Shown: positions 1 through 45,720, counted from the first letter of the stretch. The stretch: DNA of 45,720 bases from Bacillota bacterium (GCA_029551185.1 JAKPFY010000053.1:1-45720); one strand, 5' to 3'. The notes: generated by a model from the sequence alone, not told the origin. Translations and numbers: made by a program.

Positions 1-1249
1 CTTTGACCTTCATACTTGCTACCGGCAGATTCAACACACTTGCCTTCATTTTCAGCCAACCGGGATGCCTCGCGCCGTTCCCTACAGCCCTGATCTCGGT
101 TGTGTTCCCCGAATCCTTCCACACCTCCATGCTCCGGCGCATGGCATACGCGCAACCTTCGAGTACTGCACGGACCATATGGTAAGACGTATGCTCAGGG
201 CGAAGCCCGAGGAAAGCGCCTGTCGCTTCCGGAAACGCACAAGGACTGCGTTTACCTACAAGATACGGCAGAAACACAAGCCCGGATGCTCCCGGCTTTG
301 AGTGATTCAACGCCTCGGCAACCGTCCCGCTCCAATCATGCTCGCTCAGGTATACGTCAGGAAACAGACAAGACATGGCCCAGGCGAGACATCCGCCGCT
401 GTAAGATACCGGAGAGACTATTAATCTTTCCTCCGGGATCACGTGTTTTACAGTCTGTAAGCTGCAGCCGTCAGGGGCCACCAGGGACACGCATGTAGAT
501 GTACCGGTGGAGTCACATATCAAGCCGGGTTCAATTACGCCTGCGCCTAAAGCCTCGACAAACGCGTCAACACTCCCTGCAGCCACAGGTATCCCCTGGG
601 GAAGGTCTGTCGCCTCGTGCGCTTCCTTTGTTACTCGTCCAATAGGTTCCCATGGATCCGCCACCCTAGGAAAGAGTCCTAGGGCAGGATCCGATAGGCT
701 GATGTCGCCTGTATCATCCAAGTACCACTCCATGCATGACGCGGCAGATGAGTCAATCCGCATTTCCCCTGTAAGCCTTAACCCTATGTAATCCTTAGGT
801 TGCAGTACACGAATACCGTCTTTTTGTGCCTCTCCTTTACCCGAACATTCGAGTTGCTTATATATCCACTTGGAAGTAGCCTCAAAAGACGGTCCACTGC
901 AGGCATTCCGGCAATCGCCAATCATGAGAGGCCTGGGATCCATCCAAGTTACTACATTACCGACGGGAACGCCGTCAGAGTCTACTGCCAGAAGGGACGG
1001 GCCGTGCCCGGCAAGACCCACGCCTACGACACTCTGAGGATCACATCCTTGAAGCACCTTCCGGATGCAAGAGGTCACGATCTGCCACAACCTGATAGGA
1101 TCCTGTTCAGGGACATCAGAACCGCATCCCTTTACATATGATTCCTTAGCCGGACAGCGTGCTTGGCGCAAGCTCCCGTCTGAACCCCACAGCAACACTT
1201 TAACTGCTGAGGTACCTATATCTATCCCCATGAGAGAGAAGTCACGCAT
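1..1249 (-). CDS. FGGY-family carbohydrate kinase (3' end cut by window edge)
   Basis: Reading the minus strand from an ATG at 1249 gives an open frame to the left edge, about 416 residues without a stop. The N-terminus has the FGGY phosphate-binding loop GIDIGTSAVKVLLW. Further in are GVGLAGHGPSLLAVD and TWMDPRP, and the C-terminal half has AAGSVDAFVEALGAG and DSTGTST, as in xylulokinase-like sugar kinases. FGGY kinases are usually about 500 residues, so roughly 80-90 are missing. The family phosphorylates sugars or polyols with ATP; the substrate cannot be read here. The start overlaps the dehydrogenase stop by 8 bases (1242-1249), so it is the last visible gene of the operon. A second ATG at 1231 is an alternative start. 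Confidence 0.88.
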   Translation of the reverse strand, partial: MRDFSLMGIDIGTSAVKVLLWGSDGSLRQARCPAKESYVKGCGSDVPEQDPIRLWQIVTSCIRKVLQGCDPQSVVGVGLAGHGPSLLAVDSDGVPVGNVVTWMDPRPLMIGDCRNACSGPSFEATSKWIYKQLECSGKGEAQKDGIRVLQPKDYIGLRLTGEMRIDSSAASCMEWYLDDTGDISLSDPALGLFPRVADPWEPIGRVTKEAHEATDLPQGIPVAAGSVDAFVEALGAGVIEPGLICDSTGTSTCVSLVAPDGCSLQTVKHVIPEERLIVSPVSYSGGCLAWAMSCLFPDVYLSEHDWSGTVAEALNHSKPGASGLVFLPYLVGKRSPCAFPEATGAFLGLRPEHTSYHMVRAVLEGCAYAMRRSMEVWKDSGNTTEIRAVGNGARHPGWLKMKASVLNLPVASMKVK

Positions 1250-2285
1250 TACCATCAACCTTAAGAAGTATCTTCAGCGCCTCCCCGGAAGACGCCATAT
1301 CAAAAGCCTCTTTCGCCTCGTCAATATCAAATTCGTGTGTAATAATGCCACCTACATCTATAGTGCCGGAGGTCAACATCGTAAGGGCAGTGTGGAACCT
1401 GCGCGGCGTGAAGCCGAAACTCCCTGTGACAATGACTTCGTCGTAATGGAGGATGTGCGGGTCTATAGTTAAGCCGGATCCACCGGGCAACCCGCCGAAT
1501 ATGTTTACCACGCCTCCCTTTCTGACACAGCCGAACCCCGAGTTCACCGCATCTACGGTTCCAACGCAGACAAACACCTTATCAGCGCCTACTCCGTCTG
1601 TTTCATCCTTCACCCATGAAGATACGTCAGCCCCTTCATCCCAATGGTCGAAAACAAGAGCACCGCTTTCAGCTGCCTTGCTCCTTCTTAATGCATTGGG
1701 CTCGCTCACGAGGATCTTCGAAGCCCCTATTGTCTTACATAGTTCAAGCATAAGAAGGCCCATTGGTCCTGCACCGATTATCATGACAGTATCCGAAAGC
1801 CCCACATGGGAGTCAAGAACCGCGTTCACACAACAAGCAAGGGGTTCAGAAAGGCAGGCGAGTTTCAAGTGCTTATCGGACGGAACACGAAACGTCCCTT
1901 TACTCAGAACCTCAGATGGAATTCGTACATACTCCGCAAAAGCCCCTTCAATCCAGCCTTTATTCTCGCAAAGCTCCTCTTTGTCTTTACGGCAATACAC
2001 ACACCCATAGCACGGCACGTATGGCGCGACTGCAACTTCATCTCCCACTGCAATATCAGATTTCTCAGGCTTGCCTTTGATTTCAACTATCCGTCCCACT
2101 ACTTCATGACCGAGAATGCACGGAGGGGTAAACATGTGATGCCCACGTCTATATGTTTTGACATCAGTTCCGCAGAGACCGCAATAGGATACCTTAAGAA
2201 GCGCGTCGCCTTGTTCCTTAAGTACAGGAGCCTCAACGTTCTCGATCCTAAGATCCCCAGGGCCATGATACACAACTGCTTTCAC
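1242..2285 (-). CDS. Zinc-dependent MDR alcohol/polyol dehydrogenase
   Basis: A 347-residue medium-chain dehydrogenase of the sorbitol/threonine dehydrogenase type. It has the catalytic zinc Cys in SYCGLCGTD, the GHE motif in CILGHEVVG, the structural-zinc cysteines in the CYGCVYCRKDKEELC stretch, and a Rossmann glycine motif IIGAGPMGLL. It should oxidise a secondary hydroxyl with NAD(P). I start it at the GTG at 2285, because AAGGAGG sits about 8 bases upstream, inside the end of the aldolase gene; a TTG at 2312 would add nine residues with no good ribosome site. It lies between the aldolase and the FGGY kinase, which suggests oxidation of the same sugar or polyol intermediate. The substrate is unknown. 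Confidence 0.9.
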   Translation of the reverse strand: MKAVVYHGPGDLRIENVEAPVLKEQGDALLKVSYCGLCGTDVKTYRRGHHMFTPPCILGHEVVGRIVEIKGKPEKSDIAVGDEVAVAPYVPCYGCVYCRKDKEELCENKGWIEGAFAEYVRIPSEVLSKGTFRVPSDKHLKLACLSEPLACCVNAVLDSHVGLSDTVMIIGAGPMGLLMLELCKTIGASKILVSEPNALRRSKAAESGALVFDHWDEGADVSSWVKDETDGVGADKVFVCVGTVDAVNSGFGCVRKGGVVNIFGGLPGGSGLTIDPHILHYDEVIVTGSFGFTPRRFHTALTMLTSGTIDVGGIITHEFDIDEAKEAFDMASSGEALKILLKVDGNA

Positions 2286-2287
2286 AG

Positions 2288-3055
2288 TTATCGTCCCTCC
2301 TTGCAAGGGCAATCCCTGTGAACGATCCCCGATAACTCCCTGACCTTCCTGGCAGGATCATCAGCCTGATACACGTTGCGCCCAAACGCAATCCCTCGAG
2401 CCCCTGATGCCATGGCTTCTCTAACTATAGTGTCAGGGTCCTTGACCTTTGGACCCCCCGCTATTACAATCGGAACCCTCGAAGCCTCGACTATCTTCTG
2501 AAACCCCTCTCCTGTGTAATACGTCTTTATCGCATCTGCCCCGAGTTCGTATCCGACTCTTGCGCACACGCTTATCCACTCAGGATCGAAGCTATGTGAA
2601 AGATCGTATGGGATAACTTCCGCAAGGACCGGAATGCCCAGGGCGTGTGAATCTGATACCACCTGACCCATTATTTCAAACATCTCCTGCTCATACTCTG
2701 AACCTACCAGCAGCATGATGCAGACAGCGTCTGCACCGAGCCGACATGCTTCCTCAACAGAGCACACCAGTGTATGAAAAGCCGGATTCGGACTGAATTT
2801 CGTGGAACCTCCGGTCACCCGGACTATGAGACCTGCTTTCCCGGCATAGCTCTCCCACTCAGTTGCAGCCATGCCAGGGTTAACGAGGATAGCGTCACAC
2901 CCTCCTTCAACTACTTTTTGGACTGCAAGAGAAGGGTCATACAGCCCGTCCACAGGTCCCATAAAACCTGCGAAATCCAGCGGACATATGACCGTCTTTC
3001 CGTCCTCTTTGAATATCCGGCGAAGCCTAACATCTGTACCGGTCATTGCTGGCAT
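2288..3055 (-). CDS. DeoC/FbaB/LacD-type class I aldolase
   Basis: A 255-residue (beta/alpha)8 class I aldolase. The Schiff-base lysine is K177 in GADAIKTYYTGEGF. A phosphate-binding end follows: VIAGGPKVKD and then GIAFGRNVYQADDP. This pattern is shared by archaeal-type fructose-bisphosphate aldolase, LsrF, LacD-like tagatose-bisphosphate aldolase and aminodideoxyheptulosonate synthase, so the substrate cannot be fixed. It overlaps the upstream ADP-ribosylglycohydrolase gene by 29 bases and ends just before the dehydrogenase start. The ribosome site AAAGGAG is only two bases from the ATG at 3055 but 11 from a second ATG at 3046, so the true start may be 3046. Likely role: retro-aldol cleavage of the phosphorylated product of the kinases in this operon. 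Confidence 0.85.
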   Translation of the reverse strand: MPAMTGTDVRLRRIFKEDGKTVICPLDFAGFMGPVDGLYDPSLAVQKVVEGGCDAILVNPGMAATEWESYAGKAGLIVRVTGGSTKFSPNPAFHTLVCSVEEACRLGADAVCIMLLVGSEYEQEMFEIMGQVVSDSHALGIPVLAEVIPYDLSHSFDPEWISVCARVGYELGADAIKTYYTGEGFQKIVEASRVPIVIAGGPKVKDPDTIVREAMASGARGIAFGRNVYQADDPARKVRELSGIVHRDCPCKEGR

Positions 3056-4055
3056 ATCTCCTTTCCCTGACAGCTACGAGAATCGCGGTAAGCCTTTCAA
3101 AATCCAGATTGTTTACCTTTCGGACAGTGTCCACCCATCCTTCGGGGAAAGCCCGAAGACCACTGTATGCGCCTGATAACGCCCCGACTATGGACGCAAG
3201 CGTATCTGTATCACCGCCCAGGTTTGCAGCAGCCGGCACAGCTTTCTTGGGATCACCCTTATGTAGGACATAAAGGCCTATGGCAGTTGGGATAAGCTCT
3301 GTAGGATTCATTCCCGCTCCGCATGTGGTGTAGAGGAGATCTTCCGCTTCTTCGGTATTTCCGCTTTCATCCACAATCCTCAGGGCAAGCTCAATTCTTG
3401 TGCTCACCAGTGTGCCTGCCCACTGAATGCCCAAGCGTTCACCGTACCGGGCACCGTAAAGCGCGGCATCTACTACTTGATCCAAGGACCTTGCAATCAA
3501 AGCAGCAGCCACCCCGCAGCACACTGCGCACGCCCCTGCAATTGCTATGTTTACGCCATGTGTCGGAAGGCAGGACAGGTAACATTCTTCGGCTGCCTTC
3601 TCCAGATCCGGCGAATTCACTATCCCAATAGGCGCAACACGCATTGCAGCGCCTACAGTACTCCCTGCTGATCCGGTCTGACGAGGGTCTTCTCCCGCCT
3701 TCAGCCTCTCCAAGGCCTTACGTGAGCTGGGCCCTAAGACTGACGATTCATAGGCATTCGTCTGCTCCGCCCACTTAAGATACGCCTCTCCTGCCACTTC
3801 CGGGGTTATCCTTCCGTGAGCATCCAACGCCTCGATAATGGCAAGGGTTTGTTCTGTGTCGTCTGTGATTCTCCCTGCCGTCATTCCCGCATGGATGTGA
3901 CCTGGGCGCGGCGGACAAAATCCTTCTATCCGTCCGTATACATTGCGGATTTCTTCGCAGGTCATGAACTCTGACGGCATCCCCATTGCATCCCCGATTG
4001 CGACTCCTGCAACTGCTCCTGCTATTTTGTCAGGCTCTATGTTACATCTTGGCAT
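3027..4055 (-). CDS. ADP-ribosylglycohydrolase (DraG) family protein
   Basis: A 342-residue all-helical DraG-family protein. The metal-binding signatures are present: GDAMGMPSE near residues 21-29, TDDT near 64-67, and GGDTDTLASIVGAL near the C-terminus. Classical members remove ADP-ribose from proteins, but many family members sit in sugar or nucleoside gene clusters and probably hydrolyse small N-glycosides. Escherichia coli yegTUV is the known parallel: transporter, DraG-family hydrolase, PfkB kinase. Here it overlaps PfkB by 14 bases and the aldolase by 29, so translation is likely coupled. The inferred job is cleaving the N-glycosidic bond of an imported compound or its phosphate. GAAGGAG lies about 11 bases before the ATG. 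Confidence 0.88.
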   Translation of the reverse strand: MPRCNIEPDKIAGAVAGVAIGDAMGMPSEFMTCEEIRNVYGRIEGFCPPRPGHIHAGMTAGRITDDTEQTLAIIEALDAHGRITPEVAGEAYLKWAEQTNAYESSVLGPSSRKALERLKAGEDPRQTGSAGSTVGAAMRVAPIGIVNSPDLEKAAEECYLSCLPTHGVNIAIAGACAVCCGVAAALIARSLDQVVDAALYGARYGERLGIQWAGTLVSTRIELALRIVDESGNTEEAEDLLYTTCGAGMNPTELIPTAIGLYVLHKGDPKKAVPAAANLGGDTDTLASIVGALSGAYSGLRAFPEGWVDTVRKVNNLDFERLTAILVAVRERRYASNDRYRC

Positions 4056-5004
4056 TTTGCAGGAACTCCTTCAACTCTTCGCCTGAGGGCATAGCTTCCC
4101 TTGCGCCAACCTTCCGGATAGCCAAGGCTGCACAGGCGTTTCCGCGCATCAAGCATTCAGCTGTATCCATACCTTCCAATAAGCCTGTGATGAACCCCGA
4201 AGTGAATGAGTCTCCTGCGCCGGTCGTATCTATGACATCCGGTATAGAGAAGGCAGGAGCGCGGAATACTTTGTGATGGCACTCACCGTATCCGGAGGCG
4301 CTGTCGCAAAAGTGGCATTCGGATCCGTCGGATCCCAGTGTAACCACAACATGCCCCACACCGCATTCTAAGAGACGACCTGCGCCCTCAGTATGTGAGG
4401 CGGACGATGTAACCGCTGCCAGTTCCCCGCGGGAAAGCACGACATAGTCACATGACTTTATCAATCCTGTAAGAGTCGCTTTGTCCATCCATGAAATCCC
4501 GCCTCCGGGACCGTAGATGATAGTGGCGCAATGGCGCCTTGCAACTTGGATTGCCTCGAGAGCCACATTCGGCAGAACCTCACCGATGTACAGGACCTTC
4601 GCATTCACCATGGCCTCGTCCGGAAACTCATCAGGTTTTTGGAGGATAGCTTCTCCTCCTAGCGAGTAAATGACTCTTTCGCCGGTTCGGTCAACAGCGA
4701 TTATGGTCTGGGCGGTTCTGCCTCCTTCAATCTCTGTGAGCCACCTGACATCAACCCCGTCGGATTCGAACGCCTGGCGTAGTTTGCGTCCATTTTCATC
4801 GTCTCCAGTCCGCCCCACGAATCTGGATCGATAGCCGAGGCGTCCAATTCCGGCTGCTATGTTGGCAGTTGACCCGCCTGCAAAGAACCCTGCTTCTCCT
4901 TCGGCAAATACCATCTCATCAGGTTCCGGGAGCCTATCCACGGTAAACATCATGTCCATTGCGCACGCGCCAAGACAGACTACAGCTTCATCCGGTCCGC
5001 CCAT
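4042..5004 (-). CDS. PfkB-family carbohydrate/nucleoside kinase
   Basis: A 320-residue ribokinase-like protein. The substrate-side motif GGSTANIAAGIGRLG is near residues 43-57, and the anion-hole and catalytic-base motif DTTGAGD is at about 259-265, with D265 the predicted base. The family phosphorylates ribose, nucleosides, fructose phosphates and related compounds; the exact substrate is not readable. The ATG is one base after the EcfT stop, with GGGGGCG about 8 bases upstream, and the 3' end overlaps the DraG-family gene. An importer next to a PfkB kinase and a glycohydrolase suggests trapping of a newly imported nucleoside or sugar by phosphorylation. Confidence 0.9.
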   Translation of the reverse strand: MGGPDEAVVCLGACAMDMMFTVDRLPEPDEMVFAEGEAGFFAGGSTANIAAGIGRLGYRSRFVGRTGDDENGRKLRQAFESDGVDVRWLTEIEGGRTAQTIIAVDRTGERVIYSLGGEAILQKPDEFPDEAMVNAKVLYIGEVLPNVALEAIQVARRHCATIIYGPGGGISWMDKATLTGLIKSCDYVVLSRGELAAVTSSASHTEGAGRLLECGVGHVVVTLGSDGSECHFCDSASGYGECHHKVFRAPAFSIPDVIDTTGAGDSFTSGFITGLLEGMDTAECLMRGNACAALAIRKVGAREAMPSGEELKEFLQNAKM

Positions 5005-5005
5005 C

Positions 5006-5839
5006 CTAAAGCGCCCCCAACTTGAATACAGCGAGACAAACTATACTTGCTACAAGGCCCCCGACGGAGAAAATAACCATGAGCCGATCAGATACGCGCA
5101 TTTGGTAAGGTCTTATCATTGTAAAGTTTTTGCTGTATCCGAATGCCCGGGATTCCATTGCCAAAGCCATTGTGTCAGCCATGGAAAGGGCATTGGCAAA
5201 AAGGGGAACCAGCATACTTGAGGTCTTCTTCACCTTCTCTGTAAAGGAACCTGAATCGAAGTCAACCCCTTTGGATCTCTCCGCATCTCTTAAGGTAGCA
5301 AGCTGTATCTGGATAACAGGCACAAACTTGGAGGCGGCTGAGACCACGAACCCGGACTTGTAGGAAACGAACGGAAGCCGCACAATAATCTGTACTACTT
5401 CAGAAGGTGATGTCACGTACCCGAAAACCGATATTGTAATAAGGACAACAAAGACTTTAAGAGCCATCGAGAGCCCGTAAATGAGTCCGCCGATTCGTAC
5501 AGGCCATGCCGGGCCTATCATGGGAATCCAGCCGGGTATCAGATGGAACGCAACCCTCTCCGGATTTGCAAGCCAAACAACTTTGGGGACATATGTAGCG
5601 CCTTGGATCAATGTGATTACGACTGTGACGATAAGAAGGAACATGAATGTCCCTTTCATTTTCGCCCAAGGGAACTGTCCGATACAGCCGATTATCACGG
5701 TCACCAAGCCCAATCCCAGAAGATAGACGGGATCCGTCCAAATAATGCTGATAACTATCGTCGCGACCAGCCAAATAAACTTAGCCCTGGGGTCAAGCTT
5801 ATGTATTGGCGTTTGTTTGCTTTCGTACTCGACAATCAT
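5006..5839 (-). CDS. ecfT: ECF transporter transmembrane component EcfT
   Basis: A 277-residue integral membrane protein with about five to six hydrophobic segments. It has the N-terminal EcfT signature HKLDPRAKFIW. The two cytoplasmic coupling-helix motifs end in the Ala/Ser-Arg-Gly patterns ERSKGVDF and MESRAFGY, which contact the two ATPase domains. EcfT couples ATP hydrolysis to toppling of the S component. The start overlaps the ATPase stop as ATGA (5836-5839), typical of translational coupling, and the gene is followed after one base by PfkB. Having its own T, A and S genes makes this a dedicated (group I) ECF system and not one that shares a common module. Confidence 0.92.
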   Translation of the reverse strand: MIVEYESKQTPIHKLDPRAKFIWLVATIVISIIWTDPVYLLGLGLVTVIIGCIGQFPWAKMKGTFMFLLIVTVVITLIQGATYVPKVVWLANPERVAFHLIPGWIPMIGPAWPVRIGGLIYGLSMALKVFVVLITISVFGYVTSPSEVVQIIVRLPFVSYKSGFVVSAASKFVPVIQIQLATLRDAERSKGVDFDSGSFTEKVKKTSSMLVPLFANALSMADTMALAMESRAFGYSKNFTMIRPYQMRVSDRLMVIFSVGGLVASIVCLAVFKLGAL

Positions 5840-7572
5840 TTGCCGGCCACCTCTCGATTCATCCTTGATGATCTCTTGAGCCTGTCGGCTGCCTCATGCG
5901 GAGTCAGCAAGACCTCGCCCCATAAAATGTCAGATACATCAGCAATTTGAGGCCTTCGCAAATATGCGTGTTCCATAAGTTCAGGCTGTGAAAAAACCTC
6001 GCGCGGTGTTCCTTCCCCGATTACCCGTCCGTTGGCCATGACCACGACCCGTTTTGCGTAGAGACTGACTATGTTCATGTCGTGAGTGATTATTAATATG
6101 GTCTTGCCTTTCTCCCTGCGCAATCTTTCCAAGTAATCCAGTATCTGAAGGGACTCCAGCCAGTCCAGACCGGTGGTAGGCTCATCCACAATGAGTATCT
6201 CGGGCTCCATTGCCACCACAGAAGCTAAAGCAAGCCTCTGTCTCTCGCCCTTTGTGAGGTAACGCGGCCATACTTGCCTGTACTTATCAAGTCCTATGTC
6301 AAGGAGGATATCGCGTATAGCCTCCTCCATTTTGTCTTTATCCATCCCAGTATTCATTGGCCCGAATCTCAGCTCCTCCTCTACAGTGTCACAAAAGAGC
6401 TGTTCATCCGGGTTCTGAAACACATACCCAACTTTGGAGCACAGTTTCCAAGTGGGCTCATTTAATGCTGACTTGCCGAAAAGGCGGACATCCCCTGCCG
6501 AAGGCCTGAGCAACCCGTTGAAATGTCTGGTCAGAGTCGTCTTGCCGGCACCGTTCTGCCCGACGATAGCTACGAATTCACCGGGATATATCTTGAGGTT
6601 TGCACCATCAAGCGCTTTGACTCCCATAGGGTATCGGAACTCAAGATCGACTGCTTCCACGATAGGCGTTATGTCTTGAGCTCGCTCGTTGCTTGCGTCA
6701 ACTTCCCGATTCGGGCCGCTGCTTGCCAAGGTATCAGACAAGACATCAAAAGCCCCGCTTTTGACGATTGATACTGCCTCTTCCACTGAAAAAGGTGTCC
6801 TGTCAGCACCTATGAGGTTTCCGAACTCGACAATGCCAGGCACTCTTATGCCCACTTCCCTCAACTCATCTACATCTGCAAAAACCTCTTTCGGCGTGCC
6901 TCCGAGAACAAACTCCCCTGATTTCATGACAAAGACCCGATCCGCCAGCTCAAGTATGTCATCAACCTCTTGCTCTATCAGGATGACAGTCATTCCGAAG
7001 GACTTGTTCAGGTCACGTATTATTGAAAAGACACGGGCTTTGCCTTCGGGATCCAGCATGGATGTAGGCTCATCCAGCACCATAATCTTGGGAAGCATGG
7101 CATAGACTCCCGCGATAGCTGTCGCTTGTTTCTGCCCGCCTGAAAGGCGATGCGGCGCCCTTTGCTCAAGGCCTTGTAGTCTCATGTCTTCTATGGCTCT
7201 CTTGATCCTCTGCATGATTATTTCATAGTCGAATCCAAGGTTAGCCGGCCCGAAGGCTACGTCTTCTTCTACTGTCATTCCGAAGAGTTGCGTATCCGGG
7301 TCCCCGAATACCAATCCTACCCTGGACGCCATCTGTGCAGTTCCCACCTGATTCGGGACCTGACCGTCAACGACCACGTCTCCTGTGAGTTTCCCCTCAA
7401 TGAACCGAGGAACTGTGCCGTTAATGACACATGCTAAGGTGCTCTTTCCTGCGCCGGTAGGCCCGAGTATAGCTACGCACTCGCCCTCTTTCACATCAAG
7501 GGAGACTCCTTTTAAGGCTTGCCGTTTTGAGCCCTTATAAGAAAAGGTCACGTCTTTAAGTGAAACAATCAT
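5836..7572 (-). CDS. ECF transporter ATPase, fused EcfA-EcfA'
   Basis: One polypeptide of about 578 residues carries two complete ABC ATPase domains. The first has Walker A GPTGAGKST, signature LSGGQKQ and Walker B with D-loop VLDEPTSMLD. The second has GQNGAGKTT, the altered signature LTKGERQR and VDEPTTGLD. Most ECF systems encode the two ATPases separately, so this is a fusion, as in some dedicated systems. A linker of about 40 residues joins the domains. I place the start at the ATG at 7572; GGAG is only three bases away, and a TTG at 7581 with GAGAGG about 8 bases upstream, or a GTG at 7590, would add only three to six residues. It powers the importer formed with the flanking S and T genes. 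Confidence 0.92.
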   Translation of the reverse strand: MIVSLKDVTFSYKGSKRQALKGVSLDVKEGECVAILGPTGAGKSTLACVINGTVPRFIEGKLTGDVVVDGQVPNQVGTAQMASRVGLVFGDPDTQLFGMTVEEDVAFGPANLGFDYEIIMQRIKRAIEDMRLQGLEQRAPHRLSGGQKQATAIAGVYAMLPKIMVLDEPTSMLDPEGKARVFSIIRDLNKSFGMTVILIEQEVDDILELADRVFVMKSGEFVLGGTPKEVFADVDELREVGIRVPGIVEFGNLIGADRTPFSVEEAVSIVKSGAFDVLSDTLASSGPNREVDASNERAQDITPIVEAVDLEFRYPMGVKALDGANLKIYPGEFVAIVGQNGAGKTTLTRHFNGLLRPSAGDVRLFGKSALNEPTWKLCSKVGYVFQNPDEQLFCDTVEEELRFGPMNTGMDKDKMEEAIRDILLDIGLDKYRQVWPRYLTKGERQRLALASVVAMEPEILIVDEPTTGLDWLESLQILDYLERLRREKGKTILIITHDMNIVSLYAKRVVVMANGRVIGEGTPREVFSQPELMEHAYLRRPQIADVSDILWGEVLLTPHEAADRLKRSSRMNREVAGK

Positions 7573-7639
7573 AGGCTCCAAATGGAACACCTCTCACATC
7601 TTAAAACTTTAGTCCTCACCTGTCCCCACCTGTGCTCAT

Positions 7640-8275
7640 TCAGGCTTCGGGCTCTATATGCTCGTCTATTTCGCGTTTCCCTTCTTTTTGAGCTGTCCTC
7701 AGAGCCTGTGCCACTGTCAGGCCGACTGCCGCGTTTACCGCTGAGCCAATTAACTGGGATGGCAGCAAAGCAATCATTAGAGCGGGACCTATCATAATTA
7801 CCCATGGACCTAAGCAAGTCACTGTGTTTACTATCGTGCCGACTATAATTGCAAATATAACATTAGTCTTCTTCGCCACAAACACCCCGAGTGTCACTGT
7901 AAAAGCCATTGCGCACATATAGATCGGAACCATCGGGAACCAACTGGCGAAGCCCCCCAAAGCGTTTGCTAAGAAGGTTCCTATGGCAGCTACCGTGGCA
8001 CCGACAGGCCATCCGAAATACGCAGCAGCAAAATAGCCGGCAGCAGCATCAAGGGCAATGGTGGTAGCAGGTCCGGGTATCTTAATCATCGCGCCTGCCC
8101 CTGCCACTGCAGCCAATATCGTGACACGGGAGATTGTGCGCGTATCCCATACGACACTGTGTTCTTCAGGATACTGATTACTCAATACGCCTCCGAGAAG
8201 CCTCATCAAGAGCAGATAACAGACTGCCAATACGTATGACACTCCAAGCCCTAAAGCTCCTTGCCCAAGCGGCAT
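7640..8275 (-). CDS. ECF transporter substrate-binding (S) component, specificity unknown
   Basis: A 211-residue hydrophobic protein between the regulator and the ATPase genes. The core begins near residue 50 with a helix leading into IKIPGPATTIALDAAAGYFA, a pattern seen in S components, and is followed by about five more membrane segments. Before this core is one extra predicted membrane segment (about residues 8-30), so it may have seven spans and not six. S components bind vitamins, metals or nucleoside-like compounds with high affinity; this one does not match a specificity I can name. The ATG at 8275 has AAGGGGG upstream. Its place in an operon with PfkB and DraG-family genes argues for a glycoside or nucleoside-like ligand. 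Confidence 0.8.
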   Translation of the reverse strand: MPLGQGALGLGVSYVLAVCYLLLMRLLGGVLSNQYPEEHSVVWDTRTISRVTILAAVAGAGAMIKIPGPATTIALDAAAGYFAAAYFGWPVGATVAAIGTFLANALGGFASWFPMVPIYMCAMAFTVTLGVFVAKKTNVIFAIIVGTIVNTVTCLGPWVIMIGPALMIALLPSQLIGSAVNAAVGLTVAQALRTAQKEGKREIDEHIEPEA

Positions 8276-8341
8276 TCAGATTACCCCCTTAACTTGATTT
8301 GACCGATCTAAACAGGACGGATACCGTTAAACCACATGCAG

Positions 8342-9292
8342 TCACGATGCCATTTCCAATACTTTTCGCGCAGCTATATCATCAGTGATTAATACGTTTA
8401 TCACCCCGGTTCTGAGCGCCCCGAGTATCGCCCGGGCCTTGTTCAAGCCGCCCGCAACTGCCACAACATGCTCTATACTCTTCAACTGTCCCAGACTTGC
8501 CCCAATAATCCGTTCCTCCAGCGGAGTATTGACAGGTATGCCATGCACATCAAAGAATCTCATACAAATATCGCCTACCACCCCTATTTTCTCAAGTTCG
8601 ATTAACTCATTGGGAGGAAAACCTCCTTCCTCCAGCAAAGTTGAAGGAGGCACCAGACAGCCTATTCCCATTACGGCCACGTCCGCCGTTGCCCACTTGT
8701 CTGCGACATTTCTTATATTGCTGTCCTTCATCATCGTAAGGCGCGCTTCAGGAGTGTCGACAAAAGAGGGGGCATGGATGTACAGATGGGATCCGCCAAA
8801 AGCCATGGAAACACGGGAAGCGATGTCATTTACCTGAAGATCCGGACTCGCCTGCCCCTGACCGCCGAGAAGTGGAATTACCAGTACCTCTCTGGGATTT
8901 GGTTTTATCGCATTTAAGGCTTCAACCAGTTCACGCAAGGTCGCGCCCCACGATACTCCTATGACATGTCCGGATTTCAGCGTCTTGTCCAAGTACTTGG
9001 CGCCTGCCATACCCAAGTTCTGTGTGAGCAGCTTTGAAGGACCTGCGCTGCCTGAGATGATCACTACTGCGTCAAGGCTGAATACGGAGCATAGTTCATC
9101 TTCCAGGTCAGAAAAATCAAATTCAGGAGGGATTACGTTTATTATGACTATCCCTTCATCCTGAGCTTGCTTTAGGGCTCTTGAAACCTGGCTTCTAGAT
9201 ATATTCAGACTGTCAGCAATCTCGTTTTGTGTCTTGCCGAGTTCATGATACTGCCTGGCAATTTCATAAAGCATGCGCTTATCAAAAGCCAT
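8342..9292 (-). CDS. SorC-family sugar-responsive transcriptional regulator
   Basis: A 316-residue protein. The N-terminal helix-turn-helix (about residues 5-50) includes KTQNEIADSLNISRSQVSRAL. The rest is a SorC/DeoR-type sugar-phosphate-binding domain, with GVSWGATLRELV, VIPLLGGQGQ and a C-terminal AVAGGLNKARAILGAL stretch. Family members bind a phosphorylated sugar and control their own operon. I chose the ATG at 9292 because AGAGGTG is well spaced before it; the frame extends to 9391 but lacks support. It is the first gene of the operon, 66 bases before the S component. A perfect 14-base palindrome at 9398-9411 is its likely operator. Confidence 0.9.
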   Translation of the reverse strand: MAFDKRMLYEIARQYHELGKTQNEIADSLNISRSQVSRALKQAQDEGIVIINVIPPEFDFSDLEDELCSVFSLDAVVIISGSAGPSKLLTQNLGMAGAKYLDKTLKSGHVIGVSWGATLRELVEALNAIKPNPREVLVIPLLGGQGQASPDLQVNDIASRVSMAFGGSHLYIHAPSFVDTPEARLTMMKDSNIRNVADKWATADVAVMGIGCLVPPSTLLEEGGFPPNELIELEKIGVVGDICMRFFDVHGIPVNTPLEERIIGASLGQLKSIEHVVAVAGGLNKARAILGALRTGVINVLITDDIAARKVLEMAS

Positions 9293-9397
9293 AGGTACAC
9301 CTCTGGGAATCACATTATTGGCCTGCAGCAGCAGTCGAACATAGGTTATCCGGAATATAAAAACATTCTGAGACTGCACCTGCTTGCACATATGTTC

Positions 9398-9411
9398 AGC
9401 ACAATTGTGCT
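9398..9411. promoter_or_regulatory. Candidate operator palindrome upstream of the SorC-led operon
   Basis: AGCACAATTGTGCT is a perfect 14-base inverted repeat about 106 bases before the regulator ATG. A TAGAAT hexamer on the minus strand lies just upstream of it and could be a -10 element; no clear -35 was found. Position and symmetry suit autoregulation by the SorC-family protein. Binding is inferred. Confidence 0.45.
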
Positions 9412-9477
9412 ATCACAGCTTATCATTCTACAGCTCACGTGATATTCCTTCTTAAAATTCTACATTTTTGGATGCTG

Positions 9478-9561
9478 ATTCTTTCGTTGGACTCACGTAG
9501 AACCGACACCGAGTCCGGCGATGTCGATTTTCTCGTTGAATTGGAGGTGGGGAATCTCTAG
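9478..9561 (+). pseudogene. Remnant of a second MntA-type nucleotidyltransferase gene
   Basis: From about 9494 the plus strand matches the intact mntA gene 240 bases downstream. Translated in frame it reads RRTDTESGDVDFLVELEVGNL and then a TAG at 9559, against RGTDTESSDVDLLVEFEDGRSL in the intact copy. Most base differences are at third codon positions, so this is a diverged relative and not a recent tandem copy. Upstream similarity is broken by a small deletion near the GSxxRG loop, and nothing recognisable of the gene follows the stop. It cannot encode a working protein. Confidence 0.7.
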
Positions 9562-9614
9562 CCTTCTGTCCATCATAATTCGTGCTCATATTGGGCACAG
9601 TCTATGGCATATCA

Positions 9615-9623
9615 TGGTATACT
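9615..9623 (+). promoter_or_regulatory. Possible extended -10 promoter for mntA-hepT
   Basis: TGGTATACT fits an extended -10 (TGnTATAAT-like). It lies about 19 bases before the mntA ATG, so the leader would be very short. No good -35 hexamer was seen at the right distance. Confidence 0.3.
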
Positions 9624-9641
9624 TAAGAAGAGGTGATCCCA

Positions 9642-9932
9642 ATGCCGTTGGCAGACAAGATACACCAACATCACAAAGGCATCATGCGACTAGCAGCTGT
9701 CCACGGTGCGACGAAGGTTAGTCTTTTCGGATCAGTTGCACGTGGAACTGACACTGAGTCCAGCGATGTTGATCTTCTTGTTGAATTTGAAGACGGGCGC
9801 TCTCTGTTTGATCTCATTCGCCTAAAGGATGAGCTTGAAGCCCTATTAGACAGGCCAGTTCACATAGTGACTGAAAGAGCGGTACACCCAGCAATAAAGG
9901 ACAACATCGTACGGGAGTCGCTTAAGCTATGA
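9642..9932 (+). CDS. mntA: MntA-type minimal nucleotidyltransferase (antitoxin)
   Basis: A 96-residue minimal nucleotidyltransferase. It has the GSx10DxD active-site pattern: GSVARG at residues 30-35, then SDVDLL with D42 and D44. MntA antitoxins neutralise the partner HEPN RNase HepT by adding AMP groups to the tyrosine of its RX4HXY motif. The ATG at 9642 is chosen over a GTG at 9633 because AGAGGTG is then well spaced. The stop overlaps the hepT start as ATGA (9929-9932). The gene looks intact although its toxin partner is interrupted, and it stands as a plus-strand island between two minus-strand operons, consistent with acquisition as a small mobile defence module. Confidence 0.85.
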   Translation: MPLADKIHQHHKGIMRLAAVHGATKVSLFGSVARGTDTESSDVDLLVEFEDGRSLFDLIRLKDELEALLDRPVHIVTERAVHPAIKDNIVRESLKL

Positions 9933-10264
9933 GAACTGACACCGTCTACCTTCACCACATACTAGATTGTATTCAGGCGATTGAGCAGTACACAAGGGAT
10001 GGAAAAGACGTCTTTATGTCATCTAGGCTTGTTCAGGATGCAGTGATCAGGAACTTAGAGGTAATAGGTGAAGCCACGAAAAGGGTGTCCTCAGAACTCA
10101 AGACTAAGAATCCTCACATTCCCTGGAGAGAGATGGCAGGAATGTGAGATGTGCTAATCCATGACTACTTGGGTGTGGACTTGGCCATAGTATGGAATGT
10201 TGTCCACCGTGAGCTGCCTTCCGTAAAAGAAATGATCCGACAGACTCTCGAACAAACTAACTAG
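9929..10264 (+). pseudogene. hepT: hepT HEPN toxin gene interrupted by an in-frame stop at its catalytic arginine
   Basis: The frame starting at 9929 encodes 72 residues of a HepT/DUF86 HEPN protein, ending HIPWREMAGM, then has TGA at 10145-10147. The same frame continues without shift for 38 codons, DVLIHDYLGVDLAIVW and on, to a TAG at 10262-10264, giving the usual HepT length of about 111. In intact homologues the interrupted codon is the arginine of the RX4HXY RNase motif (R-DVLI-H-D-Y here), and CGA to TGA is a single transition. The expected result is a truncated toxin with no catalytic motif. A sequencing error or stop-codon readthrough cannot be excluded from one sequence. Confidence 0.82.
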
Positions 10265-10285
10265 TTAAGATGAACTGCGAACCTG

Positions 10286-11527
10286 TTAATATGCAAAAGT
10301 AGTATAACCCCTCCTTTCGCGTCCGGGAATGATCTTCCCTAGCACAACCCCGTGCCTTGCGCCTGTCGCTTTTGGCACGTTGGTGAAGCAGCCGGCCATA
10401 GCATCGTTTGCCAGTATGGCAAAGGCAATTGCCTCCTTAGCGTCGCTTGATATCCCAAGGTCTTCATGGACCATGACATCAACCCCGGGGAGCCTTTGGC
10501 GGAGCATGTTAAGAAGAGTTCCATTATACGAACCGCCACCCCCGATGACCACTTGATCCGGCTTGCAGATAGGCATCACCCACCTCTTATAGCTCATAAC
10601 GATGGATTCCGCGGTCAACGCAGTTACAGTAGCCACCAGGTCAGAATCCCCTATTCCCTGAGCTTGTGCCTGATTTACCATCTCTTTGGCAAAGTGTATG
10701 CCGAATTCCTCGCGGCCTGTGGTCTTCGGAGGCGCCTTCCGGAAGAAGGGATGCGACAATGCCCAATCAAGCAAACTCCGGACGATATTGCCTGAAGCTG
10801 CTATTCTGCCGTCGTCGTCGAATGTGAGCCTTCCACCGGTAACAGTAGACACAACAGCGTCAATGACCATATTCCCCGGACCGGTATCGAAAGCGATTAC
10901 TTGATCCAGGCTGCACCCTCCAGGGAGCAATGTCAGATTGCCGATGCCTCCGATATTTTGGATAACCCTGGATTTCTCCGCATCGCGAAGCAGTATGTAG
11001 TCTGCATAAGGGACAAGCGGGGCGCCTTGGCCTCCTGCTGCCACATCACGTACACGGAAATCAGCTACAGTCGTTATCCCGGTACGTTCAGCGATAACCG
11101 CAGGTTCACCGATTTGGAGCGTAGATCTTGTCGTAATGCCGCAATAGGTTTCAGCCTTTGGGATATGGTATATTGTCTGTCCGTGGGATGCGATAAGATC
11201 GATATCTTCTGTCTTAAGGCCTGCAGCCTTAATTGCCTGAAGAGCTGCATCCGCAAAAACTTCCCCAAGGATGAAATTCATACGGCAAATCTCATCAACC
11301 CTGGACGTCTCCGGCATCATCAAAGCAAGTACTTTCTCACGCAACTCAGGTGTATAAGGGATTCTCCGGAAGACGACCCGTCCTAACCTTGTGGACTCTC
11401 TATGCCCTGAAAGCTCCACGACAGCAGCATCCACTCCATCCGCGGATGTGCCTGACATAAGACCGATAACCCTCCGCACACTTCCGGAAGCGGGGCTTTT
11501 TCCGGATACATTCGTCTCTTTTAACAA
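10286..11527 (-). CDS. anmK: Anhydro-N-acetylmuramic acid kinase
   Basis: A 413-residue AnmK. It shows the phosphate-binding N-terminal GLMSGTSADGVDAAVVEL, then ASHGQTIYHIP, NIGGIGNLT and FDTGPGNMVIDAVV, all characteristic of the family. The enzyme hydrolyses and phosphorylates anhydro-MurNAc to MurNAc-6-phosphate in cell-wall recycling. The start is taken as the TTG at 11527, which overlaps the stop of the upstream serine hydrolase and has GGTGGTGAG upstream; about 15 residues precede the conserved core. It is the last gene of a four-gene minus-strand cluster with AmiE-like, NagZ and GHL10 genes. Its downstream neighbour, MurQ etherase, is not in the window. Confidence 0.95.
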   Translation of the reverse strand: MLKETNVSGKSPASGSVRRVIGLMSGTSADGVDAAVVELSGHRESTRLGRVVFRRIPYTPELREKVLALMMPETSRVDEICRMNFILGEVFADAALQAIKAAGLKTEDIDLIASHGQTIYHIPKAETYCGITTRSTLQIGEPAVIAERTGITTVADFRVRDVAAGGQGAPLVPYADYILLRDAEKSRVIQNIGGIGNLTLLPGGCSLDQVIAFDTGPGNMVIDAVVSTVTGGRLTFDDDGRIAASGNIVRSLLDWALSHPFFRKAPPKTTGREEFGIHFAKEMVNQAQAQGIGDSDLVATVTALTAESIVMSYKRWVMPICKPDQVVIGGGGSYNGTLLNMLRQRLPGVDVMVHEDLGISSDAKEAIAFAILANDAMAGCFTNVPKATGARHGVVLGKIIPGRERRGYTTFAY

Positions 11528-12585
11528 AGCATACTCACCACCGCATTATGGAATCTGGGACGTAATCTGATATGGGCATTGTTGTCCCTGCCAAAATGGA
11601 CCCTGTTGGTAAGGAGGATAGCGAAGATGTCAAGTTCCGGGTCTATCCAGATGGATGTGCCTGTAAACCCTGTATGACCAAAAGCCTTTGGCGACATAAG
11701 ATCTCCGGATGAAGACTTTACCCCGGTTCCGCGGATCAGCCACCCGAGACCCCGCTTCTCATCAAACCCGGCGCCGGTCCGGTCGCAAGTCATAGCTTCA
11801 ACCGTCCGAGGCGAGAAAACGCTGACCCCTTCAAGTGTGCCCTTATTTAGAAGCATCCGGGCAAATCGCGAAAGGTCTTCCACTATAGAGAAAAGCCCTG
11901 CGTTTCCACTGACTCCCCCCATTGCCCATGCGTTCTCATCATGGACTTCTCCTATCAGAATCCTTCCGCGCCATTTACAGTATTCAGTCGCTGCAGCCCT
12001 CTCCCTTAAATCAGGCGGCGGATTGAAGCAAGTATCCTTCATACCGAGGGGACCGAAAACCCTCTCTGCCAGGAAGCGATCCATTGGTTCACCGGCCACC
12101 TTTTCCACTGCCAGGCCCAGGACAATAAAGCCAAGGCAGCTGTAGATCACAGCGGTCCCGGTCTTATATTCCAAAGGAAACTTGGAAATAGCTTTGATAA
12201 TTTCTTTCGGTGATGACGCATGCATATAGAGATCCGTCCATGCAGCCATCCCTGAAGTGTGGGTCAAGAGCTCACGGATGGTGATCCCTTCCTTATCGGT
12301 GCCGCAAAACTCCGGAATAAACCTTTCCACCTCATCATCAAGGCGAAGCTGCCCTTCCTCCACAAGGATCATAACAGCTGATGTTGTAGCGACACACTTC
12401 GTCACAGAAGCCAAGTCAAATAAAGTGTCAACTTCCATAGGCTTCTTCTCGGGACGGATCATTCGGAAGCCTACAGCCCCCTTTTCCACCACTCCGCGGT
12501 CGGTACCGTATGCAAAGACCGCCCCGGGAATCTCGCCTCTATCAACTGATCCCGCAAGAAGTCGGCGAATACTGCTTTCCTTCAA
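11521..12585 (-). CDS. Serine hydrolase of the beta-lactamase/AmiE (YbbE) family
   Basis: A 354-residue class C beta-lactamase-like protein. The nucleophile motif is SVTK in LFDLASVTKCVATT (about residues 60-63), the second motif is YSC in VIYSCLGF, and the third-strand motif is HTG in GHTGFTGTSIW. No signal peptide is evident, so it is probably cytoplasmic. In Bacillus subtilis the similar AmiE is an N-acetylmuramyl-L-alanine amidase encoded with NagZ in the MurNAc recycling operon, and the neighbours here suggest the same role. The TTG start at 12585 is supported by AGGAGG 8 bases upstream. Overlap with the anmK start indicates co-translation. An esterase or D-alanyl peptidase activity remains possible. 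Confidence 0.87.
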   Translation of the reverse strand: MKESSIRRLLAGSVDRGEIPGAVFAYGTDRGVVEKGAVGFRMIRPEKKPMEVDTLFDLASVTKCVATTSAVMILVEEGQLRLDDEVERFIPEFCGTDKEGITIRELLTHTSGMAAWTDLYMHASSPKEIIKAISKFPLEYKTGTAVIYSCLGFIVLGLAVEKVAGEPMDRFLAERVFGPLGMKDTCFNPPPDLRERAAATEYCKWRGRILIGEVHDENAWAMGGVSGNAGLFSIVEDLSRFARMLLNKGTLEGVSVFSPRTVEAMTCDRTGAGFDEKRGLGWLIRGTGVKSSSGDLMSPKAFGHTGFTGTSIWIDPELDIFAILLTNRVHFGRDNNAHIRLRPRFHNAVVSMLC

Positions 12586-12706
12586 GACGCAAGCCTCCTA
12601 TATTACACAACGATCTGACCACAGTCTGAAAGAACTACGGCACAACACTAGATGGAACCGGCAGAGAGCAACGGGCTGACAGCAACTTGGACCTATTGCA
12701 AAAATG

Positions 12707-14494
12707 TTATATCCCGTGACCCACAGGATAGAAACCAGGAATCGCAACCGGTAACTTTCCTTGGGATTTCACATCTCCGGTCAGGACTTCTGCTAAGGCC
12801 TTCATGCTTGTGCCTGATGAATTGAACACTGTCAGGTAGGTGCCTACCTCACTATACTTCTTTAGGTCATAAGGCTCGCGGAGAGAGACTGCAATGATAC
12901 GTGGCATTTTTTTTGTGAGAGTCGCCACAAGTTGAGCCTGCCCTCTATGTCCTGAAGACCATGCGCGCGAAGTCAGAATAATCACTGTATCGTAATCCTT
13001 AGCCATGTTTACAATTTTGCCTTGTTCAGCAGTATCCGGATTCGCTGACATTGATATCCCGTCAACCTTCCCGAGCGTCGGCTCCAGATAGCGCGCAAGG
13101 CTCGTAGGTTCGCCTGACGGGTCTTCAGCCTGTGTAAGCGGGCCTATGTTTGGATACACCACCAACACCTTACCGCATGACTCAGCCTTGATGGGAATGA
13201 GGCCGCCTTCATCCCTCACGAGGCATATACTCGCTCGCGCAGCTTCAAGGGCCAGTCTCCGGTTATCCTCGGATCCTACAAGCGCTTTTGCCCTCTTTGC
13301 GTCCACAAACGAGGATTGAAGGATACCGCGTCTCTCTTTCACCTGAAGCACCCTTTGAACTGACTCATCCACACGGGACATAGGGATCTTGCCTGATGCC
13401 ACCGCTTCCGACAAGGCATCCACCACACGTACAGCATCCCGCCAATCGTCAGGCCACCCCACAAGGACTATGTCAGCACCTGCGTTTACCGCCATCACCG
13501 CAGCTTCCTCCAAACCGAAGTTCTTAACAATAGCCCCCATCTCCATGGCATCTGTCACAATGAGACCTTTGAATCCCATGTCCCCTCTAAGCAACCCGGT
13601 TAAGACATGTCGGGAAAGAGTTGCAGGCAAACCCGGCTCCGGCTCAAAAGCCGGGAAAGTCACATGAGCGGTCATTACCACATCAACTCCGCTGTCAATG
13701 ACTACCTGGAAGGGTTTGAGCTCGACCTCCCTCAATCTGGCTTTGTCGTGTGGCACTGTAGGCAGATCTATATGTGAGTCAAGAGATGTATCCCCATGCC
13801 CGGGGAAGTGCTTTACGGTTGCACTGACCCCCTCTTTCTGCAAGCCCTCCACCATAGCGGCTCCAAGTTCAGAGACAGCCTCAACTGACTCTCCGAAGGA
13901 CCGGACACCGATTACAGGGTTATTCGGATTGCTGTTTACATCGACTACAGGGGCAAAGTTCATATTGATACCACAGGCTCTGAGCTCTCTTGCGGTTGCT
14001 TCCGCCACCTTGCGCGCAAGAACAAGATCTCCGGCTGCTCCAAGCCCCATATTTCCGGGGAATGACGCTGCGCCCGGCAGTCTGGCCACATACCCGCCTT
14101 CCTGGTCAGCTGCGATGAAAAGCGGAATACCGGCACCCTGGGATGCAGCCATCTTCTGAAGCTCGTTGGAAAGGGATGCTGTCTGGAACGGATCCGCAAG
14201 ATTCCGTGCAAAAAAAATGATTCCACCAACCTTACATTGCTCAATTAAGGTTTCAGCTTCCGGGCCGGCAATTTGGCCGGGAAACCCTGCCATTACCATC
14301 TGGCCCACCTTCTCTTCAACACTCATCCGCTGAAGCAATGCAAGAACGCGGTCTTCCTTTGACGCGACAGGAGCATTCACTTGTAATCCCCCTAAGATAA
14401 TAATCATTCCCATAATCACTATAGCCGTGGCTGCCTTTCCGCGCGGTGATAATTTGGAGGCCCTTTTCTCTACAGACCCTTTCTCCCTAATCAT
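12707..14494 (-). CDS. nagZ: Beta-N-acetylhexosaminidase NagZ (GH3), membrane-anchored or secreted
   Basis: A 595-residue GH3 enzyme. An N-terminal hydrophobic segment (about residues 22-40, IVIMGMIIILGGL) suggests export or anchoring, as in Bacillus NagZ. The catalytic loop KHFPGHGDTSLDSH is present with its His/Asp dyad, and the nucleophile is the Asp in LIVTDAMEMGAI. A C-terminal domain of about 200 residues follows the barrel, as in the two-domain Gram-positive form. It releases GlcNAc from wall fragments and so feeds MurNAc-containing products to the amidase and AnmK encoded downstream. The ATG overlaps the stop of the GHL10 gene by 8 bases. Confidence 0.95.
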   Translation of the reverse strand: MIREKGSVEKRASKLSPRGKAATAIVIMGMIIILGGLQVNAPVASKEDRVLALLQRMSVEEKVGQMVMAGFPGQIAGPEAETLIEQCKVGGIIFFARNLADPFQTASLSNELQKMAASQGAGIPLFIAADQEGGYVARLPGAASFPGNMGLGAAGDLVLARKVAEATARELRACGINMNFAPVVDVNSNPNNPVIGVRSFGESVEAVSELGAAMVEGLQKEGVSATVKHFPGHGDTSLDSHIDLPTVPHDKARLREVELKPFQVVIDSGVDVVMTAHVTFPAFEPEPGLPATLSRHVLTGLLRGDMGFKGLIVTDAMEMGAIVKNFGLEEAAVMAVNAGADIVLVGWPDDWRDAVRVVDALSEAVASGKIPMSRVDESVQRVLQVKERRGILQSSFVDAKRAKALVGSEDNRRLALEAARASICLVRDEGGLIPIKAESCGKVLVVYPNIGPLTQAEDPSGEPTSLARYLEPTLGKVDGISMSANPDTAEQGKIVNMAKDYDTVIILTSRAWSSGHRGQAQLVATLTKKMPRIIAVSLREPYDLKKYSEVGTYLTVFNSSGTSMKALAEVLTGDVKSQGKLPVAIPGFYPVGHGI

Positions 14495-15812
14495 TTTCTC
14501 TGTCCTTCACAGATGATATTGGGCTTGAAGCCCGGCGGGTCATTTTAGGGGCAGTCGCAGGGCTCTTGAAAGGGCCGGAGGCCAAGGCCTCCCAATAATC
14601 CGTCCTTTCCTTGATAGAATCATATGAAAACAAGACTACTCCGGGTGTTCCAAGTTCCCTTGCAGCCTCAATCTTCTCTATGCAATCCGAGGGATTGTCC
14701 AACATAAGATAGACTCCGACACCTGCCAAAGCCCTCCCGTCCGGTGACGTTTCCACTGCCTTTTTGATATGGCTTGTGAACTTTCGGGTGTTTGGGGTAT
14801 ATGCCATCGGCACTATGAAGTCTACAATACCTTCTTGAATCCAACTCAGCCAATCCTGCAGTCTCTCGTTATAAGACTCATCCAAATCGGGAAACACGGC
14901 ACATGATACTGCTACGTCCGGCTTTGTCCGCTTCACATCTTGGTAAACTCTTCGAACCACCTCGGTCACTTGCTCACGGCGAAATTCATCCCACTTATCA
15001 CTCAGATCCTCAAAAAGATCCTTTCCGTCTGTGATTTTGCCGCGTAAGGTCTCCGGCTTTTTCACAAGATCCAGCGGATCATAGCCTGTAAGCTTCCTAA
15101 ACTCATCCCTTGCCTCTTCACCGTACCCATACTTTCTACCCGGATACCTAATATAGTCGAAATGGACACCGTCCACATCGTAGTCAGTGACCACCTCCAT
15201 AAAGACCTCGCGGACATACTCCTTTACGCCTTCTATTGCAGGATCCAACATCACTGAAACAAGTTCATCCCTACCCATTCCCGGACTGTAATCGAAGGTT
15301 GAAACTTGGCCGTGGTCTACCAGTGCCCACTCAGGATGCTGAGTAAGCACATGATTCTCTTGATACTTCCTTCGTCCTATCTCCCCCACGGTAAAAGCGT
15401 TGATCCATGCGTGCACCTCTATCCCGACTGCATGGGCCTCCTCGATACAAAAGGCCAATGGGTCAAATCCTCCTTGCACATCAGGCATCCTAGGTATGAT
15501 GCGACTTTCATAGTAGGCTTCGCCACGCCCGTTTACCTGCACTAACAAGGCGTTAAACTTCCCCTCGCAAGCCCTTCCAATCACTTGCTCAACTGACTCT
15601 TTTGACTGCATACTTGTACGCACAACCCATAATCCACGGAACTCATCCGCTGCTTGAGCTTCGGAATTCACGCCGATACCTACACGTGTTTCCGCCATGA
15701 TATACACCGCTCCTCCTATCAATAACAATAAGACAGCCAGTAAGAGACCCATGCGGAACTGTAAGCTTTTCTGCCTGAGAACCCTGGGTATCCGCGTAAA
15801 ACACTCTTTCAC
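14487..15812 (-). CDS. GHL10/DUF187 glycosyl-hydrolase-like exported protein
   Basis: A 441-residue protein with an N-terminal membrane segment or signal (about residues 20-40). It is followed by the DUF187 (glycosyl hydrolase-like 10) barrel: FRGLWVVRTSMQSKE, then VGIEVHAWINAFTVG, VDGVHFDYIRYPG and VDFIVPMAYTPN. Related proteins act on carbohydrate at the cell surface, and some cleave denuded peptidoglycan glycan strands. It heads the recycling cluster and overlaps nagZ, so a role in liberating wall glycan is a reasonable inference. The GTG at 15812 has AAGGGGG rather far upstream (about 13 bases), so the start is less certain. Confidence 0.85.
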   Translation of the reverse strand: MKECFTRIPRVLRQKSLQFRMGLLLAVLLLLIGGAVYIMAETRVGIGVNSEAQAADEFRGLWVVRTSMQSKESVEQVIGRACEGKFNALLVQVNGRGEAYYESRIIPRMPDVQGGFDPLAFCIEEAHAVGIEVHAWINAFTVGEIGRRKYQENHVLTQHPEWALVDHGQVSTFDYSPGMGRDELVSVMLDPAIEGVKEYVREVFMEVVTDYDVDGVHFDYIRYPGRKYGYGEEARDEFRKLTGYDPLDLVKKPETLRGKITDGKDLFEDLSDKWDEFRREQVTEVVRRVYQDVKRTKPDVAVSCAVFPDLDESYNERLQDWLSWIQEGIVDFIVPMAYTPNTRKFTSHIKKAVETSPDGRALAGVGVYLMLDNPSDCIEKIEAARELGTPGVVLFSYDSIKERTDYWEALASGPFKSPATAPKMTRRASSPISSVKDREND

Positions 15813-16134
15813 TGCCTGAACCGGCGCCCCCTTGCAATCATACGGAGTCCAATACCTGTTAATTGAACAAATTCCATACTGAAGAGCAAATCCCTGCTAA
15901 ACTGCATATGTCTCTGGAAATACCGGTGAATATGGCAATACTTCATACCTGTCCACGAATGGCTTCTCTTCGCAATAATTCACTTCACAACATTCCCTTC
16001 GTTGTACATCGCCTGCAATACTTCGAATAAGTGCTTTTTTGAGGAAATATTCCAACTGATATGAAGTTTTTGGAAGGTATATCAGGTCACAAGTGAATAT
16101 TCTCGTTAGTATAAAGGGAAAAGGAGGGTTTCTT
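15813..16134. other. Divergent intergenic region, no gene seen
   Basis: This stretch of about 320 bases separates the minus-strand cell-wall cluster from the plus-strand RDD gene and must hold promoters for both. I found no open frame with homology, no strong hairpin and no convincing -35/-10 pair. Confidence 0.5.
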
Positions 16135-16635
16135 TTGGCAAAAGAAAAAGCCGATCTGGGCAGACGAGTTGTCGCAGGGCTGATTGATGGATTGATAGGT
16201 GCGGTCTTGTCAGCAGCTATCCCTTTTTGGGGGATAGGGCATCTCCTTGGCGGTGCCTATATCTTGACTAAAGACGCCATAATGCTTGAATTGCTAAAGG
16301 ATCCGGCATGGAAAGGCAGGAGCGTTGGCAAAAGAGTTATGCGCCTCAAAGTTGTGGGACCGAAAGGCAGTGATATTGACATAGGATTGTCCGCCAAACG
16401 TAATTGGCCTTTGGCTCTGGGCCATCTTCTCTCGTTCATAGTCGTATTGATGCCTATTGGAACCATCCCATGGTCTACTTGGTCTCTTATCGGGAGCGTA
16501 AGTTCAGTAATCGGCATTATTGAGATTATCTTGATGCTTACGGATGCGCAAGGAAGAAGACTCGGTGATAGACTGGCGGATACTCGAGTAATAGAAGAAG
16601 CGCAAGAAGAGCATTCAGCCTGCCGGAAGCTCTAG
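16135..16635 (+). CDS. RDD-family membrane protein
   Basis: A protein of about 166 residues with the RDD signature near the N-terminus (LGRRVVAGLIDGLIG). Three hydrophobic segments follow, with the conserved basic stretch GRSVGKRVMRLKVVG between them and GRRLGDRLADTRVI at the C-terminal end. The function of RDD proteins is mostly unknown; some have been linked to ion transport. I place the start at the TTG at 16135 because AAAGGAGGG is six to seven bases upstream; a GTG at 16093 would add 14 residues without a ribosome site. It is a single-gene unit followed by a clear terminator. Confidence 0.82.
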   Translation: MAKEKADLGRRVVAGLIDGLIGAVLSAAIPFWGIGHLLGGAYILTKDAIMLELLKDPAWKGRSVGKRVMRLKVVGPKGSDIDIGLSAKRNWPLALGHLLSFIVVLMPIGTIPWSTWSLIGSVSSVIGIIEIILMLTDAQGRRLGDRLADTRVIEEAQEEHSACRKL

Positions 16636-16648
16636 AATACCGGATAAT

Positions 16649-16677
16649 GCACTGACTTATGTCAGTGCTCACTTTTT
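16649..16677 (+). terminator. Rho-independent terminator after the RDD gene
   Basis: GCACTGAC and GTCAGTGC form a perfect 8-base-pair stem with a TTAT loop (16649-16668), followed by TCAC and a run of five T. Confidence 0.85.
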
Positions 16678-16777
16678 CTATGACGAGGTCATAACCTTTT
16701 AGTGCGTAACTTGGCATAAAAAAGGGACATCCTCACTATACTGGTAGTATAAGCCATATCGGGAGAGGATGGGAAAC

Positions 16778-16954
16778 ATGACCACCTTATTGAATCTCAG
16801 GCAAAAAGCGGGCATAAGCGCAAAAGAACTTTCAATACGCACAGGAATCCCTTTTGAACTCGTAGTTAAAGCTGAATTAGGTATTGTAAAACTCGGTCCG
16901 CAACAAGCAAGAAAAATCATGAAGGCACTTAACCATGCGACATCAGAGAAATAA
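16778..16954 (+). CDS. Short helix-turn-helix protein
   Basis: A 58-residue protein consisting almost only of an XRE-like helix-turn-helix: LLNLRQKAGISAKELSIRTG is helices 1-2 and the turn, followed by a recognition-helix-like stretch and RKIMKAL. No effector domain is present. The ATG at 16778 is preferred because GAGAGG is about 9-10 bases upstream; the ATG at 16769 directly abuts it. The stop is 11 bases before the amidase-domain gene, so the two are probably co-transcribed, perhaps as a small regulator with its target. What it binds is unknown. Confidence 0.7.
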   Translation: MTTLLNLRQKAGISAKELSIRTGIPFELVVKAELGIVKLGPQQARKIMKALNHATSEK

Positions 16955-16965
16955 GGGAAACTGAT

Positions 16966-18153
16966 ATGCATGTGTTATACAAAAGAAGACTTTTACTGGG
17001 CCTAATTGCTGTCATCAGTGTTTTCGTAACATTAAGAGGTATCCCTCACCGACCGGTTGGAGGGATACCGTTATCTCTGGAAAGACTTATCAGCATGCGC
17101 CTTAGCATGATGCTCTCCGAACGGGCTGAGGCCATCATCAGGGGAGATACGGACGTACTGATGTCCCATTATGACCTTGATTCCCACTATGGGAAGTGGG
17201 CTTTTGAGCATGAGACCAGAAGGTGCGCATATCTTAAAGCCTGGAGCGCTGCACGTGGTATCAGGCTTCTTGATACCGAAGTTGAAATCAGGGTCATCTC
17301 ACTGGAACTCAAAGGGACTACCGCATGGATCGAGCTTGATGAAAGCGTTAAGGTTTCGTACGAGCATGAATCTCAGCTTGCGTCCAAGCCGGACTTCTTC
17401 GGTATTGGCGCCGAGCATTTCCTGGAGCTTGCGTTGAGAGAAGGGGAATGGGTCATCAGACGAGACTGGTATCTGGATCCCCTGGACGTAGATGCCGGTT
17501 CTGTAAGCTCAGGGACTGCACTGTCTTCACCTTTTGAGATTGATGTGCCATACTTGCCGGAAATTCTTACAGCCACTGCCGACAGCGGTGACGACAAGGA
17601 ATATGCCTACCTCTATAACAGGGAAAACGCTGTAGCTTATGCAGATAAGTACTGTGGACTCGCATGGGGTTGTGGCAATAATCGTAAATACAACCCTCTA
17701 TATGAAAACTTCACAGGGCTCGGAGGTGATTGCACGAATTTTGTCTCCCAAGTCTTAGGTGATAAAGAGGCCGGCAATCTTCCTATGACCTATACATGGA
17801 GGTACGTTCCAAATGGAGCCGGCGCAGGAGCGACGCGCGCTTGGGCCCAGGCATCGAGTTTGCTTAGTTACTTGCTCAGCAGCGGACGAGCTGAAAGGCT
17901 CGCCCGCGGCACTTATAGCGACCTAATTGCGCCTAGCGAAACATATCCCGGAGGAGCTATAGGGGCACTTAACGCGGGAGACCTTATAGCCTACGAGAAA
18001 AACGGACGGATTGAACATTTCGCAGTAGTCATTGGCGCAGATTCCGGATTATATTTATTGGTTAACTCTCATACAGCTGACCGTTATCACGTCCCGTGGG
18101 ATCTGGGGTGGGACTGCGATACCGTATTTTGGCTGCTGAAGATTGTTATATAA
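16966..18153 (+). CDS. Exported protein with C-terminal Amidase_6 (putative amidase) domain
   Basis: A 395-residue protein. An N-terminal hydrophobic segment (about residues 7-23) looks like a signal or anchor. Residues of about 50-190 form an uncharacterised extracellular region. The C-terminal part has the Amidase_6 pattern: YNRENAVAYADKY at its start, the presumed catalytic Cys in GGDCTNFVSQ, GDLIAYEKNGRIEHFAVVIG with the presumed catalytic His, and NSHTADRYH. Proteins of this kind are found in spore formers and are presumed wall or peptide amidases; the substrate is not known. It follows the small HTH gene after 11 bases, with AAGGGAAA before the ATG. Confidence 0.82.
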   Translation: MHVLYKRRLLLGLIAVISVFVTLRGIPHRPVGGIPLSLERLISMRLSMMLSERAEAIIRGDTDVLMSHYDLDSHYGKWAFEHETRRCAYLKAWSAARGIRLLDTEVEIRVISLELKGTTAWIELDESVKVSYEHESQLASKPDFFGIGAEHFLELALREGEWVIRRDWYLDPLDVDAGSVSSGTALSSPFEIDVPYLPEILTATADSGDDKEYAYLYNRENAVAYADKYCGLAWGCGNNRKYNPLYENFTGLGGDCTNFVSQVLGDKEAGNLPMTYTWRYVPNGAGAGATRAWAQASSLLSYLLSSGRAERLARGTYSDLIAPSETYPGGAIGALNAGDLIAYEKNGRIEHFAVVIGADSGLYLLVNSHTADRYHVPWDLGWDCDTVFWLLKIVI

Positions 18154-18176
18154 GCCCCGTCCGTTTACAGGTTAAT

Positions 18177-18374
18177 CTAGTAATCCTCATTTGATACCTC
18201 TGATTTCAAAGCGTCAAACCGACTCACCGTTGCTCCGCAAACCGGGCAAGACACCATCCCTTCTGAGGATGACATACCGCTAACACTTACCATATGCCCG
18301 CATTGCTTGCACTTCACGCCGGTTTCTGCATTCTCCGCCATATGAGGACATTTCTTGCTTTCCTTGTTCTTCAT
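18177..18374 (-). CDS. Small zinc-ribbon protein
   Basis: A 65-residue protein with one CxxC pair in VKCKQCGHM and a second in VSCPVCGATV, plus an upstream Cys/His in KKCPHMAEN. This indicates a zinc ribbon. No catalytic domain is present. The ATG at 18374 is chosen because GAGGAGG is six bases upstream; the frame runs open to 18452 but that part has no support. It is convergent with the amidase gene (23 bases between stops). Function unknown. Confidence 0.72.
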   Translation of the reverse strand: MKNKESKKCPHMAENAETGVKCKQCGHMVSVSGMSSSEGMVSCPVCGATVSRFDALKSEVSNEDY

Positions 18375-18617
18375 GGTAATCCTCCTCATTTCTTTTAGCC
18401 CTATACACTTGTGAATCTCAATTGTATTGTTTCCCTTATCCATGTTTCTCAAGACTTTATACTTTTATATCTTGATCGTTTTTGAGATTCTTCATGCCCG
18501 TTAAGGTAGGCGAGGCTTTCCGGATACATTTCCGTAAATACTCCGGTATAGGAAGAAGCAACTAATGTGAAGGAATTAAGGGTAATATGACGAAGAATAT
18601 TTTTGTGTCTAAAGGGA

Positions 18618-18647
18618 TTCGCCTTAGTTAATGGAATTTTAGGCGAA
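18618..18647 (+). promoter_or_regulatory. Hairpin overlapping the ribosome site of the DegV gene
   Basis: TTCGCCT (18618-18624) pairs perfectly with AGGCGAA (18641-18647) around a 16-base loop. The 3' arm runs directly into AAAGGAGG, so folding could limit ribosome access. There is no T run, so it is not a terminator. A regulatory role is inferred only. Confidence 0.35.
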
Positions 18648-18660
18648 AGGAGGATGTATT

Positions 18661-19524
18661 ATGAATTCCATTAGGATTGTAACGGATACTACTGCAGCCC
18701 TGCCCGATGACTGGCTGAAAGCTCATAACGTTGCGCTTGTGCCTTTATTTGTTAACATAGACTCAGAAGTCTATAAGGAAAGCATCGAAATCAGCAATCG
18801 TGATTTCTATGCCAGACTGAGAAAGGCAAAAGAGCTACCCACCACTTCACAGCCATCGTCAGGCGACTTTCTCACAACTTATAAACAACTCTTGGAAGAA
18901 GGCGCAAGCACTATTATTTCTATACATATTTCAGGCGGTATCAGCGGAACTGCAAATTCAGCTCAGACCGCAGCCGGAATGATAGAAGACAAAGATGCTG
19001 ACATAGTTGTTATTGACTCTAAGCAAACCGGACCTGCTCTTGGCTTCATAGTAAAAGAAGCTGTAGCGTGTGCTGAAGCAGGTAAGAGCAAGGAAGAAAC
19101 CTTAAATCGTATATATCAGGTTATGGACGCAATGAGAACTCTTTTCGTCGTGAATGACCTTATGTTCCTGCATAAAGGAGGCCGTCTCTCAGGCGCCCAA
19201 GCAATAATTGGATCTCTCTTACAAGTTAAGCCCATTCTTCATTTTGTTCGCGAAGACGGACGAATTGAAGTTCTCGAACAGGTCAGAACTGAAAAGCGTG
19301 CCCTAAAACGAATCACAGAACTTATGATTGCCGAAGGAGGCGGAGATAAGCTTCCCACAAACATTGCCATAGCATATGCGGATAATATAGACAGAGCAGA
19401 AGAAGTCGCAAGGTCATTAGAGGAAGAATTCCCCGGTATCGGGGCGCAGCCTATAGAAATTGGACCGATAATCGGAACCCACGTTGGGCCGGGACTCATT
19501 GGATTCCAGTTTTATTACTGCTGA
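18661..19524 (+). CDS. DegV family fatty-acid-binding protein
   Basis: A 287-residue DegV/FakB-type protein. The N-terminus IRIVTDTTAALPDDW carries the conserved nucleation region, and SQPSSGDF, HISGGISGTANSAQ and LHKGGRLSGAQA are family signatures. These proteins hold a single fatty acid and can present it to a FakA-type kinase; no FakA is in the window. Length is normal. AAAGGAGG is well placed before the ATG. It appears to be a single-gene unit between a divergent zinc-ribbon gene and a downstream hairpin. Confidence 0.92.
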   Translation: MNSIRIVTDTTAALPDDWLKAHNVALVPLFVNIDSEVYKESIEISNRDFYARLRKAKELPTTSQPSSGDFLTTYKQLLEEGASTIISIHISGGISGTANSAQTAAGMIEDKDADIVVIDSKQTGPALGFIVKEAVACAEAGKSKEETLNRIYQVMDAMRTLFVVNDLMFLHKGGRLSGAQAIIGSLLQVKPILHFVREDGRIEVLEQVRTEKRALKRITELMIAEGGGDKLPTNIAIAYADNIDRAEEVARSLEEEFPGIGAQPIEIGPIIGTHVGPGLIGFQFYYC

Positions 19525-19562
19525 TTCTTACTTAGATGTCTGATACAAGAGTCACACACATT

Positions 19563-19589
19563 ACAGGCCGTCCTTTTGGAACGGCCTGT
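19563..19589 (+). terminator. Terminator after the DegV gene
   Basis: ACAGGCCGT and ACGGCCTGT form a 9-base-pair stem around a loop of about 9 bases, followed by TTTATCC. It sits between the DegV stop and the convergent SASP gene and may serve both. Confidence 0.65.
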
Positions 19590-19618
19590 TTATCCTAACT
19601 GCCTCATATATTGATGCG

Positions 19619-19963
19619 TTATACAGGCTGGATAGGTTGATTATAGCCTGTCTGCCCCGCTCCGTAGCCGGTCTGAGTAAAGGTCTGGGTACCGCTTGGC
19701 TGGGTAAGACCCGCCTGGAATCCTGCCTTGACTCCGGCCATAGTGCCTTCTATAAGTGACCGCTGGGCAGCCTCTATCATCCTTTTGACCATCTGTCCGC
19801 CTACTGCGCCACATTGAGCTGAAGGCAAATTGCCCCAATAGCCCGTGTTTATGATATTGCTAGGCAGGTTTAGTTCGTTTGCAATTTCGTACTTAAACCT
19901 ATCAAGCGCTGCAAGGGCCTCAGGTACAACCGGGCGATTCTTTCTACGTGCGCCACGTGCCAT
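19619..19963 (-). CDS. Alpha/beta-type small acid-soluble spore protein with long C-terminal tail
   Basis: A 114-residue SASP. The core has FKYEIANELNL, which contains the usual GPR-protease region (E-I-A), then GYWGNLPSAQCGAVGGQMVKRMI, shared with its neighbour below. These proteins coat spore DNA and protect it from UV and heat. Typical members are 60-75 residues. This one has an N-terminal basic extension (RGARRKNR) and about 40 extra C-terminal residues rich in Gln, Gly, Thr and Tyr. A cysteine replaces the more common residue before GAVGG. GGAGGGTGGTGA precedes the ATG. On the minus strand, GCATA and CACTATA near 20021 and 19995 vaguely resemble a forespore sigma promoter. Confidence 0.92.
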   Translation of the reverse strand: MARGARRKNRPVVPEALAALDRFKYEIANELNLPSNIINTGYWGNLPSAQCGAVGGQMVKRMIEAAQRSLIEGTMAGVKAGFQAGLTQPSGTQTFTQTGYGAGQTGYNQPIQPV

Positions 19964-20230
19964 TATATTTCACCACCCTCCACGCTTTTCTGTCTATAGT
20001 GTCACACAAACACATAAACGTATGCTAGGAAACGTATGGAGAGTATCGGTTATAGTTAGTATATCTGGTCTTCTCTATTAAATAGCAGACGCCGAAAAAC
20101 TCACTTCGGCAATTGTAGTAACAGTAACAGTTGATAGCGAGAGACTCGAAAAAGTTGATGAAAATCGGCCTGTTATGCGATTTCTGATTTTCTATGCTTA
20201 TCCGGTAAATCCACTGCAAGAAAGGGAACA

Positions 20231-20256
20231 GGGCACAAATTATGGTCTATGTGCCC
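20231..20256 (-). terminator. Hairpin after the second SASP gene
   Basis: GGGCACA and TGTGCCC form a 7-base-pair stem with a 12-base loop, 13 bases beyond the stop of the SASP at 20270. On the minus strand it is followed by TGTTCCCTTTC, a weak T tract. Confidence 0.45.
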
Positions 20257-20269
20257 AGCCCCAGATATT

Positions 20270-20563
20270 TTATGATTCAGTTGGTATCTTTACATCTCGT
20301 TCCGGAGGAAGCCCTAGACCGGATCGGAACCCCGCTATGGCCTCTGCAGCTGCTTCCTCAGCGATGGCTTTTTGAGCAGCCTCTATCATCCTTTTGACCA
20401 TCTGGCCGCCCACAGCTCCACACTGTCTGGAAGACAGATTCCCCCAATAACCTTCCTCCAACACCTCTTTGGGAAAGTCGAGTTCCCTGGCAACTTCGTA
20501 TTTCAGCGAATCCAGCGGGCGTTTAGCCCGAGCTTTAGCAGGTTTTTTCTTCCTGGCCGGCAC
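20270..20563 (-). CDS. Alpha/beta-type small acid-soluble spore protein
   Basis: A 97-residue SASP paralogue of the one at 19619. The N-terminus is very basic (PARKKKPAKARAKR). The core LKYEVARELDF and GYWGNLSSRQCGAVGGQM matches its neighbour, including the cysteine. A C-terminal Ala/Glu-rich extension of about 35 residues is unlike the neighbour's Gln/Thr tail. The GTG start at 20563 has AAGGAGGGG about 8 bases upstream. The two genes lie in tandem with about 300 bases between, so they are likely transcribed separately in the forespore. Role: binding and protecting spore DNA. Confidence 0.92.
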   Translation of the reverse strand: MPARKKKPAKARAKRPLDSLKYEVARELDFPKEVLEEGYWGNLSSRQCGAVGGQMVKRMIEAAQKAIAEEAAAEAIAGFRSGLGLPPERDVKIPTES

Positions 20564-20633
20564 TGAAAGTCCCCTCCTTATTCACCTGTCACTCTATATG
20601 TTTCCCCATAAGGGTTAACCATATGTGGCATGG

Positions 20634-21185
20634 CTACAAACCAGGGACTGACATCGCACCGCCCCATAAGACAATTCCAAGGATAGCTGCTAAAAAAATG
20701 CAAATTATCGGATGTATTTTCATCTTGAATATCCCCAAGACTACTAAGCCTACAATTACTATACCCCGGACATCAACAACAGATGCTCTTGCCATGGACA
20801 AGGCTGCGCTAGCTATCATTGCGGTAACTGCAGCTCTAAGCCCTTTTGAGACGGCTTTCACAGAGGGGGTATCCTTGTATTTCAAGAAGAGGGAAGCAAT
20901 TGAAATAACAATTACAAATGACGGCAGAACTACGCCTATCGTCGCGAATGCAGCACCCCAAACTCCGGCCATTTTATAGCCTACATAAGTAGCGCAGTTG
21001 ACTGCAACAGGCCCGGGAGTCACTTCAGCGATAGCGATGATATCCATGAATTCCTGCATTGACAGCCATTTATGTACCTGAATAAGTTCTTTCTCCATTA
21101 GGGGAATCATGGCATATCCGCCACCAAAAGTAAAAAGTCCCATCTTCGCGTAAGTGAAGAGTAGTTTAAACAATAGAACTGTCAT
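20634..21185 (-). CDS. Chromate-type (CHR family) transporter half, second subunit
   Basis: A 183-residue membrane protein, one half of the CHR (ChrA) fold. The N-terminus has MGLFTFGGGYAMIPLME and then EVTPGPVAVNCATYVGYK, the two CHR signatures, followed by several hydrophobic segments. CHR proteins move chromate or perhaps other anions. Short-chain members work as pairs encoded side by side, as here. I use the ATG at 21185, with GGGGGATGATG upstream; a TTG at 21203 would add six residues. It follows its partner after about 30 bases and should be co-transcribed. The natural substrate need not be chromate. Confidence 0.88.
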   Translation of the reverse strand: MTVLLFKLLFTYAKMGLFTFGGGYAMIPLMEKELIQVHKWLSMQEFMDIIAIAEVTPGPVAVNCATYVGYKMAGVWGAAFATIGVVLPSFVIVISIASLFLKYKDTPSVKAVSKGLRAAVTAMIASAALSMARASVVDVRGIVIVGLVVLGIFKMKIHPIICIFLAAILGIVLWGGAMSVPGL

Positions 21186-21216
21186 GATTTCATCATCCCC
21201 CAATACCTAATACAAC

Positions 21217-21771
21217 CTATTGGCTTTTCAACACAGCTGCCTCATCATCTTTAAAAAACACGTAACCCAGGATGCCTGACCCGATGATTACCGGTATAGG
21301 GTGTATTCCTATTATGGCAACAGCAAGAAAAGCGAGAACACAGATGACTACACCTTTTATATCATGAAGCGCTGTTTTGCCAATATTAATTGCTGCACTT
21401 GCCACGAGCGCAACCACTGCAGGCCTTATTCCTGAGAAAGCCGCCTTTATGACAGCAGAGTCCGCAATCCGTGCAAAGTACATAGCGATAACAAGAATCA
21501 CGATAAAAGAAGGCAATACCGTCCCTGCAAGAGCCCACACAGCTCCCGGGACACCTACGAGTTTATACCCTACAAAAACTGATGTGTTAGCAGCCACCGG
21601 GCCGGGAGCGGTCTGAGCCAAAGCCAGTATGTCTATGAAGTCTTCCGCTTCAATCCATCCCTTTTCATCCACGACTTCTTTTTGTATGAGAGGAACCATT
21701 GCATGGCCCCCTCCGAAGGTGAAAGCGCCTATTTTGAAGAATGATGCGAAGATTTCCAGTAATAATCCCAT
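21217..21771 (-). CDS. Chromate-type (CHR family) transporter half, first subunit
   Basis: A 184-residue short-chain CHR protein paired with the gene at 20634. The signatures are FKIGAFTFGGGHAMVPLIQ near the N-terminus and AQTAPGPVAANTSVFVGYK, with five or six membrane segments. The His in FGGGHAM against Tyr in the partner is typical of the paired halves differing slightly. The ATG at 21771 has AAAGGGG about 12 bases upstream. No regulator of the ChrB type is adjacent, so a dedicated chromate-resistance role is not supported by context. Confidence 0.88.
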   Translation of the reverse strand: MGLLLEIFASFFKIGAFTFGGGHAMVPLIQKEVVDEKGWIEAEDFIDILALAQTAPGPVAANTSVFVGYKLVGVPGAVWALAGTVLPSFIVILVIAMYFARIADSAVIKAAFSGIRPAVVALVASAAINIGKTALHDIKGVVICVLAFLAVAIIGIHPIPVIIGSGILGYVFFKDDEAAVLKSQ

Positions 21772-21998
21772 ATTTTGCTGCAGCCCCTTTCCCCTTTTGA
21801 AATGTTCCTGTAAACTCCCGATTTTCTTTCGGCAACTGTCAATAGTATTCCTGCCAGGCGTCAGCTACTACGTATCTGCATCATAATGCCGCACATTGCA
21901 TTGTATACAAAACCTTGAGAAGGTTATACTACCTTTCAACAGGCATTAACATCAAAACATAGCTGAAACGAAGCGCTCAAGAGGATGATTGATGGCTT

Positions 21999-22012
21999 CC
22001 ACATATATGTGG
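21999..22012. repeat. Perfect 14-base palindrome CCACATATATGTGG
   Basis: A perfect inverted repeat about 230 bases upstream of the CHR transporter pair and about 160 bases beyond the deoC stop. It could be a dimeric repressor site or part of a processed transcript end; no neighbouring regulator points to an owner. Confidence 0.4.
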
Positions 22013-22079
22013 CCACGGTCAATGGGCGAAAGGTCGTCTGGAAAGCGCAAAATGCTCGCCCGGTTGACCGATGATAATA

Positions 22080-22113
22080 GGAAGCAGGGAAAAATACGCA
22101 TATCCCTGCTTCC
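22080..22113 (-). terminator. Strong hairpin downstream of deoC
   Basis: GGAAGCAGGGA and TCCCTGCTTCC form a perfect 11-base-pair stem around a 12-base loop, 57 bases past the deoC stop. The T tract on the minus strand is poor, so termination strength is uncertain. Confidence 0.6.
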
Positions 22114-22169
22114 ACACATTCCGACACATTCCCATTGTTCAGTGAGGCTAACTGCAGGTTACCGGGTGT

Positions 22170-22967
22170 CTACTTGAATTCAGAATCCTTGGCTTCTTTC
22201 ACAATCTTAACGCCTGCGCTCGCTCCGATCCTATTTGCGCCTGCTTCCACCATCCGACGCGTGGCTTCGTAATCTCGAATTCCCCCTGAGGCTTTCACGC
22301 CCATGTCAGGTCCGACCACCTTACGCATGAGTCTGACATCTTCAACAGTGGCGCCTCCGGGTCCGAACCCTGTGGATGTCTTCACAAAGTCAGCTCCGGC
22401 CAGTTTTGCCAGCAAGCACCCTTTTATTTTTTCTTCATTTGTGAGAAGAGCTGTCTCCAGGATTACTTTGACTAAGGCTTTATCATGAGCCGCGTCCACT
22501 ACAGCCTTGATATCCCGGAGCACAAGATCGTAGCCGCCTGACTTCAGAGCGCCGACGTTAATAACCATGTCTACCTCAGAGGCGCCGTTTGCAATCGCAT
22601 CTCTGGTTTCTACGACCTTAGTCACAGACGTATTCGCGCCTAGAGGAAATCCTATCACTGTACAGACTCTTACAGGCGTATCCTTGAGAAGGCTCGATGC
22701 GAGACTTACGTTTGCAGGATTAACGCAGACAGAGGCGAAATTGTATTCCCTTGCTTCTTCACACAGCTTGATAATTTGCTCACATGTGGCTTCCGGTTTA
22801 AGCAACGTGTGGTCAATAATGCAAGAAATCTTTTGCGAAACGTGGGATGCCTGTTGCCTATCAGCGCCTGCCTGCACCGAGGGACAGGTTAGAGTTACAC
22901 CGGTTCTCTTCTTCAATTCCTCCATGAGCTCATCTGCAGCCTCTCTTATCAGCTGATCAAGGTCCAT
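22170..22967 (-). CDS. deoC: Deoxyribose-phosphate aldolase
   Basis: A DeoC of about 265 residues. The catalytic lysine is in [15 protein letters not shown] and the second, activating lysine in [12 protein letters not shown]. The N-terminal signature [12 protein letters not shown], then VCVNPANV and [11 protein letters not shown], is clear. It splits 2-deoxyribose-5-phosphate to acetaldehyde and glyceraldehyde-3-phosphate. About 45 extra residues precede the usual start, an N-terminal extension seen in some Firmicutes. The ATG at 22967 is used; a GTG at 22979 is possible. The gene is alone here, while its pathway partner deoB is about 8 kb away at 30867. Confidence 0.95.
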
Positions 22968-23373
22968 AAAGCTAACCACATCCTGTCTATTGCCATATTT
23001 GACCTTCTCCTGGCAAAATTACAAACATGCCGGCAATAATACGGTTTTCCTCAGGCCGGCGTGTATATACCTTCTTTAATATTTGTTCTCCACAAAAAAC
23101 AGAAACCCTACATTAAAGGTTCTTCCCATACAGGCCCAGGAACAAATAAACTCATCAATCCCGGAACACCTTTGAAGAAGGATTTTCACAGCTTCACGTA
23201 GAATTAGTTATTTCCATGGTTCATTGGTTCATTAGAATATCTCGGTAGTCATTAAGAGGACAGTATGACCCGGTTCGAAGTGTGGGTACAGAGCATAGCC
23301 GGTAATATGGTACGACTAAGCTGATACGCGAAGGATATCATATAAGAAATACGTGAAGGATGGAGGGATCTCA
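22968..23373. other. Divergent intergenic region between deoC and rubrerythrin
   Basis: About 400 bases without a supported gene. It must contain the deoC and rubrerythrin promoters. The plus strand shows GGTTCATT repeated in tandem near 23218-23234 followed by TAGAAT, a possible -10, but no convincing PerR-type box or -35 was found. Confidence 0.4.
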
Positions 23374-23907
23374 ATGCAACTTAAGGGTTCAAAGACCGAA
23401 GCTAATCTAAAAGCTGCATTTGCAGGCGAATCCGAAGCCAGAAATAAGTATACATACTTTGCTTCAGTAGCCCGCAGAGAAGGTTATGAGCAAATAGCCG
23501 CCATATTCGAAGAAACAGCCGGAAATGAAAAAGAACATGCGAAGCTATGGGCTAAAGCTCTGGGTATGATCTCAGACACCGCAGCTAACCTGGAAGACGC
23601 CATCAAAGGTGAGAACTACGAGTGGACCTCAATGTATAAAGAATTCGCTGAAGTTGCACGCAGAGAAGGTTTTGAAGATATCGCAATAGCTTTTCAAGAG
23701 GTAGGAGAAGTCGAAGAGGAGCACGAAAAACGATACAAGGCCTTGTTGGCAAGACTTCAGGATGGAACGACTTTCCGCAGAGATAAGCCGATTAGGTGGC
23801 ACTGCCGTAACTGTGGATATGTCCATGAAGGAACTGAAGCGCCTGAAGCATGCCCTGCATGCAAACATCCAAGGTCATTTTTCGAACCCTTTTGTGAAAA
23901 CTACTGA
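23374..23907 (+). CDS. rbr: Rubrerythrin
   Basis: A 177-residue rubrerythrin. The ferritin-like di-iron domain has the ligand motifs [21 protein letters not shown] and [12 protein letters not shown]. The C-terminal rubredoxin-like domain has [10 protein letters not shown] and ACPACKHPR, the four Fe-Cys ligands. It reduces hydrogen peroxide in anaerobes using electrons from rubredoxin or NADH systems. The ATG at 23374 is set by GGAGGG six bases upstream; a GTG at 23353 would add seven residues. It is a single-gene unit with a strong terminator. Confidence 0.96.
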
Positions 23908-23943
23908 AATTGTTCAGTCGGCTTAAAACGTAGTATCGATAAG

Positions 23944-23980
23944 TTTGAAAGTGGGGCGCTTCAATGCGCCCCCTTTCAAA
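23944..23980. terminator. Strong bidirectional terminator
   Basis: TTTGAAAG-GGGGCGC pairs with GCGCCCC-CTTTCAAA, a 15-base-pair stem with one bulged T and a six-base loop. A-rich and T-rich flanks on both sides suit both the rubrerythrin gene and the convergent operon ending at 24025. Confidence 0.85.
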
Positions 23981-24024
23981 ATCCACATTCACGCTTATTT
24001 ATATAATCTACCTGGCCTGTCAAC

Positions 24025-26565
24025 TCACTCGCCAAATCCCGCTATCTCGTTTATCCTTTCCGTAAGTCTCTCAGCATACTCGAATGCGGCCTCATGAGTG
24101 GAAGCTTCGGAGTAAATATGCACAGAGGCCTCCGCAGGGTCAGGCAATACAAGGACCCATCCGTCATCTCTGAATATGCGAAGCCCGTCAATGAATTCCC
24201 TTCTTGTTCCCTCAGACTCCTGAGCCAGAACCCGCATTACCCGGCCTTTATGCTCCCATGGACATGCAACGGCCCGTCGAACCATGGGTGGGATATCCAA
24301 GCTGTCGACCACACTTGAAAGCTCCAGGCCTTCAGCGGCCAAGAACTGGAATACTTTTGCGAGAGTGAACATAGCATCAAAAGCAGGCTGAAACCTGGGG
24401 AAAATAAACCCTCCGTCGCCGTCTCCTGCAAACAAGACCTCCTGCCCCGGCCTAAGCAGGAATTCCATGAGAGATCGCGGATCTTGCCTCGTTCTGAAGA
24501 CTTCAGCCCCGAAGTCCTTAGCGATTTTCTCCACTGCCCCGGTAGCGCCCACCGTGACAGCCACACGTAAAGGCTGCTCTAGGGATCCTCTGTTCTTTCC
24601 GGTCGTTGCATCTTTCAATGTAAGCCATACTAAAGCAGCAAGAAGAGTATTCCCTTCAATAACCCTTCCACGTTCATCTACCAGCGACAACCTCTCTCCG
24701 TCGCTTTCAATAAGGACTCCTATATCAGCCTTCAGAGTGCTTACGGTCTTGGACAACCTGTCGAGATGAATCCTTCTGTCCTCAGCTGTCTTAGGGATTC
24801 GCAAATGATCCGGATAAGCGTTCAGCGCCACCATTTCGCATCCGAGTCTTGCAAAAATACTGGGGAAAAACATGGACAGCCTACTGTAGGCATAGTCTAT
24901 GACAACGTTTTTCCTCGCGGTGAGAATTGCGTCAGTATCTACATAATTGAAGAACGCCTCCACGTAAGAATCAAGGACTCGCCCTGGAAACTCCAGCTTT
25001 CCGACTTCGTCCGCATCAGTGCGTCTGAAGTCTTCTCTGAAGAACAGGTTCTCCACTTTTCTCTCGTGGGATCTGGGAAGATTGATTCCTTGTCTATTGA
25101 AGAGCTCAACCAAGGTATATCTGGGATTATCCGGTGAGATTCGAATATGGACCCCACCGTCCGCTCCAAGGGTCTTGATATTATAGCGGCTCACAGGAAG
25201 CGGGGTTGACCGGAGATCTAAGATATTCACTCCTACAGTCATGAGTCCGCAAATGATAGACCTTAGAATCATCCTGGAGGACGGGTGATCATCGCGGCTG
25301 GTGGTAAGAGTGGCGCCTTTACCGATAGAGCTGCCGAAGGAAGCGCCTAACTTCATTGCAAACTCCGGTGTCAGCTCGATGTTGGTAAGTCCGGTAACAC
25401 CGCGATCTTTAAATATGGAACCCGGCCACTTTGTGCCCCATATCAAGCTCATCGTGACACGGGACCCGGATTCAATGACCTTATTCGGCCAGATCTTGAC
25501 TTGCGGCTGCAAAGTAGCGCCCTGGTCGATTCTACACCTGTCGCCTATAACGGCTCCTTCATGGCAGGTGACGAAATCCTTGATAATCGCATGTTGGCCT
25601 ACAAGAGTTCCTCCTATCTCAGCGTTCTCACCTACAAATGAGTCAGCCCATATGACGCTTCGATGAATTCTCGCATCCTCTTCAATAATGCAATTATCCC
25701 CTATGAAGCTGTACTCGAAACAACCTGCCCCTTTGCCGATGCGGCAATTTCTGCCTATTACCAAAGGCCCGGCGAGATTCGCCGAAGGGTCAATCTCCGT
25801 CCCGTCTCCCACCCATATATCATGTCCTATCTTTGTACCTGGGATTGTCACATTTACCTTGCCTGTGATAGCGTCTATCTGCGCTTCTCTATACTGCTGA
25901 AGATTGCCTACGTCACACCAATAGTCAGTTGTCACAAACCCGAATAATCTCTCTCCCTCATGAAGGAGCTTAGGAAACACATCTTGACTGAAATCCTGAG
26001 GCCTGCCAGGATCAATGTAATCAAGCACTTCCGGTTCCAGGACGTAAATGCCGGTATTCACAGTATCACTGAAAACCTGACCCCAACTAGGCTTCTCAAG
26101 GAATCTCCTGATTCGGCCTTCATCATCAAATACCACTATGCCATATTCAAGAGGGTTAGCGACTCTCGTCGTGACGATTGTAACCATGGCTGATTTTGAT
26201 TCGTGGAACCTGATAACTTCCTCTATGTTGATATCAGTCAGAGCGTCGCCTGATATTACTATAATCCGCTCCCGTCCAAGCATTTCACAGGCTTTCCGTA
26301 CGCTGCCCGCTGTCCCCAAAGGTACATCCTCAACAGAGTATGAAAGCTTAAGACCCAGTTCTGATCCGTCACCGAAGAAACTTTCGATTTCGTCAGCAAG
26401 ATAGTACAAGGTAACCGCTATATCGGTAATGGAATGGCGTCTCAAGAGCTCAAAGATGTGTTGTATAATGGGTTTGTTTGCCACAGGGACCATGGGTTTC
26501 GGCCTGTTACAAGTAAGCGGCCTGAGCCTTGTTCCTTCACCACCTGCCATAACTACAGCCTTCAT
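24025..26565 (-). CDS. Sugar-phosphate nucleotidyltransferase fused to phosphohexomutase-like domain
   Basis: An 846-residue fusion. Residues 1-235 are a nucleotidyltransferase with [18 protein letters not shown] at the N-terminus and a PKPMVPV motif. Residues of about 250-360 form a left-handed beta-helix of hexapeptide-like repeats ([14 protein letters not shown]). The remainder is a phosphoglucomutase/phosphomannomutase fold: [28 protein letters not shown] at the phosphoserine site, and [11 protein letters not shown] at the metal loop. The last two differ from canonical TASHNP and DGDGDR. Such fusions are usually annotated as mannose-1-phosphate guanylyltransferases. Here the neighbours make alpha-glucan, so glucose-1-phosphate activation is the contextual reading. 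The ATG at 26565 has AGAGGAGG upstream; the frame open to 26679 is not needed. Confidence 0.88.
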
Positions 26566-26590
26566 AAAGACGCCTCCTCTTACTCCTGTT

Positions 26591-28300
26591 TCAGTCTTGC
26601 TGAGTCTCCTCTCTCTCCGGGCTCTCAGGATACTGCCTTCCAAGGGCGGAAAACTGAAGGTTAGGGAACGGATCATCAAGTTCTCTTACATAGGAAAGAT
26701 AACCTATGATTTCGTCTTCTGACACCTTAGAATCTCCTTCATCCAGTATGGCTTCGGCATAATCCATGAGCTTATCGAACCTTTCTGCATGCTCCCTGAA
26801 TCGCCTCGCCCCATAATCCTCAGCTTGCTTCTCTGTGACCAGGAACGGCCAGTCGCTTGAAGTAAGGAGGAGAAACTCTCTCAGCGCCTGGACCTTAAGA
26901 AGCTCAAGGAGATCCGTATCCCGAGTCCCCGGGCTAAGCGCAGCAAGCCGCTTGATTCGAGCTTCGGCAGCATGAATCATATCCCACATCCATGCTGTCT
27001 CATCATTGAGCCAGACTTCGTGTTTTCCGCCTCTCCCCCAGGACGACTCCGGCAGCTTGACAGTCTCAAGGGGAGGATGAATATTGAGAAATTCCCCTGC
27101 AGAGCAGACAGCCACAGCAGAACCGCCTAAGAATCCTTTAAGGGTTTCCGAGAGACATAGCACGCCTTCATACCACCAATGGCCGAATAACTCCGTATCA
27201 TAAGGCGCAACGATTAGGCCGTGCTCACCTGTGGTTTCGTTCCAGTCGCTTACGAGTTCATGGACGAGCCCGACAAAATGGGCTGCATGTTCCTTCGCTC
27301 TGGAGGCAGCTTCTTCCCGATCATACACTTCCTTCCTGCCGAGATCCACCTCTCTGCCTGTGACGCGCCAGTATTGCAAGCCGGTTACGTCATCTTTCCT
27401 GTGAAACTCCCTATATAAGCCATCACCGGGATATCCTAGCCAACCGGACCATACCTGGGTTGTGACCCGCTCATTTCTGCCCATGCATACTACATTTGAG
27501 CGGTTAACCAAGTACGGCTTGTAAGTCGTACCCCTCATTTCCTCCTCGAATACTGCATTTGTTGCACGAACCTCCCGAGGGTCTCCTGCGCTTGAGATGC
27601 CAATCGGTGCGCCGCCTTCAATAGCATGCCTGTCTACGAAGAAATACTCAAGTCCCAGAACTTCAAGATACTCCTCCAGGCCAGGCCGATAAGCGCACTC
27701 CGGAAGCCAGATTCCTCTCGGTGGACGTCCGAACCTCTCATCATGGATTTCACAACCTACTGCCAATTGAGCTCGAATGGACGTATCCTCGTTCAGAAGA
27801 GGCAAATATCCGTGGGTAGCGGCAGATGTAATAATCTCAACCAGACCCTGCCTCTCAAACTCAGCTAAGGCACTGACTATATCGCCTGAGTAATCATTAC
27901 AGAACGCCGTAAGAGCCTGCCTGTATTCATCACAGTATGCGCCTGCCAGACGTTCTTTGGCCTCATCACCTGTGAGTTTGAACCGCTTTCTATCTTCCTC
28001 AGCACGTTTTATGCGGGCTTGCGTCCACTTGATAAACCCACGACGCATATAGTCATCGTCCAATTGATCCAAAAGAATCGGCGTAACCCCTATAGTGACA
28101 CTGATAGGCGGTTTGCAGGAAAGACTGAGTCTCTCTGATTTATCCTGACAACAAGACACAGAGCGAAGAACATCCAGAAAGGGTATGTATGATCCGAGCA
28201 TAGCCTCATAGAGCCATTCTTCACCAAACGGCCACATTCCTGACTTACGACAATATGGTATGTGACTGTGGAACACAAAAACCAAAGAACCTCGGGTCAA
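26591..28300 (-). CDS. GH57 alpha-glucan branching-type enzyme (DUF1957)
   Basis: A 569-residue GH57 protein. It starts with [16 protein letters not shown], then has the nucleophile-region motif [14 protein letters not shown], the acid-region motif [15 protein letters not shown], and a C-terminal helical DUF1957 part with [15 protein letters not shown] and [10 protein letters not shown], as in GH57 1,4-alpha-glucan branching enzymes. It would create alpha-1,6 branches in glycogen; amylase-type GH57 activity is the alternative. It lies 25 bases before the nucleotidyltransferase fusion and about 105 bases after the glycosyltransferase, forming a three-gene unit. The start is a TTG at 28300; an in-frame stop just upstream limits alternatives to TTG or GTG codons within eight residues. 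Confidence 0.9.
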
Positions 28301-28309
28301 TTCTATCCC

Positions 28310-28333
28310 GCGACGTCACTTGTGTAACGTCGC
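28310..28333 (-). promoter_or_regulatory. Hairpin between ribosome site and start of the GH57 gene
   Basis: GCGACGT (28310-28316) and ACGTCGC (28327-28333) form a 7-base-pair stem. On the minus strand a very strong purine run AAAGGGGGGAG lies just before it and the TTG start lies 9 bases after it, so the folded hairpin would bring the ribosome site close to the start codon. Confidence 0.35.
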
Positions 28334-28405
28334 TCCCCCCTTTCACTGTACATCGGGTAACCTATTTTTATGTCTTTCTATAACACGCAGCTTGTTGTGG
28401 AACAT

Positions 28406-29614
28406 TTACCAAGATACATTCCTTGCCTCGCGGAAAACCCGTTCGTAAACCCCGGAAGTCAAGTCAGCAACCCTGTCCCAACTAAACCTCTCCTTGACCT
28501 CAATCGGACCGTTTTCTCTAAGCCTGGTCCGCAAGGACTCGTCCAAAAGCACTCTCTTTATTCCCCATGCCAAAGAATCCGCGTCGCCTGAGTAGACCTT
28601 GAGTCCGGTTTCCTCATGCCTGACAACCTCAGCGAGACCGCCTGCATCAGATACTACTACAGGGGTTCCCCTTGCCATCGCCTCCAACGCAACTATACCG
28701 AAAGGCTCGTAGAGACTGGGGAACACAGCTACGTCAGCTGCAGCGTAAAGCGCATCCCGTTCCTGATCGCTAATGCGGCCGGCAAATGAGACATAGTCCC
28801 TAATGCCTAACTTGTCCGCTTTTTCGCAAAGCACATCCCTGTAATAGCCGGTGCCTGCTATGACAAATTTGATGTTTTGGACTTCTTCCAGAACTTTTGG
28901 GATGGAAGAAAGGAGCACATGAACGCCTTTCTCGTAGACAAGCCTACCGACATAAAACACGAGCCGTTCTCCGGGGTCTGCGTAGCGTGACCTTATCTCA
29001 TTGATAGATTCTTTAGGAGGTATGGCTGTTTGATCCATCCCGTTCGGAATAACATCGATCTTGTCTTCCGGGAGTGAGAAGATTCGTCTGAGTTCAGAAG
29101 ACATATAGTTGCTGCAGCAAATGACCCTCCATGCCTCATACGTGGCCATCCATTCGATTTCATGGATGTACCTTTGCAGATCTGAATGAATACCTCGATT
29201 CCTGCCGTACTCGGTGGAGTGAATGGTAAATACAAGCGGAATCTTCAAGGCGTGTTTTAACGACTTAGCTGCAAAGGCACTGTGCCAGTCGTGGGCATGA
29301 ATCAGGTCATAAGGCCCGTCACGCTTAGCCTCCACAATACTTCTGCTCGTAAGGGCAAAATTCGCTTCCATGGCGACACGGAGGAAGCCGCCGCCCCCGT
29401 AAGGGTCTAATCCATCAGGAAATGTTGATCGCGCCACCCTGGAGACAGTTACGCCGTCTTCAAGCCGAGGCTCCTCATCTCCAACAGAGCTTGCACTGAC
29501 TACATGCACGTAGTCGCCTCTACGGGCCAAAGCGCGGGCGAGACCTGAAACCGCTGCACCCAGCCCCCCGACAACTTCCGGAGGATACTCATACGATAAC
29601 ATCAGTACACGCAT
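28406..29614 (-). CDS. GT4 glycosyltransferase (glycogen synthase-like)
   Basis: A 402-residue GT-B glycosyltransferase of family GT4. The N-terminal glycine loop is in YEYPPEVVGGLGAAVSGLA. DLIHAHDWHSAFA is typical of GlgA/GlgM-like enzymes, FYVGRLVYEKGVHVLL starts the C-terminal nucleotide-binding domain, and the EX7E motif is in EPFGIVALEAMARGTPV. It transfers a hexose from a nucleotide sugar. Next to a GH57 branching-type enzyme it is probably a glycogen or maltose-1-phosphate synthase. The ATG at 29614 is chosen because AAGGGAGG is about 8 bases upstream. It is the first gene of the three-gene operon. Confidence 0.88.
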   Translation of the reverse strand: MRVLMLSYEYPPEVVGGLGAAVSGLARALARRGDYVHVVSASSVGDEEPRLEDGVTVSRVARSTFPDGLDPYGGGGFLRVAMEANFALTSRSIVEAKRDGPYDLIHAHDWHSAFAAKSLKHALKIPLVFTIHSTEYGRNRGIHSDLQRYIHEIEWMATYEAWRVICCSNYMSSELRRIFSLPEDKIDVIPNGMDQTAIPPKESINEIRSRYADPGERLVFYVGRLVYEKGVHVLLSSIPKVLEEVQNIKFVIAGTGYYRDVLCEKADKLGIRDYVSFAGRISDQERDALYAAADVAVFPSLYEPFGIVALEAMARGTPVVVSDAGGLAEVVRHEETGLKVYSGDADSLAWGIKRVLLDESLRTRLRENGPIEVKERFSWDRVADLTSGVYERVFREARNVSW

Positions 29615-29876
29615 GGAGTCGCCTCCCTTCAACTAAATACTTCGACGGCATGCGGTCATGTCCTTCAATATGTGGGACTCAGAAGACTTCTCGTCGGAAC
29701 AAGGAATCTTTCACATATATGTAGTAGTTTATTATTGTCCGGGGGTATTCATGAATGATGAATAGTTGCGTTGCGGAAAGGACTGATATCTGAAAAGCGG
29801 TGATAATTTAAGATGACCCGCTTAAACAGAGCATTTTAACGGCAGACTTAAGGAGAGGTGACGCATTACGGAGCTT

Positions 29877-30383
29877 ATGAAGGTAATCGAGAAACGCAGA
29901 AGTGTAAGAGCATACAAAAACCAAGAAATCTCAGAAGAAAAACTCGGCAAGATCCTTGAAGCTGCAAGGCTTGCTCCTTCAGCTTCTAACAGACAACCAT
30001 GGAAATTTATCGTGGTAAAGGATCCGGAGAAGAGGCGAGAGTTGGCCAAGGCTTCTCGGGGACAGTCATTCGTCGGAGAGGCGCCTGTAGTCATAGCAGG
30101 GGTAGCTCTGGAGCCGGAGCATATTATGGGCTGCGGAGTGCCTGCTTACGCCGTAGACCTTGCAATAGCCATGGAGCATATTGCACTTGCAGCTCAAGAT
30201 GAAGGTCTGGGCACATGTTGGATCGGGGCGTTTTCGCAAGACGAAGTGAAAAATATCCTGGGGGTCCCGGATTCATATAAGGTTGTAGCCTTGATGCCTA
30301 TAGGCTATCCTCAGGACTCACCCGGCCCAAAAACGCGTAAGCCGCTGCAAGATATCGTCTGTTATGACCGGTTCTCAGAATAA
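29877..30383 (+). CDS. Nitroreductase family FMN oxidoreductase
   Basis: A 168-residue nitroreductase. The N-terminal FMN contact motif EKRRSVRAY, then APSASNRQPWKFIVV, and near the end VALMPIGYP are all family signatures; LGTCWIGAF sits on the second flavin-binding strand. It is of the short form, dimeric and with a Cys in CWIG. The natural electron acceptor is unknown. The ATG at 29877 has only GGAG three bases upstream. An in-frame ATT at 29865 has AAGGAGAGGTGA correctly spaced and would add MTEL-like residues, so a rare ATT start is possible. It is transcribed alone. Confidence 0.9.
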   Translation: MKVIEKRRSVRAYKNQEISEEKLGKILEAARLAPSASNRQPWKFIVVKDPEKRRELAKASRGQSFVGEAPVVIAGVALEPEHIMGCGVPAYAVDLAIAMEHIALAAQDEGLGTCWIGAFSQDEVKNILGVPDSYKVVALMPIGYPQDSPGPKTRKPLQDIVCYDRFSE

Positions 30384-30505
30384 GCGCTTTTCGTAAGAGG
30401 GCGCAAACAGCTGGGACCTCATTTATTGATAAAATGTCAACTGCGCATTGCCAACTTCAGTCGTGAACTGAATCTACAAGATGCGCCCCTGGTTCCGGAA
30501 AGAGC

Positions 30506-30549
30506 GAGAGCGCCAGATCCGCATGGCGTATGGCGGATCTCGCGCTCTC
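30506..30549. terminator. Long hairpin between convergent genes
   Basis: Seventeen bases at 30506-30522 pair with 30533-30549 with a single mismatch, loop 10 bases. It lies 8 bases past the stop of the small zinc-ribbon gene and about 120 bases past the nitroreductase stop, so it probably ends the minus-strand transcript. No good T run. Confidence 0.6.
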
Positions 30550-30557
30550 ATTTGCTG

Positions 30558-30710
30558 TTATGCCTTCCTAATCTGAACTGCTTGCCACCTATTCCCGCAT
30601 GCTTCGCATTCCATCCAATAAGTATAGAGCCAGCCCTGTCGGTTTGCGGTAATGCCTATGGTATACTCTCTGCCTGCCTCCCGGCCGCATTTAGGACATT
30701 TTCTCAGCAC
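30558..30710 (-). CDS. Very small zinc-ribbon protein (50 residues)
   Basis: On the minus strand a GTG at 30710, with AAGGTGG seven bases upstream, opens a 50-codon frame ending in TAA at 30558-30560. The product has CPKCGRE near the N-terminus and CEACGNRWQAVQIR near the C-terminus, two CxxC pairs that make a compact zinc ribbon, with a Trp/Tyr-rich middle (GWLYTYWME). This resembles small transcription-factor-like zinc ribbons. It is flanked by a terminator on each side, so it is its own unit. The function is unknown; the ribosome site, cysteine spacing and clean ends argue that it is real. Confidence 0.65.
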   Translation of the reverse strand: MLRKCPKCGREAGREYTIGITANRQGWLYTYWMECEACGNRWQAVQIRKA

Positions 30711-30772
30711 TTGAAGCCCACCTTCTTGCTGTTATAGTTGACTATCAGACATAGTTGATTTTCAGAAACAAA

Positions 30773-30811
30773 AAAGAGGCTCTTGGTGATTATCCTATGT
30801 CGAGCCTCTTT
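30773..30811 (-). terminator. Rho-independent terminator after deoB
   Basis: AAAGAGGCTC and GAGCCTCTTT form a perfect 10-base-pair stem; on the minus strand it ends in six T. It lies 55 bases after the deoB stop. Confidence 0.85.
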
Positions 30812-30866
30812 CGTTTGGTGCGTGACCCTTTTGGCCTTTGAGCCATTTTGTGCCGGACTTTTTGTA

Positions 30867-32084
30867 CTACTTTCTCATGATCCGTTTCTTGAAGCTTTTC
30901 CCGGCGAGATCCGTCTTAATCCCCAAAAGCTCTGCGATTGTAGAACCCAGATCCGCAAAAGAACTACGCGTTCCAAGAAACACCCCTTGCTCTATTGGCC
31001 TGCCGTACACAAGGAGCGGGACGTACTCTCTCGAGTGATCAGTGCTCGGGGTAGTAGGGTCGCAGCCGTGATCTGCGGTGACAGCAACAACATCCCCTTC
31101 CTTCAAGCTTCCCTCAAGCTCCCTTATCATTCCATCGACTTTCTCCAAAGCATGGGCATACCCCTTAGGATCATTCCGGTGCCCGTAGAGCATATCGAAG
31201 TCAATAAGATTGGCAATTATCAGCCCTTGGGTGTCTTCCTTCACGAATTTAATAACAGATTTCATTGTATCTTCGTTGTTCCCTGTGTGGTCTGACCGGG
31301 TCAATCCCCGAAAAGCAAAGATGTCTTCAATCTTGCCGACACCGATTACGTCCATCCCTCTGTCCTTCACATAATCCAACAGCGTCTTACTGGGAGGCTC
31401 CATGGAAAAATCTTTGCGCCTCTCCGTTCTGGTGAAGTTTCCTTTAGCCCCGATGAATGGACGGGCAATCACCCGCCCTACGCCGTATTCACCTGTTAGG
31501 ATGGATCTTGCAATTCCGCAAATCTCGTAGAGCCTGGAAACAGGAATTATGTCTTCATGGGCTGCAATTTGAAAGACACTGTCAGCAGAAGTATAGACTA
31601 TGGGATAGCCTGTCCTTAAGTGTTCTTCGCCGAGTTCATTTATGATTTCTGTGCCTGATGCAGGTTTATTGCCGAGGATTTTCGTTCCGATGGCCCTCTC
31701 GAATGGTCTGATTACCTCGGGAGGGAAGCCATGGGGGTATGTGGGAAAAGGCTTGTCCAAGACGATACCTGCAATTTCCCAGTGACCTGTGGTTGTGTCT
31801 TTCCCCGGGGATTTCTCGGCCATCCTGCCGTAAGCTGCCGGAGGCACCGAAACCGCCGGCACTCCCAGGATAGGCTCACCGAATGCCTCCGCCAAGTTCC
31901 CCAAGCCCAGCGAGGCGAGGTACGGAAGATTGAGTCCGCCTACAGCCTTAGCTGTATTTCTCAGAGTGTCACTTCCAACATCCCCATAGAGATGCGCATC
32001 AGGCATTTGGCCGATCCCTACACTGTCTAAAATCAGTAGAATAACGCATTTAACATTGCCGCATGTCATGGAAATATCCCTCAT
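30867..32084 (-). CDS. deoB: Phosphopentomutase
   Basis: A 405-residue alkaline-phosphatase-superfamily phosphopentomutase. The metal and phosphate-site motifs are [15 protein letters not shown] at the N-terminus, [15 protein letters not shown] with the phospho-threonine, and [19 protein letters not shown] near the C-terminus. It interconverts (deoxy)ribose-1-phosphate and -5-phosphate and supplies DeoC. Starts at 32084 and 32069 both have GAGG-type sites; the second would give the usual length. It lies 34 bases after the MrfA-type helicase gene and may be co-transcribed with it. Confidence 0.95.
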
Positions 32085-32118
32085 TAAAACATCGCCTCAT
32101 TTAAGTCCGGCATATTAG

Positions 32119-34656
32119 TTATCCCTGCTTACCAAGGCGCGCCAGTTGACGCCTGAGCCTCGCCTCAACGCTTTCAGGTAAGCGCTTCATAGGAAGTTCA
32201 ACAGTTTCATTATGTCCGCCGACGCAGGTGCCGCATCCGCCGAATTCACTGCTCCACTCCTCGGATGTTAATAGATGATCCGGTCTTTTCACAGGCTTCG
32301 GTGTATATGGTTCTTTGTCAAGAAGGCTGTGAAGAAGAATAAGCGCAGCTTCTTTATCCGGGATACGCCCCCTGGGCGAGGTGTCCGGGTCATTCTGGGC
32401 AAAAGGAGGCACAGGCGCTCCTACACAAGACGGGCAACCGTCTTCGCACTCACAAGCCATTATCAGTTGGAGACATGCCTCCAGCACATCCCCTGGCACC
32501 CGGTATGACCGCTCTGCGAATCCTATGCCTCCGGGATAACGATCGTAGACGAACAAGGTAGGCGACCCTGTATTTAATGAGTCAACCGCTGCTCCTACAT
32601 CCCTGGGGTCACACATTGCATAGAGAGGCACGATTTCAGTGATTACGTTTCCGATCCCGTATAACCCTTCGGAAGGATCCCGTCCCCATTTTCTGACCAA
32701 GTTAAGGGCGGAAAGAGGAGGACTCAACCAGAGGGCTACCGTGTCCATGACCTGGGAAGGGAGGTCAATCTTGCCAAATCCTATGCTGTCCCTGCTGTGG
32801 AACTTGATCTTCTTGAACATGTAAACAAGGGATGTTACCGTAACATCTCCAAAGCCTATTGTAGCGTCATTAAGCTTCTTCGTCTCCTCTTCTCTCTCAA
32901 TTTTCACGCGGGTCTCTGTTATCGATTGAGTGAAATAGTCTACATCCGCCTTCTCAACATAAGCGACCTTCTTATCCACCTGTAAATCAGAGACAAAATA
33001 TGTTTCACCGTCATGCAGGTAAATCGCTTCCGGGTGAATTTGCTCAAATGCTGAGAGTTCATCCATAGTACCGATTACATGATTCCCAGTGGACTCGTCT
33101 TCCGCTTTCCCGTATCTTCCGGGCGACTTGGTAATGTCAATAATGGTATAAGTATTATCAGACATATTGCGCAGCTTGACACCTACTGACGGATAACCTG
33201 AACCTGTCCAGAACCACCTATTCCCCCGACGCGCAACCTCCCTTCGTTCCTCAAAAATCCCGAGGATAGCAGGCATATAGTCTCCGAATCTTGCGAGATC
33301 ATTTACGGTAATGGGGAGCTCAAATGCAGCACATCTCAAGTGTCTTGCAAGCACATAGGGATTATGAGGATCAATCACTGCGCTTTCAGTGGTCTGCTCG
33401 AAGAAGTATTCAGGATGATTCATGAGATATTGGTCTATAGGTGTGCTTTGGCCTACTAAAATCACCAAGGCTTCATCTTGTCCACGTCCTGCCCGTCCTG
33501 CTTGCTGCCATGTGCTGGCCACATTTCCGGGATAACCGGTAAGTATTGCAGCATCAAGACTGCCGATATCTATACCGAGTTCCAAGGCATTTGTGGAAGT
33601 CACTCCAAGGAGCTCCCCGGAGAAGAGACGTTTTTCAATATCACGCCTTTCTTCAGGAAGATAACCTCCTCTATAAGGCTTTATAGAGTTTGCCAATGAC
33701 GGGCTGATTTTCTGCAGTCGCTCTTGAGTAAACCTGTAAATCAGTTCAGCCGCTACGCGAGCTTTCACAAAAGTGATAGTCTGAACCCTCTCTTGAATCA
33801 GCTTGGCAAGGAGTTGCTCCGCCTCAAAGCTCGAGCTTCTTCTCTCTGTACGACCGGCGTCAATAAAAGGAGGGTTCCAGAACACGAATTTCTTCGGCCC
33901 GCGAGGCGCTCCGTCGTCATCAATAAGAGTGACAGGCCTGTCTATAAGCTTCTCTGCAAGCTCCTTCGGATTCGCTATTGTAGCGGAACAGCATACAAAC
34001 TGCGGCTTTTTGCCGTAGTGCTCACAAATGCGGTTGAGCCTTCTGATTACGCAAGCCACATTCGAACCGAAAACACCTCTATAGGTGTGCATTTCATCAA
34101 TAACCACATAAGCCAGGTTCGCGAAAAACCGTCCCCATGAAGGATGTCTCGGGAGAATTCCCTGATGAAGCATGTCCGGGTTAGTCAAGATGATATTGCC
34201 TTCATCCCTTAGCTTGCGCCTGGCATTAGGGGGTGTATCGCCGTCATATGTACCCGGGACAATAGGAAGTAAGGGATCCGCTTCTTTATAACGCACGAGT
34301 CCCCTTAGTTGATCCTGGGCCAATGCTTTAGTGGGAAAGAGATAGAGGGCTTTAGCAGCAGGATCCGTAACTAACCGCTCCAGGACAGGCACGTTATAGC
34401 AGAGGGTTTTACCGCTGGCGGTTGATGTCACGATAGCGACGTCTTCTCCTCCTCTGATAGCATCGATAGCTTGAGCCTGGTGAGTATAGAATCGCTCTAT
34501 ACCTGTTTTCCTAAGAACATCGACGACTCTGGGTTGAAGAGGCGACATAAGCTCTCCGTACCTGGCTGTTTGCGAGGGGATGTCCTCCATATGAACTATT
34601 TGACCCCGGTAATCAGGATCCGACTTAAGCCTATCAATGAATCGTGATACATCCAT
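32119..34656 (-). CDS. mrfA: MrfA-type DEAH helicase with DUF1998 domain
   Basis: An 845-residue superfamily 2 helicase. It has FYTHQAQAIDAIRGGEDVA (Q-like), Walker A in STASGKTLCYNVP, the DExH motif VIDEMHTYRG, motif III CCSATIANP, and TGYPGNVASTWQQAGRAGRG for motif VI. The C-terminal DUF1998 region carries a four-cysteine cluster in CECEDGCPSCVGAP. Bacillus MrfA (YprA) is a 3'-5' helicase acting in excision of mitomycin C damage with the exonuclease MrfB; no mrfB is adjacent here. A further pair in GGCGTCVGGHN near the end is notable. Length and domain order are normal for the family. Confidence 0.92.
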   Translation of the reverse strand: MDVSRFIDRLKSDPDYRGQIVHMEDIPSQTARYGELMSPLQPRVVDVLRKTGIERFYTHQAQAIDAIRGGEDVAIVTSTASGKTLCYNVPVLERLVTDPAAKALYLFPTKALAQDQLRGLVRYKEADPLLPIVPGTYDGDTPPNARRKLRDEGNIILTNPDMLHQGILPRHPSWGRFFANLAYVVIDEMHTYRGVFGSNVACVIRRLNRICEHYGKKPQFVCCSATIANPKELAEKLIDRPVTLIDDDGAPRGPKKFVFWNPPFIDAGRTERRSSSFEAEQLLAKLIQERVQTITFVKARVAAELIYRFTQERLQKISPSLANSIKPYRGGYLPEERRDIEKRLFSGELLGVTSTNALELGIDIGSLDAAILTGYPGNVASTWQQAGRAGRGQDEALVILVGQSTPIDQYLMNHPEYFFEQTTESAVIDPHNPYVLARHLRCAAFELPITVNDLARFGDYMPAILGIFEERREVARRGNRWFWTGSGYPSVGVKLRNMSDNTYTIIDITKSPGRYGKAEDESTGNHVIGTMDELSAFEQIHPEAIYLHDGETYFVSDLQVDKKVAYVEKADVDYFTQSITETRVKIEREEETKKLNDATIGFGDVTVTSLVYMFKKIKFHSRDSIGFGKIDLPSQVMDTVALWLSPPLSALNLVRKWGRDPSEGLYGIGNVITEIVPLYAMCDPRDVGAAVDSLNTGSPTLFVYDRYPGGIGFAERSYRVPGDVLEACLQLIMACECEDGCPSCVGAPVPPFAQNDPDTSPRGRIPDKEAALILLHSLLDKEPYTPKPVKRPDHLLTSEEWSSEFGGCGTCVGGHNETVELPMKRLPESVEARLRRQLARLGKQG

Positions 34657-34795
34657 AAACCGCTTATGCGAGCTTCATAAAGGCAAACCTGCCCTTTGTA
34701 TCAGCCCGAACCAGTCCTCCTTTTGCCGAGACTTACATAGTTTACGTATCTCTTTCATGCGTTGCCACAAACTTTGACCGGTCTACCGGCAGACA

Positions 34796-35308
34796 CTACT
34801 CTAACATTACCAGAGAATACCAGTTCTCTTTCTGGTTTTCATCAGCTAAGGTCTTGATGGGAAACCCTTGACGTTTGGCAGTAGCGAATACGTCTATCCC
34901 CATTGCCTGCATAGCAGGTCTTGCTTTCCTCGGGAAGCGGCATGGCTCCCCGTGAGGAAAAGAGCATTCTTCGCAGAGACCGCAATCACTCATGCTGAAC
35001 GCAAAGTAATAGCCATCAACGAATGCCTTGCTTTCTATGGCAAAGGATATCCTCTGTGAAGAGTCTTTGTCATGGGTATGGATAATTAGGGCTTTCTTGT
35101 AGCGAGAGAGCACGTCTTTTGCTTCCCACGGCTTCAGCGCGCCGGGAGCGGACGGACATATCCAGCTTTTTCCCCAAGTGGAGCATCCATACATGCACTT
35201 GAGATAAGTTCTGGGGTCAAATACAATATCCCGGACATTGATGATGATAGCGTCTTTGGCCCCTAACTCCCCGGCAAGTACCGCATATTTTTCAAAATCT
35301 GATTCCAA
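34796..35308 (-). CDS. DUF2284 predicted metal-binding protein
   Basis: A 170-residue cysteine-rich protein of the DUF2284 type. Clusters are LKCMYGCSTWGKSWICPSAPG in the first half and CGLCEECSFPHGEPC in the second, a pattern expected to bind an iron-sulfur cluster or other metal. The function of the family is not known; it is common in anaerobes. The start is a TTG at 35308 with GGGG about six bases before it. It sits alone between MrfA (139 bases downstream) and the isomerase-like gene. Confidence 0.82.
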   Translation of the reverse strand: MESDFEKYAVLAGELGAKDAIIINVRDIVFDPRTYLKCMYGCSTWGKSWICPSAPGALKPWEAKDVLSRYKKALIIHTHDKDSSQRISFAIESKAFVDGYYFAFSMSDCGLCEECSFPHGEPCRFPRKARPAMQAMGIDVFATAKRQGFPIKTLADENQKENWYSLVMLE

Positions 35309-35396
35309 CCCTGACCCCTTCCCTCTCCGGCCTTTTCGTTGTCATAAACTAAGTAGTTCGACAAGCAAGTCTCGCTATCCTCCACGGAATCCATGA

Positions 35397-36686
35397 CTAC
35401 ACTTGTATGAACAGCTCCATGAATTCCTGTATCCTCTCTTGATGGTCTCCTTCCACTATCAAGTGGTGGTTGCCAAGGGGTTTCGTTAACAGCTCTTTAG
35501 CGTATGCCTTGTCACGTAATTCCACTGTCACTTGGGTTCTACACATATCCTCTCTCAAATCAGATTCCATCACCATGCCGCATGCAACGGAGAGTTCGTC
35601 AAGGCGCCTGCCTCCGATTCTCACTATGGTCACCGGACCGGGTTTCACATCTCCCTCCAACGCCGTTCCAATCCCTGATTCGAAATGCGATCGTATTCTG
35701 TATGCGCTTGTCATAGTCCGCGGAATCGTACAATGAGCGAATACTATCCTACCTGATTCTAAATCTATCTGAGACGGATTTGCCATGAAACTAGGCTGCA
35801 AAGTCAGCTCATGGATAAAAAACATGCCGAGACAGGATAGAATATCTGCCTCACAAGCAGCAGGAACTCCTTCTTCACTGAGGCGGGCTAACGCATAACA
35901 ACCTGTATTTCGACATGGCTGCAACAGGTCAAAGCACTTCACTGTTATTGCATCGAGCCGGTACTGCTCTACCAGCTTCTTTAAGGCCAGATAGACCTTG
36001 GCTGAACCTTCCAATACCTCCTCTTCCGGTTCAAAAATACACGTCGCCCTCTTGGCAAACTCAAAGGCTGCATCTTCCGCCTCCTCAGGGTCTGCATTTC
36101 CGATACTATCTATGAGCTCATCCATGCCAAACTTTATAAGACGCGGACCCCAAACCTGCTTTACTGTCTTAATCAGCTTCCAAGGTGCCGCAACTTCTAT
36201 CTCTCTGCTGCCGAATACACCGATCCTGGCCCTTTTCATTCGTGCCCTGGCCATAAACATCCTCAAAAACACGGAGAGCTCGTCTTGCCATCCGGGTGTA
36301 CATTGAACCAGGCGTGCAATGTGCTTGTCGGCACCTAAGAGCGCGAGTATTTCGAGAGAGGCTGCCAGAGCATTATCTGAAGGATGCGTCAAAATAAGCG
36401 CAGGCTCATCAAGGTAGGCCAAGAATTCAAGGACTTGGAGCTCAGTCCCCCCACTTAGTACCAATGGCAGTATCATGTCACTGTCTTGATGCTCACCGTC
36501 AGGAGATGATAACAGACATTCATTATCAGGTGACGACAAATGGAATTCAAAGCCTGTCATTTTCTGGAGCTCCTCAACATATCCGGCGATACGGGCGCGA
36601 ATTTCCCCCTCATCTCGCAGCTCAGACACAAAAGGAACAACACTTATTTTAGCCGGTCTTGGCGTCTTTGACATAGTCATAATCAT
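35397..36686 (-). CDS. L-fucose/L-arabinose isomerase-like protein
   Basis: A 429-residue protein whose C-terminal half matches fucose-isomerase-like proteins: VFAHCTIPRTM, HFESGIGTALEGDVKPGPVTI and GNHHLIVEGDH. The N-terminal half is an alpha/beta region with VLSGGTELQVLEFL. True isomerases use two acidic residues and a His on a metal; a His and Glu are in this C-terminal part, but activity is not assured. The start lies among TTG 36689 and ATG codons at 36686, 36680 and 36674, with no clear ribosome site. No sugar kinase or transporter is next to it, so its substrate is open. Confidence 0.75.
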   Translation of the reverse strand: MIMTMSKTPRPAKISVVPFVSELRDEGEIRARIAGYVEELQKMTGFEFHLSSPDNECLLSSPDGEHQDSDMILPLVLSGGTELQVLEFLAYLDEPALILTHPSDNALAASLEILALLGADKHIARLVQCTPGWQDELSVFLRMFMARARMKRARIGVFGSREIEVAAPWKLIKTVKQVWGPRLIKFGMDELIDSIGNADPEEAEDAAFEFAKRATCIFEPEEEVLEGSAKVYLALKKLVEQYRLDAITVKCFDLLQPCRNTGCYALARLSEEGVPAACEADILSCLGMFFIHELTLQPSFMANPSQIDLESGRIVFAHCTIPRTMTSAYRIRSHFESGIGTALEGDVKPGPVTIVRIGGRRLDELSVACGMVMESDLREDMCRTQVTVELRDKAYAKELLTKPLGNHHLIVEGDHQERIQEFMELFIQV

Positions 36687-36734
36687 CAAGCGACCAAAAC
36701 CCCCGCATCGGTTCGGGGAGGAAGCCGCTCCTCC
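36649..36734 (-). promoter_or_regulatory. Possible leader ORF and ribosome-site hairpin before the isomerase-like gene
   Basis: On the minus strand AAAGGAGG (about 36730-36737) is strong, but CCTCC at 36717-36721 can pair with its GGAGG. An ATG at 36708 opens a 19-codon frame, MRGFWSLDDYDYVKDAKTG, that ends at 36649 inside the isomerase-like gene in another frame. It may be a translational leader; it could equally be chance. Confidence 0.25.
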
Positions 36735-36853
36735 TTTCGTCCAAAACTATAACAGACAATGCAATCAACCGCTTTTTCATTAAGCCTTCTCCTTAGAAAT
36801 TCTTTGATTTCCTTCCGCTTCCTTCTTCTTGACTGTTCATAGAAGGTTGTGCT

Positions 36854-38236
36854 CTACCCAATATCATACATATCCTCGTTGATAAACCTTTGCCAGCAGC
36901 GCAAGGCCTGTTCCTGTAATTTCCTCTCATCCACATTTATTAGTTGCCCATCCCTAACCACTACTTTACCGTTTACCATAGTCATACTTACCGGATGATG
37001 TATTCCTACAGTAGCAGGTAAAGCAGCCGGGTCAGCCGTAGCACCGACATTCTCCGGTAAATCTCGGGGAATCATAAACAAGTCTGCTGCTTTTCCTACT
37101 TCTAAAGATCCTATATCGCTTCTGCCAAGCAAAGAAGCACCGCCTCTGGTCGCCAAGCGTAATATCTGCGATCCGGAGGGAGCTGTCTCACTGCAAGTTA
37201 GACGGTGCAACAAATAGGCAACTTTGATTTCAGCCAATAGATTAGAGCAGTCGTTACTTGCACTGCCATCTACAGCCAAACCCACAGGTACTTTCCTATC
37301 AAGCATAAGAGGTATTTTTGCTACGCCGGAAGAAAGCTTCATATTGGAAACCGGACAATGAGCCACTCCGGTTTCGGTCTTGCCCAAAAAATCTACTTCT
37401 TCATCTGTAAAATGGATTCCATGGGCATACCAAACATCACTCCCCGACCATCCCAGGCCTGCTAAATAGCTCAATGGCCGCTTACCATATATATCTATAC
37501 AGTAATCTTCTTCGTCCTTGGTTTCAGCAAGATGGGTGTGGAGTCTGACCCCATAACTGCGGGCCAAAGCAGCGCTTTCTTTCATTAATTCGGGAGTGAC
37601 TGAAAAAGGCGAACACGGTGCAAGCACAACCTGGCACATAGAAAAAGGTGAAGGATCATGGTAACTCTCAATTAGACGTTGTGAATCTTTAAGGATTTCT
37701 TCGGTAGTCTGAACTAAATCATCCGGAGGCAACCCGCCGTCTTTTTCACCCCGGGACATGCTGCCACGGGAAGCATGGAAACGCATACCTAATTCTCTTG
37801 CAGCCTCAATTTGCCGATCAATTAGTTCTGAGCTTACTCTTTTAGGAAAGACATAATGATGATCAAAGCATGTAGTGCAACCATATTTTAATAGTTCAAC
37901 CATCCCCACAATAGCACTGTAATAAACCACATCAGGGGTAATACGTCGCCAGATCCGGTATAACGTCTTCAACCATGGGAACAGTTCCATTTTCTGTACA
38001 CTTGGCAAGTTCCTCGTGAATGTTTGATAGAGATGGTGATGAGTATTGATCAAACCAGGGTACACTATGTACCGGCCTCCATCAATCACTTCAACTTCAT
38101 CGGTTTCCGTATAGTCGTTTGAATTGACCGCTATGATACGGCCTTCATCAATCAAAATATTATGATCGTATAGAATCGTATCTTGATCATCCATGGTTAC
38201 AATAATAGCCGCGTTTTTGATCAGAACCTCTGACAT
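36854..38236 (-). CDS. Amidohydrolase, 8-oxoguanine deaminase-like
   Basis: A 460-residue amidohydrolase of the AtzB/TrzN/8-oxoguanine deaminase group. The metal site begins at PGLINTHHHLYQTF (HxH), followed by RLHTHLAETKDEEDYC, WYAHGIHF, and the Asp in LAVDGSASNDCSN. GVAHCPVSNMKLSSGVAKIP is a characteristic specificity stretch of this group. The predicted reaction is hydrolytic deamination of 8-oxoguanine to urate or of a related purine or triazine. The ATG at 38236 has AGGAGGAG seven bases upstream. By eye this gene is more A/T-rich than its neighbours, a possible sign of separate acquisition. It stands alone. Confidence 0.85.
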   Translation of the reverse strand: MSEVLIKNAAIIVTMDDQDTILYDHNILIDEGRIIAVNSNDYTETDEVEVIDGGRYIVYPGLINTHHHLYQTFTRNLPSVQKMELFPWLKTLYRIWRRITPDVVYYSAIVGMVELLKYGCTTCFDHHYVFPKRVSSELIDRQIEAARELGMRFHASRGSMSRGEKDGGLPPDDLVQTTEEILKDSQRLIESYHDPSPFSMCQVVLAPCSPFSVTPELMKESAALARSYGVRLHTHLAETKDEEDYCIDIYGKRPLSYLAGLGWSGSDVWYAHGIHFTDEEVDFLGKTETGVAHCPVSNMKLSSGVAKIPLMLDRKVPVGLAVDGSASNDCSNLLAEIKVAYLLHRLTCSETAPSGSQILRLATRGGASLLGRSDIGSLEVGKAADLFMIPRDLPENVGATADPAALPATVGIHHPVSMTMVNGKVVVRDGQLINVDERKLQEQALRCWQRFINEDMYDIG

Positions 38237-38621
38237 ACAGATCTCCTCCTGGTAATTTTGAGGAACTATATCCTCGCTTGTTCCCAATACTGTTTTGCAC
38301 GACCTAACCGATAAACTGTCACCACAAATCTTGGCATAGTATTATAAAACGCAATATCCCATGGTATTACCTATACATTTACATTACAGTAGCACATTTT
38401 TCCTACCGGTCATTTCACGTGTTCTCAAATATTCCGTTAAATAAAGGAAACACACGCATAAGACAACCTTACAGGAAATTTGTTCCGGGTTGGCAAAAAA
38501 GCTTGCAAGGCGCTTGTAATTCTGCCGAATAACGGAAGAGGGAGCCGAAAGCTCCGCTCCCCCTGAGAATTGCCTGTTTTCATCTTCAGACTTCACCGAC
38601 AGGAGTCGATATAAGCGCTTA
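38237..38621. other. Gene-free region with a possible promoter and a hairpin
   Basis: About 385 bases without a supportable gene. On the minus strand TATAAT at 38341-38346 could be the -10 for the deaminase gene, though no good -35 precedes it. GGGAGC/GCTCCC at 38540-38561 forms a hairpin about 60 bases beyond the DUF3794 gene stop and may end that transcript. Confidence 0.4.
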
Positions 38622-40232
38622 TTACGGAATCACCAGCGTATCTCCGACTGCTATTTGATCCGGATCTTGAATGTTATTTGCCTGTACTATGGCATTCACA
38701 GTGGTCCCATATCTCTGGGCTATTCGGAACAAAGTATCTCCAATCTGAACTACGTGAATTCTGCCTCCTGAGCTTGACGGACTTTGCGTACTTGAACTGA
38801 CGGGAGGCCCAGGCTGTACTTGCCCTGTCCCTTGAGAGCAAATATCCACTACCGTAGGGACGGTATCGATCCTTGTCACCATCCCCCAGCCTCGTAAGGT
38901 TGCCCTGACATTTACGGTCCTAAGTTCCACCGGGACAGCTTCTACCCTGACCACGCTTACTTCCGCTGTTCCGAAGAAAGCCGGAACTGCCCCGGGTATG
39001 CGTAATGTCACTGAAAACGGCACTGTTTCAACATGAGCAAACACTCTCTGGCTGGGGAGTTCAGAGAAGAGTATGGTAATCCTGAGAGTCCCTTGCACTA
39101 TGATTGCACCGTCGAGTACCAAGGTTTTTGCGATCCTGGCTTGAGCAAATGACTGAATTACCCTTCCGATGCCGGGAAGAGTGGCCGGAATAATCACTTG
39201 TACCGTGACTGTGGAATCGTCCTGAACTTGACCTATGATCTCCTCTACAAGGAAGTCTTGTGTGACAGGTACAAGTGTGGGCGGAAGAGCTTCTATGCCG
39301 GTCACCAAGGGAAGCTCTTTTTCCACCGTAACAACTACTGATACCTTTACCACTGCCCTTACGCGCAATGTGCGGGAATCTACAATCGTTGTGTCCACAG
39401 CCTCAATTTGCACAGCAGCAAATGCAAACATTCCTGTTTCCACCCCGGGAAGATCCACAATTACGCTGAAAGTGACAGCTCCGTCCACAGAAAACACAGG
39501 CTGTGCCGGAGAGAGACCTACATAGAGAGTACGTGTGGATACGACCCCGTCAACCACCACTTTACCTCGCAGCACCTTGGTTCTGGTGACAGATCCGGCT
39601 GCGCTGGTTCGAATAATACCGGATAGGCCCGGCTTATCAGGCGGTATGGATATAGTCCCTACAGCAACCGTCTGAGCTTCACCTTGCAACACAGCACGTT
39701 CCACAGTGACGACTCTACGTTTGACTACAGGAACCACAGGAACGCTTACAGTAGGCACAATGATCGTTTTCGGAACCTCGGTCACTATGGGCAAGACTTG
39801 TTCTCTAAGCACTTTCACCCTTACTGTGACTAACACGTTAACTTCAACTGTTCTTGGATCCACAAGATGCGATGTGGCATAAACACTCGTTACCGCCACT
39901 TCAGGAGTCATTCCCGGCAAAATCCCAGGCACATTAACATTTCCGAATAAGGATAAGGTTCCTTCGAAGAAGTGAACCGGCTGGGACGGCTCAGTGGAAA
40001 CATAGGTTATGTCCACCGTCACATCGCCCTGGATCACAACGGTTCCCGAGACAACAGAAACGCGTGTAATAGCAACCTTGGCCCCCGTATCCAAAATCGA
40101 AGCTATATCAGGCTTCGGAGGCGGCACGGTAAGTCGCCCGCTTGCGACTATACTTGCACTTACGTCTGCAACTATTACTTCCACTTTTACCTTTTTATGA
40201 TGAACACCGGAGATGACGCAATCCTCTGACAT
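38622..40232 (-). CDS. SipL/SpoVID-like spore coat morphogenesis protein (DUF3794 x3 + LysM)
   Basis: A 536-residue protein made of three DUF3794 (SPOCS) repeats of about 150-170 residues. Each has a P-x-KP or similar start (VPPPKPDIASIL, IPPDKPGLSGII, IPATLPGIGRVI) and a later TYVSTEPSQPVHFFE-like strand. A Ser/Gln-rich linker and one C-terminal LysM domain (VVQIGDTLFRIAQRYG to VGDTLVIP) follow. This is the architecture of Clostridioides SipL, which with SpoIVA builds the base of the spore coat. The ATG at 40232 lies right after GGGAGGGAG. Beta-strand-rich, Val-rich, no signal peptide: mother-cell protein. One of three paralogues here. Confidence 0.88.
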   Translation of the reverse strand: MSEDCVISGVHHKKVKVEVIVADVSASIVASGRLTVPPPKPDIASILDTGAKVAITRVSVVSGTVVIQGDVTVDITYVSTEPSQPVHFFEGTLSLFGNVNVPGILPGMTPEVAVTSVYATSHLVDPRTVEVNVLVTVRVKVLREQVLPIVTEVPKTIIVPTVSVPVVPVVKRRVVTVERAVLQGEAQTVAVGTISIPPDKPGLSGIIRTSAAGSVTRTKVLRGKVVVDGVVSTRTLYVGLSPAQPVFSVDGAVTFSVIVDLPGVETGMFAFAAVQIEAVDTTIVDSRTLRVRAVVKVSVVVTVEKELPLVTGIEALPPTLVPVTQDFLVEEIIGQVQDDSTVTVQVIIPATLPGIGRVIQSFAQARIAKTLVLDGAIIVQGTLRITILFSELPSQRVFAHVETVPFSVTLRIPGAVPAFFGTAEVSVVRVEAVPVELRTVNVRATLRGWGMVTRIDTVPTVVDICSQGTGQVQPGPPVSSSTQSPSSSGGRIHVVQIGDTLFRIAQRYGTTVNAIVQANNIQDPDQIAVGDTLVIP

Positions 40233-40269
40233 CTCCCTCCCTCCCTCTCTAGTAACACATCTACCAGAA

Positions 40270-40278
40270 TATGATATG
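40270..40278 (-). promoter_or_regulatory. Possible mother-cell sigma (E/K) -10 box
   Basis: The minus strand reads CATATCATA, matching the CATAnnnTA -10 of SigK and close to that of SigE, about 38 bases before the DUF3794 start. No clear -35 is seen. Confidence 0.3.
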
Positions 40279-40407
40279 CCAAGCAAAGGAAGCACGTCAC
40301 CTGAATCTACTCATGGGAACTACTTCAGCAAATTATCGTATTACTTCTTAGTAGAACAATACATGAGTTAATATCCAAAAGCTCAAGTAGCAAAGGGAGG
40401 GCATTTC

Positions 40408-40992
40408 GTGCAAGGGCTCCGTAACCTAAGAAAATCCAACGTTAAGAGGATGCATCCTCTGTTTGTCCTTATTTTAGTGGCAGGCCTTTTGCTTACATCA
40501 ATTTACAGGGTACCGGAATGTTTTGCAGCCAGCCCGGAAAGCCTCTTGAGCAAACCTGCTCCTTCATTCGTTGTGACTGATCTAGACGGAATACGCATTA
40601 ACCCTAGTGACCCAGGTAAGGTAACACTAATAGATTTCTGGGCCACCTGGTGCGGCCCATGTAGAGAGATTACCCCGGTATTCATCTCTCTCCATAAAAC
40701 TTATTCTGACCAAGGATTAACCGTTCTTGGAATCGCAGTAAACGATACCCAAAAGAAAGTCCAAGAGTATGTCAAAAGCAATAGCATTCCGTATTCCATA
40801 GCAGCGTCCGGCACCAAGGGCGACACACCCCTTGCCGAAATCATCAAGGATTATGGGGTTACAGCTATACCCACACTTGTCCTGGTTGATAAAGAAGGCA
40901 TAGTAAGGCATGTGTCAGTTGGGACAGGTCCTGATAAGGCTAAACTTGAGAAGGAATTAGGCGGGCTCATCGCCGACCTTCTTAAGAAGTGA
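40408..40992 (+). CDS. TlpA/ResA-like membrane-anchored thiol-disulfide oxidoreductase
   Basis: A 194-residue protein. A basic N-terminus is followed by one hydrophobic segment (about residues 18-33), then a thioredoxin fold with the active site WATWCGPCRE and the cis-proline region VTAIPTLVLVD. It should face the outside of the membrane and reduce or exchange disulfides, as ResA, StoA and TlpA do. The GTG start has AAAGGGAGGG seven bases upstream. It is the first of a three-gene plus-strand unit with a CXXC membrane peptide and a 4Fe-4S membrane protein, which may supply its electrons in place of CcdA. Confidence 0.92.
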   Translation: MQGLRNLRKSNVKRMHPLFVLILVAGLLLTSIYRVPECFAASPESLLSKPAPSFVVTDLDGIRINPSDPGKVTLIDFWATWCGPCREITPVFISLHKTYSDQGLTVLGIAVNDTQKKVQEYVKSNSIPYSIAASGTKGDTPLAEIIKDYGVTAIPTLVLVDKEGIVRHVSVGTGPDKAKLEKELGGLIADLLKK

Positions 40993-40999
40993 GCAGTAA

Positions 41000-41212
41000 G
41001 TGGACAATAACAAGGCTGATACGCATAAGAGGATATATGGTTTTGTCTCCAAAGGCTCGGTAAACCCTAGGTTAAAGCCTCCCATGAGACTGTATTGGGT
41101 TATCTTAGGGTTAGGCATAGGCTTCATAATTATTGGCGTTTTCAGGAGCGAATTTGAGACTATCTTACTTAACGCTTTGATCTTGTGCGCATCATGTATC
41201 GGCCTCAGATAA
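41000..41212 (+). CDS. CD1871A-like small membrane protein with CXXC motif
   Basis: A 70-residue protein with one hydrophobic segment, LYWVILGLGIGFIIIGVF, then RSEFETILLNALILC and ending CASCIGLR. Short proteins with a membrane segment, a Gly/Ile-rich turn into R-x-E and a terminal C-x-x-C are known from clostridia as the CD1871A family and lie beside 4Fe-4S membrane proteins, as here. Their function is unknown; a thiol relay within the membrane is an obvious possibility. The N-terminal 28 residues are more polar than in the short family members, and the GTG start at 41000 has a weak ribosome site, so an internal ATG at 41084 is possible. Confidence 0.75.
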   Translation: MDNNKADTHKRIYGFVSKGSVNPRLKPPMRLYWVILGLGIGFIIIGVFRSEFETILLNALILCASCIGLR

Positions 41213-41271
41213 CGTGTAAGTCTTAAGCGAGAAGGCAGGGTCTAAATATCAAGGATCCGGGAATCTATGGC

Positions 41272-42081
41272 ATGAAGCTGAAGCAAACTTTGAGCAATCA
41301 TAAACCTGCTACTAACAAGCGAACACTTGTCCAAATTGCATCGCTCATATTTGCCAACTCATATGTCTTGTCATTTCTAAAGTTTTGCCCTGCGCCCATA
41401 CTCAATTGCCACGCATGCCCGCTCGCGGTCATGGCTTGTCCTATTGGGTCGCTCCAGCATTTTGTGGGACAAAGAAGATTCCCCTTTGCCCTTGTGGGGT
41501 TCTTCACAGTTACAGGAGCGCTTGTTGGACGGATGACCTGCGGGTGGGCATGCCCATTCGGGTTTTTACAGGATATCCTCTTTAAAATCAAACTCTTCCC
41601 CAAGAAGCTACAGGTACGAACCGGACATGGACTTTCCAAAGCCTCTCGTTACGTAGTTCTTTTAGGTCTTGTCATCATTGGGGCATTCGCCACAGGAGAA
41701 CCGTTGTTTTGTAAGCTGTGTCCTGCAGGCGGCCTGGAGGCAGGACTGCCTCTGGTCATTATTGATCCCTCGATCAGAGCTATGGTAGGAACCTTGTTTA
41801 TCGTGAAAATGGTGATAGTCCTCATTTTCATAGTCGTCGCAATTCTTATAAAGAGGCCTTTTTGCAGATTCATCTGTCCGCTCGGAACTGTATACTCGCC
41901 TTTCAACAAGGTGAGCTACGTAAGGCTTAAAGTAGATAAAGAGTTATGCAATGAGTGCGGGGCTTGCAGAGCAGCTTGCCCCATGAGCATTGACCCGTAT
42001 CTCGATGCAGACTCTAAGGACTGCATAAGATGCTTGGAATGTACTTCTTGTCCTGCTATTAAGGTAAAGTATGGTACTTGA
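41272..42081 (+). CDS. NapH/YccM-like membrane 4Fe-4S protein
   Basis: A 269-residue polytopic membrane protein with about four to five hydrophobic segments and many cysteine motifs. These are CHACPLAVMACPIG near residues 46-58, MTCGWACPFGFLQD, FCKLCPAGG and FCRFICPLG, and a C-terminal ferredoxin part with CNECGACRAACPM and CIRCLECTSCP. This is the NapH/YccM/RnfB-like arrangement used to pass electrons across or to the outer face of the membrane. Downstream of a thioredoxin-like protein and a CXXC peptide, it is a candidate electron donor for extracytoplasmic disulfide reduction. ATG at 41272. A hairpin follows the gene. Confidence 0.88.
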   Translation: MKLKQTLSNHKPATNKRTLVQIASLIFANSYVLSFLKFCPAPILNCHACPLAVMACPIGSLQHFVGQRRFPFALVGFFTVTGALVGRMTCGWACPFGFLQDILFKIKLFPKKLQVRTGHGLSKASRYVVLLGLVIIGAFATGEPLFCKLCPAGGLEAGLPLVIIDPSIRAMVGTLFIVKMVIVLIFIVVAILIKRPFCRFICPLGTVYSPFNKVSYVRLKVDKELCNECGACRAACPMSIDPYLDADSKDCIRCLECTSCPAIKVKYGT

Positions 42082-42120
42082 GCGGTATCCCTGGTAACCG
42101 GCATCTCCATACCATCAAGA

Positions 42121-42157
42121 GAAGCGACCCCGTATTTCGCACAAACAGGGTCGCTTC
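42121..42157. terminator. Hairpin between the redox trio and the DUF3794 gene
   Basis: GAAGCGACCC and GGGTCGCTTC make a perfect 10-base-pair stem with a 17-base loop between two convergent genes. No T run is present on either side. Confidence 0.6.
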
Positions 42158-42186
42158 CACAACATGAAGGTTACTGCCTATCCTCT

Positions 42187-43605
42187 TTAATTTGAATCCT
42201 GAAACCCCTGAGGAACTATCACGTCAACGACTACATGCTTCTGAACTGTCTTCGTTACCTTCACAAAAACCTCGATAATAGCGTCAACTAGGAGATCCCT
42301 CGTGCCAATCTCAATGGGAGGAGTCACTCCCACCGGCAGGAACTGGACAGTCGCAAACTCTACCCTTGGCCGCACCAGGATATTCATGCCAGGATAAGCA
42401 CCGGGCAGATCCACGAATGTGGTAAACGGTATTTCAACATGGGCATGATGCACAGGTTGATCCGGAAGAGCTGCAACATAGATTATCTGAAGAACCAAAA
42501 CACCTTCCAGAATGACTTTACCTTCCAGTAAATCAGACCGTGTTATGTCCACAGTTGAACTGAATATCTGAAGGATCTTTTGCGCAGGCGGTTTCTCCTG
42601 GGGTATTTCTACCTCCCTGCGGATGTTAACTTGCTGCGATCTTTCATTTACCACATCCTCTATGGCTACAAGCTGTCTTACAGCATTAATCGGGATTCTG
42701 TCCGATCTTACGTCTGTCACTACACGGATCTGTTGAATCTCCGTAACCTTTACAAAAATGCTCAAGATTAAGTCTTGCATGACCATAGTGGGATTTACAG
42801 TAGACACCTGTACAAACTCTACACCGGGGAATATTTCCGTCATCAACCCCGGCACCACTCCGGGTATTCTGATGTTTGCAAGGAAATTCACTTCCAGATG
42901 CATGTGGTGGACAGGCTGATCCGGCTCTGCAGCGACATAGATTACCTGGGTTATGACTCTGCCTTGGATTATCACAAGATCCGGAATAATGCGCACTTCA
43001 TCTGTTATGATTTCTGTTGTGACAACGTTTAAGATTTTCTGGACAGGCGGTTTGCCTGCAGGCACAGGCAACATGTTACTTAATATCACCTGGCCTGTAT
43101 TCTCACCTCTGACGCGTTCCACCCGGAAAAGCTGCTTATCAACTTTAGCAGGGACACTCTTGAACATAACATCAGTAACTACATCAAGCTGGACCAGCCT
43201 GATTACCTTCACAAAGAATTCTATGATGACCTCTATCTCCACTTCCCTCGGCGACCTTATCACTATGTCAGAGAACTTCACCCGGGGATTCAATATCACT
43301 GTCATTCCCGGTTGTGTCCCAGGCACATCAGCAAATTGCAGGAAGCTTATGACATGCTCCATATGATGGACAGGCTGGTCAGGCAGTTGAGCTACATATA
43401 TAGTCTGGACTGTTGCAGTGCCTTCAATTACCACTTTATTAGGCAGCGGCGTCCCTGTTGCTGAGACTGTTACATTAGCTATGCTCAAGATCTTCTGGAC
43501 GTCAGGTTTCCCTGCAGGCACTGACTGAATACTCCTCAGCGCAAAGGTGGTCACAGTTTCACTGACGACCTCGAAAAGCTTGAGGCGTTCCCTTCTCAGA
43601 ACCAT
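42187..43605 (-). CDS. DUF3794 (SPOCS) repeat protein without LysM
   Basis: A 472-residue protein built from three DUF3794 repeats. Starts are VPAGKPDVQKIL, VPAGKPPVQKIL and IPQEKPPAQKIL, each followed about 50 residues on by IYVA-x-x-PDQPVHH (three copies). The repeats resemble each other more than those of the flanking paralogues, suggesting internal duplication. The C-terminus ends at HVVVDVIVPQGFQDSN with no LysM, unlike its two neighbours. It is 76 bases after the paralogue at 43682-45283 and probably in the same transcript. The ATG at 43605 has GGGAGGG about 9 bases upstream. Likely a structural coat or SpoIVA-interacting protein that does not bind peptidoglycan. Confidence 0.85.
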   Translation of the reverse strand: MVLRRERLKLFEVVSETVTTFALRSIQSVPAGKPDVQKILSIANVTVSATGTPLPNKVVIEGTATVQTIYVAQLPDQPVHHMEHVISFLQFADVPGTQPGMTVILNPRVKFSDIVIRSPREVEIEVIIEFFVKVIRLVQLDVVTDVMFKSVPAKVDKQLFRVERVRGENTGQVILSNMLPVPAGKPPVQKILNVVTTEIITDEVRIIPDLVIIQGRVITQVIYVAAEPDQPVHHMHLEVNFLANIRIPGVVPGLMTEIFPGVEFVQVSTVNPTMVMQDLILSIFVKVTEIQQIRVVTDVRSDRIPINAVRQLVAIEDVVNERSQQVNIRREVEIPQEKPPAQKILQIFSSTVDITRSDLLEGKVILEGVLVLQIIYVAALPDQPVHHAHVEIPFTTFVDLPGAYPGMNILVRPRVEFATVQFLPVGVTPPIEIGTRDLLVDAIIEVFVKVTKTVQKHVVVDVIVPQGFQDSN

Positions 43606-43681
43606 CTCCTATTTCCCTCCCTTTCAAACGATGCTTACGGAATTCGTACCGACCTCGGACCCGCCCGTTACAGACTGCCCC

Positions 43682-45283
43682 TCATCCCTTGGGAGCAGGG
43701 CAGGCAGGGATCTGGATTACCTGGCCTACCTGGAGGTTCTCAGGCTGTATCCCAGGATTTGCCTGAATGATAGCTTCAACTGTCGTATTATACTTCCTGG
43801 CCAACGCCCAGAGAGTATCACCCGGTTGAATCGTCACCATAACAATAGTAGGCTTTTCACATGGCACTTCCGGCGGAACTGTAACAACAACTACATTGAC
43901 GACTACATTGAGTTGAACCGGTTCAGTCACCTTCGCAAACACACCGATAAGCACTTTCGCTGTGAACCGGCGGTCCTCAACAAGCTCAAAGTCAACATGT
44001 TCAACTGCTACGCGCGTTTCTGCAGTGAAGCCTTCGTGTGTGCCCGGTATCTCTACAATCAGAGTGAACTTCAGCCGATGTGACATATGGTGCACAGGCT
44101 GGTCTCCCTCAGGTGTCTGTGCCACATATAAAGTCTGAAGCTCAACAACGCCTTCAATAATTACCTTACCGTCAATAATTCTCCAGGACGTTTCCTTTAC
44201 TGAAGTATCAATGCGAAGAATACGTTCAATATTGGGTTTCTCCCTCGGCACGTCGAGTATTTCTTTGACAATAGTCTGAGCTATGTCTTCCCCTATGACA
44301 TCCTCTACTCGAAGCAGACGCTTTTCTACATCAAGGACTGTGGTCTTCGAAGCAACATCTGTCACAATTTCCAATTGCCTGACAACAGTTACCTTAGCGA
44401 CAATCTTGAGGACTACATCCACAGTGACGGTGCGAAAATCCAATTCAGTGAAGCTGACTGTTTCAAAGATTACTCTGGCCTGAGCAACCATGCCGATTGC
44501 CGCCCCTGGAATCTCTACAACCTGCGAAAACCGTAATTGAGTCGAGAAGAAGTGGACCGGCAATTTCACGCCTTGGGGAGTTGGATCCTGAGGCACTGCA
44601 GCATAGAGCACATCAACATCTATTAACCCTTCAACAACCACCTGCCCGTCAAGAACCTGGACATCTGTGAGACGAGGCTTTGCTTCGACGCTTATCACAG
44701 AGTCTATGTCAGGCTTTTCAAATGGAACTATGAGTCTACCTGTTACCAGGGCCTGTGCCTGTGCATCACCAATTACATCCTCGACCTTTAGAAGCTCCCT
44801 CGTAACTTGCAGATCCGCCGGCCCGGTCACCTCTGTGACCACTTCCAACTGCTCAGTTACAGTGACCTTAACCCTTGCGGAAATCACAACGCGTACATCA
44901 ACAGTCCTGATGTCTACCAGATCGAAGGCTATGTCATGGATATCCACCTGCACCCAGGCATTCATAAAAGGCTCTGTGCCTGGCACTTCAGCAATGAGTT
45001 CAAAAGATATGTCTTCTTCGAATACCTGGACCGGCTGCGCTCCGGTAGCCTCCCTGGCTACGTAGAGAATTCTTACCCTGGCTGTGCCTTCAATTAGGAT
45101 CTTGTTCTTTATCAGCTGAAAAGACGTGGTCAGAATGTTAACATCCACACTGATAATCTTCTCAGCAGTAGGCAGAGTATCCGATATTTTGATAACTTCT
45201 CGCAGGACCTTCCGCGCCGTGGTTTCGCCAACGACCTGTTCAACTTTTAGGAGTTCCTCTTTGAGCTCGATACCCACAGCCAT
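43682..45283 (-). CDS. SipL/SpoVID-like spore coat morphogenesis protein (DUF3794 x3 + LysM)
   Basis: A 533-residue protein. Three DUF3794 repeats (each with a TAEKI, VPFEKPDIDSV or VPREKPNIERIL start and a LYVA or LYAA strand) are followed by one LysM (VTIQPGDTLWALARKYN to VGQVIQIP). The architecture is the same as the gene at 38622 and as Clostridioides SipL. It has no signal peptide. The ATG at 45283 has AAAGGAGG about 8 bases upstream; the frame open to 45310 is unsupported. A mother-cell-type -10 box lies at 45339-45347. Together with the gene at 42187 it forms a two-gene coat operon. Confidence 0.88.
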   Translation of the reverse strand: MAVGIELKEELLKVEQVVGETTARKVLREVIKISDTLPTAEKIISVDVNILTTSFQLIKNKILIEGTARVRILYVAREATGAQPVQVFEEDISFELIAEVPGTEPFMNAWVQVDIHDIAFDLVDIRTVDVRVVISARVKVTVTEQLEVVTEVTGPADLQVTRELLKVEDVIGDAQAQALVTGRLIVPFEKPDIDSVISVEAKPRLTDVQVLDGQVVVEGLIDVDVLYAAVPQDPTPQGVKLPVHFFSTQLRFSQVVEIPGAAIGMVAQARVIFETVSFTELDFRTVTVDVVLKIVAKVTVVRQLEIVTDVASKTTVLDVEKRLLRVEDVIGEDIAQTIVKEILDVPREKPNIERILRIDTSVKETSWRIIDGKVIIEGVVELQTLYVAQTPEGDQPVHHMSHRLKFTLIVEIPGTHEGFTAETRVAVEHVDFELVEDRRFTAKVLIGVFAKVTEPVQLNVVVNVVVVTVPPEVPCEKPTIVMVTIQPGDTLWALARKYNTTVEAIIQANPGIQPENLQVGQVIQIPACPAPKG

Positions 45284-45338
45284 CTCTTTTCCTCCTTTCC
45301 AATTACACACACGGAGCCGTACACTTCTTTTTCATTTC

Positions 45339-45347
45339 TACTATATG
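45339..45347 (-). promoter_or_regulatory. Possible mother-cell sigma (E/K) -10 box
   Basis: The minus strand reads CATATAGTA, fitting the CATAnnnTA -10 of SigK, about 56 bases before the SipL-like ATG. A GCACA about 17 bases upstream could be the -35. The same box type precedes the paralogue at 40232. Confidence 0.35.
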
Positions 45348-45449
45348 CGGGCAACTTACCGAAATGTGCATATATTTCTAAATACAAGATCACGCCTTAC
45401 GCCGGACGAAAAGCCGAAAAAACGAAAGCACATCCTGTCTGCACCACGA

Positions 45450-45720
45450 TCATCTGCTTGAAACCCCGACCCCACCCCCATCTTTAACCACCTTGAACCT
45501 TGCCTTAAGCGCAGGCCAAACCCATGGATCGGCATCTGCCAAATCCGCAATGGCCATACCCGCAAGGCCATATCTTAATGCAAGGTCCCCATAAACCCCA
45601 ATGCTCTCTGCGTCCTCAAAATATACAGTGTGACTTACCCGAAATGACCTGTATTTGAAGACCTTGGATTGCTCACCTTCAGGCTGTGAGACTGTAGGCT
45701 TGAAAGTATCTATTATCTCC
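45450..45720 (-). CDS. C-terminal end of a GH18 family hydrolase (spore germination type), cut by window edge
   Basis: From the right edge the minus strand is open for 90 codons to a TGA at 45450. It reads SHTVYFEDAESIGVYGDLAL and RYGLAGMAIADLADADPWVW, then PALKARFKVV. This is the last strand-helix of a GH18 barrel as in YaaH/SleL-type cortical fragment-lytic enzymes. The substrate-stacking Trp usually found in GMxxWxLG is replaced by Ala (GMAIADLA). About three quarters of the protein lies beyond the window. It is divergent to nothing here; it precedes the SipL-like genes on the same strand, about 167 bases away, and may belong to the same sporulation region. Confidence 0.72.
   Translation of the reverse strand, partial: EIIDTFKPTVSQPEGEQSKVFKYRSFRVSHTVYFEDAESIGVYGDLALRYGLAGMAIADLADADPWVWPALKARFKVVKDGGGVGVSSR

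Follow-up and report, generated by a model that had tools for sequence, protein, structure and literature searches.

Alpha-ribazole is an alpha-N-riboside. Its salvage has been reported for CblT, acting together with CblS (Gray and Escalante-Semerena 2010, as cited in PMC6167548 and PMC6461909). Within the DraG/ARH family of hydrolases, alpha-NAD and alpha-ADP-ribosyl bonds are cleaved by ARH1 and ARH3, whereas the beta forms stay intact; O-linked alpha-ribosides are a further target of ARH3 (PMC9738213). Pairs of DraG-family and PfkB genes are widespread in bacteria, including yegUV of E. coli, and a proven small-molecule role for such pairs was not found in the literature. Here, we describe an operon that ties a DraG-PfkB pair to a CblT-related importer, which brings forward alpha-ribosides as a candidate substrate class.

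Gene content and order of the operon

The window, that is, the whole stretch of 45,720 nucleotides that was analysed, corresponds to contig C213 in the fragmented genome (2.66 Mb) of a Bacillota bacterium. Positions 1-9292 carry nine compact genes, all on the minus strand, whose families were assigned with Pfam/NCBIfam. Both the order and the families given in the original prediction are confirmed by the ORF positions and the domain matches. The features are as follows.

9386-9410, strand not given: tandem operator, consisting of GCACATATGTTC at 9386-9397 (one mismatch) and a perfect GCACAATTGTGC at 9399-9410
8342-9292, minus strand: SorC/DeoR-type regulator with a Sugar-bind domain (PF04198), assigned with Pfam/NCBIfam
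7640-8275, minus strand: ECF S component (PF07155/PF12822), a divergent CblT relative with an extra N-terminal helix
5836-7590, minus strand: fused A-A' ECF ATPase with two ABC domains (TIGR04520 and TIGR04521)
5006-5839, minus strand: ECF T component of the CbiQ family
4042-5004, minus strand: PfkB kinase, ribokinase-like
3027-4055, minus strand: DraG/ARH-family hydrolase (ADP_ribosyl_GH, PF03747), predicted alpha-riboside glycohydrolase
2288-3055, minus strand: class I aldolase or thiolase of the DhnA/LsrF/ADH-synthase type (DeoC/LacD match)
1242-2312, minus strand: Zn-dependent dehydrogenase (ADH_N/ADH_zinc_N) of the threonine/polyol dehydrogenase superfamily
2-1258, minus strand: FGGY carbohydrate kinase (FGGY_N/FGGY_C), its 3' end lost at the contig end

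The longest ORF of the regulator starts at 9391; the likely start is the ATG at 9292, matching the gene boundary originally predicted. The S gene lies 66 bp from the regulator gene and 49 bp from the A-A gene, and from the A-A gene through the FGGY gene neighbours overlap by 4-29 bp or leave a 1-bp gap, with some overlaps hinging on the choice of start. The S component, the T component and the two ATPase domains, encoded within a single operon, constitute an ECF transporter with a dedicated module, an arrangement kept in the relatives. Scans of the window revealed no riboswitch, and promoter and terminator scans yielded nothing exceeding chance.

The nine-gene extent proposed for this operon is correct for the window, but the end of the unit lies elsewhere, as the contig stops within the FGGY gene. 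The terminal part of this gene, encoding the last 54 residues, is located on another contig of the same genome (C155, 17,825 bases) at L185:17660-17824, followed by genes for an MFS transporter, a 171-aa exported protein and a secreted PF01663 hydrolase. Relatives with longer contigs display the same succession of FGGY kinase, MFS transporter, a 172-aa protein with a PF00174 match, and PF01663 hydrolase, the latter two with signal-peptide-like N-termini. The operon is therefore composed of 12 genes. These three downstream genes, like the conservation of the operator and the connection to B12, were outside what the original prediction could see.

Conservation and a shared operator

Homologue searches covered 150 and then 399 genomes, and the neighbourhoods of the matches were retrieved. 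At least 15 genomes, drawn from three families, have an identical gene order, and the co-occurrence of the S component with the DraG-family and aldolase genes, proposed earlier as a check on the operon, is thus conserved and not unique to this genome. Gene absences in the relatives fall at contig ends, save for gene-calling gaps. Protein identity to the window is approximately 95% within the genus and approximately 47-80% in other families; an order shared at such distances is therefore not a product of chance. The S components of the operons form one clade (support 100/100), as do the DraG proteins (support 100/99), and the set therefore travels together. Its distribution is patchy, as three close relatives (G001, G003 and G012) gave no match. 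Named carriers are uncultured MAGs, for example Firmicutes bacterium UBA4981 and Clostridia bacterium DTU025.

The operator comprises two 12-bp palindromes spaced 13 bp apart, which precede the ATG of the regulator by approximately 95-120 bp. Across the whole window, exactly these two sites occur, versus 0.39 expected by chance. A site (GCACAWWTGTGC, at most one mismatch) is present near the regulator start in 15 of the 16 distinct genomes examined, and in seven of those 15 it forms a pair with the identical 13-bp step. Perfect sites are scarce, numbering just 0-4 per genome, and the remaining GCACATATGTGC sites in G000 and its relatives showed no obvious shared target.

We further observed a second operon type in three genomes of other families, with the same operator ahead of the regulator in all three loci. 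It contains genes for the regulator, a candidate second kinase, the aldolase, the dehydrogenase, PfkB and DraG. The kinase candidate has weak matches, below the cut-off, to diacylglycerol-kinase and NAD-kinase domains. A different S component accompanied by A-A and T genes is encoded in two of the three, and ECF genes are absent from the third (L151). The two types thus have a constant core (regulator, aldolase, dehydrogenase, PfkB and DraG) and differ in the S component and the second kinase. The second-type S component is weakly QueT-like (E = 3.5e-4, below the cut-off), so the substrate cannot be read off from the kinship of the importer. Queuosine salvage, considered because of this resemblance, was set aside, since the hydrolases known to act on queuosine, QueK and Qng1, are reported to belong to unrelated families, and ADP-ribosylglycohydrolases go unmentioned (PMC11130926). 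Taken as a whole, these genes are conserved and controlled together as one unit.

Importer, hydrolase and the class of substrate

The kinship of the S component is evident from its more distant homologues outside the operons. In 32 of 34 such cases inspected, the S gene adjoins an AIR-synthase-type (cblS-type) gene, presumably of the family of the alpha-ribazole kinase CblS; a PfkB gene is the neighbour in 2 of 34. A cobalamin riboswitch is found at 17 of 21 scanned cblST-type loci, directly upstream in 15, and three of the loci devoid of it lie among CobD, CobA and CobS genes. These neighbourhoods identify the S family as CblT. In the tree, the S proteins of the operons group together on a long branch next to CblT, with 26-35% identity over the full protein and the IK-P-P and ALD--GYF region in common. 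The AlphaFold2 model (mean pLDDT 88) depicts an ECF S-component fold with an added N-terminal helix, and a PDB sequence search with the S component gave no match. The window S component departs from the near-invariant CblT signature (IPSP-GT, LDS, GH, GFPL, NG) by the changes S68G, S77A, H100C, P110A, L111S, G151T and L174Q, which are found in 11-12 of 12 operon S proteins, so it may bind a quite different compound. Riboflavin degradation, prompted by the PF07155 match and a fold match to RibU, was set aside, as the closest sequence relatives are CblT proteins and the ribityl group is no glycoside.

Homology to CblT raises the possibility that the operon salvages alpha-ribazole for vitamin B12 assembly, as a CblTS system with extra genes. 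The same genome indeed contains a second, CblST-like cluster (C137) encoding a GntR regulator, a CblT-like S component, a CblS-like protein, A-A and T components and a DraG protein 46% identical to that of the window; this genome is without CobS. We nevertheless consider B12 salvage extremely improbable. The operon has no cblS gene, and scans of the window and of four further operon loci detected no cobalamin riboswitch. None of the 16 carrier genomes tested has CobT, and 14 lack CobS, among them some with an estimated completeness of 96-98%, with control genomes positive, so the compound is not used there to build B12; the absence of CobS from near-complete carriers largely refutes this account. 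The altered signature residues of the S component speak against it as well, and the hydrolase would destroy alpha-ribazole. MAG incompleteness could conceal some CobS or CobT genes, although several carriers are nevertheless nearly complete.

The model of the DraG-family protein (pLDDT 95) has its best matches to MJ1187, DraG and ARH3, adopting the ARH fold with a TM-score of 0.70-0.78 by query length, and the di-metal motifs TDDT and GGDxDT are retained. Judged by their relatives, the CblT-type importer and the DraG-type hydrolase would independently indicate the same class of compound. The transporter genes beside adjacent DraG and PfkB genes elsewhere vary: E. coli, Salmonella and Pantoea have a nucleoside (YegT-like) permease, Lactiplantibacillus and Plesiomonas a cytosine permease, and rhizobia and Paracoccus polyamine-type ABC genes. 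The DraG-PfkB pair thus represents a general module with exchangeable importers. The N-glycoside or nucleoside-like substrate of the original prediction gains indirect support as a class from these neighbourhoods, from the CblT kinship and from the alpha-riboside activity of DraG-family enzymes (PMC9738213).

The same neighbourhoods (E. coli, Pantoea, Lactiplantibacillus, rhizobia) would also suit ordinary yegTUV-like scavenging of beta- or damaged nucleosides, with the ECF importer merely replacing a nucleoside permease. A regulator-dehydrogenase-aldolase triad close to a nucleoside deoxyribosyltransferase gene in a further locus (L173) points in this direction. However, beta linkages are not accepted by those DraG/ARH enzymes whose biochemistry is known (PMC9738213), and YegU is just 34% identical to the window DraG protein. 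The E. coli yegTUV operon is itself without a proven substrate, and its repressor is reported to sense ADP-glucose (PMC10819704). We regard this scavenging as decidedly unlikely. The ADP-glucose or glycogen link serves here just as background to this alternative, as it comes from the repressor of E. coli rather than from the enzymes of the operon.

Proposed pathway and comparison with known systems

We propose that the locus serves the uptake and breakdown of an alpha-linked riboside as a catabolic operon under SorC control, a reading to which we assign a probability of roughly 0.55. Starting from the observed gene content, order, conservation, operator and protein kinships, and the lack of cobamide-assembly genes in most carriers, we infer the catabolic direction, the alpha-riboside substrate and every enzymatic step. 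The secreted PF01663 hydrolase encoded outside the window would probably trim a phosphorylated precursor outside the cell, and the dedicated ECF transporter, with its S component sharing ancestry with CblT, would import the riboside. The DraG-family enzyme is predicted to hydrolyse the alpha-ribosyl bond, and the PfkB kinase, ribokinase-like by sequence, to phosphorylate the freed ribose or the riboside. The dehydrogenase, the FGGY kinase and the DhnA/LsrF-like enzyme may convert a second carbon skeleton to central metabolites, probably via a keto-sugar phosphate, and an aglycone of no use to the cell may leave through the MFS protein.

Ribose released by DraG needs just PfkB, so a different substrate is required for the dehydrogenase, the FGGY kinase and the aldolase, either an aglycone of the polyol kind or a modified sugar. 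The earlier description of a complete uptake and breakdown route is not borne out: the ribose path requires none of these three enzymes, and the aldolase active site departs from that of classical aldolases. The Schiff-base lysine is present, in a KTY motif of all operon members. The column of the acid/base tyrosine, which we take to be Tyr146 of T. tenax FBPA, is Ile or Leu in the operon members, and D(F/Y)(G/A) stands in place of the DHG motif. The lysine segment, KTYY...GF..IV...VPIVIAGG, is as in LsrF, while the best overall match is MJ0400/ADH synthase, not LsrF. The FGGY kinase is nearest to xylulokinases. In a chemically consistent option, the FGGY kinase would phosphorylate a ketopentose, the dehydrogenase would make a 2,4-dione, and the LsrF-like enzyme would cleave it.

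An aglycone that is a polyol would give each enzyme a role. The substrate would then be a ribosyl-polyol (O-riboside), for example a fragment that the secreted hydrolase cuts from a ribosyl-polyol-phosphate polymer and the ECF transporter imports; DraG would release ribose for PfkB and a polyol for the dehydrogenase, the FGGY kinase, here a ketose kinase, and the aldolase. The superfamily of the dehydrogenase, the xylulokinase kinship of the FGGY protein and the cleavage of O-linked alpha-ribosides by ARH3 (PMC9738213) are in keeping with this route. CblT kinship, by contrast, favours N-ribosides of flat bases, and DraG-PfkB pairs elsewhere accompany nucleoside or cytosine permeases. To our knowledge, there is no ECF-type importer of polyol glycosides. 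We consider a ribosyl-polyol substrate unlikely.

The LsrF-like lysine segment and the missing tyrosine could also be taken as signs of an lsr-like operon, in which an LsrR-like regulator, the FGGY kinase and an LsrF-like thiolase handle an AI-2-like molecule, with DraG and PfkB as accessories. Weaker matches do include LsrR and AI-2 kinase. We judge such an operon very improbable, as the aldolase matches MJ0400/ADH synthase best, genes for an LsrACDB-type transporter are absent from the operon, and DraG and PfkB are invariably present.

Returning to the breakdown of an alpha-linked riboside, we tentatively postulate an undescribed nutrient pathway, in which the CblT lineage was recruited from cofactor salvage to feeding on alpha-ribosides (nucleosides or ribosyl-polyols). 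Hydrolysis by DraG would be the committed step, and the two operon forms would share a common operator with a swapped S component and second kinase. Our literature searches, which covered open-licence papers and could miss a report in a subscription journal, returned no description of this gene set. The parts themselves are known; the locus constitutes a new variant, an ECF version of the DraG-PfkB module with a full catabolic suite. If the proposal is correct, an ECF importer of vitamin precursors has moved from cofactor salvage into carbon catabolism, which would suggest a fate for alpha-ribazole and similar dead-end nucleosides in anaerobic communities.

Among known systems, the lsr (autoinducer-2) operon has a SorC-family regulator, an FGGY kinase, the lysine motif of LsrF and the missing aldolase tyrosine in common with the present operon. 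It differs in that here all loci are without its type of transporter, an ECF importer, DraG and PfkB are present, and the aldolase is nearest to MJ0400 by sequence. CblT/CblS salvage resembles the operon in the S family, in the import of an alpha-N-riboside (reported for CblT, predicted here) and, at some loci, in adjoining ECF A and T genes. In contrast, the operon carries no CblS gene or cobalamin riboswitch, most carriers lack cobamide-assembly genes, seven S signature residues are changed, and a hydrolase and catabolic enzymes are encoded instead. The ADP-ribosyl hydrolases of the ARH/DraG family are alike in fold and di-metal motifs, whereas the genomic setting here is that of small-molecule uptake and not of protein de-ADP-ribosylation. 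In E. coli yegT-yegU-yegV, as in the operon, DraG-family and PfkB genes lie side by side and are accompanied by a transporter gene, and E. coli also has a DhnA-type aldolase gene nearby, fbaB, divergently beside yegTUV. Besides the modest identity of the DraG protein to YegU, PfkB aligns with YegV in part only. The importer is of the ECF type, whereas the known modules use MFS, NCS1 or ABC transporters, and the operon adds a dehydrogenase, an FGGY kinase, a secreted hydrolase and a SorC regulator, where E. coli has the GntR-type YegW.

Second operon type

The tandem-palindrome operator of the main operon is shared by a second operon type, represented by the fetched loci L151, L152 and L153. 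Here, the S component is weakly QueT-like, and an NAD/diacylglycerol-kinase-like protein takes the place of the FGGY kinase.

CblT-type and AIRS-type clusters

L033:4615-10636 (contig C137, own genome), second ECF cluster: GntR, CblT-like S component, CblS-like AIRS protein, A-A, T, DraG
L067:3340-7535 and L158:1644-6700, CblT-type ECF clusters with a PfkB gene at the expected cblS place
L155:353-10988, GntR, DraG, PfkB, BmpA-type nucleoside-like ABC transporter, CblS-like, IF-2B-family and PsuG-like proteins

The CblTS-like pair of the L033 cluster apparently plays a role outside B12 assembly; neither CobS nor CobT had a match in the host genome. Clusters resembling it were observed at L051-L054, L058, L061, L148 and L150. 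The PfkB of L067 and L158 is possibly a non-orthologous alpha-ribazole kinase. At L155, DraG and an AIRS-type protein occur together in one cluster for nucleoside catabolism, whose PsuG-like member is assigned from how the protein reads.

Other genes on the window

9633-9932, +, small protein with a nucleotidyltransferase domain (PF01909), oriented divergently to the main operon
10286-14494, -, AnmK, beta-lactamase-family hydrolase and GH3 protein, consecutive
22170-22979, -, DeoC-family aldolase
30867-32084, -, phosphopentomutase-like metalloenzyme (PF01676)
38622-45310, -, large proteins with SipL/SPOCS repeats

A partner gene for the PF01909 protein was sought directly 3' of it, where the single frame examined contains stops. 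The AnmK row likely serves muropeptide recycling. The SipL/SPOCS-repeat proteins are sporulation-related; Pfam confirms the repeats at 42187-43605 and 43682-45310, the latter also carrying a LysM domain. The DeoC-family aldolase and the PF01676 metalloenzyme resemble classical deoxynucleoside catabolism genes.
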